This document shows positions 1 through 63,626 of a DNA stretch of 63,626 bases, piece by piece. The DNA comes from a bacterium (GTDB lineage Bacteria > SZUA-79 > Acidulodesulfobacterales > Acidulodesulfobacteraceae). The stretch lies in contig JAJZVN010000001.1 of assembly GCA_021845685.1 (NCBI GenBank), forward strand, positions 164,573 to 228,198, written 5' to 3'. Both the position numbers and the translations under genes were made by a program. Positions within the stretch are counted from its first letter, which is position 1; each line of letters begins with the position of its first letter. The notes beneath the pieces were generated by a model. The model searched no databases and was not told the origin of the DNA. It saw nothing but the letters and a program-made list of their open reading frames with translations.

Positions 1-1
1 G

Positions 2-109
2 ATAGATATGCTTTTTAATAAAACAAAAGGTAATCTTGATGAAAATGAGTCAAAATTAATTACCAATATAATGTATGATTTAAAAATGTTTTACGTTAAT
101 GAAAAGTAA
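2..109 (+). CDS. DUF1844 family protein, C-terminal end only
   Basis: This is the last 35 residues of a gene whose start lies outside the window. The readable tail contains KTKGNLDENESKLI and then YDLKMFYV, which resembles the conserved C-terminus of DUF1844 proteins (short proteins of unknown function found in Deltaproteobacteria). The stop codon comes directly before the AGGAG ribosome site of clpB, so the two genes are closely spaced and may be co-transcribed. The family call rests on a short stretch and on recall of the family pattern. Confidence 0.55.
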   Translation: MDMLFNKTKGNLDENESKLITNIMYDLKMFYVNEK

Positions 110-123
110 GAGGAGTTTTTCAA

Positions 124-2712
124 ATGAGATTAGACAATTTTACTATAAAGTCGCAAGAAGTTATAGAATTAACAATAAATACCGCAAAAGAATCAAGAAA
201 TCCGGAAATTACCGATTTGCATCTGCTTTTTGCTCTTTTAAGCTATGACGACAGTATGGCTGTTTCTTTATTTAAGAAAGTAGGGGCGGACACAAATAAA
301 ATATTAAATGACGTTGAAAACGCGCTATCGTCGCTTGCTTCTGTTCAAGGAGGCGCTTTAGAACCTAATTTTTCTTCTTCAATGAGATTGATATTGGATT
401 TTGCCGATAAAAACAAAACCGGCATGAAAGACGATTATGTTTCCGTAGAGCATTTAATTCTTGCTCTCTTTGACGTAAGAGATACAAAATCTTTTGATAT
501 TTTAAAAAATAACGGATTAAACAGAGACATTGTTCTTAAAGCGCTCTTAGAGATAAGAGGCAACACGAGAGTATCCGACCAAAATCCGGAAGATAAATAT
601 CAGGCTTTAGAAAAATATACGGTAAACCTTACAAAAATGGCAAGAGCCGGAAAGATTGATCCTGTTATAGGCAGAGACGATGAAATTAGAAGACTTATGG
701 AAGTTCTTTCAAGAAGGACTAAAAATAATCCCGTGCTGATAGGAGACCCTGGAGTAGGCAAAACCGCGATAGTAGAAGGGTTAGCGAGAAGAATAGCAGA
801 CGGAGACATTCCTGAAATTTTAAGAGACAAAACAGTATTATCGTTAGATTTAGGATTATTGATAGCGGGAGCTAAATACAGAGGCGAATTTGAAGATAGG
901 CTTAAAGCTGTTGTCAAGGAAATAACCTCTTCCGAAGGGAAAATTATAATATTCATTGATGAACTTCATACGCTTGTCGGCGCCGGCAAAACTGAAGGTG
1001 CTATGGACGCGTCTAATCTTTTAAAACCTGCTCTTGCAAGAGGCGAATTGCGGGCAATAGGAGCGACGACACTTGATGAATATAGAAAATATATAGAAAA
1101 AGATGCCGCATTAGAGAGAAGATTCCAGCCTGTTTTTGTAGATGAGCCGTCAGTAGAAGATACAATAGCTATTTTAAGAGGACTCAAAGAGCGCTATGAG
1201 GCTTATCACGGTATAAGAATTAAGGATTCGGCTATAATTGCGGCGGCTACGCTTTCTCACAGGTATATAACTGACAGATTTTTGCCTGACAAAGCAATAG
1301 ATTTAATTGACGAATCCTCTGCTAAACTCAGGATAGAAATTGATTCTTTACCTACCGAAATTGATGAAATACAAAGAAAAATCATTAAAATTAAAATAGA
1401 ACAGGAAGCGCTAAAAAAAGAAAAAGATAAAGAATCCAAAAAAAGATTGAATGATTTAGATAAAGAACTTGCCGATTTAGAAGAAGAATTCAACGGAAAA
1501 AAAGCAAAATGGCAGAATGAAAAAGATTTAATTAAAAAGATAGGCGATGCTAAAAAAGAAATAGATTCAGTGAGAACATTAGAACAAAAATTCGAAAGAG
1601 AAGGTGATTACGAAAAAGTTGCTCAAATTAGATACGGTAAATTAAACGAATTAGAAAAAAAAATGGTTGAATATAATAATTCTTTAATAGAACTTCAAAA
1701 AAACGGAGGCATATTAAAAGAAGAAGTTGATGCAGAAGATATAGCAAAAGTCGTTGCAAAATGGACCGGGATTCCAGTTACAAAATTACTGGAAGGTGAA
1801 AAAGAAAAACTTTTATTAATAGAAGAGCATCTGCATAAAAGAGTTATATCGCAAGATGAAGCTATAAGCAGTGTTGCTAATACTATAAGGCGGTCAAGGG
1901 CGGGTCTTTCGGATACTAAAAAGCCTATGGGGTCTTTTATATTTTTAGGACCTACAGGCGTCGGAAAAACTGAGCTTGCAAAAGCTTTAGCAGAATTTTT
2001 GTTTGACGATGAAAATAATATCGTAAGAATTGATATGTCGGAATATATGGAAAAACATTCAGTATCAAGGTTAATAGGCGCTCCTCCCGGCTATGTGGGA
2101 TATGAAGAGGGCGGGCAATTGACCGAAAGCGTCAGGAGGAGACCTTACAGCGTTATTTTATTTGATGAAATAGAAAAAGCGCATCCGGATGTTTTTAATA
2201 TTCTTCTACAGCTGCTTGACGACGGACGTCTTACGGACGGACAGGGAAGAACCGTTGATTTTAAAAATACTATTATAATTATGACTTCCAATATCGGTTC
2301 CGATATTATTCAAAATTATAGCGGAAGACAATATGAAGAAATGAAAAATAATGTAATAGGACTTTTGAAAAATTATTTTAAGCCCGAATTCCTTAATAGA
2401 TTAGACGATATTATAATATTTCATTCGCTTAAAGAAGAAGATATTATTAAAATAGTTGAAATTCAGCTTATTAGTCTTTCTGCATTATTAAAAGAAAAAA
2501 GTATTGATGTCGAATTTACGGATAATTTGAAAAAATTTATTTCTATGGAAGGTTATGACCCTGTATTTGGCGCAAGACCATTAAAAAGAGCAATAAAAGC
2601 ATATATTGAAGATAAACTTGCCTTAGAACTTCTTTCGTCTAAAATTGTCCAAAATGATTCAATAATTATAGATTATGACGAAAATAATAACGAAGTTATT
2701 TTTAGTAAATAA
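124..2712 (+). CDS. clpB: ATP-dependent disaggregase chaperone ClpB
   Basis: ClpB is the hexameric AAA+ disaggregase that works with DnaK to resolubilise aggregated protein in the cytoplasm. The 862-residue length is normal for the family. The order is a Clp N-domain (about 1-145), a first AAA+ module with Walker A GDPGVGKT at 207-214 and Walker B IIIFIDE, a charged coiled-coil M domain (about 400-530) that separates ClpB from ClpA and ClpC, and a second AAA+ module with Walker A GPTGVGKT at 609-616. An AGGAG site 8 nt before the ATG supports the start. No CIRCE element was seen upstream, but only 123 nt are visible. The gene is intact and its identity is secure. Confidence 0.97.
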
Positions 2713-2762
2713 ATAAATAAATCAAAATATTAAAAAATATCTAAATTAATAATAAAAAGAAA

Positions 2763-2929
2763 CGGAATTATGCACTTGACAAACCAATTCCAGCATTTGA
2801 CATAACTACGAGACGAGATTGTTTCGTCGCTATCGCTCCTCGCAATGACGGAATAGGCAGTCATTGCGAGAGTAGCGGACGAAGCCCGGCGAAGCGAAGC
2901 AATCTTGGTTTGCCAAGTGCATAATTTCG
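2763..2929. repeat. Palindromic element, family A, copy 1
   Basis: This 167-bp element has near-perfect 24-bp terminal inverted repeats that begin CGGAATTATGCACTTG and end CAAGTGCATAATTTCG. The interior holds an imperfect inverted repeat built from TCATTGCGAG and CGAAGC motifs. A second copy lies at 5008-5166. No protein is encoded; reading frames across it are incidental. It looks like a MITE or a large REP-type element. Confidence 0.85.
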
Positions 2930-2970
2930 AAAAGAAATAATAAAAAATAGATAAAAAAAGTATTAAAGTT

Positions 2971-3020
2971 ATTGTCAAAATGACAACAAGATGCAGATAT
3001 TTTATTGTCATTTTGACAAT
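2971..3020. promoter_or_regulatory. Paired inverted-repeat operator-like sites upstream of htrA
   Basis: Two 15-nt sites of the form TTGTCA-N3-TGACAA lie at 2972-2986 and 3005-3019. Each is itself an inverted repeat, and together they form 16-bp perfect arms around an 18-nt spacer. They sit about 160-210 bp upstream of a sigma-54-like promoter, the usual distance for enhancer sites of sigma-54 activators. The cognate regulator is unknown. A weak terminator for clpB is an alternative reading, but the doubled dyad favours protein binding. Confidence 0.5.
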
Positions 3021-3179
3021 TTTGTTTTAAATTATTATAATAAATTAATAAAATTAAATTTTTAAAAACAGATTTTTAAAAATAAATAAAAAAAATATTT
3101 ACGATTAAGTATTTGATTATATTAAATCTTATATTAAATATTATTTTTTTAAATTTTTTAAAAGATATTTTATTTATTA

Positions 3180-3197
3180 TTGGCATAAAAAATGCAT
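3180..3197 (+). promoter_or_regulatory. Probable sigma-54 (-24/-12) promoter of htrA
   Basis: The sequence TTGGCATAAAAAATGCAT matches the sigma-54 pattern TGGCAC-N5-TTGCA, with GG at 3182-3183 and GC at 3194-3195 separated by the required 10 nt. It precedes the htrA start by about 145 nt, which implies a leader of roughly 135 nt. It was found by eye in AT-rich sequence, where chance matches to the GG/GC pair are rare. Confidence 0.55.
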
Positions 3198-3341
3198 ATT
3201 ATATTAATATTGAATATCTAACAAAAAATGTTAATATAGAAACTAAAAATACTACTAATTATGTTGCTGAATGTTATTTATGTTATTAAAAATTAATGTA
3301 TATTTTATTTTTAAATTAACTTTACGGAGGTCTTCAGAGTT

Positions 3342-4829
3342 ATGAAATTAAAGTTTAAATCCGATACTAAGATTATTGGTGCAGCCGTTGCGGTTTTTAT
3401 TGGTTTAATAGCGGGGATTATTATTACGGCAAACTTGCATTTGCTTCAGAAATCAAATGCAGCGACAAATCCGCCGTTGATTTATACTACAAAAAATTCT
3501 AAGATGCCTGCTCAAAACGGACCTAAAAATTTTATTGCTCTAATAAAGCAAGATAAGCCTTTTGTGGTTAATATTAGGACAACGCAGCAAGTAAAGGGCG
3601 GACCGTTTGCTATGTATCAAAATCCGTTTGGAAATAAACCAAATCCGTTTGGCAAATTTTTTCATAATTTTTTTAATAATACCCAGCCTCAATCTTCATA
3701 TACCGAAGAAAGTCTCGGTTCGGGGGTTATCATCAGCAAAAACGGTTATATTATAACAAATAACCATGTTATAAAAGGGGCAACTAAAATATATGTTAAA
3801 CTTTATAACGGCAGAACTTATAAAGCGCGCGTAATCGGCAAGGATCCGCAGGTTGACCTTGCTCTATTAAAAATTCATACAGGCAGACAGCTTCCTGCCG
3901 CAGTATTGGGCGATTCTTCAAAATCTCAAATAGGAGAATGGGTTCTTGCTATCGGTAATCCTTTCGGTCTCGGATGGACGGTAACCAATGGTATCATAAG
4001 CGCTAAAGGACGTGCAATAGGCGGTCCGTATGAAGATTTTATACAAACAAACGCAGCTATTAATCCTGGTAATAGCGGAGGTCCGCTTATCAATATGAAA
4101 GGGCAGGTTATCGGAATAAATACCGCAATAATAAAAGGGGCGCAGGGAATCGGGTTTTCTATTCCTATAAATGTAGTAAAACAAGTTCTGCCTGAACTTG
4201 AAACAGGGAAAATTACCAGAGGATGGCTCGGCATAGAAATTCAGCAGATAACCCCTTCTCTGAAAAAGGCGTTTAATTTAAATACTACTTACGGAGCGTT
4301 AGTATCTTCGGTTTTGCCGAACAGTCCTGCATCAAAAGCAGGATTAAAGAGCGGAGATATTATAATTAAGTACAATAATGCCAAAGTTAAAGAAATGTCC
4401 CAATTACCTTGGCTTGTGGGGAACACCAAACCTGGATCAACGGTTCCTATTGAAATTATAAGAAACGGAAAAAAAATAAATCTTAATATTACCGTCGGAA
4501 ATTGGAAAAGTCCTAAAAATGTATTTAAAGAAAAAAAAGTTATAACTGATAAATTTGGAATAGGCGTTGTTCCCTTAAATACAGTAAATATGCAAAAATA
4601 TGGACTTAAAAATGTACATCACGGAGTTATAGTCGCAAAAATTACGCCGGGAAGCATTGCGCAAAAAATGGGATTAATGCCGGGTGATGTTATACAGGAA
4701 ATAAATCATTCCGTATGCAGCAATATAAATGAATATAAACAGGAAATAAATAATGCAGAGAAAGAAAATCAGTATTTATTATTTGTCAGACGCGGAGCTA
4801 TGAAATTATATTTAGCTTATTCGAAATAA
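3342..4829 (+). CDS. htrA: Periplasmic serine protease of the HtrA/DegP family
   Basis: This is a trypsin-like serine protease and chaperone of the envelope with two C-terminal PDZ domains. An N-terminal membrane segment (about residues 10-32) acts as an uncleaved anchor or signal. A Gly/Asn/Phe-rich linker follows, and then the protease domain with triad His142 (ITNNHVIKG), Asp172 (DPQVDLALLK) and Ser245 (NPGNSGGPL). The PDZ domains span about 290-385 and 400-490. GGAGG at 3326-3330 lies 11 nt before the ATG. The gene stands alone, with a sigma-54-like promoter upstream and a strong terminator downstream, which suggests a separately controlled stress protease. Confidence 0.96.
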   Translation: MKLKFKSDTKIIGAAVAVFIGLIAGIIITANLHLLQKSNAATNPPLIYTTKNSKMPAQNGPKNFIALIKQDKPFVVNIRTTQQVKGGPFAMYQNPFGNKPNPFGKFFHNFFNNTQPQSSYTEESLGSGVIISKNGYIITNNHVIKGATKIYVKLYNGRTYKARVIGKDPQVDLALLKIHTGRQLPAAVLGDSSKSQIGEWVLAIGNPFGLGWTVTNGIISAKGRAIGGPYEDFIQTNAAINPGNSGGPLINMKGQVIGINTAIIKGAQGIGFSIPINVVKQVLPELETGKITRGWLGIEIQQITPSLKKAFNLNTTYGALVSSVLPNSPASKAGLKSGDIIIKYNNAKVKEMSQLPWLVGNTKPGSTVPIEIIRNGKKINLNITVGNWKSPKNVFKEKKVITDKFGIGVVPLNTVNMQKYGLKNVHHGVIVAKITPGSIAQKMGLMPGDVIQEINHSVCSNINEYKQEINNAEKENQYLLFVRRGAMKLYLAYSK

Positions 4830-4879
4830 ATTAATAAAAACTAAAAACTGTAAGCTTTTCCATCACTCCTCCTAAAGGT

Positions 4880-4919
4880 AATCCGGTCTCGAAAGGGACC
4901 GGATTATTTTTTTATCTTT
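4880..4919 (+). terminator. Rho-independent terminator of htrA
   Basis: A GC-rich stem AATCCGGTC / GACCGGATT (4880-4888 with 4897-4905) is closed by an 8-nt loop and followed by a run of T residues. It lies 50 nt after the htrA stop codon. Confidence 0.9.
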
Positions 4920-4956
4920 TTTTATTCCATAAATATAAAATAGACGATATAATATT

Positions 4957-5338
4957 TTAAATTACCTATAGAAATTATTAGAGCTGTTTTAATATATAAT
5001 AAATATTCGGAATTATGCACTTGACAAACCAATTCCGGTATTTGACATAACTACGAGATTGCTTCGTCCGCTACTCTCGCAATGACGGAATAGGCAGTCA
5101 TTGCGAGAGTAGCGGACGAAGCCCGGCGAAGCGAAGCAATCTCGGTTTGTCAAGTGCATAATTTCGTAAACATTTAATATACAATAAATACCGGATTCCT
5201 GCTTTCGCGGGAATGACACGCTATGGGTTAGAACTTAAATATCCTTAAAATTATTTAGTTTTGAACGGAGCAAGCGAAAGTGCCGAAGCCGAGAGCGAAG
5301 CGGTCATCCAGAAAAAGAAATTTCTAATGGTAATTTAA
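4957..5338. repeat. Family B palindromic element, copy 1, degenerate, with a family A element nested inside
   Basis: The ends (TTAAATTACC... and ...GGTAATTTAA) are diverged versions of the 20-bp terminal inverted repeats seen in the other five family B copies. The interior carries the GGATTCCTGC / GCGGGAATGAC hairpin. The left half is interrupted by a complete family A element at 5008-5166. The right end lies 45 nt before the selB ATG. The extra 5240-5310 segment, rich in GAGCGAAGC motifs, is not in the other B copies. Confidence 0.7.
5008..5166. repeat. Palindromic element, family A, copy 2
   Basis: This is a second copy of the element at 2763-2929 with the same 24-bp terminal inverted repeats. 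Here the inner inverted repeat is perfect over 26 bp on each side of a 10-nt loop, so the copy is probably younger or better conserved. Similar TTTAATATA-AATAAAT sequences flank both sides, as expected if about 20 bp of the host element B were duplicated on insertion. Confidence 0.85.
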
Positions 5339-5383
5339 GGTAATATTACAACAAAAAATTATAAATTTTTATAAACAAATAAT

Positions 5384-7438
5384 ATGCAAAACAAATATAT
5401 AATTATCGGTACCGCAGGTCATATAGACCATGGTAAGACTTCGCTTATAAAAGCGCTGACGGGCAAGGATACAGACAGGCTTATTGAAGAAAAAAAAAGA
5501 GGTATAAGCATAGTTTTGGGTTATGCGGATATCGTTTTGCCGTCAGGCATTCATGCCGGAATAGTGGATGTTCCTGGTCATGCTAAGTTTATAAAAACAA
5601 TGGTCTCGGGCTCAACAGGAATGGATATGGTGATATTGCTAATTGCCGCCGATGACGGAATTATGGCGCAAACAATAGAACATTTTAATATTTTAAAAAT
5701 ATTGGGTGTCAATATCGTTATTCCTGTTATTACAAAAATTGATACGGTAGATAATAATACTATTATTCAAAGAGAAAAAGAAATTATTGATTTTTATAAC
5801 AATGAAGGATTTAATTTTAAGGACAATGATTTTATAATTAAGGTTTCTTCAAAAACACGCGAAGGAATTAATGATTTAATTCAAAAATTAGATTATTATG
5901 CTTCTAATTTATTAAATTTAACTGATTTTAATACAAATTTAAATATAAATAAAGAAAGCATAAATAAAGAAAAGATAGATAAAGATATGAATAAATTAGA
6001 TTTAGCTTTATTTGCCGATGCAAATTTATTTATAAAAAAAAATTCTTTTACAAAACCGTTTTTACCGATAGACAGGATATTTACCATAAAAGGAATAGGC
6101 ACAATTATTACGGGAACATTAAAATACGGTAAATTTTCCGTTAACGATGAAATTGAAATAATGCCTGAAAAATTAATATCTAAGATTAAAAGCATTGAAT
6201 CTCATAATGAAGTTCAAATTACTGCATCAAGGTCAACTAGAACTGCTTTGAATATTTCAGGCGTTGATAAAAAAGCTATAAATATGGGAGACGCAGTTTC
6301 TTTAAAAAACAGTTTAACGGTATCAGATAAAATTATTGCAAAATTTTATTATTTGAAATCAAATAAAAAAGAATTAAAGAACTTATCAAGCTTTATTTTT
6401 ATGACGGGAAGCTTAAATTTATCCTCAAAAATTATTATCCCCGGACGGGATAATAATAAAAAAATAATACCCGATTCTTGGGCTTATATAGTAATTAAAT
6501 TAGACAGAAAAATTTCTACCGTTTCAAAAGAAAGATTTATTATCAGAGACAATAGTATTGCCGGAACAATAGGCGGGGGTATTATAATAGATCCGTTTAT
6601 GGATTATAAATACGGCAGCTATCAAGAAAAATATTTTGAACAAATCCTGTCGGATAATGACTTAGACGTTGTTAGCGGTTTTATTGGATTATCTGGAGAT
6701 TCGGCTGATCTGGATAATATTTACAAAAAATTGTATTTTTCCTATGAGGATTTTTTAAATAATATTAATAAATTAAAAGAAAAAGGGCTTATTATTACCG
6801 ATTTGAAGAATAAATTTGCGGTTTTAAAAGAAAAGTATATTGATTTAAAAAAATCATTGAATGAGAATGTAAAATTATTAACGGAAAAAAAATCTTTACA
6901 GAGCGGGATTTCAAAAAAAGAATTATATCATATATATGAAAACAGTCTTGATATTTCAATATTTGATATTGCTTTAAATGAATTAATTAAAGATAATTTG
7001 ATTATTGCTGAAGACGGTAATATTTTTATAGCGGGCAGGGGGAAAAATGCAGAAAATGAATTATCGGAAGAATACAATAGATTGATAGCTAAAATTGAAA
7101 ATATTATTAAATCTTCAGGTAACAGCGTTCCTTCTCCTGACGAAATAGAAAAAAAATTAGATATAAATAAAAAGCTGTTTAATTTTCTTATTAGCATTAT
7201 GGTTAAATCTAATAAATTAGTTAAAATAAAATTTGATTTATATTATTTAAAAGATCAAATTGATTTGATTCAAAGAGGATTGAACGATTTTTTTAAAATA
7301 AACGATAAACTTGAGCCTAAAGATATTAAAGATATTGCAGGGGTGTCTCGGAAATATGCTATACCTTTGTTGGAATATTTTGACGGCATAGGATTTACCG
7401 TTAAAAAAGATAATTATAGAATAAAATCCCGCAATTAA
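5384..7438 (+). CDS. selB: Selenocysteine-specific elongation factor SelB
   Basis: SelB is the EF-Tu-like GTPase that carries selenocysteyl-tRNA to UGA codons marked by a SECIS hairpin. G1 is GHIDHGKT at 12-19, G3 is DVPGH at 62-66 and G4 is TKID at 117-120. EF-Tu-type beta-barrel domains follow, and then a C-terminal series of winged-helix domains (about 440-684) that would read the SECIS. The 684-residue length fits the family, with a small Asn/Lys insertion near residues 185-205. The ribosome site is weak. Neither selA, selD nor a selC tRNA is in the window, so its partners must be elsewhere. No in-frame UGA selenoprotein was recognised nearby. Confidence 0.93.
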   Translation: MQNKYIIIGTAGHIDHGKTSLIKALTGKDTDRLIEEKKRGISIVLGYADIVLPSGIHAGIVDVPGHAKFIKTMVSGSTGMDMVILLIAADDGIMAQTIEHFNILKILGVNIVIPVITKIDTVDNNTIIQREKEIIDFYNNEGFNFKDNDFIIKVSSKTREGINDLIQKLDYYASNLLNLTDFNTNLNINKESINKEKIDKDMNKLDLALFADANLFIKKNSFTKPFLPIDRIFTIKGIGTIITGTLKYGKFSVNDEIEIMPEKLISKIKSIESHNEVQITASRSTRTALNISGVDKKAINMGDAVSLKNSLTVSDKIIAKFYYLKSNKKELKNLSSFIFMTGSLNLSSKIIIPGRDNNKKIIPDSWAYIVIKLDRKISTVSKERFIIRDNSIAGTIGGGIIIDPFMDYKYGSYQEKYFEQILSDNDLDVVSGFIGLSGDSADLDNIYKKLYFSYEDFLNNINKLKEKGLIITDLKNKFAVLKEKYIDLKKSLNENVKLLTEKKSLQSGISKKELYHIYENSLDISIFDIALNELIKDNLIIAEDGNIFIAGRGKNAENELSEEYNRLIAKIENIIKSSGNSVPSPDEIEKKLDINKKLFNFLISIMVKSNKLVKIKFDLYYLKDQIDLIQRGLNDFFKINDKLEPKDIKDIAGVSRKYAIPLLEYFDGIGFTVKKDNYRIKSRN

Positions 7439-7624
7439 AAATAAAATAAGGATTAAGGTATATTTATTAGTTGAGTTAAAAAATAAATTAGTATATAATG
7501 TATATATAATTTATCTCTTGCGTAGTTTATTATGTGCGTAGTTTATTATTTAGTTTATTAGTTAAAAGACTGCTTAAATTGTAAAAAATATAATATATAT
7601 AATATAATTTACATTTACATATAG

Positions 7625-7667
7625 TTGCCGTAAAACCCCTTGCTTTAGCTATGGGGATATAAGGCAA
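7625..7667. other. Imperfect GC-containing hairpin, possible IS200/IS605 end remnant
   Basis: TTGCC...CCCC pairs with GGGG...GGCAA around a TTGCTTTAGCTAT loop in otherwise AT-only sequence between selB and ubiD. The shape and the CTTTAGC loop resemble the subterminal hairpins of IS200/IS605-type elements, but no transposase or TnpB is present. It could equally be an attenuator or terminator, although no T-run follows. Confidence 0.3.
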
Positions 7668-7702
7668 TAATTTTTATAAAAAAATGATATTAAAAATCAA
7701 AA

Positions 7703-9148
7703 ATGTCTTATAAAGACCTGCACGATTTTGTTAATCTTCTTGATAAAAACAATGATTTAAAAAGAATTAGCATACCTGTCGACAGAATTTTAGAAATTCC
7801 CGAGATAGCCGACAGAATTGTTAAACAGGAAGGACCTGCATTATTATTTGAAAATGTTAAAGGATTTAAATTTCCCGTATTAATTAATATGTTCGGTTCT
7901 CATAAAAGAATTTTGCAGGCTTTTGAAGTTGAAAGTCTTGACGATGTCGGAAAGCGCGTCTCTGAAATTATCGATCCTGAAATACCCACAAATTTTTTTG
8001 AAAAAATCAAATCTTTATCAAAATTAAAAAAATTGGCGGATTATATGCCAAAAATAGTCAAAACAGGTAAATGCAAGGAAGTTATAATAAAAAATCCCCC
8101 GCTGCTTGATATTCTGCCTGTTCTCAAAACATGGCCCGAAGACGGCGGTCCTTTTATCACATTGCCGTTAGTTTTTACTAAAGATCCTGAATCTAATGCT
8201 GTAAATGTCGGGATGTACAGAATGCAGGTTTATGACGACGCGACTTGCGGAATGCACTGGCATATTCATAAAGACGGAGCGAGGCATTTTAGAAAATATA
8301 AAGAGCTTGGCAAAAAGATTCCTGTTTCCGTTGTGTTAGGATCTGATCCTGCCGTTATTTATTCTGCTACGGCTCCGCTTCCTCCCGATATTGAAGAAAT
8401 GATGTTCGCCGGTTTTTTGAGAGAAGAAGCGGTAGAATTAGTAAAATGCGAAACTAATGATTTACATGTTCCTGCTAATGCAGAATTTGTTATTGAAGGA
8501 TATATTGATCCTGAAGAAGATTTAAAAATTGAAGGTCCTTTCGGCGATCATACGGGTTATTATTCATTGGAAGATTATTATCCTGTTTTTCACGTAACAT
8601 TAATATCTCATAGAAAAGATGCTATTTATCCTGCTACTATCGTCGGAAAACCTCCTATGGAAGATTGCTATATAGGCAAGGCAACCGAACGATTTTTTTT
8701 GCCGGCGATCAAAAAAATATTTCCTGAAATTGTTGATATTAATTTGCCTTTTGAAGGTATTTTTCATGACCTCGCTTTTATAAGCATTAAAAAAAGCTAT
8801 CCCGGACATGCAAAAAAAATAATGCATGGCATCTGGGGATTAGGTCTTATGATGTTCACAAAAATCATAGTTGTTCTTGACGAAGATGTTAATGTGCAAA
8901 ATAAAGGCGAAGTAATATGGAGGCTTTGCAATAATATAGACCCTAAACGCGATGTTTCTTTTGTTGAAGGACCTATTGACGTTTTAGAACATGCCTCGGA
9001 TATTCCTAATTACGGTTCTAAAATGGGAATAGACGCAACAAAAAAATGGGCATCCGAAGGATATAAGAGGAAATGGCCGAATGATATAGTTATGTCTGCG
9101 GAAATTAAAAAATTAGTCGACGATAGATGGAAAGAATACGGTTTTTAG
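7703..9148 (+). CDS. ubiD: UbiD-family prenyl-FMN decarboxylase, probably menaquinone pathway (MqnL-like)
   Basis: This is a UbiD-type decarboxylase that uses prenylated FMN. The 481-residue length is normal. The diagnostic stretch EGPFGDHTGYYSLEDYYPVF near residues 280-300 carries the active-site Glu region, and GKPPMED follows. The gene leads a set with a UbiA prenyltransferase, a UbiX flavin prenyltransferase (the supplier of its cofactor) and MqnE. Late futalosine-pathway steps (MqnP, MqnL, MqnM) use exactly these three families, so a role on prenylated dihydroxynaphthoate is more likely here than ubiquinone synthesis. The role is inferred from neighbours; the family is certain. Confidence 0.9.
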   Translation: MSYKDLHDFVNLLDKNNDLKRISIPVDRILEIPEIADRIVKQEGPALLFENVKGFKFPVLINMFGSHKRILQAFEVESLDDVGKRVSEIIDPEIPTNFFEKIKSLSKLKKLADYMPKIVKTGKCKEVIIKNPPLLDILPVLKTWPEDGGPFITLPLVFTKDPESNAVNVGMYRMQVYDDATCGMHWHIHKDGARHFRKYKELGKKIPVSVVLGSDPAVIYSATAPLPPDIEEMMFAGFLREEAVELVKCETNDLHVPANAEFVIEGYIDPEEDLKIEGPFGDHTGYYSLEDYYPVFHVTLISHRKDAIYPATIVGKPPMEDCYIGKATERFFLPAIKKIFPEIVDINLPFEGIFHDLAFISIKKSYPGHAKKIMHGIWGLGLMMFTKIIVVLDEDVNVQNKGEVIWRLCNNIDPKRDVSFVEGPIDVLEHASDIPNYGSKMGIDATKKWASEGYKRKWPNDIVMSAEIKKLVDDRWKEYGF

Positions 9149-9210
9149 GCAAAATTATTGACTAATTCTCTCCAATTTATCGGAGAGATACAGGCAATGT
9201 TATATCTAAT

Positions 9211-9384
9211 TTAAATCACCGTTAGAAATTATTAAAACTGATTCAATATATTATAAATCATATGATAAATACTGTATTCCCGCTTTCGCGGGAATGATAC
9301 CAAATAGGTTAAAATTTAAATCTTCGCAAAGTCATTCCTGAGTTGGCAGGAATCCAGAAAAATAAATTTCTAACGGTGATTTAA
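9211..9384. repeat. Family B palindromic element, copy 2
   Basis: The 20-bp terminal inverted repeats TTAAATCACCGTTAGAAATT and AATTTCTAACGGTGATTTAA are perfect. Inside are two hairpins in opposite orientation (CCCGC/GCGGG and a CCTGAG/GGCAGG unit) separated by AGGTTAAAATTTAAA. The right end is 25 nt before the ubiA ATG. Confidence 0.9.
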
Positions 9385-9409
9385 GGTATCTATTATTCTT
9401 ATATTTATT

Positions 9410-10300
9410 ATGATATCAAAAAAAATTAAAAATACATTAGAACTTGTAAAATTTTCCCATACAATATTTGTTCTTCCGTTTGCTTTAAGCGCATTTTTGC
9501 TTGCTTTTTATGTAAAATTTCCATTAGAAATAAATACAATTTTTTTTTATGATAAAATATTGTGGGTTATAATCGCTATGGCATCTGCAAGAAGCGGAGC
9601 AATGGCTTTTAACCGTATTATAGATGCTAAAATAGACGCTCTTAACGATAGAACTAAGTCAAGAACGCTCCCGAAAGGCGAACTTTCGGCGGTATACAGT
9701 ATAATTTTTGGATTATTGTCTTATGCCGTATTAATATTTTCTGCGCATGAGCTTAATTTCTTATGTTTTGTTTTGTCGCCTTTTGTGATTATTTTTATTA
9801 CTTTTTATTCATTTACAAAGAGGTTTACTTTTTTTTCGCATTTTGTTCTTGGAGCCAGCATGGCGTTTGGTCCAATAGGCGCATGGATTGCGGTAACAGG
9901 CAGTATTGATTATAAAATTATAATACTTGGAACTGCAATATTATTATGGGGAGCGGGTTTTGATATATTATATGCAATAATGGATTATGATTTTGATGTT
10001 TCGCACGGTCTTTTTTCCGTGCCGGCTAAATTCGGAATTAAAAATTCTGTTATTATTGCAAGAGTTCTTCATTTAATAACACTTTGTCTCCTTGTTTATA
10101 TTTATTTTATATTTAATCTAAATTATTTATATATTGCAGGATTATTTTTGATTGCAGGATTTTTTATTTATGAACATTATTTAATTTATAAAAGTTTGAA
10201 AAATATAGATATGGCATTTTTTAATATGAACGGATATATTTCATTAAGCTTTTTTTTATTCATAACTATGAGTGTTTTTAGCAAAATATTTTTTCAGTGA
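9410..10300 (+). CDS. ubiA: UbiA-family prenyltransferase, probably MqnP
   Basis: This is an integral membrane aromatic prenyltransferase of 296 residues with about eight to nine hydrophobic segments. Both Asp-rich diphosphate-binding motifs are present: NRIIDAKIDALNDRT (NxxxDxxxD type) in the first half and YAIMDYDFDVSHG (YxxxDxxxD type) in the second. It would attach the polyprenyl tail to the futalosine-derived naphthoate in the inner membrane. Its gap to ubiD is filled almost entirely by a family B repeat, so the 5' leader lies within or next to the repeat. Confidence 0.93.
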   Translation: MISKKIKNTLELVKFSHTIFVLPFALSAFLLAFYVKFPLEINTIFFYDKILWVIIAMASARSGAMAFNRIIDAKIDALNDRTKSRTLPKGELSAVYSIIFGLLSYAVLIFSAHELNFLCFVLSPFVIIFITFYSFTKRFTFFSHFVLGASMAFGPIGAWIAVTGSIDYKIIILGTAILLWGAGFDILYAIMDYDFDVSHGLFSVPAKFGIKNSVIIARVLHLITLCLLVYIYFIFNLNYLYIAGLFLIAGFFIYEHYLIYKSLKNIDMAFFNMNGYISLSFFLFITMSVFSKIFFQ

Positions 10301-10505
10301 AATAAAATAATAAATTATTATTTAAATATAAGTTATTAAATCTATTGTATTATTGCATTAAATTTATAATTATTGATTCTTAACTTATAAGCAATATAAA
10401 TAATTTATAATTCACTTATATTTGATAAAATTGATAAGTATTAATGTGTAAAATGTAAATAATCAATAATAATTTAAAAATTTAAATTGAAAATATATTG
10501 AAAAT

Positions 10506-11165
10506 ATGAAAAAAAAATCGTATATAGTCGCAATTACAGGAGCCTCAGGCTCAATATACGGTTTTAGACTTTTAGAAGAATTAATAAAACATAATTTTTA
10601 TGTTTATCTGATCATTTCAAAGCCTGCCTTTAAAGTTATAAAAGATGAATTACATATGTTTAGCGGTATAAATTTAGACAATGAAAATAAAAATGGCGCA
10701 GCGAATATAAACCATATATATAATAATATATATGGCGAGATTAAATCAAAATTTAATATAGACGATAAAAATAATTATGAATATTTAGACGAAATGTTTA
10801 TAGAAGCAAAAATATCAAGCGGTTCTGCTTCGGGTATTAGAGGAATGGCTGTTATTCCCTGTTCTATGGGCAGTTTATCAAGAATTGCAAACGGGAGCTC
10901 AGGAAATTTAATTGAAAGAGCATCGGATGTTATGCTTAAAGAGCGTAAAAAGTTGATAGTCTCTCCTAGAGAAACGCCTTTAAACGATATACATCTAAAA
11001 AATATGCTTTCTTTAAGCAGATCGGGAGCTATAATATTACCTCCGATCCCTGTTTTTTATAATAAACCTGAAAGTATTGACGATATGGTTAATTTTATTA
11101 CAGGAAAAATAATGGATTCATTTGGAATTGAAAATAATATATATAAAAGATGGGGAGACCAATAA
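10506..11165 (+). CDS. ubiX: UbiX-family flavin prenyltransferase
   Basis: UbiX makes the prenylated FMN cofactor of UbiD. The N-terminal Rossmann motif TGASGSIYGFRLLEEL and the central GMAVIPCSMGSLSRIANG and KLIVSPRETPL stretches are typical FMN- and phosphate-binding regions. At 219 residues it is slightly longer than usual (about 190), because of an Asn-rich insertion at about residues 55-85. Its location between ubiA and mqnE fits MqnM of the futalosine pathway. Confidence 0.93.
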   Translation: MKKKSYIVAITGASGSIYGFRLLEELIKHNFYVYLIISKPAFKVIKDELHMFSGINLDNENKNGAANINHIYNNIYGEIKSKFNIDDKNNYEYLDEMFIEAKISSGSASGIRGMAVIPCSMGSLSRIANGSSGNLIERASDVMLKERKKLIVSPRETPLNDIHLKNMLSLSRSGAIILPPIPVFYNKPESIDDMVNFITGKIMDSFGIENNIYKRWGDQ

Positions 11166-11195
11166 CTAACTAAAATAATAAAATAATAAAATACC

Positions 11196-11422
11196 TTAAA
11201 TCACCGTTAGAAATTTCTTTTTATGGATTTCTGCCAACGCAGGAATGACTTTGCGAAGGTTTAAATTTTAACCTGTTTGGTGTCATTCTGGAACAACGGG
11301 AAATAGAAGTATAGCTTTTGATAGTTTAAATTTTAACCTGTTTGATGTCATTCCCGCGAAAGCGGGAATCCAGTATTTATCATATGCTGAATCAGTTTTA
11401 ATAATTTCTAACGGTGATTTAA
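11196..11422. repeat. Family B palindromic element, copy 3, opposite orientation, enlarged
   Basis: The same 20-bp terminal inverted repeats bound a 227-bp copy, inverted relative to copy 2. It is longer because an internal unit containing TTTAAATTTTAACCTGTTTG is duplicated. The end lies 34 nt before the mqnE ATG. Confidence 0.9.
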
Positions 11423-11456
11423 ATAAATAATAAAATAATAAAATAATAAAATAATA

Positions 11457-12530
11457 ATGACAAACTTTGAAATTATTAAAAATAAAGTTTATAATAATAT
11501 AAGGTTAAGTGATGAAGACGGTTTATTTTTATTTTCCTCGAATGATATTTTGACGACGGGGGAACTCGCAGGTTATAAAAATTTTAAAATAAATGGCGAT
11601 AATGTATATTATGTTGTAAATATTCATATTAATTATACTAATATTTGCGTTAATCAATGTGCTTTTTGCGCTTTTTACAGAAAAGAGAACAGGAAAGACG
11701 CATATGCTTTTAATATAGATGAAATAATTAATTTTATAAGGTCTTATTCTAAGGTAAATAATTTTAAAGAAATACACATCGTCGGGGGTCTTCATCCGTC
11801 TTTGCCTTACGAGTATTATCTTGAAATGGTTTCAAGAATAAAAGAAAATTTTCCTTATGCCAATATTCAAGCTTTTACTGCGGTTGAAATAGATTATCTA
11901 TCTAAAATTTCAGGATTATCTATTGAAAATGTTCTGACTGATTTGAAAAATAATGGATTAGGAAGCCTTCCCGGAGGAGGAGCCGAAATATTTAATAATA
12001 ATTTAAGAAAAAAATTATGCCCGCAGAAAATAAATTCGGAAAAATGGATAGAAATTCATAAAACAGCCCATAATCTTAATATATGGTCAAATGCATCAAT
12101 GCTTTACGGAGTGAAAGAATCTTATATGGATAGAATTAACCATTTGAAAATCTTAAGAGATGCCCAGGATATTACCAATGGGTTTCAATCTTTTATTCCA
12201 TTCGCTTTCCAGCCTAAAAATACCGCAATAAAAAATTCTAATAAAACTTCCGGTTATGACGATTTAAAAGTGATAGCCGTCTCCCGACTTTATTTAGATA
12301 ATTTTAAACATATAAAGACATTTTTTGTTAATTTAGGCATAAATCTGGCTCAGGTTTCTTTATCTTTTGGGGCAGACGATATTGACGGAACTCTCATAAA
12401 AGAAAATATATCTCATAGTGCAGGAGCCGACACGGAGGATGGCTTGAGCGTCAAAAGGCTAAGGAAAATTATTGAAGAAACCGGAAAAATTCCGATAGAA
12501 CGTGATACTTTTTATAATATTATAGTTTGA
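11457..12530 (+). CDS. mqnE: Aminofutalosine synthase MqnE (radical SAM)
   Basis: MqnE is the radical SAM enzyme that joins the enolpyruvyl benzoate precursor to SAM in the futalosine route to menaquinone. The CxxxCxxC cluster is Cys64, Cys68 and Cys71 (NICVNQCAFCAF). The motif SLPGGGAEIF at 170-179, the SNASMLYG stretch and the terminal IPIERDTFYN favour MqnE over the paralogues MqnC and CofH. Length is 357 residues, as expected. mqnA, mqnB, mqnC and mqnD are not in the window. ubiD, ubiA, ubiX and mqnE together make a partial menaquinone cluster. Confidence 0.9.
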   Translation: MTNFEIIKNKVYNNIRLSDEDGLFLFSSNDILTTGELAGYKNFKINGDNVYYVVNIHINYTNICVNQCAFCAFYRKENRKDAYAFNIDEIINFIRSYSKVNNFKEIHIVGGLHPSLPYEYYLEMVSRIKENFPYANIQAFTAVEIDYLSKISGLSIENVLTDLKNNGLGSLPGGGAEIFNNNLRKKLCPQKINSEKWIEIHKTAHNLNIWSNASMLYGVKESYMDRINHLKILRDAQDITNGFQSFIPFAFQPKNTAIKNSNKTSGYDDLKVIAVSRLYLDNFKHIKTFFVNLGINLAQVSLSFGADDIDGTLIKENISHSAGADTEDGLSVKRLRKIIEETGKIPIERDTFYNIIV

Positions 12531-12788
12531 TTAGTCTGTTTCAAGCTTTAAAACGTAAATTAAAGAGCAGATATTTTATAGTTTAATTTATTTAAATATT
12601 TAATATTAAATATTTAATATTAAATATTAAACTTTTTTTGTATTTACTAATATAATTTAAAAATTTTTAAAAAGTATTATTTTGGATTTATTAGATATTA
12701 TCATATTAAATAAAATTATGCTTATAAATTTCAATTAAGAAATATAAGATTATTTGTATAATTAATTTAATAAATTAGGAGGCAAGTC

Positions 12789-13280
12789 ATGTTTAAAACA
12801 AATGAATTTATTTTTTATCCCGGTTATGGGGTAGGAATTATTAAGGAGACCACTGTTCAAAAAGTAGGGTCGGTTGAAATTTCATTTTATAATATTGTTG
12901 TAATTGAGAACAATATGAAAATTATGGTTCCGGTGAAAAATTCCGACGAAGTAGGTTTAAGACCGTTAATTACCATGGAAGATATTAAAAAAGTGTTTGA
13001 TGTTCTTGAATGTAAAGAAGACAAACATTCTTTCGCTAAAAAAGAATCATGGAACAAAAGGTATAATGGATATAATATAAAATTGTGTTCTTCGTGCCTA
13101 TTTGAAGTAGCCGAAGTCTTAAGAGACCTTTATATACTAAAAGCCGTAAAAGATCTTTCTTTCGCTGAAAAGAAAATGTTTGAAAAGGCAAAACATTTAA
13201 TAGTTACAGAAATATCTACAGTTACCCAGAGACCATTCAGTTATGTTGAAGACCAGATTAAAAGAATTTTTATACAATAA
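12789..13280 (+). CDS. carD: CarD/CdnL-family RNA polymerase-binding regulator
   Basis: CarD-type proteins bind the RNA polymerase beta subunit and stabilise open promoter complexes. The N-terminal RNAP-interacting domain opens with the signature FKTNEFIFYPGYGVGIIKE, and the helical C-terminal half contains LCSSCLFEVAEVLRDLYI and DLSFAEKKMFEKAK. At 163 residues it is of typical size. GGAGGC lies 6 nt before the ATG. The neighbours (a PIN/TRAM protein, then gltX and ispDF) match a widespread conserved block. Confidence 0.93.
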   Translation: MFKTNEFIFYPGYGVGIIKETTVQKVGSVEISFYNIVVIENNMKIMVPVKNSDEVGLRPLITMEDIKKVFDVLECKEDKHSFAKKESWNKRYNGYNIKLCSSCLFEVAEVLRDLYILKAVKDLSFAEKKMFEKAKHLIVTEISTVTQRPFSYVEDQIKRIFIQ

Positions 13281-13496
13281 AAATTTTAGAAATATGAAAT
13301 ATGCATGAAATATGCATTATTATTTAAATTTTTATATGCTATATAAATTTAAAAATAATAATAAAAATAATAATAAAAATAATAATAAATATTAAAAAAA
13401 CTTAAATTAAATTATATAAACATTATTAAATAACTTACATAATTAATCAGTTTACTAACTAACTAACTAAAATTAACGAATTAATTTACTACTAAC

Positions 13497-14558
13497 ATGA
13501 ATTTTATAAAAAAGAAACCTATTTTTTTCGTCAGATTGTTGCTTATTTTAATATCATCTGTTTTGGGTTTTTTAATAGGCAAAGAATATTGGCATAACGA
13601 TTTTTTGGCTTACGTTGGACTCTTATTTGGGTTTACAATAGGATTTATAGTTGTTACGTTGGAAAAAAGTATGGAAAATATTTCTACAAGAAAGATATTA
13701 AGCGGGGGCATAGGATTATTTATTTCTCTTTATGTAGTTAATTATTTAACTTATAAATTATTTAAAACTTTTTTTACAAGCGGCTTATTAGGATATGCAT
13801 CTTACGCATTTATAAATTTTGTTGCGGGCTATATTGGATTAATTATAGGACTCAGGGCTAACGAAGAAATTGCAGCATTGGCTGCTAAATCATATGTTGG
13901 CGAGTCTTTGAACGGTTTACCCAAAAGAGAATTAAATTCAAATATATCTGACGAAATTAAAATAATAGACACCAGTTCTTTAATTGACGGACGCATATTA
14001 GACGTAGCGAAGACTAAATTTATAGAAGGTACATTCGTCATTCCGACATTTGTTCTGCACGAACTTCAGCATATAGCAGACTCTCAGGATCCTCTCAAAA
14101 GAGTTAAAGGCAGAAGAGGTCTTGATATGTTAAATGAAATGAGGGAAGATAAAAATATTAATATTGAATTTATAGATAAAGATTATCCAAAAATCAGAGA
14201 AGTCGATGCAAAATTGACGGCTCTTGCAAAAGAAATGGATGCGAAAATTATTACAAATGATTTTAATTTAAACAAAGTAGCTCAGGTTCAAAATATACAG
14301 GTGCTAAATATTAACGATCTTGCAAAAGCTCTCCGTCCTATTTTGCTTCCAGGAGAGACTATGAATATTCTCATTGCAAAAGAAGGAAGAGAAAAAAATC
14401 AAGGAATCGGTTATATGGATGACGGCACAATGATAGTCGTAGAAGATGCTATGAGATTAGTCGGCACCGAATTAGAAGTTATGGTCACCAGTATTTTGCA
14501 AACTTCAAGCGGAAGAATGATTTTCGCTAAAATAAATTATGACAGAGAAAGAGTTTAG
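13497..14558 (+). CDS. YacL-type membrane protein with PIN and TRAM domains
   Basis: The 353-residue protein has four predicted membrane segments in the first 120 residues. A PIN domain follows (IIDTSSLIDGRILDV, then PTFVLHELQHIADSQDPLKRVKGRRGLDML and ITNDFNLNKVA), and then a C-terminal TRAM-like domain (about 285-350). The acidic PIN residues are present, so it is probably a membrane-tethered ribonuclease, but substrates of YacL proteins are unknown. The ATG lacks a clear Shine-Dalgarno sequence. Its last 85 coding bases are copied in tandem downstream. Confidence 0.9.
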   Translation: MNFIKKKPIFFVRLLLILISSVLGFLIGKEYWHNDFLAYVGLLFGFTIGFIVVTLEKSMENISTRKILSGGIGLFISLYVVNYLTYKLFKTFFTSGLLGYASYAFINFVAGYIGLIIGLRANEEIAALAAKSYVGESLNGLPKRELNSNISDEIKIIDTSSLIDGRILDVAKTKFIEGTFVIPTFVLHELQHIADSQDPLKRVKGRRGLDMLNEMREDKNINIEFIDKDYPKIREVDAKLTALAKEMDAKIITNDFNLNKVAQVQNIQVLNINDLAKALRPILLPGETMNILIAKEGREKNQGIGYMDDGTMIVVEDAMRLVGTELEVMVTSILQTSSGRMIFAKINYDRERV

Positions 14559-14672
14559 GCAAAAACACAATATTAGAAGTTATGGTCACCAGTATTTTGC
14601 AAACTTCAAGCAGAAGAATGATTTTCGCTAAAATAAATTATGACAGAGAAAGAGTTTAGGCAAAAACACAAT
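14471..14672 (+). repeat. 101-bp tandem duplication spanning the end of the PIN/TRAM gene and the gltX start
   Basis: Positions 14471-14571 are repeated at 14572-14672 with a single mismatch (CAAGCGGAAG versus CAAGCAGAAG). The unit contains the last codons and stop of the PIN/TRAM gene plus CAAAAACACAAT. The second copy fills the whole space between the two genes, and its final AT forms part of the gltX start codon. Confidence 0.95.
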
Positions 14673-16476
14673 GCATAATAATATAGACAACGATAATAAT
14701 ATTAATAACAACGATAATATTAGAGTGCGGTTTGCACCGAGTCCTACCGGGCATTTACATATAGGCGGCTTAAGGACGGCTCTTTTTAATTATCTGTTCG
14801 CTAAAAAAAATAACGGTAAACTCATTTTACGAATTGACGATACCGATATTGCAAGAAGTAAAAAAGAATATGAAAATTCAATCATAAGCGATATGAAATG
14901 GTTTGATATAAAATATGACGAATTTTATAAACAATCCGAAAGAAAAGATGTATATGAAAAATATTTAAAAACTCTTGAAGAAAAAGGTTATATTTATGAA
15001 TGTTTTTGCACCGAAGAAGAACTTTTAAGATCAAAAGAATTGTCTATTAATCTTAAAAAGCCTTATATTTATAACGGCAGATGTCTTCATCTTAATAATT
15101 CCGAAAAAGAAAATTTAAGAAAAAAATTGGCGGATGCAGGATTATCTCCGTCAATAAGATTAAATATGCTGAAGTTAGGTTTAGAGCAGGTGGAGTTTGA
15201 AGATATTGTTCACGGAAGAGTTGCTTTTCACGTCGAACTTCTCGGAGATTTTGTTTTAAAAACTTCCGATAACAGATTTACGTATAATTTTGCTTCAATA
15301 ATTGATGATATTGATTTAGATATATCGCATATAATCAGGGGAGAGGACCATATTTCAAATACCCCGAGGCAAATATTGCTGTGCAAGGCATTGGGAAAAT
15401 CTAACCCTTTTTTTGCCCATATTTCTCTTTTATACGGAAAAGACGGCAAACTTATGTCAAAAAGAGATTTTAACGCCAATTTAGAATATTACAAAAAAGA
15501 AGGCTATTTACCTCAAGCTGTTCTTAATTATCTTGCTATAACAGGTAATACTTTTGTCGTGAATAATAATAGCAATAGAATACATAATAGCAACAATACT
15601 GATTTTAATCAAACAATACAGCCGATTATTGATGATAATAATGAAAATAATATAATATATAATGATGAAAATTTGTTAGATAAAGATAAAGATAAAGATA
15701 AAGATAAAGAAATTTTTAGTTCGATTGATGAAATGGCTCAATATTTTAACATAAAAAGAGCTAAAAATTCAGGTGCTATATTTAGCGAAGACAAATTAAA
15801 ATTTGTTAATGAAAAATGGCTTCAGTATTTAAATGCGGACACTTTAATTTCTATAATAAAAGAAAAATTTATACTGACCGGTTATATATATTTATCCGAT
15901 ATAGATAGTAATAATAACATATATGTACAAAATAAAAACGCCAATATTTCTGATGTTATGGATTGTGCAGAAAAAGAATACGGAAAAGAAGGGTTAATCC
16001 TTATTATAGATTTTTTAAAAAATGAATATAAAACGGTAAAAGAAATTATTTTAGAGCTTAATAATGTTTTTTTAAGTAAAGAAAATCCAGATTTTATTAA
16101 TTGCGGCAAGGAAATATTACAATTATTGTATATAAATTTTAATGAAATAGGCAGCAGCAGCAATAATATAAATATTAATACAAAGAAAAACGGCAATGAA
16201 TTTTGCTCTGAAATTGATAAATATAGTGATAGCAGAAATGTTAATAATAATATTAATAATAAAGAAGCAATTAATAAGAATTTTTTGGATTTTAATGAAA
16301 CAGCCGTTAAAAATGTAATACAAAAAATATCTAAAGAAAATAAAAAAAATATTAAAGATATTTATGAAAATTTTAGAATGGCTTTAACAGGAAAGACCAA
16401 TGGTCCTTCAATAATAAAAATTGCTTCATTGCTCGGTAAAGAAAGGGTTTTGAAGAAATTAAATAATTATTTATAA
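14671..16476 (+). CDS. gltX: Glutamyl-tRNA synthetase with Asn-rich insertions
   Basis: This is a class I aminoacyl-tRNA synthetase. The ATP site motif is PSPTGHLHIGG (HIGG at 30-33) and the KMSKS equivalent is KLMSKR at 260-265. At 601 residues it is over 100 longer than the normal 460-490. The excess is an N-terminal Asn/Asp leader (residues 2-16), an insertion at about 289-350 between the catalytic and anticodon-binding parts (includes a run of DK dipeptides), and an Asn-rich stretch at about 495-545. These look like surface loops, so function should survive. No strong ribosome site is seen. Whether it charges only tRNA-Glu or also tRNA-Gln cannot be told here. Confidence 0.95.
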   Translation: MHNNIDNDNNINNNDNIRVRFAPSPTGHLHIGGLRTALFNYLFAKKNNGKLILRIDDTDIARSKKEYENSIISDMKWFDIKYDEFYKQSERKDVYEKYLKTLEEKGYIYECFCTEEELLRSKELSINLKKPYIYNGRCLHLNNSEKENLRKKLADAGLSPSIRLNMLKLGLEQVEFEDIVHGRVAFHVELLGDFVLKTSDNRFTYNFASIIDDIDLDISHIIRGEDHISNTPRQILLCKALGKSNPFFAHISLLYGKDGKLMSKRDFNANLEYYKKEGYLPQAVLNYLAITGNTFVVNNNSNRIHNSNNTDFNQTIQPIIDDNNENNIIYNDENLLDKDKDKDKDKEIFSSIDEMAQYFNIKRAKNSGAIFSEDKLKFVNEKWLQYLNADTLISIIKEKFILTGYIYLSDIDSNNNIYVQNKNANISDVMDCAEKEYGKEGLILIIDFLKNEYKTVKEIILELNNVFLSKENPDFINCGKEILQLLYINFNEIGSSSNNININTKKNGNEFCSEIDKYSDSRNVNNNINNKEAINKNFLDFNETAVKNVIQKISKENKKNIKDIYENFRMALTGKTNGPSIIKIASLLGKERVLKKLNNYL

Positions 16477-16553
16477 TTTATTATGTAGACCATATTGTAT
16501 GTTCAGAAATTATTGGTATATTACAAATTAAATATAATAATATATAATTAATT

Positions 16554-16597
16554 ATAATTTAATTATATAGGATTGACACAGAATTTTGACCGGTCCC
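16554..16597 (+). repeat. Left 44-bp direct repeat flanking the restriction-modification island
   Basis: This 44-bp sequence contains GGATTGACACAGAATTTTGA and ends GGTCCC. It recurs in the same orientation at 18973-19016 with two mismatches. The ACACAGAATTTTG core resembles termini of IS256-like elements as far as I recall, but no transposase remains. Confidence 0.9.
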
Positions 16598-16785
16598 AAT
16601 AATACTGATCTTCTGTTACCAATTCAGATACCCTCCTTTTGAGATTAATTAAGGTTTAAAATTACACAAGGTATTAATTGTATCAAAACAGTATTTTATT
16701 GCAACATAGCGACTTCACTTTTTAATCGGAGTTTTCTTTAATTTTAGTTCGGTGTTTTCTTTATTATACATTCGGTGACGATAAT

Positions 16786-16854
16786 TGGTATAAGCAAGCT
16801 ACAGTTCAAGGAAATGCTCAAGCTGAAAATGATTTAGGTTCAGATTATTATTAA
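16786..16854 (+). pseudogene. Remnant of a Sel1-repeat protein
   Basis: A 22-codon open stretch ending in TAA reads WYKQATVQGNAQAENDLG, which matches one Sel1-like (TPR-type) repeat. The upstream frame does not continue as repeats and has no plausible start, so this is a decayed C-terminal fragment. It lies inside the island bounded by the 44-bp direct repeats, which suggests earlier gene turnover at the same site. Confidence 0.5.
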
Positions 16855-16933
16855 TAATACATTATGAGAAATAAATAATTTTTATGATATAATAATTTCT
16901 TAGATAAATTTTAACAATAAAGGGGGTTCAATT

Positions 16934-18250
16934 GTGGTTAAAACCCGTCATAAGATAATTATCGGAGACTCAAGAATAATGAAAGAGTCTGAAGACGAAA
17001 GTGTTCACCTTGTTGTTACATCCCCTCCTTACTGGCAATTAAAAGACTATGGAATAGCCGAACAGATAGGTTTTAACGATAGTTACGAAAGTTATATTAA
17101 TAATCTTAATCTTGTTTGGAAGGAATGCTACAGGGTTTTACATAATGGCTGCAGATTATGCATAAATATAGGCGACCAGTTTGCAAGGGCAGTTTATTAC
17201 GGACGGTATAAGGTAATCCCTATCAGGACGGAAATTATCAAGTTCTGCGAAACTATTGGATTTGATTATATGGGGGCCATTATATGGCAAAAGGTTACTA
17301 CGTCGAATACCACAGGCGGGGCAACAATAATGGGGTCATTTCCTTATCCGAGGAACGGTATTTTAAAATTAGACTACGAATTCATTTTAATATTTAAAAA
17401 AGAAGGTATTCCTCCGAAACCTACAAAAGAGAATAAAGAATCGTCAAGACTTACGAAAGAAGAATGGAATTCTTATTTTCAAGGACACTGGAACTTTGCT
17501 GGAGCAAAGCAAGATGCCCACATAGCAATGTTTCCTGAAGAATTACCTAAAAGATTAATAAAAATGTTTTCTTTTGTCGGAGATACCGTTCTAGACCCAT
17601 TTCTTGGAAGCGGAACTACATCCCTATCGGCGAAAAACTTAAATCGCAATTCAGTCGGATATGAAATTAATCATAATTTTATAGATACGATAAAAAATAA
17701 ACTTGGCATTGATTATTCAGCCATAAAACAAGTTGATAACGCCGCCGATTTCAATATTATCAATGGCAGCCATAATGACCCCTCTGTTTATCAGGAAATG
17801 ATAAATAGACTGCCCTATATTTTTAAAGACCCGCACAAATTCAATAAAAAGGTTGACCCTAAAAAGTTACAATTCGGTTCCAAGATAGATGAAAATAGTG
17901 GGGTGCGTGAGGAATATTTTACGGTAAAAGAGGTAATAAGCCCTGAATTTATAAAGCTAAGTAAAGGATTAACGATAAAGCTGCTTGGCATCAAACAAAA
18001 TCCGATTGTTAACGGTAAGGCTTTGGCATACCTTATAGATAAATTAAAAGGGCAAAAGGTTTTTTTGAGATACGATAGCTTAAAGTATGATAATGAAAAT
18101 AATCTACTATGTTATCTTTACCTGCAAAATAAAACCTTTATTAACGCCCATTTAATAAAAGAAGGATTGGTTGCCGTGGATACAGAGACCGATTTTAAAT
18201 ATAAAGAAAGGTTTATTAACCTAAATAGGGGCGGTCATGCCGAAAAATAA
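16934..18250 (+). CDS. Beta-class DNA methyltransferase fused to a degenerate SNase-like domain
   Basis: This is the modification enzyme of a type II system. Motif IV TSPPYW at 29-34 precedes the SAM-binding motif DPFLGSGTT at 221-229, the beta-class order; the TSPPY form favours N4-cytosine methylation, though N6-adenine is possible. The C-terminal part (about 336-435) looks like a staphylococcal-nuclease fold: KLLGI, KYDNENNLLCYLYL and INAHLIKEGLVAV align with SNase strands, but the catalytic Arg and Glu positions are not conserved. The start is GTG, supported by an AAAGGGGG site. The 3' end overlaps the nuclease gene by 14 nt. Confidence 0.88.
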   Translation: MVKTRHKIIIGDSRIMKESEDESVHLVVTSPPYWQLKDYGIAEQIGFNDSYESYINNLNLVWKECYRVLHNGCRLCINIGDQFARAVYYGRYKVIPIRTEIIKFCETIGFDYMGAIIWQKVTTSNTTGGATIMGSFPYPRNGILKLDYEFILIFKKEGIPPKPTKENKESSRLTKEEWNSYFQGHWNFAGAKQDAHIAMFPEELPKRLIKMFSFVGDTVLDPFLGSGTTSLSAKNLNRNSVGYEINHNFIDTIKNKLGIDYSAIKQVDNAADFNIINGSHNDPSVYQEMINRLPYIFKDPHKFNKKVDPKKLQFGSKIDENSGVREEYFTVKEVISPEFIKLSKGLTIKLLGIKQNPIVNGKALAYLIDKLKGQKVFLRYDSLKYDNENNLLCYLYLQNKTFINAHLIKEGLVAVDTETDFKYKERFINLNRGGHAEK

Positions 18251-18959
18251 AAAAGAAAAATATTCGAAAGAATTTGGCAAAAAAGAAAAAGTTCTTAATT
18301 ATACCTGCCAGACTTATCAGTTATCAAGACCGGATAAAGTCGGAGCGGTTATGGCACTAATAAGGGAATGCCAGCCTAAATCTTTTGAAGATTGGGAACG
18401 CTGGTATTTTGAAAATGCTTATACGGAAAGCAGGAGTAAGAGTAAGACAAGAACCAAAATCACGAAAGAAGAACTTATAGAGCTTGGCGAAAGATTATAT
18501 GTTAAAATTAAAGAAATTGTTATACCGGAATGGGAAGAAGCATTCAGACAATTAACCCTTCAGGATTGCACCGATTATATTTATAATCTGACAATATGCA
18601 GGACATATGACGGCTTTTTGACGGAAAAGTCCGTAATAAACGATAATTTAGCTAAAAGATTTCCGGACGTTAATTTTCTTGAATCCGATCCCCAGCTTGA
18701 CCATGCCGGGGATATAGATTACCTCGGTTGGATTGGAGATAAAGCTTTTGGCATACAGATAAAACCAGTAACGGCCAGAGCAAACTTTGGTAACTATTCC
18801 GCTTCGGAAAGAATGAAAGCAAGTTTCGAAGAATTTGAGGAAAAATTCGGCGGTAAGGTTTTTATCGTCTTCAGCGTTGACGATAAAGTTGAGAATAAGG
18901 AAATTCTATCTGAAATAGAGGATGAAATCTCAAGACTAAAAGTAGGGGGGAAAATATAG
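18237..18959 (+). CDS. Type II restriction endonuclease, MjaI-like family
   Basis: This 240-residue protein overlaps the methyltransferase gene, as expected of a restriction-modification pair. The segment HAGDIDYLGWIGDKAFGIQIK fits a PD-(D/E)xK nuclease core with Asp161 and Gln174-x-Lys176 as candidate catalytic residues. The overall pattern resembles the MjaI endonuclease family, whose founder cuts CTAG; that specificity is only suggested here, not shown. Codon use appears less AT-extreme than that of the neighbours, which would fit transfer, but I did not measure it. Confidence 0.75.
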   Translation: MPKNKKEKYSKEFGKKEKVLNYTCQTYQLSRPDKVGAVMALIRECQPKSFEDWERWYFENAYTESRSKSKTRTKITKEELIELGERLYVKIKEIVIPEWEEAFRQLTLQDCTDYIYNLTICRTYDGFLTEKSVINDNLAKRFPDVNFLESDPQLDHAGDIDYLGWIGDKAFGIQIKPVTARANFGNYSASERMKASFEEFEEKFGGKVFIVFSVDDKVENKEILSEIEDEISRLKVGGKI

Positions 18960-18972
18960 TTTTAATTTATTA

Positions 18973-19016
18973 ATAATTTAATTATACAGGATTGACACAG
19001 AATTTTGAACGGTCCC
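18973..19016 (+). repeat. Right 44-bp direct repeat flanking the restriction-modification island
   Basis: This copy matches 16554-16597 at 42 of 44 positions in the same orientation. It begins 13 nt after the endonuclease stop codon and ends 13 nt before the end of ispF. The pair brackets the Sel1 remnant, the methyltransferase and the endonuclease. Confidence 0.9.
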
Positions 19017-19029
19017 CTGAAGATTAAAT

Positions 19030-19518
19030 TTAATAAATTTTTTCAATTAAACAAACGGAAAAACATTCTATTGCTTCGCCTTTGCCAACGCTATCCACGC
19101 CTTCTTTCGTTTTGCCTTTCATATTAATACATGATTGCGGTATATCTAGTGCCCCAGAGATTGCAAAAATCATTTTCTCTTTGTAATTTTTTATTTTCGG
19201 TGTCTGCGTTATTATCGTAATGTCAATATTAATTATGTTATAGCCTTCGCCCTTAATTGTTAGATATGCTTCTTTCAGCATAAAAACACTGCTTATATTT
19301 TTTGTTGGTTCAATATTATCAGGAAATAATGTTCCTATATCGCTTAAACCGGCTGCTCCGAGTAAAGCATCGGTCAAAGAGTGCAGGACGACATCACCAT
19401 CTGAGTGGGCAACAGTCCCAATATGATTTTCAATTAAAACCCCGCCTAGATACAGAGGTTTTGTTTTATCGCCGAACCTGTGCAAATCATAACCGTGTCC
19501 TATTTTTAAATTTGACAT
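19030..19518 (-). CDS. ispF: 2-C-methyl-D-erythritol 2,4-cyclodiphosphate synthase
   Basis: IspF performs the cyclisation step of the MEP isoprenoid pathway as a trimer. The metal-binding start GHGYDLHRFG, the AHSDGDVVLHSLTDALLGAAGLSDIGTLFP core (split here as AHSDGDV and LSDIGTLFPD) and GKGEAIEC at the end are all present. The 162-residue length is normal. It follows ispD on the minus strand with a 76-nt gap, probably in one operon. Its product feeds prenyl chains to the UbiA enzyme. Confidence 0.96.
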   Translation of the reverse strand: MSNLKIGHGYDLHRFGDKTKPLYLGGVLIENHIGTVAHSDGDVVLHSLTDALLGAAGLSDIGTLFPDNIEPTKNISSVFMLKEAYLTIKGEGYNIINIDITIITQTPKIKNYKEKMIFAISGALDIPQSCINMKGKTKEGVDSVGKGEAIECFSVCLIEKIY

Positions 19519-19594
19519 AATTAGTATTTAATAATATTTAATATTTATTGTTGCCTTTTGTTACCTTTTATTGTCTATTATTTCTTATTGGATG

Positions 19595-20647
19595 TTATTT
19601 ATTGTTTATTTTTTTATTGTTCGTATTATTTGTATTCATTTTATTAAATTTATTTATTAAAAATTCTGCCAGCTCCACATCAAAAGATGATGTTATTTTT
19701 ATATTAAATTCATTAGAAATAATAGTTTTAACAGGATATCCGTAATTTTCTGCAAATGATACATCGTCTGTAAATTTTTCAATGTTTTCATCGTTTTCAA
19801 AGACGGCATCCATAGCTTTTTTTATTAAATTAAATTTAAAAACCTGAGGAGTTTTAGCTGCAATCAAATTATTTCTGTTTAATGTGCTTAGATATTGCAA
19901 TTCAGAATTTCCTGAATTTAATTTATTCTTATTATTTTTATCATTATTATTTATGCTTTTGATATTTTTAATATCTTTAATTGTATTATTATTATTTATT
20001 TTTTTTATTTTTGAATTTTTAAATGTTTTAATTGTATCAGATAAAGGACTATATAAAAAAGAAGCTCCAAATTTAACTGCTGCCTTATATAAGAGACTAA
20101 TTTCATAATTTGTCACAAAAGGTCTAGCGGCATCGTGAATAAACACTATGCTATCATTGGAATAAATCATTTTTTTTTCAATATATTCAATATAATTTAA
20201 AGCGTTATAAACTGATTTTTGCCTTAAATCTCCGCCCTCAATGATTTTTATTTTATCAATTATATTTGTATGTATATTTGCATAATCGGTTTTGCAGTCA
20301 TTTTTTTTTATAGTATCATTAGTATTAGCATTAATACCATTAGTATTATGAATATCATCATTAACATTATCAATATTGCTATTATTATATTCATTAAACA
20401 GTAGTTTTTTATTGATAAATTTTTCCCAATCAAATTTAAAAACATTTTGAGACGGAACCGTTATAATTATGTTATCAAAGTTTATAGGCAGGTATTGGTT
20501 TGTAAAAATTTCAATACTTCTGATTAACAATTCTTTTCCGCTTATTTTAATTAATTGTTTAGGGATAGCGCATCCGGTTCTTTTGCCCATTCCCGATGCG
20601 AGAATAACGGCATAAGTTTTTGTAGTTTGCAAAGGGTCCTCTCTCAT
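19595..20647 (-). CDS. ispD: 2-C-methyl-D-erythritol 4-phosphate cytidylyltransferase with Asn-rich insertions
   Basis: IspD makes CDP-methylerythritol in the MEP pathway. The nucleotide site VILASGMGKRTGCAIPKQ near residue 15, the FIHDAARPFV motif and AAKTPQVFKF are intact. At 350 residues it far exceeds the usual 230. The extra length comes from Asn/Asp-rich insertions at about 90-125 and 215-245 and an Asn/Lys tail. The Ala of the usual AAGxGxR signature is Ser here (ASGMGKR). It heads a minus-strand ispD-ispF unit. Confidence 0.92.
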   Translation of the reverse strand: MREDPLQTTKTYAVILASGMGKRTGCAIPKQLIKISGKELLIRSIEIFTNQYLPINFDNIIITVPSQNVFKFDWEKFINKKLLFNEYNNSNIDNVNDDIHNTNGINANTNDTIKKNDCKTDYANIHTNIIDKIKIIEGGDLRQKSVYNALNYIEYIEKKMIYSNDSIVFIHDAARPFVTNYEISLLYKAAVKFGASFLYSPLSDTIKTFKNSKIKKINNNNTIKDIKNIKSINNNDKNNKNKLNSGNSELQYLSTLNRNNLIAAKTPQVFKFNLIKKAMDAVFENDENIEKFTDDVSFAENYGYPVKTIISNEFNIKITSSFDVELAEFLINKFNKMNTNNTNNKKINNK

Positions 20648-21040
20648 TCCTCTTATTATTTAATTTATCGTATGTAATAATATAATAGTTATATAATTTA
20701 AACATATATTTATATAAATATAATTATATGTTTAAATAGCGTGAATAATATATTATATATAATTAAATTATAAATTATTTAATAATTTTTTTAAATGTTT
20801 TTAATTATAAAGTGTAAAAAAAGTAACAAAAATTTAATACAACCGTCATAAAATTGTAATAAATATATGTTATATATAAATAACTTAATAAAAATAAAAA
20901 AATATATATGTAAACTAATATTAGTTATTAAAGTTTAAAAAATAAATTGACATTAATTATTAAAAAATATATATATTAAGTATAAAATTAAATCTTGAAT
21001 TTAAATGCAATATCAATATTATTCAATATTATATATTACC
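20648..21040. other. AT-rich divergent intergenic region
   Basis: This region lies between the divergent ispD and the zinc-ribbon membrane gene. It is nearly all A and T. One candidate sigma-70 promoter on the plus strand reads TTGACA (20947-20952), then a 17-nt spacer and TATATA. No gene or stable hairpin was seen. Confidence 0.4.
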
Positions 21041-21201
21041 TTAAATCACCGTTAGAAATTTTTTTTATGGATTCCTGCCAATACAGGAATGACTTTGCGA
21101 AGGTTTAAATTTTAACCTATTTGGTGTCATTCCCGCGAAAGCGGGAATCCAGTATTTATCATATGCTGAATCAGTTTTAATAATTTCTAACGGTGATTTA
21201 A
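21041..21201. repeat. Family B palindromic element, copy 4
   Basis: This 161-bp copy has perfect 20-bp terminal inverted repeats (TTAAATCACCGTTAGAAATT and its complement) and the same orientation as copy 3. The right end lies 146 nt before the start of the zinc-ribbon membrane gene. Confidence 0.9.
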
Positions 21202-21347
21202 ATTAATATAATTTAAATAAACATTATATATATTAATATAGTTAAATAAAATATATATTAATATAATTAAATAAACTATGTATAAATAATAAAAAATACT
21301 TAAACATTATAATATTTATATTTTTTAATTATTCTTCAGGAGGAATT

Positions 21348-22697
21348 ATGGAAAATACGGAGAAGGAATCTGTCTTTAAATTTGCAATTTTAATCAAGTC
21401 TTTTGAATCCTTTAAGCAAATAAAAGCAATTATACTTTTGCTTATTACAATTATAATTTCAGCTGCTATTTTTGAAGGCACAATTAGAGTAACGGCAGAG
21501 ATAGCGTTGAAATTCGCCGTATTATCAGTTTTTGTTTTTCTTGTCGGCGCTGCCATAAGTCTAATTATTTTTTTGATTGGATATACGGCGACCGGTAAAA
21601 TTCTAATGGAGTTTGCCAAGAATAAATCTTCAATAAAAGTTTCCAATGCAATTATATTTTCAATTTTTTCATTTTATAAAATAATTATTTCTGAAATTAT
21701 TCTATTCATCATTCCTTTTGTAGTAGCCTTAGTTGTTCTCATATATTTTTTAATAGCAAAAATTCCGGCAATAGGTCCGTTATTGGCTTTTATTGGAATT
21801 CCTACATTTACCATAGTTTACGCAATTATTCTTTTAGGTATAGTATTGATGTCTTTTGTAATTATACCTATGATATTTGAAGGAAATAATATAAAAGAAA
21901 TATTTGTTAAAACATATACATTATTTAAAAAACATAGCACATTAATTTTTGGATATTTTATATTTATTAATCTTGTGTCGCTTATGATAGGCATTATATT
22001 TTTTGCTTTATTAACAGGCTCGTTAAGTTTGACGTCCGGAATTTTAATGGTGACTCATCCGACATATTTATTTAATATGGGCGGAATAGGAGGAGGATTT
22101 TCGCCGTATTCTTCAGGGTTTGGATACGGAAATCCAATGAGCCGTTTTATGGGAATGGGAGCTTTTCAATCAATTATGATGTACGGCGCATTTGTCGCAT
22201 TTGGAATTGCCATAATATATATGCTTTTACTTGTTTTACAGATGGTATATATGATGTTAGGTCAATCTTATATCTATCTTGATATTATTAAAGATATGAA
22301 TTTTAAAGATGCGGAATCTCAGTTTAGTTCCGCAGCTTCAAAAGTAAAATATAATATAGATAAGTACAAAGAAAAAGCAGCCGATATGAGCCAAAAAAGC
22401 AGCCGTGTACACAGCGACAGCAGTGCGGATAATAATAGTAATAACAATAATAATAACAATAATGAAGGCGTCAATACTAATTATAGTAATTATTCTAATT
22501 CCAATGATGATCTCGGCAGCTTAAATAATAATACGACTCAAAATCAAAATAATCAAGATGTAAATGCAAACAATACAAATAACATCATAAATGACAATAA
22601 TAATAACAATAATAGTGAAAAAATTTGCCCTAATTGCGGAACAAAAAATAAACCTGAAGCAAATTTTTGTGAAAGCTGCGGCGAGAAATTAAACTGA
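21348..22697 (+). CDS. Polytopic membrane protein with C-terminal zinc ribbon, function unknown
   Basis: I do not recognise a named family. The 449-residue protein has about six hydrophobic segments in residues 20-315, including a Gly/Met/Phe-rich loop near 240-280 (GGIGGGFSPYSSGFGYG). A long Asn-rich linker (about 360-425) follows, and the protein ends in a CPNCGTKN...FCESCGEKLN zinc ribbon. An AGGAGG site precedes the ATG. The next gene begins with a very similar zinc ribbon, so the two products may interact or share a regulator. Confidence 0.75.
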   Translation: MENTEKESVFKFAILIKSFESFKQIKAIILLLITIIISAAIFEGTIRVTAEIALKFAVLSVFVFLVGAAISLIIFLIGYTATGKILMEFAKNKSSIKVSNAIIFSIFSFYKIIISEIILFIIPFVVALVVLIYFLIAKIPAIGPLLAFIGIPTFTIVYAIILLGIVLMSFVIIPMIFEGNNIKEIFVKTYTLFKKHSTLIFGYFIFINLVSLMIGIIFFALLTGSLSLTSGILMVTHPTYLFNMGGIGGGFSPYSSGFGYGNPMSRFMGMGAFQSIMMYGAFVAFGIAIIYMLLLVLQMVYMMLGQSYIYLDIIKDMNFKDAESQFSSAASKVKYNIDKYKEKAADMSQKSSRVHSDSSADNNSNNNNNNNNEGVNTNYSNYSNSNDDLGSLNNNTTQNQNNQDVNANNTNNIINDNNNNNNSEKICPNCGTKNKPEANFCESCGEKLN

Positions 22698-22873
22698 TTT
22701 ATTGCATTAAATATTTATAAATATCTTTAATTATTTAATACAATGAGAACAATGAGAAACGCATATTGGAAAAGTAATATTAAATTAAAAAACAATAAAG
22801 CGCAATAACTCAAAATTGCCGAATTAATAATAAAATATTAATAATAAATAATATTTGAACAGGAGCATGCGAG

Positions 22874-24097
22874 ATGTTTTGTAATAATTGTGGTGCTAAA
22901 ATAGAAAATGAGAATGCTAAATTTTGTCCTAAATGCGGTAGCAAATTTGATAAACAAGTTAACGAACTTAATGAAGTTAATGAAAAATCCGTCAAAAAAA
23001 ATCAAGAAGTGTTAAATACATCTTTAAAATTAAATAATTCAGAATCTAAAGTTGCTGAAGCAGGTAATATTAATAATAATCAAAATACAGATAATAACAA
23101 AAACGACAATAATAGCAGCAGCAAGAATAACAGTAACAACAACAATAATAATAACTACAATAAGAATGACAATAAGAATGATAATATCGGTAAGTTTAAT
23201 AATAACAATAGTAAGAATGATAAAAATAAAATTAATGTAAATTATAAACAAAAAAGTGAAAGCGGTAATAAAAAAAATAAAGGTTTATTGATAGCCTTAA
23301 TAAGTTTTATTTTTATTGTTGTTATTAGCGGAAGCGCGATTTTGTATTTAAATCAAACAGGAAAACTAAAAATTCCCGGGATGCCGCATTTAAATTTTTT
23401 GACTTTTATGAAAAAAACTGAAACATCGTCAAAAAATTCTAAGAATAAAAAATCATCTAAATTAAAAAAGTCAAAGTCAATATCTGTAAAGAAAACAAGC
23501 AAAAATAAAAAAAATCCTAGCGTTGTTTCGCCAATCAGCAATAATGTTTCAAGTAATTCAAGCGCTGCTGCTGCAGGTTCTTCTCCAACCTATGTTTACA
23601 GCAATAATAACAACCAATCTACACCGGCGCCGGCATCGCATCCAAATTTAAATAGCAATAATAATTCACGTTCGCAGTCTCAAAGCGCTTATCCAATGTT
23701 TAGAGATTCGCTTGGATTAGCTCATGCGTCTATAACGGGAATAAGTCCGGATATGTCATTGCAAAGCAATGTTCCTGCAGTAATAATAACTGAAGTTTTA
23801 ACCGATGGTGCAAGCGCTTCAGACGGAAAAAATGTCACCTTAAATTCATCATTTTATGTTAAAATGCCCTCTGATTTATCATCTCAACGTATTAAATTAA
23901 TTTATAAAATAACAGGAAACGGTCTCGTTGCGTATAATTATTCTTATGTAAATGTAAATAAACCGGGTATTTACAATATTGGTTTAGCGCTTAATATTCC
24001 TTCCAATTTTCCTGCAGGAACATTTACCTACACATTAACGGCGGAGTCTCCTGCTACAATTGAAGAATCTACGGCAGCAGTTTTTAAAGTTCAATAA
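22874..24097 (+). CDS. Zinc-ribbon single-pass membrane protein with exported beta-rich domain
   Basis: The protein starts with a zinc ribbon (MFCNNCGAKI...FCPKCGSKF). An Asn/Lys-rich linker (about 60-135), one membrane helix (about 137-158, LLIALISFIFIVVISGSAIL), a second Lys/Ser-rich linker, and a C-terminal domain of about 135 residues with alternating strand-like segments follow. The topology implies a cytoplasmic ribbon and an exported domain. No family was recognised for the outer domain. AGGAG is 10 nt before the ATG. Confidence 0.75.
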   Translation: MFCNNCGAKIENENAKFCPKCGSKFDKQVNELNEVNEKSVKKNQEVLNTSLKLNNSESKVAEAGNINNNQNTDNNKNDNNSSSKNNSNNNNNNNYNKNDNKNDNIGKFNNNNSKNDKNKINVNYKQKSESGNKKNKGLLIALISFIFIVVISGSAILYLNQTGKLKIPGMPHLNFLTFMKKTETSSKNSKNKKSSKLKKSKSISVKKTSKNKKNPSVVSPISNNVSSNSSAAAAGSSPTYVYSNNNNQSTPAPASHPNLNSNNNSRSQSQSAYPMFRDSLGLAHASITGISPDMSLQSNVPAVIITEVLTDGASASDGKNVTLNSSFYVKMPSDLSSQRIKLIYKITGNGLVAYNYSYVNVNKPGIYNIGLALNIPSNFPAGTFTYTLTAESPATIEESTAAVFKVQ

Positions 24098-24479
24098 ATT
24101 TTTAATGTAATAAAAACTAAAAATTAATTATTGATAAAAAATTTAAATTAACATTGACAGTATATGAATATCGCATCCAATGTATTATATAATGTGTATA
24201 ATTATTTTTTATAAACAGGTTAAAATGTAATTACCGCAGTTATTAGTGTTTACAAATATTATATAAAAGTTTTTACAAGTTTTGTCGGCAATTATGAGAA
24301 CAACAATATGATATATAATTAATAAGAGGTCTATTATATATATGCAACACAATAATATAACTAAAAAATTTGTGTATATATTTTATTGTTGTAATAAAAT
24401 AAAAAGATAAAAAGAAAAATTATTTATGATTTATGATTTATTAATTATTTTTTAATTAATTTTATAGGAGGATGTAACT
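24098..24479. other. AT-rich gap, no gene seen
   Basis: This stretch has no supported coding sequence, hairpin or repeat. A TTGACA occurs at about 24152 but has no well-spaced -10 element. The only clear signal is the AGGAGG site that belongs to the following lipoprotein gene. Confidence 0.4.
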
Positions 24480-25214
24480 ATGAAGAAATCGTATTTAATA
24501 GTATTTTTTTTAATAATTTCTATTTTCTCGGCAAGTTTTATGCTGTCAGGATGTTCTAATATAGGCAGTTCTATAAACGGAACGTATTATTCTACTACTC
24601 TTGGTAAAACAAGTTATATCGAATTATTTAAAAAAGGGCGTTGTTATATTCATACAAATTATATAGATTCAATGGGGAAATGGATAATGCATAAAAACAG
24701 GATAACTATGCAGGCAAGTTCTGCAGTTCTGCATTTTAAATATTTAAACGGAGCATTGTATCAGGTGGTTAAAGGAAAATATAAACATTTTGTTGTTATT
24801 CACAAAATACCATTTGAATTGACAAGTGAATTTGTAAAAAAATCGGGTTACCAGGCTCTTTCTAATCAAAATCATAGCAATATTGTAGGAAATTATAAAG
24901 GCTATTTTTCTTTATCTCAGAAAAAAATGACATCAGGTTTTTTTGGCAGTTATTTGCAATGGGTTGCCGCTAAAACGCCGGTTGATTTAAAGATAAAAGG
25001 CAAAAATAAAGTAATATTGTCAGGTAAAAAATTGTTCAGTCCTGTTACTTACCGTTATACTGTTTCAGGCGATGTCGTTTCTATAAACGGGAGCGCTGAT
25101 GTGTTTAATTATAGCGCCAATACGTTAAAAGGGAAATATTTAATTTTAAGGCATAAAAATAAAATAGCTTTAGTTTCCTCACAAAATAAAAGCATTTATT
25201 TTATAAAACAATAA
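24480..25214 (+). CDS. Putative lipoprotein of unknown function
   Basis: The N-terminus MKKSYLIVFFLIISIFSASF followed by MLSGC is a lipoprotein signal with the lipidated Cys at residue 25. The mature part (about 220 residues) begins with an ING-TYYST motif and has regularly spaced Gly/Tyr/Lys segments suggesting two beta-rich repeats (GTYYSTTLGKTSYIELF and GNYKGYFSLSQKKM). No family was recognised. AGGAGG lies 8-9 nt before the ATG. It stands between the zinc-ribbon proteins and a small membrane protein on the same strand. Confidence 0.75.
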   Translation: MKKSYLIVFFLIISIFSASFMLSGCSNIGSSINGTYYSTTLGKTSYIELFKKGRCYIHTNYIDSMGKWIMHKNRITMQASSAVLHFKYLNGALYQVVKGKYKHFVVIHKIPFELTSEFVKKSGYQALSNQNHSNIVGNYKGYFSLSQKKMTSGFFGSYLQWVAAKTPVDLKIKGKNKVILSGKKLFSPVTYRYTVSGDVVSINGSADVFNYSANTLKGKYLILRHKNKIALVSSQNKSIYFIKQ

Positions 25215-25482
25215 CGGAAAAAGAAGAATAATAAAGCAATCAGTTAAATTTTTCTATTTTTTTAAAAAAATGAATTAATGCTAAAGTATTGTAATCGGCT
25301 ATGAATATAGTGTATGTCAATGGAGTGTGTTAAAACTAATTAATGCTAATATATTAACCCCCCATTAGTCAAGATATTTATCGCATAATGTAGTTCGAAC
25401 CCAATTTTAGTTTATGGGAATTAGTTTTAATATTGTAATTTAAAATTAATTTAAATTAAATTATCTTCAGGGAGGTTTTATT

Positions 25483-25833
25483 ATGGGTGATGATTTAGAT
25501 TTATCAGCGGTTCAAAACGCATCAAACGGTAACTCGGATAGTCAAAAGATGATGACTTATATGACGCAAAAAAAAAGTGAGGTGCTTGCCGTTGTTTTAT
25601 CATTTTTTATTCCCGGGCTAGGACAAATGGTCACTGGATATTTTGGTAAAGGTATAATATTTTTTTTAGTCGAATTTGTTTTGGCTGTTATGGCCTTTAT
25701 TTTATCCTTTATTATTATAGGGTTTTTATTATGGCCTGTATGGTTTGGAATTTGGATATGGAATTTAATAGATGCTTATTTAACTATTAAAAAATTTAAT
25801 ACTGATCTAATGCTGAAATTACAAAATGATTAA
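25483..25833 (+). CDS. Small TM2-like membrane protein
   Basis: This 116-residue protein has a polar N-terminus and then two to three hydrophobic segments. VVLSFFIPGLGQMVTGYFGKGIIFFL resembles the PGLGQ hairpin of TM2-domain and related small membrane proteins. GGGAGG precedes the ATG. It closes the group of four same-strand envelope genes and is followed by a strong hairpin. Confidence 0.65.
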   Translation: MGDDLDLSAVQNASNGNSDSQKMMTYMTQKKSEVLAVVLSFFIPGLGQMVTGYFGKGIIFFLVEFVLAVMAFILSFIIIGFLLWPVWFGIWIWNLIDAYLTIKKFNTDLMLKLQND

Positions 25834-25860
25834 AAAATAACTATAATAACCAAATTGTCA

Positions 25861-25890
25861 ACTGCCCCGTCTTATAGAAGACGGGGCAGT
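25861..25890. terminator. Strong 13-bp hairpin after the TM2-like gene
   Basis: ACTGCCCCGTCTT pairs perfectly with AAGACGGGGCAGT around the tetraloop ATAG. It lies 27 nt after the stop codon. The T-run that follows is interrupted, so it is a probable but not classical terminator. It may act for both this gene and the converging gene at 26029. Confidence 0.7.
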
Positions 25891-26028
25891 CAAACTATAA
25901 ATTTTTGATGAAATTCTTTGTTAATTCTCTAAAATATAATATGGAAATATGATATAACAATATTTTTTATTAAATTAATAACATGATATATTATATATCT
26001 TTTATTTATTTAATATGGCAAAAATTTT

Positions 26029-26715
26029 CTAATGAAATAATTGAAAAAGAGTAAAAATTATAGAAATAAGTATTGCGGTATAAGGCAGCATAACTTTAAT
26101 AAACCATTTAGTAAGTCTTAATTCAAGCTGGTCAATTTTAGCATCAAATGCTATTACGATATGCTCTATATTTATTCCTAAATTTTCAGAATTTTTTTTC
26201 AGTTCAGTTTTAACGCCGTCAATTTTGGTATCTAAATTTTTTATATCTCCTGATAATTTTAAGTCTAATTTATTTATATCCTCTTTCAGTTCAGTTTTAA
26301 CGCCATCAATTTTGGTATCTAAATTTTTTATATCTCCTGATAATTTTAAGTCTAATTTATTTATATCCTTTTTCAGTTCAGTTTTAATGCCGTCAATTTT
26401 GGTGTCTAAGTTTTCAAAATCTTTTTTCAGTTCAGTTTTAACGCCGTCAATTTTGGTGTCTAAGTTTTCAAAATCTTTTTTCAGTTCAGTTTTAACGCCG
26501 TCAATTTTGTTGTCAAGTGTTTCAAACTTATTCAATAATTCTTTTTGATTCTCTTCAATTTTTTCTTCAAACTGTACTGTTATTTCGCCGCTAAAAACGC
26601 TGCTTTTTATTGCTTCTGTTAAAGCAACAGCTTGAGTTTCAGCTTGTTCCTGAGTAAATCCGCCGCCCATTAATTTTTTAGAATATTGCAGTGTGTCAAA
26701 AAATATAGTGTCCAT
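26029..26715 (-). CDS. DUF1640-like coiled-coil protein with C-terminal membrane anchor
   Basis: The N-terminus FDTLQYSKKLMGGGFTQEQAETQA matches the start of DUF1640/CCDC90-type proteins. Residues about 50-190 are a long coiled coil made of tandem units of the type LDTKIDGVKTELKKDFEN and KLDLKLSGDIKN. The repeats are also near-identical in DNA. A hydrophobic anchor (about 205-225) ends the protein. Function in bacteria is unknown. Slippage between the DNA repeats probably changes coiled-coil length. Confidence 0.75.
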   Translation of the reverse strand: MDTIFFDTLQYSKKLMGGGFTQEQAETQAVALTEAIKSSVFSGEITVQFEEKIEENQKELLNKFETLDNKIDGVKTELKKDFENLDTKIDGVKTELKKDFENLDTKIDGIKTELKKDINKLDLKLSGDIKNLDTKIDGVKTELKEDINKLDLKLSGDIKNLDTKIDGVKTELKKNSENLGINIEHIVIAFDAKIDQLELRLTKWFIKVMLPYTAILISIIFTLFQLFH

Positions 26716-26774
26716 AATAAAATGCCGTCAAATTTTATTAATAATTTTTATATTATTTTTATTGATTATATTAT

Positions 26775-26800
26775 ATTTATGGTATAATTATACCATAAAT
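26775..26800. promoter_or_regulatory. Perfect 26-bp palindrome containing TATAAT
   Basis: The palindrome is centred on GGTATAATTATACC with ATTTAT arms. It includes a TATAAT on each strand and lies 60 nt upstream of the DUF1640-like gene. It could be a symmetrical operator over the -10 region. A matching -35 element was not convincing. Confidence 0.45.
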
Positions 26801-27082
26801 TGAGTTAAAATTTTAATAAATTATTTTTAATTTCATATTTTTTAAATTAAATAACTGCAAAAAATTACTTATATGATTTTAATCTATATTTAGTAATATA
26901 TTTAGTGGATTAATTATCAAAATTAATTATAAAGTAATTAATTAACAGGAATTAAATTAAAAAACTTGTTATATCGTAAAAATAATTATAAAAAATAACT
27001 TATTTTAATACAAGTTAAATATAGTTAAACTTTTATTACAATTAGATTAAATATTTATTTCAATTTAATTAATTTAAAAAAT

Positions 27083-27111
27083 TTGATTTAAATTGTATAT
27101 TTTAATATATA
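27083..27111 (+). promoter_or_regulatory. Candidate sigma-70 promoter of the minor pilin genes
   Basis: TTGATT (27083-27088) and TATATA (27106-27111) are separated by 17 nt, 45 nt before the first pilin ATG. It was found by eye in AT-rich sequence, so chance is a real alternative. Confidence 0.35.
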
Positions 27112-27156
27112 GCAATATTTTATTTATTAAAAACTTATTAATTAAAATTTTTTATT

Positions 27157-27753
27157 ATGCTTTTAAAGCTCTTTAACAATAAAAAAGGCTTTAGTTTATT
27201 AGAAATTGTCATTACAATTATAATACTGGGCATATCTTTAAGCGCTATTCTTGAGAGTTTTATTGTTGGTTCTGCTTCAAGCATTCGAATCGCAAATGAA
27301 GTTACGGCAACAAATTTAGCTAAGCAGTATATTGCTGATATATATTACTGCAGCGAAGGCGGAGGTCCTGTCAATAACAGCTCAGGCGGTCGTCTAATTT
27401 GCAATAATTTTAACAGCGGAAACGGAAATGGCATTTGGAATGCAAACGCATCAAATTTTAGTCAATATATTACTTCGCCGCAAAGTCCCGTGCTTTTAAA
27501 TAATTATTGTTTTTATACAACTATTACACCGACTTATTACTCAACAATAAATAGCATTAATGGAAATGCGAGTATAATTAATTGGACGCAACAAAATTCT
27601 TCTTCAACTCAGACCGCTGCCGCTATTGCTATTGTTGTTAAGACAGACTGGTATTCAATTTCTACGAATGGGGCGGGGGCGTCTACTTGCGCTGCGCCGT
27701 CGCCGACAACGTATCCAAGTGTTTCATTGAGCGCAATTTTTACAAACTATTGA
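27157..27753 (+). CDS. Type IV minor pilin-like protein (MshD/PilV type)
   Basis: A short basic leader ends in the prepilin peptidase site KKG-FSLLEIVITIIILGISL, with Glu5 of the mature form present, and a hydrophobic helix follows. The mature protein is 198 residues minus the leader, with a Cys/Ser/Asn-rich C-terminal half. Two further genes downstream are also pilin-like, in an order resembling mshD-mshO-mshP of MSHA pili. It may be a minor pilin or a pseudopilin of a type II-like machine. Confidence 0.8.
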   Translation: MLLKLFNNKKGFSLLEIVITIIILGISLSAILESFIVGSASSIRIANEVTATNLAKQYIADIYYCSEGGGPVNNSSGGRLICNNFNSGNGNGIWNANASNFSQYITSPQSPVLLNNYCFYTTITPTYYSTINSINGNASIINWTQQNSSSTQTAAAIAIVVKTDWYSISTNGAGASTCAAPSPTTYPSVSLSAIFTNY

Positions 27754-27760
27754 TATTATT

Positions 27761-28119
27761 GTCATTCCTGCGAAAGCAGGAATCCAGAAAAAGTATGAAA
27801 AATTATTATGTATATATCCTTAGCAGTGAGCGTAACGGTACTTTATATACGGGCGTTACTTCGGATATTATCAAGAGAGTTTATGAGCATAAACAAAAAT
27901 GTTGTTAAAGGTTTTACAAATAAATATAACATTCATCAATTAGTCTGGTATGAAATACATATCTCTGCGGAGTCGGCTATTAACAGAGAGAAACAGATAA
28001 AGAAATGGAAGAGGGCGTGGAAATTAAAATTAATAGAAAAAGAAAATCCCGAATGGATTGATTTATACGAAAGTATATGTTAATGACAAAGGCTGGATTC
28101 CTGCTTTCGCAGGAATGAC
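27761..28119 (+). mobile_element. 359-bp GIY-YIG mini-element bounded by perfect 27-bp inverted hairpin repeats
   Basis: A 27-nt unit at 27761-27787 (starts GTCATTCCTGCG, itself a hairpin) recurs as its exact reverse complement at 28093-28119. Between the two lies only a GIY-YIG nuclease gene. The element sits between two pilin genes. An identical 27-nt unit stands alone at 61001-61027, and close variants form the inner hairpins of the family B elements. A 23-nt partial tandem copy follows the right end (28126-28144). Confidence 0.75.
27795..28083 (+). pseudogene. GIY-YIG family endonuclease, frameshifted
   Basis: The first 37 codons read MKNYYVYILSSERNGTLYTG and on to VYEHKQK. The rest of the protein continues in another frame from VVKGFTNKYNIHQLVWYE to ESAINREKQIKKW and EWIDLYESI. 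Removing one A from the AAAAA run near 27896-27900 restores a single protein of about 95 residues, the usual size of small GIY-YIG (UvrC N-terminal-like) nucleases. The cause could be mutation, a sequencing error in the A-run or frameshifting. The core VYI, LYTG, Arg and Glu positions are conserved. Confidence 0.8.
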
Positions 28120-28151
28120 AACGGGGCTTTCGCAGGAATGACAATAATTTT

Positions 28152-29041
28152 ATGATAAAGAATAACATTTTAAGCAACATTAAGAATATCAAGAAAAATA
28201 ATGCGTTTACGCTTGTCGAATTGGTAATGACTATTGTATTGATCGGAATAATGTCTGTTGGACTGTATCAGGTTATTATATTTGGAATTAATGATTATAT
28301 GCTTAACGAGAATGCGCTTCATCAGGTAAATTCTATGAGTTATGCAAGTTCCGTGATTAGAAAAAATTTAGAAGAAGCCGCTATGCCGACACAGCTGATT
28401 AATGGAAACAGCAATGGTCAAATTTGTTATATTAACGAAGGAATTAATCCTTATGATGAGCAGCCGCATCCGATTGTTGTATTTAATTTGGCTAACCAAA
28501 CATTATGTGGCAATGCCAACTCCGCTGTCTCCTGCAATGCCGTTGCATTTTATAAATATATAAGCGGAACTACTAATCAACAAGAATTAATTGTTTTTTG
28601 TGTAAATAATAATATTTTATATAAACAGGTGACGACAATAAATGGAACGACAACGGCATATCCTATTTCGGATAATATTAGCAACATTGCTTTTTAGTAA
28701 TGCAATTCAACAAGAATTAATTGTTTTTTGTGTTAACAATAATAATGTATTATATAAGAATAATGTATTATATAAACAGGTGACGACAATAAATGGAACG
28801 ACAACGGCATATCCTATTTCGGATAAAATTAGCAACATTGCTTTTTAGTAGTGCAATCTCTTTAAGCGTATACTGCGGCGGCGGTCCGACTACTCCTATA
28901 CCTCCGCTGCTTGTTTCACACAATTGTGCGCAAAACACAACAACTTCAACGTATTCTTGCGGAATTCAATTTACGGTAAATTCGACATCGGGAAATACTC
29001 AAACAAGCGGAGTTTCTGTAATTGTTGCTAATCCAAAGTAA
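28152..29041 (+). pseudogene. Minor pilin (MshO type) broken by a T-run frameshift and a tandem duplication
   Basis: The 5' part (28152-28697, 181 codons) has a prepilin site NNA-FTLVELVMTIVLIGIM and reads normally to NIAF followed by TAG. The stop results from one extra T in a TTTTT run; with one T fewer the frame continues SNAI... through a duplicated unit. The same extra T recurs at the end of the second unit, after which the frame runs to ISLSVYCGGG...VIVANPK at 29041. Correcting both T-runs gives one uninterrupted protein of about 295 residues. Whether this is decay, sequencing error or +1 frameshifting at UUU-UAG is undecided. Confidence 0.75.
28578..28857 (+). repeat. Tandem duplication inside the MshO-type pilin gene
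   Basis: Unit one (28578-28707, begins CAACAAGAATTAATTG) is repeated from 28708 to about 28857. The second unit is 20 bp longer because AATGTATTATATAA is itself repeated. Both units end with the same TTTTTAGTA context. Confidence 0.9.
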
Positions 29042-29229
29042 TAAATTTATATGTAAACTACTCCCCAATGTTCGGACTAAAATTTCATATTCTTAAGGTG
29101 TGATAGCATTGTTAAATTAAGTATTTTATTAAATAATATATATGACTATTTATTCTTTAATTATTTATGTAAGTAAGATATATTAAAATAATATGAATAT
29201 ATAAAATCAGGAATGACAAACTAATAATT

Positions 29230-29823
29230 ATGATAAAATTTTTTAAAAACAGAGTTATTAAATCAAATAAAGGAATTTCAATTATATTTGCTATTATTAT
29301 AATTGTTTTAATGGGGCTGGCTGGTTCTGTATTTGCTTACCTTATGGCTTCAAGCGGTATAACATCAAGACAAAATTTGTCAAGCGCCGAAGCAAAATAT
29401 GCGGCTAAATCGGGTATTGAAATTGCAATGCATCAATTAAAAAACAACGTCAACGGCAAAAATTTTAGCAGCATCGCTCCTGCGGGCGTAAGCTGCCCTA
29501 ATAATACTATTATTCCGCCGGGAGTTACTTTATCTTTAAGCTCAAGCTCAAGCTATCAATATATTTATGGAAATTTAGCGCCGAATTATTCAATAGATAA
29601 TTATACTCCTTCATTTTGCGCTTTGGTTGCACAAGGGCAAAGGAACACTGGAGGTGCGGGCGGCGGTTGCAATAATACTTATTATATCATTACTTCCAAC
29701 GGCTTTGCGGGCGGGACGGAAAGGGAGATTACGGCAGAGGTTGGCATTGGGAATGGGAAGAATCCTAATAGCACATCATGCACCGGCATTTATGTCGAAT
29801 CTGAACCGCCTAATTCAAATTGA
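29230..29823 (+). CDS. MshP/PilX-like pilus assembly protein
   Basis: The N-terminus NKGISIIFAIIIIVLMGLAG is a hydrophobic helix without the prepilin Phe/Glu pattern, followed by SSAEAKYAAKSGIEIAMHQL, the pattern seen in MshP and PilX-type proteins. The 197-residue protein has a Gly/Asn/Cys-rich C-terminal part. It is the third gene of the pilin group, 190 nt after the broken MshO-type gene. Confidence 0.7.
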   Translation: MIKFFKNRVIKSNKGISIIFAIIIIVLMGLAGSVFAYLMASSGITSRQNLSSAEAKYAAKSGIEIAMHQLKNNVNGKNFSSIAPAGVSCPNNTIIPPGVTLSLSSSSSYQYIYGNLAPNYSIDNYTPSFCALVAQGQRNTGGAGGGCNNTYYIITSNGFAGGTEREITAEVGIGNGKNPNSTSCTGIYVESEPPNSN

Positions 29824-29925
29824 AAAAATTTAAAAAAAATTAAGAAAAATATCGTTTGAAATTTCAAGTAATAAATGTAATAATAGGTAATAACAATATT
29901 ACATTTATAGGAGAAAATATATATA

Positions 29926-30135
29926 ATGTTAAGCTTAAAACTACCAAAGGAGTTGGAAAACCGCCTTGAAAATTTGGCTGTTAAAACTAAAAGATCGAAA
30001 AGCTTTTATATAAGGGAATCCCTCCAACAGTATCTAGAAGATAACGAAGATGGCTATTTTGTGTTAGAGCGTCTTAACGATAAAAATGCCGAATACTTAA
30101 GTCATGAGGAAGCAAGAAAATATCTTGGATTATGA
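29926..30135 (+). CDS. Ribbon-helix-helix antitoxin-like protein
   Basis: This 69-residue protein starts MLSLKLPKELENRLENLAVK, a beta strand and helix typical of CopG/RHH DNA-binding antitoxins, and then KRSKSFYIRESLQQYLED. TAGGAG precedes the ATG. No RelE/ParE toxin follows; only a 39-codon frame overlaps its stop. It is therefore an orphan or the remains of a toxin-antitoxin pair. Confidence 0.75.
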   Translation: MLSLKLPKELENRLENLAVKTKRSKSFYIRESLQQYLEDNEDGYFVLERLNDKNAEYLSHEEARKYLGL

Positions 30136-30251
30136 AAGAATATATAAAACAAGAAAAGATAATGGAACCTCTTGTTTTAATTGTTTTAAAAGGTAAAATT
30201 AATATCGATTACGATTTGGAAAAAGAAGAAAAATCTGAAATAAATTCTTAA
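30132..30251 (+). CDS. Short open frame of 39 codons overlapping the antitoxin stop
   Basis: An ATGA overlap couples this frame to the antitoxin gene. The product (begins MKEYIKQEKIMEPLVLIVL) has no recognised motif and is too short for a RelE/ParE toxin. It may be a decayed toxin remnant or a chance frame. Confidence 0.3.
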   Translation: MKEYIKQEKIMEPLVLIVLKGKINIDYDLEKEEKSEINS

Positions 30252-30320
30252 GCTGAAAGGGAGAAGTTTTTTGAAAAGTAAAATTGAATTGACGCGTTTT
30301 ATAAAATTTGAGGGACTATT

Positions 30321-31250
30321 ATGCTTAATACAGCGCTTTATGCCATAAATTTCGGAGAGTTCTTTTTCGAGAATTTAGAGTGCTTTGCTAATCTTGCAAA
30401 AATAGGTCTGAAAGAAATTGTATTAATTCATGTTATAGATATAAATAAATTACAACACAGTTTGTATTCACGCTATAATAAAGAAGATGAAGAAAAAATA
30501 CGAAAATTTTCCAAAATAAAGCTTGGAGATATTAAAAATAATTTAGAAAAATACGGTTTTAGGGTCAACTATGTTATCAGAACAGGAAATATTGCCGATG
30601 AAATAGTGGACGAAGCCGAAAGAGAAGATGTTGATTTTATAATTTTAGACAAAAAAGCGGTAGGTAAAAGTAAAACTAACGCTTTTTTTGCTTTTTATGA
30701 CTCCCCGCTTTATGAAATTATCGCTAAATCAAAAAAGCCTGTTTTAATAACCAAACGGATTTTAATGCATTCGTCGAGTTTAATAAAAAACGATGAAAAA
30801 GATGATTTAGATTGCAAAAATACTTTTACCGATGTTGTATTTGCTACTGATTTCTCGGAATCATCTCTTAAAGCAATTTATGTTTTAGACAAAATACCTT
30901 CCGATATTATTAAAACTATGACATTATTTACAGTTCTAGATGAAAAATATATTAGAAATTTAGATCAAAACAGTATAAAAAAGCTTGAATCAGACATTGC
31001 AGGTAAATTTAAAGATATAATTGAAGATTTGCGTTATAGATATTCCAAAGAAAAAAATAATCTTAATATTGTCGTCAGAAAAGGGACTCCCTGCAAGGAA
31101 ATAATCAGCTTTATATTGCAAACCGATAAAAAACTTCTTGTTATAGGATATAAAGGCGAGGATAAAGAAAAACTGAAAGAAATATTTCTTGGAAGCACGG
31201 CTCAAAGACTGATTGGAGCATTGCCCTGTTCTATTCTTGTCGTAAAATAA
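30321..31250 (+). CDS. Tandem universal stress protein (UspA) domains
   Basis: The 309-residue protein contains two Usp domains (about 1-145 and 172-309). The second keeps an ATP-binding pattern (VIGYKGEDKEKLKEIFLGSTAQ, G-x2-G...GST) while the first is degenerate (LDKKAVGKSKTNAFFAFYDS). It is a cytoplasmic stress protein of unknown target. The gene stands alone between the orphan antitoxin and the VIT1-like transporter. Confidence 0.9.
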   Translation: MLNTALYAINFGEFFFENLECFANLAKIGLKEIVLIHVIDINKLQHSLYSRYNKEDEEKIRKFSKIKLGDIKNNLEKYGFRVNYVIRTGNIADEIVDEAEREDVDFIILDKKAVGKSKTNAFFAFYDSPLYEIIAKSKKPVLITKRILMHSSSLIKNDEKDDLDCKNTFTDVVFATDFSESSLKAIYVLDKIPSDIIKTMTLFTVLDEKYIRNLDQNSIKKLESDIAGKFKDIIEDLRYRYSKEKNNLNIVVRKGTPCKEIISFILQTDKKLLVIGYKGEDKEKLKEIFLGSTAQRLIGALPCSILVVK

Positions 31251-31435
31251 TAAAAAAGTACTCCGGCTATCCTAATATAATACGCAAATATACAGGATTT
31301 ATATTTATTTTTTTATTTAATTTAATTTAATTTAATATAAAAACACATATTCGTTAGATCTCAAATTTGCCGATAAAAAATTTTAATTCTAATAATTTAA
31401 TATAATATAATAAAAAAAATACAATATATGAGGCG

Positions 31436-32146
31436 ATGGATCCTTTAAAAAAATTTCATAATGAAAATTGGCATACCCCTGAGGGCAGGCTTGTCCGGGA
31501 ATTTGTTTTCGGCATAAATGATGGGCTTGTAACGACAATCGGCTTTGTTGCAGGCGTTACAGGGGCATTGGTAAATACAAAAATAGTTCTTATGTCCGGT
31601 ATGGCGGAAGTTGTTGCAGGCACGATATCAATGTTTTTCGGAGCTTATCTTGCAACAAAATCGCAAAATGAATTTTATATGAAAGAAATAAATAGGGAAA
31701 AAAGAGAGATAAAAGAAGATCCTGCGCATGAAGAAGAGGAGATATATGAAATATATCAGGATAAAGGTTTTACCGATGAAGAAATAAAACCTATAGTAAA
31801 AAGATTAATGTCGGATAGAAAGCTGCTTCTTAATTTTATGGTAAAAGATGAGCTTGGAATAGGAAATAATTCTCATGAAAATCCGATAAAATTAGCTTCC
31901 TACACGGGCGTTTCCTTTTTAGCGGGAGGTATCCCTCCTTTAATTCCTTATTTTTTTATAAAGAATTCAACTATTGCCGTAATTATTTCTATTTTGTTTT
32001 CAATTTTAGTGCTTATTTTTACAGGTCTTGCAAAATCAAAAATAACAAAAACCAATCCGTTTAAAAGTGCTTTAGAAGTTGTTATTATTGGCGGTATCGC
32101 CGCTACTATAGGGTTTATTGCAGGCAGATTTATTGCTTACGTTTGA
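31436..32146 (+). CDS. VIT1/CCC1-family iron or manganese transporter
   Basis: This is a five-helix membrane transporter. FGINDGLVTTIGFVAGVTGA in the first helix is the family signature. The acidic cytoplasmic segment after helix 2 (EINREKREIKEDPAHEEEEIYEIY) supplies the metal-binding Glu residues. The family exports cytosolic Fe2+ or Mn2+. Unlike MbfA it lacks a ferritin-like domain; notably, such a domain occurs on the FNT protein 2.4 kb downstream. Confidence 0.88.
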   Translation: MDPLKKFHNENWHTPEGRLVREFVFGINDGLVTTIGFVAGVTGALVNTKIVLMSGMAEVVAGTISMFFGAYLATKSQNEFYMKEINREKREIKEDPAHEEEEIYEIYQDKGFTDEEIKPIVKRLMSDRKLLLNFMVKDELGIGNNSHENPIKLASYTGVSFLAGGIPPLIPYFFIKNSTIAVIISILFSILVLIFTGLAKSKITKTNPFKSALEVVIIGGIAATIGFIAGRFIAYV

Positions 32147-32217
32147 TAATAAAATTACTGATTAATTTGTTCCTGCGTATTACATTCTAAACAGATGTAA
32201 TTAAAGAAAGGATAAAT

Positions 32218-32319
32218 TTGCTTGAAGAAAAAATAGATTCCGTAGATAGTAAGCTTTATTATAAAAAAATAGATGCCGTAAACGACAAAATAGATTTAAT
32301 GAATAAATATAACGAATAA
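32218..32319 (+). CDS. Small coiled-coil open frame, TTG start
   Basis: A 33-residue frame (LEEKIDSVDSKLYY, KKIDAVNDKIDLMNK) has heptad spacing like the DUF1640-like protein. AAAGGA lies 6-7 nt before the TTG. It could be a real small protein or the remnant of a coiled-coil gene. Confidence 0.3.
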   Translation: MLEEKIDSVDSKLYYKKIDAVNDKIDLMNKYNE

Positions 32320-32353
32320 ATAGCAATTCGTGCTGTTGTTTATTTTATTATAT

Positions 32354-33784
32354 TTAATATTTTTTTGCAAATGCGCCAAATAAAATAGCTGCCGTAATTA
32401 GCATTGCCGCAACGACGGAATAAGCCGAAATATAATTATAATAGCTAAAAGCAACGCCTATAACAACAGGTCCTAATATAAACCCTAAATCACTCAATGT
32501 TCTGTATATCCCAATCGCTTCTTCATAATGATTTTTATCAACGCTATCCATTAAATATAAATTTCTTGCAGGACCTGAAAATCCTCCTCCGGCGCTTAAA
32601 AGTATAATAGAAGCAATAAAACCGTCTAAATTTTTAAATATTATAAACCATAGCATACCTGATGCCGAAATAGCAAAGGATATAACTATTGACCTTTTAA
32701 TGCCTAATTTATTAATTACCCTGTCGGAGTAATATGTCAATGCAACTCCGATAAGACCGGATACAGATACAAGCAAGCCTATATAAAACTGATTGATATG
32801 TATTATACTTATTCCGACTAATGGCACAAGTTCCCTTCTTGAACCGATTCTTGAAAAGAAAAAAGAAAAAGTTAAAAAGCATAAAAGCATAAAACTTATA
32901 TTTGCAATTAAATTAATATATTTTTCTTTTTTATATTCTTTTATTTTTTTGTCGTGATTTTTAGTTTTAGTATTGATATTTTTAGCATTTGCCATATCTG
33001 TATTATAGCTTTTATCTATACTGATGTTCTCATTTATATTCCCGTTCACGTTATTAATATTATTTCTATCGTTAAGCTTATCAACTTTAATATTATTATT
33101 CTCAACATCATTAATATCAATCTCAATGTTAATATCATTCTTATTCCTAATCGCGCTTTCATCGTTGGTATTATTGTAAATTTTTTTTAATAATTTTCTG
33201 TTATATATTGATATTGAAAAACCTATAAACATTATAATAGCATAAAGCAAAAAGGCGTTTTTAAAATGAAATTGAAAAGCTACGGCAGCGCCTATAAAAG
33301 GGGCAATCCCCATAGATAGTCTTCTTGCTATCATATACTTGCTTAAGACCTTTGCTCTTTTTTTATCTTGATAAAGATGTTTGGTAAGTATTATCATTGA
33401 AGATGTATTTATAATCCCTGAACCAAACCCTTCTAACAATCTAAAAATAAATAATTCATTATAAAAAGTGGAAAAATAATAACCTATTGCTCCTAAAAAA
33501 ATCAAAAACATACCGACATGCATAAATTGCATTTTAAATTTTTTACTTAGAACGCTTACGGGAATGTTAATCAAAATACGGGCTAACCCGAAAGATGCAA
33601 TTATTAAACCGATAGTAATTATACTTGCACCCAAACTTTTAGCATATAAAGGTAAAACGACTGTGTTTAACCCAAGTCCAAAATCGGCTAATGCAATTGT
33701 AGAAAGTATAGCTATTAATAAAGATTTTGTGGATTTATCTGAATTGCTGATTAAAGTATTATTTTTTGGTATTTTTTTATTCAA
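32354..33784 (-). CDS. Major facilitator superfamily transporter with Asn/Asp-rich central loop
   Basis: The 476-residue protein has about 12 membrane segments in two halves. The signature after TM2 is degenerate (FGLARILINIPVSVLSKKFKMQ). The central cytoplasmic loop (about 205-295) is expanded by an Asn/Asp/Ile-rich insertion. Substrate cannot be read from the sequence; drug or sugar-phosphate efflux are possibilities. It converges on the VIT1-like gene. Confidence 0.85.
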   Translation of the reverse strand: MNKKIPKNNTLISNSDKSTKSLLIAILSTIALADFGLGLNTVVLPLYAKSLGASIITIGLIIASFGLARILINIPVSVLSKKFKMQFMHVGMFLIFLGAIGYYFSTFYNELFIFRLLEGFGSGIINTSSMIILTKHLYQDKKRAKVLSKYMIARRLSMGIAPFIGAAVAFQFHFKNAFLLYAIIMFIGFSISIYNRKLLKKIYNNTNDESAIRNKNDINIEIDINDVENNNIKVDKLNDRNNINNVNGNINENISIDKSYNTDMANAKNINTKTKNHDKKIKEYKKEKYINLIANISFMLLCFLTFSFFFSRIGSRRELVPLVGISIIHINQFYIGLLVSVSGLIGVALTYYSDRVINKLGIKRSIVISFAISASGMLWFIIFKNLDGFIASIILLSAGGGFSGPARNLYLMDSVDKNHYEEAIGIYRTLSDLGFILGPVVIGVAFSYYNYISAYSVVAAMLITAAILFGAFAKKY

Positions 33785-34546
33785 TTTTTATTTGTGAGAT
33801 TATGAGCGTAATAGCAATGTGTATTAAATTAATAGATTAATATGATTAATATTTTATTAGTTTAAATTGAATCATATTGAATATTGAATTAAAATATTTA
33901 TATGATATTATTATATTATTAGATTAATATTAATATAATGTAATATTTAATTTAATTTCTACCAAATATATATGCAATATTTACCTAATATTTATATGAT
34001 AACTACATAATAACAATGAACTATTAACGTTTAATAACGTTTAAATAATTTTATAATGAACCCATAAATCAAGACAGGTTTTTAAGAATCTAACTTCCTA
34101 AATTGAAAAAATCTGTTAAAATTTAATTGTTATTAATTTTATTGAAAATTAAAATAATTTAACATTAAAAATGGGTGCAGTATATTTATAAAAAAGTTTA
34201 TAAAAATAATATACTAAAATGACTTAAAAGTCAATCAAAGATAATTTCTTACACTTGAATTACAATTTTTATGTGATACAATAAAAAAAGATTTAGAGAT
34301 ATAGATTTTTTTATATTATATTTTATATATTATTATATTATAAAGATATTTAATAAAAATTATTTAATATTTTTATTCTGTTTATAAAGATATTTAATAA
34401 AAATTATTTAATATTTTTATTCTGTTTATAAAGATATTTAATAAAAATTATTTAATATTTTTATTCTGTTTATTCTGTTTATTCTGTTTATTCTGTTTGT
34501 TTTATTCTATCTGTTTTTATTTAATTTATTTAATTTATGGAAAATT
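33785..34546. other. Long AT-rich gap with minisatellites
   Basis: No gene was seen in 760 bp between the divergent MFS and ferritin-FNT genes. The first 550 bp are low-complexity A/T. The last 200 bp contain the 44-bp and 9-bp tandem repeats listed separately. Confidence 0.6.
34339..34497 (+). repeat. 44-bp tandem repeat (three units) followed by a 9-bp tandem repeat
   Basis: Units beginning TATAAAGATATTTAATAAAA start at 34339, 34383 and 34427 and are identical. The last is followed by TATTCTGTT three times (34471-34497). The array ends about 50 nt before the ferritin-FNT start, so copy number could alter the leader. Confidence 0.95.
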
Positions 34547-35914
34547 ATGGAAAACAGAAACATCTTAAACAAAGAACAAATAATTGAAATCCTGCAAAAA
34601 TTTTTAAATGCCGAAATTGCAGGGAGAGATCTTTATCTTCAGCAATCAAAAAATATTAACGATCCGTCGCTTATTCAAACATTAAAATCATTTGCATCAA
34701 CGGAAAGCGGTCATATTATCAATATAAGAGATAAAATAACCGAACTTGGAGGGAAGCCTCACTCCATCAGTGAAGTTAGCAACATTCAAAAAGGACTGAG
34801 CGATGCATCCTATCAAGTTTCAGCCCCCTTGGATATGCTTAGAATAGATTTAAAAATTGAAGAAACTGCGATTAACGATTATACCGCGGCTACTGAAATA
34901 ATTGAAGATGAAGGCGTTAAAACATTAATAGAAAATAATCTTGCCGAAGAAATTCATCATTCTTTATATTTATCTAAAAAAATAAATGAGATATTAGAAA
35001 AAACAAGAAATAAAATTGGCGCTATTAGCAGTATTGAAAAGCCGGGCGGAAAGGAACCTTCCGAAATATTTAAGGCATCTGTTGAAGTTGGATTATTAAG
35101 GTTAAACAGAAGCTGGCTTGAAATGTTTATGTCGGGTTTAATTGCAGGTATGAATGTCACTTTCGGTATTATTGCTTCTTCTTACGTTGCCGGAGCGACG
35201 GAACCTTTAGTCGGAGGGCCGACTTCTAAGATATTAGGAGCTTTATTCTTTCCGATAGGTTTTATGTTTTTGCTAATAGGAAAAAGCGAACTTTTTACAG
35301 AAAATTTTTTACTTCCGGTTACTACCGTTTTAGCGAGAAAAACTAAAATAAGGAGGTTATTCAAATTATGGGGATTAACTTTAGCCGGAAATATGGGAGG
35401 TATTTTTCTATTTGCCTTAATTATTGCAAGTTCTTTAGGATTACTATTACCTGTATTTGTTGTTAATCATATTCATACAGTAGCATATAGTTATATGTCA
35501 AAATCTCCTTATATTATGGTGCTTAGCGGTGTTTTTGCAGGGTGGCTTATTACCCTTATGACATGGCTTTTAATTGCTTCAAACGGAACATTGGCTCGGA
35601 TAATTATAATTTGGGCAGTGGGTTTTATGATTTACTTAGGTTCTTTCAGCCACATAGTTGTCGCCTCTTCAGAAATATTAATATCTATAAATTCAAATTC
35701 AGGGATGTCATATATTCCATGGTTGATAAAATTTGTTCCGTTGACTATCATCGGAAATATGATAGGCGGTTTAGTCTTTGTTACAGTATTACAATATTTG
35801 CAGATATTGCATGCAGGCGGAAAGACGGAGATGAGTTTATATTCGTCAAGCGAACTTGATATGCTTAGTAAAGCAGTTGACCGAAGAATTGAAGATGTTG
35901 AAGATACACTATAA
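34547..35914 (+). CDS. Fusion of a ferritin-like domain with an FNT-family anion channel
   Basis: Residues about 8-150 are a four-helix ferritin/rubrerythrin-like domain with candidate ligands in FLNAEIAGRDLY, STESGHI, IEETAINDY and AEEIHHSLY. Residues about 190-440 form a six-helix formate/nitrite transporter fold (FMSGLIAGMNVTFG, then GKSELFTENFLLPV and LAGNMGGIF). FNT channels pass formate, nitrite or hydrosulfide. It lies just upstream of the sHdr genes, so a sulfur anion is a reasonable guess. Ferritin-like domains fused to VIT1 are known; the FNT fusion is unfamiliar to me. Confidence 0.88.
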   Translation: MENRNILNKEQIIEILQKFLNAEIAGRDLYLQQSKNINDPSLIQTLKSFASTESGHIINIRDKITELGGKPHSISEVSNIQKGLSDASYQVSAPLDMLRIDLKIEETAINDYTAATEIIEDEGVKTLIENNLAEEIHHSLYLSKKINEILEKTRNKIGAISSIEKPGGKEPSEIFKASVEVGLLRLNRSWLEMFMSGLIAGMNVTFGIIASSYVAGATEPLVGGPTSKILGALFFPIGFMFLLIGKSELFTENFLLPVTTVLARKTKIRRLFKLWGLTLAGNMGGIFLFALIIASSLGLLLPVFVVNHIHTVAYSYMSKSPYIMVLSGVFAGWLITLMTWLLIASNGTLARIIIIWAVGFMIYLGSFSHIVVASSEILISINSNSGMSYIPWLIKFVPLTIIGNMIGGLVFVTVLQYLQILHAGGKTEMSLYSSSELDMLSKAVDRRIEDVEDTL

Positions 35915-35951
35915 GTTAATAATTTTTTAAATAGAAATTTTTTAAAAAAAA

Positions 35952-36026
35952 TGATATATTATAAAAATATATTATAAAAATATATTATAAAAATATATTA
36001 TAAAAATATAATATAAAAATATAATA
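35952..36026 (+). repeat. 13-bp AT tandem repeat
   Basis: About five units of ATATTATAAAAAT lie between the FNT fusion gene and the family B copy 5. Confidence 0.8.
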
Positions 36027-36067
36027 TTATATAGATATAATATAAAGTAGATATAAATAATATTAAT

Positions 36068-36219
36068 TTAAATCACCGTTAGAAATTATTAAAACTGATT
36101 CAATATATGATAAATACCGGATTCTCGCTTTAGCGGTAATGACACCAAACAGGTTAAAATTTAAACCTTTACAAAGTCATTCCTGCGTTGGCAGAAATCC
36201 ATAAAAAGAAATGATTTAA
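36068..36219. repeat. Family B palindromic element, copy 5, right end deleted
   Basis: The left 20-bp terminal repeat is perfect. The right end has lost most of its terminal repeat and keeps only GATTTAA. Both inner hairpins remain, with mismatches. It ends 112 nt before hdrC1. Confidence 0.85.
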
Positions 36220-36331
36220 GGTATATTAATATAAAAGTCAAAATTTTGTTTCTGATATCGGCAGTTTGATTAACAAATTTAAATTGTGAATTAAATTTAT
36301 TATTTCTATTAAATAAGGAGGACAATAAATA

Positions 36332-37009
36332 ATGGAATATGATGAAAACGGAGTTAGTATTGTCTCTAATGAATTCAAAAAAGAAATTTTTGAAGAAGCA
36401 AAAAAAGATTTTAGATATGAAGAGTATGTAAAAGGATGTCTTAATTGCGGAGTGTGTACGGGAGGTTGTCCGCCTCACAGGTTTTTTGATTTTTCTCCGA
36501 GAATGGTTCTTCAAAATTGCAAATCAAATGACCCTGAACTTGTATGGGGAATGATGGACGAGTATGTCTGGGCTTGTTTTCAGTGTTTTACATGCGCTAT
36601 GATTTGTCCTTTTTTAAATAATCCGGGCGGCGTTATTGCAATATTAAGAGAAATTTCTGTAAGAAGAGGGTTCGAATCTGCAAAAAAAGTTTTAAAACCA
36701 TACTCCCGCGTTCTTTTGAAATTAACCGCTTATGGAAATCAATTATCTCCGGATATGATTCAGCCTGATTTTTTCCCCGATTGGGGACCGCATATAGTAT
36801 ATGCCTCTCAAGATTTGCCGTTAAAAAGAAAAGCTATTCCGATGCCTACGCTTCAAGTTACAAATCTTGCATGGGATGTTGCTCCAGAAGCTATGAAAGA
36901 ACTTTATACTATTTTTGAAGAAGCAGGTGTGTTTAAAATTATAGAAGTGGTAGACCCTGCATTATATGAAATAATTCAGGATATTGTTGATGATGTTAGA
37001 AGCGAATAA
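36332..37009 (+). CDS. hdrC1: sHdr complex iron-sulfur subunit C1
   Basis: This HdrC-type ferredoxin-like protein of the sulfur-oxidising heterodisulfide reductase system binds two [4Fe-4S] clusters: Cys36/39/42/46 (CLNCGVCTGGCPP) and Cys82/85/88/92 (CFQCFTCAMICP). It would relay electrons within the complex. The gene order hdrC1-hdrB1-hdrA-hyp-hdrC2-hdrB2 matches the sHdr clusters known from bacterial sulfur oxidisers. AGGAGG precedes the ATG. Confidence 0.88.
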   Translation: MEYDENGVSIVSNEFKKEIFEEAKKDFRYEEYVKGCLNCGVCTGGCPPHRFFDFSPRMVLQNCKSNDPELVWGMMDEYVWACFQCFTCAMICPFLNNPGGVIAILREISVRRGFESAKKVLKPYSRVLLKLTAYGNQLSPDMIQPDFFPDWGPHIVYASQDLPLKRKAIPMPTLQVTNLAWDVAPEAMKELYTIFEEAGVFKIIEVVDPALYEIIQDIVDDVRSE

Positions 37010-37146
37010 GTGTGAATAAGATTAATTTTTTAGATACAATATTTATTATATAAACATTGTAAACTTAAACTGACATATAATAATAGTATTAATGTATAAT
37101 TTTTTTTGAAATACTATATTATTTTAATTAATCGGGAGAACATAAT

Positions 37147-38343
37147 ATGGCTATTGAAATCAGAAACAGATTGGGACTTGCCGATGTTAAATCAGATTTT
37201 AGACATATTGCAGGCAGAAAAATTGAAAATATTCATGAGGAGCTTTTAGAACTGGAAGCAAAAGGAGAAATAAAAGTAATTCACATTACGGATAAAAACA
37301 AACCGATTGAAGCCGAAACCTTATTTGGACGGAAAAAGAAAATACCTACAACTAAATTGTGGCATCATAAATCTTGCGGTCAATGCGGCAATATTCCGGG
37401 TTATCCTGTATCTCTCTTATGGTTTATGAATAAATTCGGCACCGAATATATAGATGAAAAAAATCAAACATCTTGTACGGCATGGAATTACCACGGGTCT
37501 GCTACTTCTAATCCTGTCGGTCTTGCCGCCGTTGCAGTCAGAAATTTTCACAGGGCTTATGAGTTAGGACTATTTCCGTTGATACATTGCGCAACCTCTT
37601 TTGGCGATTATAAAGAAATGCGCAACCTTCTTGTTGAAAATAAAGAATTAAGAGACGAAGTAAGAAGAATAATGCATAAAATAGGCAGAGAGCTTATACT
37701 TCCTGAAGAAATTGTTCATTATAGCGAATGGGTTCACGTTATGAGATTTGAAATTGCAAAATTAAAAAAATATGACTTAAGCAATATTATTACTACGGTC
37801 CATCCTGCTTGCCACTGCTATAAAATGATTCCTGAAGATTGTATTTACGACAAAGATATTTACGCAGGAAAAAGAACTGCTGTTTCGACGGGCGTTGCTC
37901 TTGCTTTGGGAGCTCAGGTTGCCGATTATTCAACATGGTACGATTGCTGCGGGTTTGGATTCAGACATATTTTAACGGAGAGAGAAGCTTCCAGATCGTT
38001 TGTAATGGACAGAAAAATAAGACCTATGGTACGAGAAGCTAATTCCGATGTTTGTATAACGCAAGATACGGGATGCACCACAACTCTTGATAAAAATCAA
38101 TGGATAGGAAAAGCCATGGGTTATACCGAACAGGTTCCCGTTATGGCGGATGTTATGTTTGCTGCGCTTGCCTGCGGAGCGGATGTCTATAAAATAGTGC
38201 AGCTTCAATGGCATACGACAGATTGGAGACCGTTATGCGAAAAAATGGGAATTGACTGGAAAAAGTCGGAAGAAGAATATAAAGCTTATTTAGAACAACT
38301 GAGAGCAGGCGGAAAACCGGAAAATTTATATGAATACGCATAA
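37147..38343 (+). CDS. hdrB1: sHdr complex subunit B1 (CCG-domain iron-sulfur protein)
   Basis: HdrB-type subunits hold noncubane [4Fe-4S] clusters at the disulfide-handling site. Cys-rich stretches HKSCGQCGNIPG, QTSCTAWNYHG, HPACHCYKM, WYDCCGFGF and QDTGCTTT fit the CCG-domain pattern. The 398-residue length fits sHdrB1. It is 137 nt after hdrC1 and has its own GGGAG site. In the sHdr model the complex oxidises sulfane sulfur bound to a lipoate-binding protein; no such carrier gene is in the window. Confidence 0.87.
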   Translation: MAIEIRNRLGLADVKSDFRHIAGRKIENIHEELLELEAKGEIKVIHITDKNKPIEAETLFGRKKKIPTTKLWHHKSCGQCGNIPGYPVSLLWFMNKFGTEYIDEKNQTSCTAWNYHGSATSNPVGLAAVAVRNFHRAYELGLFPLIHCATSFGDYKEMRNLLVENKELRDEVRRIMHKIGRELILPEEIVHYSEWVHVMRFEIAKLKKYDLSNIITTVHPACHCYKMIPEDCIYDKDIYAGKRTAVSTGVALALGAQVADYSTWYDCCGFGFRHILTEREASRSFVMDRKIRPMVREANSDVCITQDTGCTTTLDKNQWIGKAMGYTEQVPVMADVMFAALACGADVYKIVQLQWHTTDWRPLCEKMGIDWKKSEEEYKAYLEQLRAGGKPENLYEYA

Positions 38344-38546
38344 TTAATTATGATTTAATAATTAAATTTAACAACATATAAATTAATACTACTATAATAA
38401 TAGGCTAATACTATTATAATTTGTATGATAAATTAAACAATACAATAATTAAACAATATATATAAAATATATAATAGTTTATTATTAATCATAACTATTT
38501 ATTTACATTTTAAATATAATTTATATTTAAAAAAAGGAGGCATTAT

Positions 38547-39590
38547 ATGGCTGAAAATATTCTTGTTATCGGCGGCGGTCCCGCAGGGCTTCATGCCGCT
38601 ATTGAACTTGCTGAGTTAGGCGTTAATGTCAGCTTAGTAGAAAGAGATACGTTCTTAGGAGGAAATCCAAAAAAATTTAAATATAAGTATTTATTCCCTG
38701 ACCTTCAGCCTGCCGACGATGTTATAGGCGAATTAATCAGACGTGCGGAATCCAACGGCAATATAAAAAAATACCTTTCGGCAAATGTAGAAAGCTTTAA
38801 AGAAGAAGGCAAAAAATTTAATGCCGTGATAAAATCGGATTCCGGTTCCGAAACTAAAACATTTGATTCTGTGATAGTTGCAACGGGTTTTGAGCATTTT
38901 GACCCTGCGAAAGATTCTAAATATTCTTATCAATTATTTGATGATGTTATAGATATTAAAGATTTAGAAAGAATGATGGGCGAAGAAAATTTTAATAGAC
39001 CTTCAAACGGAAAACCTCCTAAGAATGTGGCTATAATTTTGTGCGTCGGTTCAAGAGACAGACATGTAGGAAATCAATATTGTTCAAGGGTATGCTGCAC
39101 CGTGTCGGTTAAACAAGCCATAGAGATTAGAGAGCATTTTCCTCAAACAGAGGTTTATATATTTTATATGGATATAAGAACCTATGGTTTTTATGAAGAT
39201 TTATACTGGAAAGCTATGGAAGAACACGATGTTCAGATAGTAAAAGGCAGAGTTGCCGAAATTACCTCAGGACCTGATAATACGGTAATATGCAAAGGCG
39301 AAGATACTCTATTAAGAGGACCTTTTGAAATACCTTTTGATATGGTCGTTTTAGCTTCGGGAATGGAAGGCGGACCTCAATCACCTGAAATGGCAAATAA
39401 ATTAGGCATAGAACTTGACGAGCATGGATTTTTAAAATACGCGAATGTAACTCTTTCGCCGTGCAAATCAAATAAAGACGGAATATTTCTGGCGGGAGCT
39501 TGCACTGGACCTAAAGCGATTGCAGATGCAATAATTGAAGGCGGAGCTGCCGCTATGAATGCTTATATATATGCTAAGAAAAATTCTTAA
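38547..39590 (+). CDS. hdrA: sHdr complex flavoprotein subunit A
   Basis: This FAD-binding core subunit has an N-terminal dinucleotide site VIGGGPAGLHAAIELAELG and the cluster-binding CVGSRDRHVGNQYCSRVCC region at about 170-188. The end GIFLAGACTGPKAIADAI is also typical. At 347 residues it is the compact sHdrA form rather than the longer methanogen HdrA. AAGGAGG lies close to the ATG. Confidence 0.9.
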   Translation: MAENILVIGGGPAGLHAAIELAELGVNVSLVERDTFLGGNPKKFKYKYLFPDLQPADDVIGELIRRAESNGNIKKYLSANVESFKEEGKKFNAVIKSDSGSETKTFDSVIVATGFEHFDPAKDSKYSYQLFDDVIDIKDLERMMGEENFNRPSNGKPPKNVAIILCVGSRDRHVGNQYCSRVCCTVSVKQAIEIREHFPQTEVYIFYMDIRTYGFYEDLYWKAMEEHDVQIVKGRVAEITSGPDNTVICKGEDTLLRGPFEIPFDMVVLASGMEGGPQSPEMANKLGIELDEHGFLKYANVTLSPCKSNKDGIFLAGACTGPKAIADAIIEGGAAAMNAYIYAKKNS

Positions 39591-39798
39591 GTTTATAATT
39601 TATTAAGTTTGTATATGATTATATTAAAAAAATATTTTATTGTTTAGATTTAGATTTTGTTTAAATTATATTAAATTAACGCTGGTTTAAACAATGTTTA
39701 AATATTTAAAGGTATATAGCTAATAGCGGCGGTTTAAAAAATTTTCATTATTATTTGTTATTTCATTTTTTATATTTTATAAATTTTATTAACACTCT

Positions 39799-40527
39799 AT
39801 GCCTTATATATTAAAAAATAATAAAATAGATTCAAGATATGAAATTAAATTTTTTGAAATAATCAGAGAAAATTTAAATAATGAAAAATTAAATGAACTT
39901 TATATGCTTTTAGACAAAAAGTCTAATATAATAAAAGATTTTATTAATAGCTTAAACTTAAATAATCCGGATTTTGAATATATTTTATCTTTAGTATTTT
40001 CAATACGAAGGCATAAGAAAAAAATATTAGACACGATAAGCGATAAAAATTTAATTTCGGCATTCAATGTTTTTAAGGGGAAAAAATCTCAAGAAATAAA
40101 GGTGGGGAAATTTCTTGAGATTTTAGACTACGATGATGTTGTAGTCAAGAGAGACCTTGCGTTTGAAATTTTGCATTTTCTTGAACCTGAAAATAATATT
40201 TTATGGACGACATGGATTTATAAACAGGATAACGGAACAGGTTCGCTGCCGTATATGGCTGATTTTTTAAAAAGGACATGGGACGGAAATGCATATATAA
40301 TGCCGTTTACATATAGAGAAATGCGGGATGAAATAGATTATCTTTATGAGCTTGCATATAAAAATGGATTTAATATTAAACCTCCGTTCGGAACTGATAT
40401 CTTGCTGGCTTATATGTATGCAGACTATGTTTTTAAAATGGTTTATGCCGAATCTAAATCTTTATCTGTAGGTGTTCCCGACGGATATACTTTGATGAAA
40501 AAATTATTAGGAATTGAAAAAATATAA
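39799..40527 (+). CDS. Conserved sHdr-associated protein (hyp position)
   Basis: This 242-residue protein has no cysteine motif or membrane segment. It occupies the exact place of the conserved hypothetical gene between hdrA and hdrC2 in sHdr clusters. Recognisable stretches are DDVVVKRDLAFEILHFLEPE and DNGTGSLPYMADFLKRTWDG. The N-terminal third is Asn/Lys-rich and probably variable. Function is unknown; position suggests a dedicated partner of the complex. No strong ribosome site was seen. Confidence 0.7.
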   Translation: MPYILKNNKIDSRYEIKFFEIIRENLNNEKLNELYMLLDKKSNIIKDFINSLNLNNPDFEYILSLVFSIRRHKKKILDTISDKNLISAFNVFKGKKSQEIKVGKFLEILDYDDVVVKRDLAFEILHFLEPENNILWTTWIYKQDNGTGSLPYMADFLKRTWDGNAYIMPFTYREMRDEIDYLYELAYKNGFNIKPPFGTDILLAYMYADYVFKMVYAESKSLSVGVPDGYTLMKKLLGIEKI

Positions 40528-40747
40528 TGCAAATAATGCAAATGTTTTATTAAACCTAAATACAGATTTAGGATATAATATTTTAGATTCGCGCCTGTGT
40601 GGTGGGAATGACTCAGCATAAATTTAATAAAACTCAAAGTTGAAGTTGCATTATCTATTGACAATGAGCGGAATGATTTAGTGTAAATTTAATATATTAA
40701 TCAATTTAATTTAATCAATTTAATTTTGCAATCAGATTGGAGGCATT

Positions 40748-41530
40748 ATGGCTGAAGAGCATAATAAAAATAGCGTAAGACCTGTTGCTGAAAAAGGCGA
40801 ACATATAATAGCAAGGCATCTGATAGACGACGATGCAATTAAAGAAGAAAAAAATCTTGTTATTGACGGGGTGGATGTCTCAGGCAGGTGGAATACATTT
40901 ATTGAAACAAGAGTCGATTCCGAATATGACAGAAGTTTTTTTGATGAAATTCAAAAAACAGTTGTCGGTTCAAGAATTAACAGATGCTGGCAATGCGGAA
41001 TGTGTACGGCAAGCTGCACTGTAACCCCGTTATATAGAAGATTTAACCCTCGCTCCTTTATATATATGATGCAGCTTGGCAATTTAAAGCAATTAAAAAA
41101 ATATGTAGATGTTGCATGGCGCTGCGTAGGATGCTATAAATGTTCACAAAGATGCCCTAAACAGGTTAATCCGGCAGAAATGATGGAAGCGCTTGCTCTT
41201 TTAATAAAAAAATATTTTCCCGAAGAGATTAAATCTAAACATCAATTAATAATTGATGAAGAAGTTAAAAAAATATATGAAGGTATGATATTAGGACATG
41301 GCAGATTAGATCTTGCAAATCTTCATACTTCTGCTATGAGAAAAATGGGTAAAACTTCTGAACTGTTGAGCGATAAAGATGAAAGAGGCGCTATTTTTAA
41401 AATGATGAAAGACGGTAGGGCATTGTCCGTTTTAAGGCTCGGAAAACCACACAAATGGCATAAATCAAAAGACGCTATTGATAAATACCTACAAAATACG
41501 GGAACTCTTGAGCAGGAAAGCCAAGTATAA
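40748..41530 (+). CDS. hdrC2: sHdr complex iron-sulfur subunit C2
   Basis: This second HdrC-type subunit has two [4Fe-4S] motifs: Cys80/83/86/90 (CWQCGMCTASC) and Cys126/129/132/136 (CVGCYKCSQRCPK). The 260-residue protein has an N-terminal extension of about 70 residues before the first motif. GGAGGC lies 6 nt before the ATG. Confidence 0.87.
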   Translation: MAEEHNKNSVRPVAEKGEHIIARHLIDDDAIKEEKNLVIDGVDVSGRWNTFIETRVDSEYDRSFFDEIQKTVVGSRINRCWQCGMCTASCTVTPLYRRFNPRSFIYMMQLGNLKQLKKYVDVAWRCVGCYKCSQRCPKQVNPAEMMEALALLIKKYFPEEIKSKHQLIIDEEVKKIYEGMILGHGRLDLANLHTSAMRKMGKTSELLSDKDERGAIFKMMKDGRALSVLRLGKPHKWHKSKDAIDKYLQNTGTLEQESQV

Positions 41531-41610
41531 GAAAGCATAACAACAAGTATTAAAATTTTATATAATTATAATTATTTTATAAATAATATAAATATAACAA
41601 TATAAATAAT

Positions 41611-41821
41611 CGATACAACAATATTAATAAATAATTAATATAAAGATATAACGATACAACACAATATTAATAAATAATTAATATAAAGATAAACCGATAC
41701 AATAATATCAATAAATAATTAATATAATGATAAACCGATACAATAATATCAATAAATAATTAATATAAAGATATAACGATACAACACAATATCAATAAAT
41801 AATTAATATAACGATATAACA
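41611..41821 (+). repeat. About 42-bp tandem repeat (five units) between hdrC2 and hdrB2
   Basis: Units beginning CGATACAA start at 41611, 41652, 41695, 41736 and 41777. Each contains AATAAATAATTAATATAA. Small changes distinguish them. There are no spacers, so it is a minisatellite and not a CRISPR. It makes the gap between two genes of one complex almost 400 bp. Confidence 0.95.
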
Positions 41822-41938
41822 GTAAGACGGTATGTAATTTTGTATTTGTATTAGATTATTATTGGATTATGAAGTTAGATTAAAAATAATATAATATAAT
41901 AATAAAATTAACTATAAAACAATGAGGTGATATATAAT

Positions 41939-42862
41939 ATGGAAACTTTAAAAGAAAATCAGGCTGCGTATTATCCCGGATGTGCTTTATTAACTATTGA
42001 CAGAGCTTATAACAATAGCTCTAAATTGGTTTCAAAAAAAATGGGCATAGAATTGGTGGAAATACCAGATTATAATTGCTGCGGTATCGGAGAAATGAAA
42101 TCTAAAGGCGCCGTGTCTTTATATCTGCCGCTGAGAAATATGATGATTGCTAAATCTAAACTCGGAAGCAAAGACCTTGTTATGGCATGCTCCGTCTGCT
42201 ACCATGAATTTACAAGGTCTATTACAAGAGTAAAAGAAAATAAAAAACTTCTCGATGAGGTTAATTTAATTTTAAAAGATGCAGACGAGGAAGAATATGC
42301 TCCCGAAGGCGAAGCGCGTCATATTCTGGAGTTTTTATACAATGAAAAAGGTCCCGACGAAGTTAAAAAAAACACGGTTAAACCATTAAAGGGGATAAAG
42401 GTTGCTCCGTATTACGGCTGTTTATATACAAGACCTTCAATGTATACTTTTGCCGATAAAAAACCAAACTTGGATAATTCCGAAAAACCGCATTTTATGC
42501 ATGATTTTCTTGAAAGCATGGGTGCTGAAATTGTTAGTTACGGTAACGAAGTTCAATGCTGCGGAGGCAGAAATGTAGTTCAGGACGAAGAAACTTCATT
42601 TACTTTATGCTCTCAAACACTTTCAAAAGCAAAGAAAGCAGGAGCTGATTTTCTGGTAGTGATTTGTCCAAAATGTGCAGGGGCTTTAGATGTAAATCAG
42701 CCGAAAATTGTTGAAAAATATGGGGAAGATTCAGAGCTTCCCGTTGTATATCTTACCCAGCTGATGGCATTGGCTTTTGGTTTTTCAGGAAAAGATGCTC
42801 TATTTAGCGATATGATATCAAATCCGTTAAAAGTATTAAAAGAAAAAGGAGGTTTTATTTAA
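41939..42862 (+). CDS. hdrB2: sHdr complex subunit B2 (CCG-domain iron-sulfur protein)
   Basis: This is an HdrB-type subunit of 307 residues with two CCG regions: YYPGCALL with YNCCGIGEM, and YYGCLYTRP with VQCCGGR and CPKCAG. The ATG at 41939 was chosen over an in-frame GTG at 41927 because GAGGTGA (41924-41930) is correctly placed 8 nt before the ATG. The rubrerythrin gene follows after 2 nt, so the two are co-transcribed. Confidence 0.88.
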   Translation: METLKENQAAYYPGCALLTIDRAYNNSSKLVSKKMGIELVEIPDYNCCGIGEMKSKGAVSLYLPLRNMMIAKSKLGSKDLVMACSVCYHEFTRSITRVKENKKLLDEVNLILKDADEEEYAPEGEARHILEFLYNEKGPDEVKKNTVKPLKGIKVAPYYGCLYTRPSMYTFADKKPNLDNSEKPHFMHDFLESMGAEIVSYGNEVQCCGGRNVVQDEETSFTLCSQTLSKAKKAGADFLVVICPKCAGALDVNQPKIVEKYGEDSELPVVYLTQLMALAFGFSGKDALFSDMISNPLKVLKEKGGFI

Positions 42863-42864
42863 TT

Positions 42865-43239
42865 ATGACAAAGACTGAAAAAAACTTGGCGGAAGCTTTT
42901 GCAGGCGAATCGCAGGCGAACAGAAGATATACTGCATGGGCAAGGCAGGCAGATATAGAAGGTTATCCTGAAGCAGCAGAACTTTTCAGGTCTGTTGCCG
43001 AAGGCGAAACAGCCCATGCTTTAGGTCATTTTAATCATATGAAAGGCGTAAAAACTACGGCAGAAAATTTAAAAAAAGCTGCGGAAGGAGAAAGATACGA
43101 GGTAAACGAAATGTATCCGCGTATGGCAAAAGAGGCGCGTGAAGAAGGGTTAGAAGAAATTGCCAAATGGTTTGAAATGGTAGAAAAGGCAGAGAATGCC
43201 CATATGAAAGCTTTTGAAAAAATTTTATCTGAATTATAA
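42865..43239 (+). CDS. Rubrerythrin-like ferritin-fold protein without rubredoxin domain
   Basis: This 124-residue four-helix diiron protein has ligand motifs FAGESQANRRY, EGETAHALGH and EKAENAHMKA. The C-terminal rubredoxin domain of classical rubrerythrin is missing. Its AAAGGAGG site lies in the end of hdrB2. Peroxide detoxification next to an oxygen-sensitive Hdr complex is a sensible role, but this is inferred. Confidence 0.9.
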   Translation: MTKTEKNLAEAFAGESQANRRYTAWARQADIEGYPEAAELFRSVAEGETAHALGHFNHMKGVKTTAENLKKAAEGERYEVNEMYPRMAKEAREEGLEEIAKWFEMVEKAENAHMKAFEKILSEL

Positions 43240-43378
43240 TAATAAACCGTATATAAAATTCATAGAAAAGTTAGGTAATTAACTATATATGTTATATACT
43301 ATATATTATATACTATTTAACATACTATATACTATTTAACGCTTTATGCAATTTTATAAAATAAAATAATTTTAGTGC

Positions 43379-44935
43379 TTAAAATTGTTTTGAGGCAAAT
43401 TTTTTAAATAAATATTTATTTTTATATAGGAAATCATATAAACCGTATATCTTTATTGTTCTAACTTTATGTCCGCTATGGCGTATTGTTAATTTTTTTA
43501 TCAGTTTATATTTTTTAAAATTTTGCAATAATTTTTTCTCTATATGTTTGCCGAATTTTGTATCTATAACATAGAGAAAGTTTCGCCCTTTTTTTGTCTT
43601 AAAATTATTCCACAAAGAATATTCGTTATTTCTTTTAAAGTAATTAAAAGAATATGTTTGCGGTTTCCCTTTTACATAATAGGCAAGTTCGCTTGCTATT
43701 TGAAATCTTCTCGCAGAAATTAAAAATTTGTATTTTTTGTTTGATGCGATAATTTTGTCAACTTCATAACCTAATTTTTTCCACCCTAGAATATCTCTTA
43801 TCGGGCTTTTATCTAATTTAAAGTTTATTATCGGATGAGACGGTTCAATAAAAATCAGTACCGAAAATAAAAGTCCTACAATTATGGAAACAGATAATGC
43901 AGAGACGGCAAGTTTTTTTGAAATACCTTTTTTTGGTTTATTGTTCTTAGTATTATAATATTGAAAAAATAACAAGCTTGCCAGAATATAAGCCGGAAAA
44001 TATAAAAAAACGGGCCAATTAGGCTGTACTTCAGTTTTTGCGCATTGATATACAAAATATATAAACGGTAGCATTGCAGATATAGAAAGAGCTAAATATA
44101 CATCATTTTCATTTTTTATTCCTTTATATAATCCGTAAAACATGGAAAATATTAAAATAATAAAAATAAACGGGGAAAGAATACCGGCTTGAGAACTTAT
44201 AAATAAAAACAAATTATAAATAAATGTATAAAAATTTACATAATTACCGGATAAAGCGAATAAATGTTTTAAGGATACATAATTATTTAAATAATTCCAT
44301 ACAATAACGGGAGAGAATAGGATCAAAGATATTAAAAAAGCAATATACGGTTCTTTTTTAAATAAATATTTTCTATAATTATTGCTAAGCAGGAAGAATA
44401 GAAAAATGACAGGATATAAAAAAACAGCGGTATATTTACTTAGAAGAGCAAATCCTACAGATATTCCTAATAAATAAATATAGTAATCTTTTTTAGATAC
44501 AATTAAATAAATTAAAAAAAAAATTGAAAGAGAAAAAAATAAAAGCTGCGCATTTCCGTAAACAATAAGAATAGATCCTATATTAAATATAGGTATAACA
44601 TTAATCAGAATTGCAGCCCCCAAACTGTATATCTTATTAGACGTTAATTTTTTCAAAATGAAATAGACAAATAAAGAAATAAACAATGAAATTATAGGGG
44701 CGCCTAACCTGACAAAAAATTGAGAATTAAACCTGCCGAAAAAAGTTGTTAATGCAATTATATATGCTATCATTGGAGACATATCGTAATATGAAAGCGA
44801 AAGATGGCGCGACCATTGCCAGTAATATGTTTCTTCCGGAATGAGGTCTATTTGATTAATAAAAATTATTCTAAAAATAAATAAAACAATTAAGAAACCA
44901 AATAAAATGTTTGTTATTAATCTATTTTTGCTCAT
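43379..44935 (-). CDS. Membrane glycosyltransferase of the ArnT/GT39-GT83 type
   Basis: This is a polytopic protein of 518 residues with about 11-12 membrane helices. The first loop LIPEETYYWQWSRHLSLSYYDMSPM matches the acidic catalytic loop of enzymes that use polyprenyl-phosphate sugars (ArnT, PMT). The C-terminal 120 residues are soluble. The likely acceptor is lipid A, a glycan or a protein, but cannot be told. It is divergent from pilM. Confidence 0.85.
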   Translation of the reverse strand: MSKNRLITNILFGFLIVLFIFRIIFINQIDLIPEETYYWQWSRHLSLSYYDMSPMIAYIIALTTFFGRFNSQFFVRLGAPIISLFISLFVYFILKKLTSNKIYSLGAAILINVIPIFNIGSILIVYGNAQLLFFSLSIFFLIYLIVSKKDYYIYLLGISVGFALLSKYTAVFLYPVIFLFFLLSNNYRKYLFKKEPYIAFLISLILFSPVIVWNYLNNYVSLKHLFALSGNYVNFYTFIYNLFLFISSQAGILSPFIFIILIFSMFYGLYKGIKNENDVYLALSISAMLPFIYFVYQCAKTEVQPNWPVFLYFPAYILASLLFFQYYNTKNNKPKKGISKKLAVSALSVSIIVGLLFSVLIFIEPSHPIINFKLDKSPIRDILGWKKLGYEVDKIIASNKKYKFLISARRFQIASELAYYVKGKPQTYSFNYFKRNNEYSLWNNFKTKKGRNFLYVIDTKFGKHIEKKLLQNFKKYKLIKKLTIRHSGHKVRTIKIYGLYDFLYKNKYLFKKFASKQF

Positions 44936-45064
44936 GAATATTTAATAAATAAAATATAATATTTTAGATATATATTTAGATATATTTATAAATAATTAAA
45001 ATAAATATCATATATGATTTTAGTTTAAAATTCAAAATAAAAATATAATTAATTTTAAATTAGA

Positions 45065-45122
45065 TTATTTTTGTTATTTTTTATTAATATTTAATAATAT
45101 TAATAAAAAATAACAAAAATAA
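45065..45122. promoter_or_regulatory. Perfect 27-bp inverted repeat between divergent genes
   Basis: The left arm 45065-45091 (TTATTTTTGTTATTTTTTAT...) is exactly complementary to the right arm 45096-45122, with the 4-nt loop TAAT. It abuts the pilM -35 element. It could extrude as a cruciform, bind a regulator, or end antisense transcripts. Confidence 0.85.
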
Positions 45123-45123
45123 C

Positions 45124-45152
45124 TTGACAATTGTTTAATCTTATTTTATCTT
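45124..45152 (+). promoter_or_regulatory. Candidate sigma-70 promoter of pilMNOPQ
   Basis: A consensus -35 TTGACA at 45124-45129 is followed after 17 nt by TATCTT at 45147-45152. It lies 74 nt before the pilM ATG and directly after the palindrome. Confidence 0.5.
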
Positions 45153-45225
45153 TTAATTATCAGCTCATGTTGTATTAATTTATATTATAATAATTATAAT
45201 AATTATTATTATCGGGTAAATATTT

Positions 45226-46296
45226 ATGGCATTTAAATTTAATTTATCTTTAAAAAAGATAGTGGGTATAGATATAGGATATAGTTCTATAAAAATATTG
45301 GAATTATCTAAATCCGGCAGCAAATACATATTGGATTCCATTGATATAATTGACCTTCCCAGCGGAATTGTTGCCGATGGGTTTATAAAAGATCATGCGT
45401 CGGCAGTTTCATATATTAAAAGTTCTTTTGCGAACCATGATATTAAAGATAAAAATATTATAATATCAATTCCATGCAAATATGTCATCATAAAAAACAT
45501 TGATATGCCTAAAATGAAAGAATCTGAGCTTGACTCAGCTATTTTTTATGAAGCTCAGCAGTACATAACTTACGATATCAAGGAAGTATCGTTTGACTAT
45601 GTGATATTAGGGGATTCCGCTACAGATGCCGGCAGTAATTTGATAATGATTATTGCAGGCAAAGAAGATATTATAAATGACAGAGTGGATTTAATAAATG
45701 AGTGCGGATTACATTCTCCTATAGTAGATGTTGATTGTATAGCGACGGAAAATATGTTTAATTTCAATTATCCGGAAGAGACCGATCAGATAGCAGGAAT
45801 TATAAAAGTAGGTGCGACTGAAACAAATGTCCACATTGTAAATAAAGGTTTTAATCTATTCAGAAGAGACATACCTATCGGGGGTGTTAATATCACCGAA
45901 GAAATAGCAAAAAAATTTCAGATGGATTTTAATGAAGCCGAAAACATTAAAACAGGCGGCATTGAAAAAAGAGATGCAAATTTTAAAACTAATTATATGA
46001 TATTTGCAAATATGATTGTTGCAAGAATAACAACCGAGATACAAAGAACTATAGACTATTTTGCCGCTAATAATGATAAGCAATATCCTAAAAAAATATT
46101 TCTTACAGGAGGTTCAGCCATGCTTACCGGGCTTTCTGGGGATATAGAAACCAAACTGAATATACCTGTCACAATTATTAATCCATTTAGAAAAATAGTG
46201 TTTAATCAAAATATAAGCAATACTAATTTTATAGAAACAAAATCTTCTTCATTTGGAGTTGCGGCAGGTTTAGCAATTAGAGGATTACAACCATGA
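45226..46296 (+). CDS. pilM: Type IV pilus assembly ATPase-fold protein PilM
   Basis: PilM is the actin-like cytoplasmic protein of the type IV pilus alignment complex. It starts VGIDIGYSSIKILEL (phosphate-1 motif) and contains VIIKNIDMPKMKESELDSAI and KKIFLTGGSAMLTGL. The 356-residue length is normal. The stop overlaps the pilN ATG (ATGA). It binds the N-terminus of PilN. Confidence 0.95.
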   Translation: MAFKFNLSLKKIVGIDIGYSSIKILELSKSGSKYILDSIDIIDLPSGIVADGFIKDHASAVSYIKSSFANHDIKDKNIIISIPCKYVIIKNIDMPKMKESELDSAIFYEAQQYITYDIKEVSFDYVILGDSATDAGSNLIMIIAGKEDIINDRVDLINECGLHSPIVDVDCIATENMFNFNYPEETDQIAGIIKVGATETNVHIVNKGFNLFRRDIPIGGVNITEEIAKKFQMDFNEAENIKTGGIEKRDANFKTNYMIFANMIVARITTEIQRTIDYFAANNDKQYPKKIFLTGGSAMLTGLSGDIETKLNIPVTIINPFRKIVFNQNISNTNFIETKSSSFGVAAGLAIRGLQP

Positions 46297-46886
46297 TTAT
46301 AAAAATAAATCTCAATAAAAAACAAAAATCAAAAAAAATTAAAGTGCATATTGAAAAAAGTAACATTATTTCTTTTATTCCTTATGTAATAGTTCCAATA
46401 GCAGCCGCCGTCGCAGTAATTTATCTTATGCACTCTTTTGTGCAAAATAAAATAAATAATGTTATGAATAATATTTCCTCATACAATTCAAAAATTTCTG
46501 TTTTAATGCCTAAAGTTCAAAAGGTAGTTGAAATTAGAAAAGTGCAAAATCAGATGTTACAAAAAATTAATATAATAAAGACTTTAAAAAAGGAACAGCA
46601 AGGTCCAATAGGCTATACTTTTTCTCTTACAAGCGCTATACCGAAATTTGCATGGTTAAGCTCTTTAAAATCCGATAAGGGAAATATTAGCATTAGCGGA
46701 GTTGCATTGGATGGTCAGGTTGTATCAATGTTTATGAAAAAAATAAAAAAAACAGGTTTTTTCCATTCTATAAATTTAATACAAACTGCGGAAACTAAAA
46801 AACAAGATTTAAAGCTTCAAAATTTTAGTCTTACGATGGAAAGCAAATATAAAAAACCTAAACCTAAAAATATAATAAAAAAATAG
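46293..46886 (+). CDS. pilN: Type IV pilus inner-membrane protein PilN
   Basis: This bitopic protein has a short basic cytoplasmic start that begins IIKINLN (the PilM-binding INLLP-like site), one membrane helix (about 27-47) and a periplasmic coiled coil plus ferredoxin-like fold (SSLKSDKGNISISGVALDG). The 197-residue length fits. Confidence 0.9.
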   Translation: MIIKINLNKKQKSKKIKVHIEKSNIISFIPYVIVPIAAAVAVIYLMHSFVQNKINNVMNNISSYNSKISVLMPKVQKVVEIRKVQNQMLQKINIIKTLKKEQQGPIGYTFSLTSAIPKFAWLSSLKSDKGNISISGVALDGQVVSMFMKKIKKTGFFHSINLIQTAETKKQDLKLQNFSLTMESKYKKPKPKNIIKK

Positions 46887-46911
46887 ATTGTAAAACTGCA
46901 TTAAGACTATT

Positions 46912-48009
46912 ATGAATTTAAATATGAAAAGTATAAATTTTAAAAATCAGATATTCATAGGAGTAGTTATAGGCGCGGTTATTTTTATTGCTATTATAGC
47001 AATATATTATTTTATGTTTTTCACAGCTTTACAGACCTCTTTAAACCAAAAGCAGTCTTCGCTTAATATCGTTAAAACAAGATACACTTCGTATCTATCG
47101 GAAGTCAGAGCTTACCCTGCTTTAGTAAAAAAACAGAAAAAACTTGGTATAGAATTCTTAAGTTTATTAACCGAACTCCCGTCAAAAAAGAATATACCGG
47201 GTCTTTTAATGCAGGTTTCAAATTATGCTAAAGCGCTGCATTTGAATTTAGATATGTTTAAACCGGGTAATGTTGCGCCTAAAAGTTTTTATGAAGAAGT
47301 TCCTTTTTCAATGAATATTAGCGGTTCTTTTTTTAATGTTTATAAGTTTTTTTATAAACTTGCCGATATGAACAGAATTGTTGACGTTCATAATGTGTCT
47401 ATAGTGGGAAATTCTTCAAAAAATCATCAAGTCGCCGCGAGTTTTGAAGGCACTACTTTTTCATTTATAGGAGCTTTGCCGAATTTTACAGCAGACAAAA
47501 TAAAATACGATAAAAATATAAAATATAAAATTAAATCTAAAATATCGCCGATGCCGGCTGCCAATAAATTAAAATACAAATATAAAAATAATACAAACGA
47601 TAATAATAAGATAAATAGAAATAAAAATAGCAATAAACAAAAAATAAAAAAGTTGGAATATAAGAGTTTAAATATAAATCCATATCCGTATAATTTATTA
47701 AGAAATCCGTTCAGAACATTTTTATATACTCAAAAACCTAATATGTCGTTTAAGTACGGAGAAATCCCTCTTCTTCAATATAGTTTGTCGTCTCTTCATA
47801 TTGTAGGTATAATGGAAAGAAACGGGAAATATTTTGCTATGGTTTCAACCCCGAACGGAAGATCTTACATAGTAACCGCAGGTTCTATTATGGGAGTTAA
47901 TAGGGCAAGAATAATAAATATTACAAATAATTCAATAGTTTTAACCGAAAAAACATATAATCAACTAGGGCAAACGCATGTTATTAATTATGTAATGAGT
48001 ATGAAATAA
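46912..48009 (+). CDS. Fused PilO-PilP alignment protein
   Basis: The N-terminal part (about 1-200) is PilO: one membrane helix near 14-36, a coiled coil and a ferredoxin-like domain with LPSKKNIPGLLMQVSNYAK and FFNVYKFFYKLADMNRIV. A Lys/Asn-rich linker (about 205-255) leads to a PilP-like beta domain: RNPFRTF, YGEIPLLQYSLSSLHIVGIM and YIVTAGSIMGVNRARI. No separate pilP lies before pilQ, so the pilot function is probably carried by this fusion of 365 residues. Confidence 0.85.
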   Translation: MNLNMKSINFKNQIFIGVVIGAVIFIAIIAIYYFMFFTALQTSLNQKQSSLNIVKTRYTSYLSEVRAYPALVKKQKKLGIEFLSLLTELPSKKNIPGLLMQVSNYAKALHLNLDMFKPGNVAPKSFYEEVPFSMNISGSFFNVYKFFYKLADMNRIVDVHNVSIVGNSSKNHQVAASFEGTTFSFIGALPNFTADKIKYDKNIKYKIKSKISPMPAANKLKYKYKNNTNDNNKINRNKNSNKQKIKKLEYKSLNINPYPYNLLRNPFRTFLYTQKPNMSFKYGEIPLLQYSLSSLHIVGIMERNGKYFAMVSTPNGRSYIVTAGSIMGVNRARIINITNNSIVLTEKTYNQLGQTHVINYVMSMK

Positions 48010-48057
48010 AATAATGTCAAGTGCAATTTAAAAGTGCATGTAACAATATAAAATAAA

Positions 48058-48214
48058 TTAACCCGACTTCACCATAATTAACAGCAGCATATTGATATTA
48101 CTATATTTATGGGGGCAATAAAAATGTCTATGGAGACTATAAAATAAAAAATAAAATGCAACAATATCAATAGGTTATAATTTTATAATAATAAAAACGA
48201 TGAAGTTGGGTTAT
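48058..48214. repeat. MITE-like palindromic element before pilQ
   Basis: TTAACCCGACTTCA at the left and TGAAGTTGGGTTAT at the right are inverted repeats with two mismatches, enclosing 157 bp. An inner inverted pair (TATTGATATT and AATATCAATA) adds symmetry. It is unrelated to families A and B, and splits pilOP from pilQ. Confidence 0.6.
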
Positions 48215-48314
48215 GAAATATAAAAAAAAATTTGAAATAAAATAAGAAATAATATTTATATATTAGTTTATATATTTATATTCTATACATTTATATCGGG
48301 GAGCCGGAGGAAAA

Positions 48315-49757
48315 ATGAATAAAAAAAGCATAGATAAAATCATAAGAATTATAAAGGTTATAAAAAAACAGAAAAATAAAAACAACTTCATTTTACCTTT
48401 TACGGTAGTTTTTTTGGCTATGTTTTTAATATTTTTTTCACTTCAAACAAATTCATTTGCAAATACGGTCTTTGCATCAAAAAATTCAAAACAGGCTAAT
48501 TCAAAACATGTTAGAAAGTTATTCGTTGACCCCACGACAATGAATGTTAGCTTTGATTTTCAAAATGCCAGCTTAGTAGACGTTATACGAATGATTGCAA
48601 AAGTTTCAAATATGAATGTTTTGATAGGCTCTAATGTAAAAGGCACAGTAACAATGAAGATGCACAATGTTCCCTTGAAAGACGTATTTTCTGTTATATT
48701 GGACGCATACGGGCTGGGAATAGTTAAAAAAGACGGCATATATTATATTAATTCATCAAGTTCTATCGCCTCCGTTATTTCTGCTCAAAAAAAAGCAAAG
48801 GCAATATCAGGACCTAAAATAACTAAAGTTATTCCCGTGAATTATGTCAGCGTCGCAGGTTTAATGTCAAAAGTAAAAACAGTGTTGAGTCCTGAAGGCA
48901 CGGTGATGGTTGATAAATCAATGCATGCGCTTATTGTGACAGATATTAGAAAAAATGTTATAAAGGCTGAAAATCTTGTAAAAGAACTTGACAGAAGAAC
49001 TCCTGAAGTTGAAATTGTCGCTAAGATGGTTGAAGTTAGCCGGTCATATACTACACAATTAGGAATTAACTGGGAAGGAGGCTATGGTGCCGCCGCTCCT
49101 ACAAATACAGATATGGCGGCTTCTCCTAATTATTTTGCGGGGCAGTTAGCAGGTACTCCTTCAGGTCCAGGTTTAATAGCTCCTACGGCAGGAGTGCCGA
49201 AAATTACTACTCCTTCCCCGGGAACTTTTTCTGTCGGAATAGTTAACCAATACGCAAGCATTACCGCAACATTGGAAGCATTGGAGAGTTTAGCCAAAGC
49301 TAAAGATGTGGCATCGCCGAAAGTTGTCGTTCTTAACAATCAAACCGCAACTATTGCAAAAGGCGAGACGTTATATTTGCCTTCCGTTGCAGGTGTTGGA
49401 GCAGTTGCGGCTCCTCAGGCAATAACAGCGCAGATTTCTCTTTCAATAACGCCGCATATTATGTCAAACGGCAGCGTTAAGCTAACTATTAACTCTTCAA
49501 ATGATTCTGTTGCGCCTCCCGTATCCGGAGCTCAGGCGACTTTAGACACGGAAAGCGCAAATTCTACCGTCATAGTTAATAATAATAACACGGTAGTAAT
49601 AGGCGGAGTTTACGAGATGAGCAAAAACATCTCTACAAGCGGCATACCCGGGCTTATGAATATTCCGCTATTAGGGTGGCTGTTCAAATCAAGGAATATT
49701 AGTTATTCAAAAGATCAATTATTAATTTTTATTACTCCGAGGATTATTAATAACTGA
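48315..49757 (+). CDS. pilQ: Type IV pilus secretin PilQ, short form
   Basis: This is the outer-membrane channel of the pilus. A signal helix (about 27-50) is followed by an STN/N0-type domain (VSFDFQNASLVDVIRMIAKVS), a secretin N1 domain (KVIPVNYVSVAGLMSKVKT) and the secretin core ending in DTESANSTVIVNNNNTVVIGG and GWLFKSRNISYSKDQLLIFI. At 480 residues it lacks the peptidoglycan-binding AMIN domains of longer PilQ proteins. GGAGCCGGAGG precedes the ATG. Confidence 0.92.
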   Translation: MNKKSIDKIIRIIKVIKKQKNKNNFILPFTVVFLAMFLIFFSLQTNSFANTVFASKNSKQANSKHVRKLFVDPTTMNVSFDFQNASLVDVIRMIAKVSNMNVLIGSNVKGTVTMKMHNVPLKDVFSVILDAYGLGIVKKDGIYYINSSSSIASVISAQKKAKAISGPKITKVIPVNYVSVAGLMSKVKTVLSPEGTVMVDKSMHALIVTDIRKNVIKAENLVKELDRRTPEVEIVAKMVEVSRSYTTQLGINWEGGYGAAAPTNTDMAASPNYFAGQLAGTPSGPGLIAPTAGVPKITTPSPGTFSVGIVNQYASITATLEALESLAKAKDVASPKVVVLNNQTATIAKGETLYLPSVAGVGAVAAPQAITAQISLSITPHIMSNGSVKLTINSSNDSVAPPVSGAQATLDTESANSTVIVNNNNTVVIGGVYEMSKNISTSGIPGLMNIPLLGWLFKSRNISYSKDQLLIFITPRIINN

Positions 49758-49775
49758 GCTATTTCTGTTTTGCGC

Positions 49776-49819
49776 TTGATTTTATACTCCATTTGCATTA
49801 TACTATTAAATAAATAGTA
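49776..49819 (+). promoter_or_regulatory. Promoter and operator of the RelB-YafQ module
   Basis: TTGATT (49776-49781), a 17-nt spacer and TATACT (49799-49804) form the promoter. The perfect inverted repeat TACTATTAAATAAATAGTA (49801-49819) overlaps the -10 element, as expected for toxin-antitoxin autoregulation. Confidence 0.65.
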
Positions 49820-49847
49820 AACAATAAATAAAGAGGTGGATTTTTAA

Positions 49848-50102
49848 ATGAAAAGGCAGACAAGCGTCAGGATAGATAATGAATTCTATAACGATTCAAA
49901 AGAGGTATTCGATGCATTAGGATTAAGTTTTGGAGATGCCGTTAATTTATTTTTAGCTGTTGTTTCCATTGAGAAAAAAATTCCGTTCGAGTTAGCATTA
50001 CCTTCCGATGATGTCAAAAAACGAATCAAAAACATAGAAAACGATATAAATACCGAAACATACAAAACTGCGAACGATCTATTTAAAGAGCTTGGCATAT
50101 AG
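49848..50102 (+). CDS. RelB/DinJ-family antitoxin
   Basis: This 84-residue ribbon-helix-helix protein starts QTSVRIDNEFYNDSKEVFDALGLSFGDAVNLFL, as in DinJ. The C-terminal tail would wrap the toxin. GAGGTGG precedes the ATG. It is 17 nt upstream of a YafQ-type toxin. Confidence 0.9.
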   Translation: MKRQTSVRIDNEFYNDSKEVFDALGLSFGDAVNLFLAVVSIEKKIPFELALPSDDVKKRIKNIENDINTETYKTANDLFKELGI

Positions 50103-50119
50103 CGCATTTTTGACGATAA

Positions 50120-50416
50120 ATGTTAAAAATAAAAATTGAAAAACATTATAAAAAGGATGTAGAAAGAGATAAACTTAGCGGTAAATATTCAAAATTAGAT
50201 TTCAGTATCCTTAAAAATATAATTATTAATCTGCAGGAAGAAAAGGCTATAGATTTAATATATAAAAGGCATAATTTAAAAGGCAATTTTAACGGTTATG
50301 AAACAATTCATATAAAAAACGACTGGTTATTAATTTTTAAAATAGATAAAGAATCCCAAACCCTCTATCTTGTAGCATTAGGAACTCATAATCAGGTCTT
50401 TAAGAAATTATATTAA
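50120..50416 (+). CDS. YafQ-family mRNA interferase toxin
   Basis: This 98-residue RelE-fold ribonuclease keeps every YafQ catalytic position: His51, His64, Asp68-Trp69 (KNDWLLIF), His90 and Phe94 (GTHNQVF). It should cleave mRNA on the ribosome. The folE2 start follows 9 nt after its stop, so folE2 may be read from the toxin-antitoxin promoter. Confidence 0.92.
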   Translation: MLKIKIEKHYKKDVERDKLSGKYSKLDFSILKNIIINLQEEKAIDLIYKRHNLKGNFNGYETIHIKNDWLLIFKIDKESQTLYLVALGTHNQVFKKLY

Positions 50417-50425
50417 TTCAATTTA

Positions 50426-51382
50426 ATGTTGACAGATGTTCAAAATTCAAAAGATAAAAGAGGAATAGCCATAGATAAAGTTGGAATCAAAAACCTTCAT
50501 TATCCTATTTCCGTCCTTGATAAAAAAAAATCTTTACAACACACAGTCGCCGATATAAATATGTATGTTGACCTTCCCCATTACTTTAAAGGGACGCATA
50601 TGAGCCGTTTCCTCGAAGTTTTAAACGAACACAGAGGAGAGATAAGCATAGTTAGCTTTCCTGATATTTTAAGAAAAATTAAAAAAGTTTTAAATGCAGG
50701 GTCAGCTTCCGTAGAAATAGAATTTCCTTATTTTATCGAAAAAACAGCCCCTGTGAGCGGGAAAAAAAGTTTGATGGAATATATTTGCAGTTATAAAGGT
50801 ACAATTAAAGGCAAAAATAATAGCAATTCCGAAGGACACAGGAATAAAGATTGCATAATAAATGATATTTATACTGATACGGATAAAGATAAAGCCGAGT
50901 CGGCGGATAATGGCAGTAAAAAAAAGGGGGGACAGATTTTAAATCTATTACCCTTTAGTTCTTTTAGTTCCGAATGTTCCGAAGAAGAAAGCATTATTAT
51001 AATAGGCATCAAAGTACCTATAAATACTCTCTGTCCATGTTCTAAAGAAATATCTAAATACGGCGCGCATAATCAAAGAGGGGTCGTTTCAGTTTCGCTT
51101 AAATTTTCCAAGCTAATATGGTTCGAGGATATAATAAACGATGTGGAATCGTGTGCGAGCGCTCCTATATATTCTCTCTTAAAAAGAGCGGACGAAAGGT
51201 TTTTGACCGAACATGCTTATGAAAATCCTATGTTTGTAGAGGATATAGTAAGGTGCGTGGCAGATATATTAAAGAAAAATAAGAATATAAAATGGTTCAG
51301 GGTTGAAGCTGAAAACTTTGAAAGTATTCATAATCATAACGCTTACGCAATGACGGAAAGCGGGTTCCAAAATTGCCGTTAA
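50426..51382 (+). CDS. folE2: GTP cyclohydrolase FolE2 (type IB)
   Basis: This is the metal-flexible GTP cyclohydrolase of folate synthesis. The motif INTLCPCSKEISKYGAHNQRG contains the catalytic Cys. It begins with DVQNSKDKRGIAIDKVGI. The 318-residue length is about 50 above the norm because of an Asn/Asp/Lys-rich insertion at about 130-175. It directly follows the YafQ gene. Confidence 0.93.
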   Translation: MLTDVQNSKDKRGIAIDKVGIKNLHYPISVLDKKKSLQHTVADINMYVDLPHYFKGTHMSRFLEVLNEHRGEISIVSFPDILRKIKKVLNAGSASVEIEFPYFIEKTAPVSGKKSLMEYICSYKGTIKGKNNSNSEGHRNKDCIINDIYTDTDKDKAESADNGSKKKGGQILNLLPFSSFSSECSEEESIIIIGIKVPINTLCPCSKEISKYGAHNQRGVVSVSLKFSKLIWFEDIINDVESCASAPIYSLLKRADERFLTEHAYENPMFVEDIVRCVADILKKNKNIKWFRVEAENFESIHNHNAYAMTESGFQNCR

Positions 51383-51523
51383 AGATTAAATTATAAAATA
51401 TTAATTATAAATTATTCATATATGAATGAAATAACTTTATAATGCGTATATAAAAGTTAAATTATTAAGCTATAAATTATAATTTTAAATTACAAAACAA
51501 TATATTTAATATAATATATTAAT

Positions 51524-51686
51524 TTAAATCACCGTTAGAAATTATTAAAACTGATTCAGCATATGATAAATACTGGATTCCCGCTTTTGCGGGAATGACA
51601 CCAAATAGGTTAAAATTTTAAACCTTCTCAAAGTCATTCCTGCATTGGCAGGAATCCAGAAAAAGAAATTTCTAACGGTGATTTAA
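51524..51686. repeat. Family B palindromic element, copy 6
   Basis: This 163-bp copy has perfect 20-bp terminal inverted repeats and two well-formed inner hairpins (CCCGCTTTTGCGGG and CCTGCATTGGCAGG). It ends 44 nt before aroC. Confidence 0.92.
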
Positions 51687-51730
51687 GGTATTAAATGGAT
51701 TTAAAAATTTTTATAAGAGGATAATAAAAT

Positions 51731-52900
51731 ATGCTAAGGTTTATGACGGCTGGCGAATCTCACGGAAAAGGGCTTGTCACGATAATAGATAACTTTCCTG
51801 CAGGTTTAAAAATAGATGAATATTTTATAAATGAAAAGTTAGCCTTGAGGCAATCGGGCTATGGAAGAGGCGCAAGGCAAAAGATAGAAACCGATAAAAT
51901 AGAGTTTATTTCAGGCGTAAGAGGCGGATTGACGACAGGTTCGCCCATCTCGTTTTTCATAAAAAATAAAGACTATGAAAACTGGTTAGAAAGAATGGAT
52001 GTTTATAAGCCTGTTCCTGAAGATAGCAAAATTCACATTCCGAGACCGGGACATGCTGATTTTGCAGGTTCTATAAAATATAATCTTGATGATATAAGAA
52101 ATGTTTTAGAACGTTCAAGCGCCAGAGAAACTGCTTCAAGGGTCGCAGTAGGAGCTATATGTGAGATACTTCTGAGAGAATTCGGTATAGAGTTTTCATC
52201 GGCTGTGTTAAGCATAGGCGGAGACATAGCGGAAGCGGATTTTAATTTATTCGACGAAAAAATTTTAAACAACATTAAGAACTCAGATTTAAGAATACCT
52301 TTTCCCGATAAAGAGCAGGGTATAAAATCCCTGATAGATGAATTGAAAAAAGAAGGTGACTCGGCAGGCGGGGTTATTATAGTGCAGGTCAAAAACGCTC
52401 CTATAGGTCTTGGAAGCTTTACCCAATGGGACGAAAAGTTAGATGCGCATATTGCGATGTCTATGATGAGCATACAAGCGATTAAAAGCGTAGAAATAGG
52501 CGCAGGCGTAAAGTCAGGTTATATGCGCGGCTCTGATTTTCAGGATTCTATTTATATCAATTCCGGAAAAAAATATTACAGAAAAACCGATAATGCAGGA
52601 GGTATCGAAGGCGGAATGTCAAACGGGGAGATTATTTCCGTTAAGTGCGCAATGAAGCCTATCCCAACGCTTATGAAACCGTATTTAGACACGGTGGATT
52701 TGAGGACCGGCGAACAGGAAAAAGCTTTTCTTGAGAGAAGCGATGTGTGCGCCGTTCCGGCTGCTTCCGTAGTATGCGAAGCTGCTCTCGCATATTCTAT
52801 ATGCCTTTTTTTTCTAAAAAAATTCGGCGGCGACAGCATTGTTGAGATAATACGAAATTACGAAGGTTATAATAAACAGGTTTACGCAGGTTTACAATGA
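51731..52900 (+). CDS. aroC: Chorismate synthase
   Basis: AroC makes chorismate, the last shikimate step, with reduced FMN. It starts RFMTAGESHGKGLVTIIDNFPAG and contains the RPGHADFAGSIKY and RSSARETASRVAVGA signatures and GIEGGMSNGE. The 389-residue length is normal. Its stop overlaps the aroK ATG. Confidence 0.96.
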   Translation: MLRFMTAGESHGKGLVTIIDNFPAGLKIDEYFINEKLALRQSGYGRGARQKIETDKIEFISGVRGGLTTGSPISFFIKNKDYENWLERMDVYKPVPEDSKIHIPRPGHADFAGSIKYNLDDIRNVLERSSARETASRVAVGAICEILLREFGIEFSSAVLSIGGDIAEADFNLFDEKILNNIKNSDLRIPFPDKEQGIKSLIDELKKEGDSAGGVIIVQVKNAPIGLGSFTQWDEKLDAHIAMSMMSIQAIKSVEIGAGVKSGYMRGSDFQDSIYINSGKKYYRKTDNAGGIEGGMSNGEIISVKCAMKPIPTLMKPYLDTVDLRTGEQEKAFLERSDVCAVPAASVVCEAALAYSICLFFLKKFGGDSIVEIIRNYEGYNKQVYAGLQ

Positions 52901-53442
52901 ATAAAAATATTTTTTTAATCGGATTTATGGGTGCAGGAAAAACCAAAATAGGCAAAATTTTATCTAAAAAATTAAATTATAATTTTTTAGATTCGGATGA
53001 AGTAATAGAAAGCAATGAAAAAATGACCATTACCGAATTATTTAATTTGAAAGGCGAAAATTATTTTAGAAATTTAGAAACCGAATTCATTAAAAATTTT
53101 TTGAATATTACTATAAATAAGAATACCGATATGAATAATAAATATACCGTTATTGCTACAGGCGGCGGAATGCCATGTTATAATGATAATATTAAATTGT
53201 TAAAAAATAAAGGCACGGTTGTTTATTTAAAAGCAAGACCTGAAACGGTATATGAAAGGATAAAAGAAGAAAGACATAGACCTGTTTTAGGACAAGCCGG
53301 TTTTTCTATATCGGATATAGAAAATTTATTAAAAAAAAGAGAGCAGTTTTACTGTAAAGCCGATTTAACTATATATACCGACGGAATTTCTCTTGAGGGG
53401 GCTGCTGAAGAAATAAAAATATTTTTAAACGATATGTTTTGA
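52897..53442 (+). CDS. aroK: Shikimate kinase
   Basis: This small P-loop kinase has Walker A GFMGAGKT at 9-16, the shikimate-binding NFLDSDEVIE and the GGGMPCYN motif. The RHRPVL lid segment is present. The 181-residue length is normal, with a short Asn-rich bulge near 70-82. It is translationally coupled to aroC by ATGA overlap. Confidence 0.94.
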   Translation: MNKNIFLIGFMGAGKTKIGKILSKKLNYNFLDSDEVIESNEKMTITELFNLKGENYFRNLETEFIKNFLNITINKNTDMNNKYTVIATGGGMPCYNDNIKLLKNKGTVVYLKARPETVYERIKEERHRPVLGQAGFSISDIENLLKKREQFYCKADLTIYTDGISLEGAAEEIKIFLNDMF

Positions 53443-53478
53443 TAATTTTTCTTTTTTCCACTAAAGAACTAAAATATG

Positions 53479-53514
53479 TTGACGCATTTTTTAATGTATG
53501 ATATATTTATACAT
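53479..53514 (+). promoter_or_regulatory. Promoter and operator of the second toxin-antitoxin module
   Basis: TTGACG (53479-53484), a 17-nt spacer and TATATT (53502-53507) form the promoter. The inverted repeat ATGTAT-N9-ATACAT (53494-53514) covers the -10 element, which fits repression by the antitoxin. Confidence 0.7.
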
Positions 53515-53544
53515 ACTTAATATTATGTATAGAGGAAATACATT

Positions 53545-53796
53545 ATGATAGACATTAAAGAAAAAGCTGTAAGGAAAAATATAACTTTATCGCCTGAAAC
53601 AGACAATGATTTAAAAATGCTTTCTTCTATAGCTATGCTGTCTCAAAGTAAAGTTATAGAAATGCTTATAGAAGAAAAGGCAAAGGATATAAAAAAAAAT
53701 AAAAAACTTGAAGCTCTTATCGGATTGAAAGGATTTGCCACCGGAGTTTTTGGAGAAAAGAAACTTAAAGATTTAAAAGGCGATAACTTTGAGTAA
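53545..53796 (+). CDS. Ribbon-helix-helix type antitoxin of a PIN toxin
   Basis: This 83-residue protein includes KNITLSPETDNDLKMLSSIAMLSQSKVIEMLIEE, a ribbon-helix-helix DNA-binding pattern, and then a Lys-rich tail. It overlaps the PIN gene by 8 nt. GAGGAAAT precedes the ATG. Confidence 0.82.
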   Translation: MIDIKEKAVRKNITLSPETDNDLKMLSSIAMLSQSKVIEMLIEEKAKDIKKNKKLEALIGLKGFATGVFGEKKLKDLKGDNFE

Positions 53797-54208
53797 AATT
53801 TTTATAGATGCTAACGTGCTTATAGATAATTTTGACGGCGAGAGGGAATTTCATGTCCAGAGTTATGAAGCATTGAATTATGCTATAAGAGAAAATATAA
53901 ACATTTACACAAGTTCCGATATAATTACGACTATATACTATGTATTAAAAAAAAGGTTTCCTGATGTCATAGAATATATAAAAAAGCTTTCCGTTATATG
54001 CAATATAGTCGGATTTAACAATAATGACTTAAATAAAGCCGTATATCTTATAGAAACAGATATAAATAATACTTTTAAAGATTTAGAAGATACCATACAA
54101 TATGTTATAGCACAAAAAATAAATTGCGATTTAATAATTTCTAACGATAAAAATTTCCCTCAAAAAGATATAAAGGTTGTTTCTTCCATAAAATTTATAG
54201 AAAAATAA
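53789..54208 (+). CDS. PIN-domain (VapC-like) ribonuclease toxin
   Basis: This 139-residue PIN protein starts KIFIDANVLID (first Asp at residue 7) and has FKDLEDTIQYVIA and IISNDKNF for the later acidic residues; the second acidic position is less obvious. Start is TTG, overlapping the antitoxin by 8 nt, with AAAAGGCGAT upstream. It is a probable RNA-cleaving toxin. Confidence 0.85.
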   Translation: MSKIFIDANVLIDNFDGEREFHVQSYEALNYAIRENINIYTSSDIITTIYYVLKKRFPDVIEYIKKLSVICNIVGFNNNDLNKAVYLIETDINNTFKDLEDTIQYVIAQKINCDLIISNDKNFPQKDIKVVSSIKFIEK

Positions 54209-54509
54209 TTTAAAAATATAAATAAAAATATTAAAGTTTTATTTCATTAATGACGATACTTAAGTAAAGAGATGATAATATAAATATTGAAATAAGAAAT
54301 TAAAATTATTTTATATTTTATTGTCTTAATTTTTTATTCTATTTAATTTAATTATAATTTAATTTTGCGTTATAAGTTTTTTTAAATTTAAAAAAGGAGG
54401 TAAGTAATAAAAAAATAATTACGGTAATTTTTTTTAAAGCAGTTGTTTTAAATTATTAATTAGCAAAAAAATGTATCAAAAAAATTAATGTATTTTAAAA
54501 AATAAAACA

Positions 54510-54527
54510 CCGGCTAAGGAAGGCCGG
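54510..54527 (+). promoter_or_regulatory. Leader hairpin of flagellin mRNA with GGA in the loop
   Basis: CCGGC pairs with GCCGG around the loop TAAGGAAG. A second GGA lies in the ribosome site (ACGGAGGA) 12 nt later, and an unused AGGAGG sits upstream at 54395-54400. GGA in a loop plus GGA at the ribosome site is the layout of CsrA-controlled leaders such as hag of Bacillus. No csrA or fliW gene is in the window. Confidence 0.5.
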
Positions 54528-54552
54528 ATAATTTATCACGGAGGATAAAAAA

Positions 54553-55626
54553 ATGAGCTCAGGCGGTTTATTTATTAATTCAAATCAGTCTGCAATAATT
54601 GCGGAAAACAATCTTCAAAACACTTCAAATGCTTTAGGTCAATCTCTTCAAAGACTTTCAAGCGGTTTAAGAATAACCAGCGCCAGTGTTGATCCTGCAG
54701 GTTATGAAATTGCTCAGGGGTTAAATTCCACAAATCTCGGTATTAATCAGGCAACAAGAAATGCCAACAATGCTAATTCTTTAGTTGCTATTGCTTCAGG
54801 CGGTTTATCTACTATTCAGGGTATGCTTGGAACAATGCAGACATTAGCGACGGAAGCTGCTAACGGAACTACAAGCAGTCAAGATGCACAGGCTATTAAC
54901 AGTGAATATAATCAGTTAGCTTCTGAAATTACACAGCTATCGCAATCCAACCAATTTAACGGACTTCATTTGCTAGATGCTGGAAGCGGAAGCGCGTATG
55001 TTACGGTTGCAAGTGCTGGAGGCACTATTGAAGCGGCGACGGCAGGCACTTTTAGTTTTCAAATAGGTTATAACGCAAACACAGCTACAAATCGAATAGC
55101 TGTATCTATCAGCGGTACACAGGCATCACAATTGGGTATGAACGCGGGAACTGTCATTTTATCTTCAGGCAGCACAGTTATGACCGCCACAGAATTTATT
55201 TCGCTCTCAGGTATAAATTATTATTCAGCAGGAACGGGCGGCGGCGTTTCAACTTTAGGCAACCTGGGTACATATACCACCTTTAATGCTGCAGGAACTA
55301 CTAATTTAGGTGCTACTCAAACTTCGGTTGACTTATTATCAACAGGCGATGCTTTAACGGCTCTTAGTGCCGTTCAGGCTGCAAACGTTCAGGTTGCTGG
55401 AATGAGCGGTCAGTTAGGTTCTTATGAAAACAGAGTTACTCAGATTTTAAATAATCTGCAGACCGAAGGACAAAATACTCAGGCTGCATATTCTCAGATT
55501 ATGGATGTCAATTTTGCATCGCAAATGGCAACATATACATTGCAGTCTACTCTTGCCCAATCCGGCGAAGCTATGCTTGCTCAGGCAAATTTAGTACCGC
55601 AGGGTTTATTAACATTACTTAGATAA
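54553..55626 (+). CDS. fliC: Flagellin
   Basis: This is the filament protein of 357 residues. The N-terminal D0/D1 part (ALGQSLQRLSSGLRITSASVDPAGYEIAQGL) and C-terminal part (QIMDVNFASQMATYTLQSTLAQSGEAMLAQAN) are conserved, with a short variable centre rich in Thr/Ser/Gly suitable for O-glycosylation. The filament genes flaG, fliD and fliS and two glycosyltransferases follow. No convincing sigma-28 promoter was found. Confidence 0.95.
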   Translation: MSSGGLFINSNQSAIIAENNLQNTSNALGQSLQRLSSGLRITSASVDPAGYEIAQGLNSTNLGINQATRNANNANSLVAIASGGLSTIQGMLGTMQTLATEAANGTTSSQDAQAINSEYNQLASEITQLSQSNQFNGLHLLDAGSGSAYVTVASAGGTIEAATAGTFSFQIGYNANTATNRIAVSISGTQASQLGMNAGTVILSSGSTVMTATEFISLSGINYYSAGTGGGVSTLGNLGTYTTFNAAGTTNLGATQTSVDLLSTGDALTALSAVQAANVQVAGMSGQLGSYENRVTQILNNLQTEGQNTQAAYSQIMDVNFASQMATYTLQSTLAQSGEAMLAQANLVPQGLLTLLR

Positions 55627-55671
55627 TTCAGGAAAGAGATTTTAAGTAAAATATTTAAGATGTTTATTTCA

Positions 55672-55729
55672 GGGACCGGATATAATTTATTTATTTATTA
55701 ATATTTATTTAATAAATATTCCGGTCTCT
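55672..55729 (+). terminator. Hairpin terminator after flagellin
   Basis: GGGACCGGA pairs with TCCGGTCTC over a long AT-rich, partly self-complementary loop. It lies 46 nt after the stop. The GGACCGGA stem is also used after htrA. Confidence 0.7.
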
Positions 55730-55775
55730 GAATTTTAAGGATAATTAAAGATAAATATACCAAGGTGTTATTGTC

Positions 55776-56201
55776 ATGAATACAATAAATACTTCAATTA
55801 ACGGACAAGAAATAAATTCAGTTTTATATTCGGTAAATCAACACGGTAATAGCATGGTTGCCAAAAATACTAATAGCTCTAATATTAATAATGTTAATAA
55901 TATTCAAAATAGTGTAGGAAACGGTTACAATAATCGTAATAATAAAGAATCGATTAACAAAAATCAGGTAAATTTACAGAATGGAGAAAAAAAAATAAAT
56001 GCCCAAATTTCTAAAAATATAAACCCTTCGCCTATGCTGACTACGGCTTATATTTTAAAATGGAACGGCACATATAACGGAACGGTATTGAATATCGTTG
56101 ATTTAAAAACAGGCAAAGTAACCGGAACAATACCTCCGAGCGAGGTATTGAAATATATAAAAAATTATCAAAAAGGAATGTTGTATAAAAAAGAAATTTA
56201 A
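55776..56201 (+). CDS. flaG: FlaG-like flagellar protein
   Basis: The C-terminal third (TVLNIVDLKTGKVTGTIPPSEVLKYIKNYQKGMLY) matches the FlaG pattern (VVD...TGEV...IPPEEVLKL). The first 90 residues are an Asn-rich variable region. Position between flagellin and fliD supports the call. FlaG affects filament length in other bacteria. Confidence 0.8.
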   Translation: MNTINTSINGQEINSVLYSVNQHGNSMVAKNTNSSNINNVNNIQNSVGNGYNNRNNKESINKNQVNLQNGEKKINAQISKNINPSPMLTTAYILKWNGTYNGTVLNIVDLKTGKVTGTIPPSEVLKYIKNYQKGMLYKKEI

Positions 56202-56339
56202 TTGTTTAATTATATTATATTATATTATTGACAGCTAATATAATAAATATAGAAAATTAAAGTATATTTTATAATATTAATATTCAAATAAAATCTTATG
56301 ATATAAATATTTGATTATAAATAAAGAGGTTTATATATT

Positions 56340-58100
56340 ATGTCAATATCAAGTCTTCAGCAAACATCGTCATATCCCAATCAGGGTCTTATAACTATGG
56401 GGACGGGACCTGCTTCAGGAATAAATTATAGCCAGATTTTGTCGGCGCTTCAGCAGTATCTATCAGAGCCTATAACCGTTTTACAGACAGAATCGGGAGT
56501 TTATAATATTCAGTTATCTGCTTGGCAGACAATCGGAAAGGATTTAACTAATTTAAACAGCGCAGCTCAGGCATTGGCAAGCCCAAGTCTGATGCAATCA
56601 TATACAGCCACTCCAAGCAATTCTTCCGTTGCAACGGCGACTGCTTCTTCATCTGCTCTTCCGGGAACATACTCATTTACCGTAAATCAGCTTGCGCAGG
56701 CTAACGAAATAGGTTCTCAGGGAGTTGCTTCTACTTCAACGACCGTAGCAGGTTCAGGAACGGGAACATTTAATATAACCGTAAACGGAACGACGACTGA
56801 TGTGACTTTAAATTCAACGACTGGATATACATTGTCCGATTTAGCCCAGACTATTAACAATTCTAATGCAGGCGTGAGCGCTGCTATAATTAACGATGGC
56901 AGCGCAAATAGTCCGTATAGATTGGTTTTGACAAGCAACACAACAGGAACTAATAGTGCCATTTCTATAACTAATAATTTATCGGCAGGCACGGTAAATT
57001 TAAATTTAAATTCAACATCTATCAACCCAACATATGCGACAGGCACTCTTGGTTCGGGAGATACTTTGCCTGCATCGGCAGGGACATATACAGGGACGCA
57101 AACTCAAACATATAATTTTTCCGTAGCCAGCGGAGGTACTGTCGGAACTAATGCAATAACGATAGATTGGACAAATTCATCCGGTCAATCAGGTAATTTT
57201 ACGGTTCCGTCAACTGAAACAGGAACGACTTCATATTATATTGACGGAGCTACTTCTTCAAATTCTACCAATAGCGGCATTGAACTCAGTCTTACAAACG
57301 GAACTACTTTAGCGGCAGGAGACAAATTTGCATTAGACGCGTTTAATCCTCAAATGGCTGCGGCTCAAAATGCAGTGATAAATTATGGCAACGACTATAT
57401 TCAAAGCCAGACAAACACGGTTAGCAATGCTATACCCGGCGTTACATTAAGCCTTGCGTCGACCGGCTCAGATACCGTTACGGTTGCTTTAAACAACAGT
57501 TCTATAAATTCTGCCGTAAGCAGTTTTGTTTCAAGTTATAATCAGCTTATAACCGATATTAATTCTCAGCTGCAGTATAACACTACAAATAAATCATCGG
57601 GACCGCTTGGCGGAAGCGCCACTCTTCAAAATCTAAAAAGTTCTTTAATGTCTTTTATAGCTCAAGAAGCTCCGGGATTGACTGGAAATAACGGACTTGC
57701 GTCAACTTACGGTTTAACTCAGGATACTTCAGGAAGCGGAAAATTAAGTTTTAATTCCTCAACACTTGATTCAATTCTCACATCTAATCCGTCTCAGGCG
57801 CAGCAATATTTTAGTTCATTGTTTGACGGTTCTCCGACGGCAAACGGAGTTGCAGGTTCAGGAGGTATGATAAATTTTCTTAATACCTATACTAACCCCG
57901 CAAACGGCATTATTTTAGACAAAACAAACAGTATTAACAGCGAAATAACTAATCTGAGTAATCAAATTTCGCTTCAGCAGGCGAATGTCCAGGAACAAAT
58001 GGGGATGTATGCCAAAGAATTTTCTCAGCTTGAATCATATATAGGACAAATGCAATCAACAAGTAACTCTTTGACAAATGAGATCAACCAGCTGCCTTAA
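56340..58100 (+). CDS. fliD: Flagellar hook-associated protein 2 (filament cap)
   Basis: FliD caps the filament and folds exported flagellin. The N-terminus SGINYSQILSALQQYLSEPI and the FSVASG and FSSLFDGSPTANG segments fit. The C-terminal helices (ISLQQANVQEQMGMYAKEFSQLESYIGQM) are typical. The 586-residue protein has an extended Thr/Ser/Asn-rich middle domain. Confidence 0.93.
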   Translation: MSISSLQQTSSYPNQGLITMGTGPASGINYSQILSALQQYLSEPITVLQTESGVYNIQLSAWQTIGKDLTNLNSAAQALASPSLMQSYTATPSNSSVATATASSSALPGTYSFTVNQLAQANEIGSQGVASTSTTVAGSGTGTFNITVNGTTTDVTLNSTTGYTLSDLAQTINNSNAGVSAAIINDGSANSPYRLVLTSNTTGTNSAISITNNLSAGTVNLNLNSTSINPTYATGTLGSGDTLPASAGTYTGTQTQTYNFSVASGGTVGTNAITIDWTNSSGQSGNFTVPSTETGTTSYYIDGATSSNSTNSGIELSLTNGTTLAAGDKFALDAFNPQMAAAQNAVINYGNDYIQSQTNTVSNAIPGVTLSLASTGSDTVTVALNNSSINSAVSSFVSSYNQLITDINSQLQYNTTNKSSGPLGGSATLQNLKSSLMSFIAQEAPGLTGNNGLASTYGLTQDTSGSGKLSFNSSTLDSILTSNPSQAQQYFSSLFDGSPTANGVAGSGGMINFLNTYTNPANGIILDKTNSINSEITNLSNQISLQQANVQEQMGMYAKEFSQLESYIGQMQSTSNSLTNEINQLP

Positions 58101-58336
58101 AGTTTTAATTTAATTAGAATTAAAAAATAGAAAAATAATATTAACAAATTAAACGAGAAAGTGCTAACTGATTAATTTCAATAAAAATTAACTTATTATG
58201 CTTATTATATTAGTTAAATTTTATAATTACTCAGTTTTATTAAGTTAAGTCAAGTTAATAAAACTAAATATTAAAAAATTTATATAATAATAAATATTAT
58301 TTATATTATTAAATAATATTAAAATATACTTAAAAC

Positions 58337-58813
58337 ATGGAGCAAGAAATAATGGAAAAGAAATTAACTTCTTATGATGAAATGAATGTTAATACCGCCG
58401 ATCAGGGAAAACTCATTTTAATGGCTTATGAAGGGACAATAAATTTTATTAAATTAGCAAAGGAAAGATTGTCCGTAAACGATTTCGCAGGAAAATCAAT
58501 TAATATTTCCAACGCTGTTGCGATAATTAATGAATTACGTTCAAGAATAGATATTGAAAAAGGCGGAGAAACGGCAAAAAATTTAGATAAATTATATATA
58601 TTTATATCTATGCATTTGACTACGGCTAATTTAAAAAAAGATGTTTATAAAATGGATGAAGCAGTTTCAATTTTAGAAAATCTATATAACGGCTGGGTAA
58701 AGATTATAGAAATTGAAAATAAGAAAAAAGCGCAGGATAGACAGGGTATAAATTTAGACAACAGCAATGCTGCCATAATGTCATCGGAATCATTTGTCCA
58801 TGTCTCTGTTTAA
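58337..58813 (+). CDS. fliS: Flagellin export chaperone FliS
   Basis: This 158-residue four-helix chaperone keeps flagellin unpolymerised. NTADQGKLILMAYEGTINFIKLAKERL and NAVAIINELRSRIDIEKGGE match the family. Its 3' end overlaps the following glycosyltransferase gene, which suggests coupled expression. Confidence 0.92.
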   Translation: MEQEIMEKKLTSYDEMNVNTADQGKLILMAYEGTINFIKLAKERLSVNDFAGKSINISNAVAIINELRSRIDIEKGGETAKNLDKLYIFISMHLTTANLKKDVYKMDEAVSILENLYNGWVKIIEIENKKKAQDRQGINLDNSNAAIMSSESFVHVSV

Positions 58814-60932
58814 AAAGTCTCTGCTTAAAAATATAATTTTATTGCAAACAAGAAGAATAGGGGATTTATTTCAAACTAAACCGTTAATTGATAACCTGCT
58901 TGAAAAATTTAATTATCAGTGCAATATATTGATAGTAGTTGATGACAATTTTAAAAATATACAGAATAATTTTAATCAAAATATAAAATTAATAGGAAAA
59001 AAAGAGTTTTATAAATATTATTATAATAATTATATTGCAATCAATGAAATAGATAATATTGCGTTGTTTCGATTAAATTATGATAATCATGATAATGATA
59101 ATGATAATAAAGTCAATAATAATTTCAATATCGGCGGTGCTAACGATAAGCGTGCCCATAAATATTGCAGATATAGCGAAAATAACGATATCTTTTTTGG
59201 CGTTAAAAAAATAAACAATAATTTAAAAATTGATGAAATATATTTTTATGAAGCTATAAATTTAAATTTTGACATTATCAATTCTTTAATTTTAAATACG
59301 ATAGAAGCTGAGCATAAATATGGGTTTATAAGCTGCGGAAAAAGCTATAAAAAAAAAGAAATTATTTGTCGCAGCAAAGCTGCTAATTATTTTTATAATA
59401 CTGTTAGATATAGAAACCAAAATAGAATTAATATCGTAGATATATTTTCCTTGATAGGCTCAGGAAAGTACTATTCTAAAAATTGCAGTTTTAATTCCTT
59501 AAAATTAAAAAAATTATTACCTGATTTAAATTCAAATAAAAATAAAAAATCTAAAAAATCTCAAAAAATAAAATCCGATAAATTAAGATTTTTGTTTGCT
59601 CCCGCCTCCAGTAATCCAAAAAGAGATTGGCCTGTTGAAGAATATATAATACTTGCAGGGCTTATTGCCCAAATTTTTAAATTCGAAATTATACTTCTCG
59701 GAACGCAAAAAGAAACCGAAATTGCATATAAAATCAAAAATAGCTTTAAATTAAATCAAGATAATCAAGCTAATCAAGATAACAAAGACAATCAGGACAA
59801 CAAAGACAATAAAAATAATAATGTAAATGTCGGTAAATTAAACGCAAATAACGCAAATAATATAATTGACCTAACAGGCAGGACAGATTTAAATGAATTA
59901 ATTGATATAATGCAAACAGGGGATTTGATTATATCTCCAGACACAGGACTTCTTCAAATAGCAAACGCATTAGAACTTGATTCTATTTCAATTTTTTTAG
60001 GCAATGCGAATATATATGAAACGGGACCTTATTTTAACGGAGCTTTCGCAATAAGCCCGATAGAATATTGCTATCCTTGTATAGAACATGCTAAATGCGA
60101 TAAGAATTATGCATGTAAAAATAATATAAAAGCAGGCGATATTTTTAATTTAATAAAAATAAAATTATACGAAAAATATAAATCCGATATTAGTAAATAT
60201 GTTTTAAATAATAATAATAACGATAATAACAATAACTATAATAACTATAATAATGATAACGGCGGCGAAGATAAAATTAACTATAATTCCTATTCTAAAT
60301 GTAAAAGGTTAATTAAAGAAGCATTAAATAAAAAAAAATTTAATGTGTATAAATGCGATACATCTTTTTCTATTTCATACGCAGGCTTTTTTAAGCTAAA
60401 GCCTGAAAAAAATGATTTAATAGCAGAAATTCTAAAATATTCTTGGATAAATTTATTTGTTTTTGATATAAATAATAAAATATCTTATGAAAATGCTGTG
60501 AAAAATATCAAAAAAAAATATTTAATAAAATCAATAAAAAAAGAAAAAGAAAATTATTCGAATAATTATAAAAAAAATAAAGATAAAAACAAAGATTATA
60601 ACAATGACCGTCATTGCATAAATAATAAAATAGAAAAAGACTTTAATTATATTAAAGATATTTTTAAAAATGCCCAAAAAGTTAATGACATAGAAGATGA
60701 AAAAACAAAGCAATATGATCTGGAAAATTTTAAGAATTTTTTAATGAATTTTAAAGAAAATTATTTTGAATATTCGGTAATATTTGATTATTTTATTTAT
60801 GAATTTGAATATATTTTAAAGAATAAATCGCATAATGACAATAGCAATGACAATAGCAATTTTAAATATATTTTTGACGATATAATTTATATTATTGATT
60901 TCGGTCTTATAATTTTGGATAATTTAGTTTAG
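58800..60932 (+). CDS. Glycosyltransferase family 9 (heptosyltransferase-like) with Asn-rich insertions
   Basis: The protein is 710 residues if started at ATG 58800, which overlaps fliS by 14 nt; an in-frame TTG at 58794 is less likely. N-terminal ILLQTRRIGDLFQTKPLIDNL and central FAPASSNPKRDWPVEEYIIL, IIDLTGRTDLNELIDIMQ and LIISPDTGLLQIANAL are GT9 features. FLGNANIYETGPY and the CYPCIEHAKCDKNYAC cluster follow. It is about twice the usual length through Asn/Lys/Asp-rich insertions and an extra C-terminal region of 240 residues. A role in flagellin glycosylation is inferred from position. Confidence 0.85.
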   Translation: MSLFKKSLLKNIILLQTRRIGDLFQTKPLIDNLLEKFNYQCNILIVVDDNFKNIQNNFNQNIKLIGKKEFYKYYYNNYIAINEIDNIALFRLNYDNHDNDNDNKVNNNFNIGGANDKRAHKYCRYSENNDIFFGVKKINNNLKIDEIYFYEAINLNFDIINSLILNTIEAEHKYGFISCGKSYKKKEIICRSKAANYFYNTVRYRNQNRINIVDIFSLIGSGKYYSKNCSFNSLKLKKLLPDLNSNKNKKSKKSQKIKSDKLRFLFAPASSNPKRDWPVEEYIILAGLIAQIFKFEIILLGTQKETEIAYKIKNSFKLNQDNQANQDNKDNQDNKDNKNNNVNVGKLNANNANNIIDLTGRTDLNELIDIMQTGDLIISPDTGLLQIANALELDSISIFLGNANIYETGPYFNGAFAISPIEYCYPCIEHAKCDKNYACKNNIKAGDIFNLIKIKLYEKYKSDISKYVLNNNNNDNNNNYNNYNNDNGGEDKINYNSYSKCKRLIKEALNKKKFNVYKCDTSFSISYAGFFKLKPEKNDLIAEILKYSWINLFVFDINNKISYENAVKNIKKKYLIKSIKKEKENYSNNYKKNKDKNKDYNNDRHCINNKIEKDFNYIKDIFKNAQKVNDIEDEKTKQYDLENFKNFLMNFKENYFEYSVIFDYFIYEFEYILKNKSHNDNSNDNSNFKYIFDDIIYIIDFGLIILDNLV

Positions 60933-61000
60933 GATTACAACATACTAAAAATTAATTAAAAAATTATTCTTGTCTTAAAATTGTAGATAGAAAATTTATT

Positions 61001-61027
61001 CTGGATTCCTGCTTTCGCAGGAATGAC
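61001..61027. repeat. Solo 27-nt hairpin unit
   Basis: This is identical to the right terminal unit of the GIY-YIG mini-element (starts CTGGATTCCTGC). It stands alone between the two glycosyltransferase genes, without a partner unit or terminal repeats. Confidence 0.9.
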
Positions 61028-61030
61028 ACC

Positions 61031-61205
61031 TATAATTACATATAAAGTCATTATTTTAAATAACATATAATTACATATAAAATTATTATTTTAAATAACA
61101 TATAATTACATATAAAATTATTATTTTAAATAACATATAATTACATATAAAGTTATTATTTCAAATAACATATAATTACATATAAAGTTATTATTTCATT
61201 AAAAT
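61031..61205 (+). repeat. 35-bp tandem repeat, five units
   Basis: Units beginning TATAATTACATATAAAG start at 61031, 61066, 61101, 61136 and 61171 with few differences. The array begins 3 nt after the solo hairpin unit and ends just before the next gene. Confidence 0.95.
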
Positions 61206-61226
61206 TATTTGGTAAGGAAAATTATA

Positions 61227-63383
61227 ATGAATTATTTAGAAAAGAATCTTAAAATTATCAAAAAAATTGACGAAGAGTTATTTGATATTTTAATTGATTT
61301 TCAAGATGAAAAAAAAATTAAAAATAAATTAAAGCATAAACATAATAATAACGGCAATTTAAACTTTTTAAAAAATTATAATATTTATAAAAACGCAAAA
61401 GATGATACAAACGACCTGAATAATATTAATGATAATATAAATGTAAGCGTATTAGATACAAAAAAAGATAGTCTTAAAAGTATAAAAATAAATAATATCA
61501 CTATTCATTCCACATATGACCCTATAAATGAATCAAAAAAAATAATAAGTTCTTATCTCTCTGCTCTGGTTTTTAAACCTGAAAGTTTTCTTATTTTTGG
61601 TTTGGGGTGCGGATATCATGTAAGAGAAATGATAAAGACAATAAATAATTTTAATTACGGCGACAGTGCAGATAAAGATAATACTAACGGGTCAAATACA
61701 TTAAATAACAATTTAAATAACAATTTAAATAATGATGTCGACAATATTAATGTAAACAATATAATAAATAAAACTATAATAAATAAAACTATAATAAATA
61801 AAATTAAAGAATTTGATAAAAAACAAATTTACATTATAGAACCTTCCATTGAATCTTTAAATGCTATTTTAAATAATTGCGACTTGTCGGACATACTGGA
61901 TTATATTAAAATTTTTGTTTTCGGTTATAATATAAATGAAGAAGATATAGAAGAGAAAGCAAATATATCGTCATTAAATACGGGCTTTTTTTCTCTTACG
62001 GGATATCAAAAAGCCTTTCCTGAATTATATAATTTTATTTTTAAAATATATAATATAAAACAGCTTTTTAATACTTCCGATTTTAAGATTACCATAGTTC
62101 AGCCGATATACGGCGGTTCTTCAACTATCGGAAATTATACGTTTAAGGCTTTTTTTGAATTGGGATATAAAGTAAATATACTTGATTTTTCTAATTTCTT
62201 TGATGCGTATAATAGTTTTGACCGGTTTACTTCAAATAAAGAACATCTTAAATTAATAAGAGACCATTTTGTCAATGTGCTCGGCGAATCTATCATCGCA
62301 AAATTACAGGATGACCCACCCGATCTAGTATTTTTTATGGCGCAATCGCCTGTTGATATTATAATCCTTAATAAGATAAGAGAGATGAATATAAAAACAG
62401 CCTACTGGTTTGTTGAAGATTTTAGATTGATGACATACTGGAAAGAGATAGCTCTTTATACCGATTATTTTTTTATTATACAAAAAGATGATTTTTTTAA
62501 AGAATTAAAGGCAATTAATTGCGATAATTTTTATTATATACCTCTCGCATGCTTACCGGCTGTCCATAGAAAATTTAATGTTTCAGAAATAAATGAAAAA
62601 GATAAAGATTACTACGGAAGCGATGTTAGCTTTGCAGGAGCAGGCTATTACAACAGAAGAAACGCATTTTTAAAATTAACCGATTACAATTTTAAAATTT
62701 GGGGAAGAGAATGGGATATGAATTCCCCGATTTCAAAATATATTCAAAATCAAAATAAAGGTTTTACCGAAGAAGAAGCTGTTAAGATTTATAACTACTC
62801 AAAAATAAATGTCAATCTTCATTCATCCGCATACCATTGGGATATTAACCCCGACGGAGATTTTTTAAATCCGAGAGTTTATGAAATATTAGGATGCGGA
62901 GGTTTCCAGATTGTTGACCATAGAAAATATATGAACGGTGAATTTGAATCAGGAAAGGATTTTATAATTTTCGAGAGCATTCCTGATTTAAGAGAAAAAA
63001 TTAATTATTATCTTAAAGATGAAAATGAAAACGAAAGATTAGAAATAGCGTCTCATGGTTATGAAACAGTCAGAAAATTTCATACTTATGAAAAAAGAAT
63101 ATCTAAAATGATGAATATTATTTTAAGCAATTCATATGATTTTTATAAGTCAAAATTTGTTAATAGAAAGGAAAATGTTAATAATGTTCTAAATTCCGTG
63201 AAGGAGAATTCTGAATTATATTATATAATATCGGAAATGGCAAACAACGGCTTAATAAATAACGACGCAATAACATTGGATGATATTGTTAGTTATATAA
63301 AGTGCGGCAGCGGCAGGCTGTCCAAAACGGAAGCTATGATATTAATGCTTCAACAAATAAAATTTAAATCTGATAATAGCTGA
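61227..63383 (+). CDS. CgeB-like glycosyltransferase with an N-terminal Rossmann-type domain
   Basis: The start is set at ATG 61227 because AAGGA (61215-61219) is well placed; an in-frame TTG at 61209 is upstream. The 718-residue product has an Asn-rich N-terminal third containing FGLGCGYHVREMIK and IYIIEPSIESLNAIL, like the nucleotide-sugar-binding part of motility accessory (Maf/DUF115) proteins. A GT-B part follows with PIYGGSSTIGNYTFKAFFELG and the CgeB-type end DVSFAGAGYYNRRNAF, INVNLHSS and NPRVYEILGCGGFQIVD. Probable flagellin glycosylation enzyme by position. Confidence 0.82.
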   Translation: MNYLEKNLKIIKKIDEELFDILIDFQDEKKIKNKLKHKHNNNGNLNFLKNYNIYKNAKDDTNDLNNINDNINVSVLDTKKDSLKSIKINNITIHSTYDPINESKKIISSYLSALVFKPESFLIFGLGCGYHVREMIKTINNFNYGDSADKDNTNGSNTLNNNLNNNLNNDVDNINVNNIINKTIINKTIINKIKEFDKKQIYIIEPSIESLNAILNNCDLSDILDYIKIFVFGYNINEEDIEEKANISSLNTGFFSLTGYQKAFPELYNFIFKIYNIKQLFNTSDFKITIVQPIYGGSSTIGNYTFKAFFELGYKVNILDFSNFFDAYNSFDRFTSNKEHLKLIRDHFVNVLGESIIAKLQDDPPDLVFFMAQSPVDIIILNKIREMNIKTAYWFVEDFRLMTYWKEIALYTDYFFIIQKDDFFKELKAINCDNFYYIPLACLPAVHRKFNVSEINEKDKDYYGSDVSFAGAGYYNRRNAFLKLTDYNFKIWGREWDMNSPISKYIQNQNKGFTEEEAVKIYNYSKINVNLHSSAYHWDINPDGDFLNPRVYEILGCGGFQIVDHRKYMNGEFESGKDFIIFESIPDLREKINYYLKDENENERLEIASHGYETVRKFHTYEKRISKMMNIILSNSYDFYKSKFVNRKENVNNVLNSVKENSELYYIISEMANNGLINNDAITLDDIVSYIKCGSGRLSKTEAMILMLQQIKFKSDNS

Positions 63384-63394
63384 TTTATAATATT

Positions 63395-63497
63395 AATAAT
63401 TTAAGATTTAATAATTTAAGATTTAATAATTTAAGATTTAATAATTTAAGATTTAATAATTTAAGATTTAATAATTTAAGATTTAAGATTTAAGATT
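63395..63497 (+). repeat. 15-bp tandem repeat at the window end
   Basis: AATAATTTAAGATTT is repeated about six times from 63395 and decays into TAAGATT repeats. The remaining bases to the window end are A/T low complexity with no gene. Confidence 0.95.
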
Positions 63498-63626
63498 AAA
63501 AAATTAAAATTTTTTATTATTTTTTACTCTACTTTATAAATCTATTAATTAATTTATTGTAAAATAATTATTTAATTCATAAATAAATATAATGCAAAAA
63601 ATTTTAATATTAAATTTTACCAGAAT

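Follow-up and report, generated by a model that had tools for sequence, protein, structure and literature searches.

A ferritin-like diiron domain fused to a YfdC-type FNT channel in relatives of Candidatus Acididesulfobacter and in two other phyla

What would a ferritin-like domain do on a membrane channel? The question is raised by one gene (positions 34547-35914, plus strand) in a 63,626-nucleotide stretch of DNA from a member of the Acidulodesulfobacteraceae, here called the window. The gene is an uninterrupted open reading frame of 455 amino acids with orthologues elsewhere, and it is the sole FNT gene of its genome. Searching it against Pfam with hmmscan returned two domains. The first, Ferritin (PF00210), spans amino acids 13-148 with an E-value of 2.8e-10 and scores 40.7 bits, above its cut-off of 24.5; the second, Form_Nir_trans (PF01226), spans amino acids 173-417 with an E-value of 3e-47 and covers positions 1-239 of the 240 in the profile. 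An AlphaFold2 model of the whole protein, built on an alignment of 18 fusions (mean pLDDT 77.7), has ferritin-like helices at residues 9-36, 40-66, 94-118 and 122-158, then a disordered linker and the FNT fold. We divide the protein into a four-helix domain (residues 9-158; 34571-35020), an interdomain linker (residues 154-172; 35006-35062; pLDDT <50 at residues 154-168) and a channel domain (residues 173-417; 35063-35797). With a pTM of 0.53 and a linker of such low pLDDT, the monomer model leaves the mutual orientation of the two domains undefined.

The same architecture is encoded in 22 of the 29 other genomes of the family (relatives of Candidatus Acididesulfobacter), in eight of the nine genomes of a small phylum (that of G049) and in four of 297 genomes of a third phylum (that of G150), in which one carrier contig is titled Thermodesulfobacteriota. 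The carriers in other phyla were recovered by a scan of GTDB contigs and follow-up searches. All 18 aligned fusions match both an FNT model and a Rubrerythrin/Ferritin model. Because the architecture recurs in the family and in two other phyla, the fusion is neither a chance event nor a chimeric contig, and an assembly chimera was also ruled out by its occurrence in dozens of independent genomes. Thus the ferritin-like/FNT fusion proposed in the initial annotation is confirmed by Pfam, AlphaFold2, Foldseek and its taxonomic spread. A nearest named relative, Candidatus Acididesulfobacter diazotrophicus (L052), has a protein 96% identical to that of the window; Candidatus Acididesulfobacter is an acid mine drainage group of facultatively anaerobic autotrophs with dsr genes (PMC6776010). 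In a sample of 386 genomes, 357 of them from outside the family, the only non-family genomes with matches to both domains were G049, G160 and G163, all from the small phylum. The architecture is rare but apparently old, since three phyla carry it and few genomes of this sample do. A tblastn search of plasmids with the ferritin domain gave no match. No report of an FNT or YfdC protein fused to a ferritin or diiron domain was found in the literature searched, which lay mostly outside subscription journals. Both domains come from known families; their union in one protein is real, rare and apparently unreported.

The N-terminal domain is predicted confidently when modelled alone (AlphaFold2; pLDDT 89.9, pTM 0.84). 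Foldseek with this model retrieves bacterioferritin- and Dps-type proteins, with a best E-value of only 1.9e-4, and a profile of the domain matches many bacterioferritins (best E 1.9e-22). Its four-helix bundle and its E, ExxH, E, ExxH ligand set place it in the ferritin-like diiron carboxylate superfamily. The predicted ligands, all on the plus strand, are E23 (34613-34615), E53-x2-H56 (34703-34714), E105 (34859-34861) and E135-x2-H138 (34949-34960), and the two halves of the domain have the same spacing, with Tyr at +7, Glu at +30 and His at +33 from the first Glu. The tyrosines are Y30 (34634-34636) and Y112 (34880-34882). All six ligands and both tyrosines are invariant in the 18 fusions, which include proteins only 33-37% identical. 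In an alignment of 15 of the domains, the distant ones only 22-28% identical to that of the window, 15 of about 150 columns are invariant (L16, E23, Y30, A50, E53, H56, L67, P71, D96, R99, E105, A108, Y112, E135 and H138), and six out of six predicted ligands are among them; by our own hypergeometric estimate this would occur by chance with a probability of about 3.5e-7. The ligand set and the two tyrosines are, judging from these alignments, under strong selection, and the domain probably binds metal. Loss of the ligands in homologues, which the initial annotation had named as evidence against its proposal, is not seen in the aligned fusions, and a degenerate ferritin-like domain was ruled out because all ligands are invariant. 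The domains of bacterioferritins, mini-bacterioferritins and rubrerythrin-like proteins (1nf4, 2vzb, 9qq4, 9viw) have the same ligand set and bundle; the window domain differs from these in belonging to a membrane channel, and on an FNT pentamer it is unlikely to assemble into a standard cage of 24 or 12 subunits. In one genome of the small phylum the fusion gene (L064, 8001-9283, on G049:C10) is frameshifted inside the ferritin part, and the sister gene in L060 is intact. The ferritin domain of this gene is only apparently truncated, as the missing part was found in another frame; the frameshift is either a sequencing error or a recent break.

Such conservation suits an enzyme as well as a sensor. 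The domain could be a tethered local oxidase or peroxidase of the rubrerythrin or Bfr type, sitting at the inner mouth of the pore without gating it, and either protecting the pore or consuming an oxidant or substrate. Besides the fully conserved ligands and tyrosines, all 18 members give rubrerythrin matches, and Y30 has the E+7 spacing of bacterioferritin Tyr25. In addition, a separate rubrerythrin gene lies at 42865 beside the sHdr-like operon of the window, and the L064 fusion is surrounded by an oxidative-stress cluster. However, the protein has no rubredoxin domain or obvious electron donor, and it is not evident why a peroxidase would require an FNT pore. We regard this reading as rather unlikely.

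Turning to the channel, Foldseek with the whole model retrieves PfFNT, HSC, FocA, NirC and LciA at target-normalised TM-scores of about 0.8-0.87. The complete PF01226 match, the FNT fold, and a central pore histidine (H369, FocA H209; 35651-35653, plus strand) and omega-loop T251 that are invariant in the fusions establish membership of the FNT family. This family comprises formate (FocA, FdhC), nitrite (three NirC groups) and hydrosulfide (HSC) channels as well as two YfdC groups without known function, and the largest cluster, YfdC-alpha with 361 sequences, has no assigned substrate (PMC5525234). At the diagnostic positions of that study (86, 92, 93, 172, 202, 209 and 254 in FocA numbering), the residues of the window protein are K, E, N, G, I, H and F, which is the YfdC-type pattern (K246, E252, N253, G332 and F396 in the window protein). 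The YfdC signature combines a charged residue at 86, Glu at 92, Asn at 93 (in the alpha group), Gly at 172 and an aromatic residue at 254. Its omega loop, KSELFTEN (residues 246-253; 35282-35305, plus strand), has a basic residue at 86, Glu at 92 and Asn at 93, as in YfdC-alpha. The FocA/NirC/HSC signature (Gly 86, Ser/Gly 92, Asn 172, Phe 202, Asn 254) is replaced in the window protein by K, E, G, I and F. Distant fusions keep E92, N93 and G172; in them, position 86 is Q, H or R, and position 254 is I or L. The central constriction is F235-I362-H369-V372 in the window protein and F-L-H-V or F-M-H-V in distant fusions.

A maximum-likelihood tree of the FNT part agrees with the residue pattern: a starred branch parts the fusions and YfdC-type proteins from classic FNTs. 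The FNT domains of the fusions are not monophyletic in the best tree, and monophyly is not rejected (p-AU 0.168), so that there may have been one or two fusion events. Residues and tree thus place the FNT part in the uncharacterised YfdC branch, apart from the branches for formate, nitrite and hydrosulfide. The initial annotation was right about the fold, as PF01226 and Foldseek indicate, but its label of a formate/nitrite/hydrosulfide channel overstates the case for a protein with the signature of a branch that has no assigned substrate. The YfdC subfamily, which includes the uncharacterised YfdC of E. coli (TCDB 1.A.16.4.1), shares E92, N93, G172 and a residue other than Gly at 86 (PMC5525234; PMC10971958), and the window protein also resembles the subfamily in lacking a Glu before the pore His and in grouping with YfdC-type proteins in the tree. 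On the other hand, the YfdC N-terminus is only 42-55 residues long where the fusion has a whole ferritin-like domain, and in the fusions position 75 is kept as Phe, not Tyr, and position 88 as Glu. At another locus, a YfdC-type FNT gene has a beta-carbonic anhydrase-like protein (recognised by eye) encoded directly upstream (L026, 709-2286), and the best sequence match in the PDB is the bicarbonate channel LciA. Bicarbonate is therefore a candidate substrate of the YfdC branch.

A ferritin-like domain on a transporter has a precedent in MbfA, the membrane-bound ferritin (NCBIfam NF045676). MbfA also has an N-terminal cytosolic ferritin-like diiron domain on a membrane transport domain, and this domain has ferroxidase activity and is required for iron transport (PMC7762939). 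For transport MbfA has VIT1; the window protein carries an FNT channel in its place, lacks a VIT1 domain and gives no match to MbfA at E<=0.01. The distinction from the MbfA type drawn in the initial annotation holds, in that the two proteins follow parallel plans with FNT where MbfA has VIT1. The shared plan raises the possibility of iron export, in which the ferritin-like domain would work as a ferroxidase or gather iron, and the FNT would pass iron or a different metal, not an anion. Both the iron-rich acid mine drainage habitat (PMC6776010) and the pore-facing Glu that YfdC FNTs have at FocA position 92 (E252 in the window), which is unusual for an anion pore, would fit (PMC5525234). But the hydrophobic F-I/L/M-H-V constriction is a poor path for metal cations, and the functionally characterised FNTs that the same study names carry monovalent anions. 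Moreover, the FNT fold is unrelated to VIT1, and a separate VIT1-family iron/manganese transporter is already nearby (31436-32146, plus strand; PF01988, E 6.7e-70). This transporter is without a ferritin-like domain, as had been noted; it lies beside the fusion in some genera only and was not seen there in the genus-g6 loci. An export role of this kind is improbable.

The neighbourhood had suggested a sulfur anion as the substrate. The fusion gene is followed on the same strand by an sHdr-like operon with the gene order hdrC1-B1-A-hyp-C2-B2 (36332-42862), so the sHdr genes reported beside it are present. Within the family, the fusion lies between an opposite-strand MFS gene and this operon at nearly every locus long enough to tell. 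Even where the MFS gene is absent and the upstream genes are changed (L049), the adjacency of fusion and hdr genes is kept. This constancy, together with the transport of HS- by HSC members of the FNT family, would suit a channel that is gated by the diiron domain and passes a sulfur anion for the sHdr pathway. However, the whole 15-kb neighbourhood is syntenic in the family, pilus genes included, so the adjacency carries little weight, and the intergenic DNA is unconserved and reaches about 420 bp in the genus of the window. Three genomes of the family (G007, G008 and G010; L072-L074) have hdrC immediately after the MFS gene and lack a fusion gene there. Their lineages fall among carriers in the hdr tree, in which deep forks are poorly resolved, making loss of the fusion the simpler reading. 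Outside the family, the operon is not a conserved neighbour, and window-type HdrB1 had no strong match in the eight carriers tested from the two other phyla.

The genome of the window also has a second Hdr cluster, without an FNT and with HdrB1 and HdrA 45-48% identical (L118). It spans 6226-15743 of G000:C191 and comprises an ArsR-like gene, hdrC1-B1-A-C2-B2, two LbpA-like genes and radical-SAM-like and lipoate-ligase-like genes, those other than hdr having been identified by reading the sequences. Genes for LbpA are described as inevitably associated with sulfur-oxidising Hdr systems (eLife 2018, PMC6067878), and none for an LbpA/GcvH-like protein was noticed among the window ORFs read. Given sHdr without the fusion in three genomes, carriers without window-type HdrB1, lbpA at the second cluster and a channel of YfdC instead of HSC type, the inference from neighbouring sHdr genes to a sulfur anion is not supported: there is no obligatory link of the fusion to sHdr, and a sulfur-anion channel is very unlikely.

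Nor does formate metabolism account for the distribution. Formate dehydrogenase scored above cut-off in the genome of the window and in G002, G003, G009 and G018, and within group 3 in G146, G150, G153 and G215; it was absent above cut-off from the carrier G013 and from G147-G149, G151, G152 and G154-G156. A link to formate was rejected because the presence of this enzyme does not track with the fusion, and the fusion is thus not confined to genomes with formate genes; such confinement is what the initial annotation had said would count against it. A link to DsrAB was likewise rejected, as the carrier G003 has no NIR_SIR match and the non-carrier G010 has one. The findings point to a sulfur anion no more than to formate, nitrite, bicarbonate or another small acid.

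We tentatively favour, at somewhat less than even chances, a YfdC-type channel for small acids to which a cytosolic diiron redox or iron module is coupled, probably in a regulatory role; its main rivals are a tethered oxidase/peroxidase and metal export of the MbfA kind. Both FNT termini are cytoplasmic (PMC5572259), so the diiron domain should sit on the cytosolic side, at the inner opening of the pore. By analogy with the family, we infer a pentameric channel with one bacterioferritin-like domain at the cytosolic N-terminus of each subunit, facing cytosolic Fe2+, O2 and H2O2. Oxidation or iron occupancy of the diiron site would change the state of the domain, which via the linker could alter the flow of a small monovalent acid or anion through the pore; control of the channel would then be part of an iron or oxidative-stress response. 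The coupling of the diiron site to the pore, like the substrate, is a guess. Gating is plausible from the sequence features, and in its specific form, in which oxidation of the diiron site opens or closes the pore and ties small-acid flux to O2, peroxide or iron, it is possible but doubtful.

Several observations argue for the favoured reading: both halves look functional, with the six diiron ligands among the invariant columns and the pore residues kept in all fusions, and the architecture is kept in three phyla. Elsewhere, YfdC-type FNTs are fused to another redox domain, DsbA/Thioredoxin_4, at the N-terminus in Halostagnicola larsenii (L107, 3506-5029) and at the C-terminus in Salinibacter ruber (L110, 3908-5482), or lie beside stress genes encoding DUF892 (L111) and catalase/GST (L116). 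The L064 fusion has genes for ferritin, desulfoferrodoxin, flavin reductase and rubredoxin clustered around it, which is suggestive only, as the sister locus L060 has a different context. Some classic FNTs likewise have a response-regulator receiver domain in the corresponding N-terminal position (L096, 1465-2733, minus strand; L098; L099, 1159-2430, plus strand; L100; L103). These fusions occur in several genomes of the third phylum; the L099 protein combines PF00072 and PF01226, and its kind of channel looks phosphorylation-controlled. They resemble the window protein, as do the DsbA/thioredoxin fusions, in having an extra regulatory or redox domain at an FNT terminus, and they differ in sitting on the classic branch. 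The receiver domains indicate that N-terminal control modules on FNTs arose more than once. Pairing of DUF892 with the FNT is seen in Caballeronia and missing in two Paraburkholderia loci, and was for that reason set aside as main Rosetta-stone evidence.

Against the favoured reading, no redox partner is conserved, gene context outside the family is not conserved, and the floppy linker speaks against tight gating. The linker, which is about 10 residues shorter in distant fusions and thus flexible and variable in length, would also suit a purely structural joining of a membrane-anchored iron binder to an ordinary FNT channel without functional coupling. We consider this quite improbable, since the fusion has been kept over large divergence in three phyla with both active sites intact; in addition, no split of the exact pair was noticed on unsystematic inspection of the 386 genomes.

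If metal or redox gating is true, the protein would be the first such sensor-gated FNT, and this would be the first function tied to the YfdC branch; we know of no earlier FNT gated by a metal or redox sensor. The deeply conserved natural diiron fusion offers a direct handle on the role of YfdC-alpha, pointing it toward iron or oxidative stress and away from fermentation. The principle of MbfA, a ferritin-like domain on a transporter, would widen to an unrelated channel fold, and redox control of an FNT would become tractable to experiment.

The sequence upstream of the fusion gene has no conserved block that would mark a regulatory footprint, only AT-rich repeats. A search of Rfam gave no match. 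Perfect or near-perfect AT-rich tandem repeats flank the gene at 34338-34473, 34460-34498 and 35954-36027, with periods of 44, 9 and 13; relatives have a shorter 44-bp array or none. Elsewhere in the window, a short ORF resembling by eye the C-terminal part of a GIY-YIG nuclease (27808-28083) is inserted between pilin-like genes. A coiled-coil-like ORF on the minus strand (26029-26715) consists of several near-identical repeats (DTKIDGVKTELKKD...) and possibly encodes a variable repeat protein.
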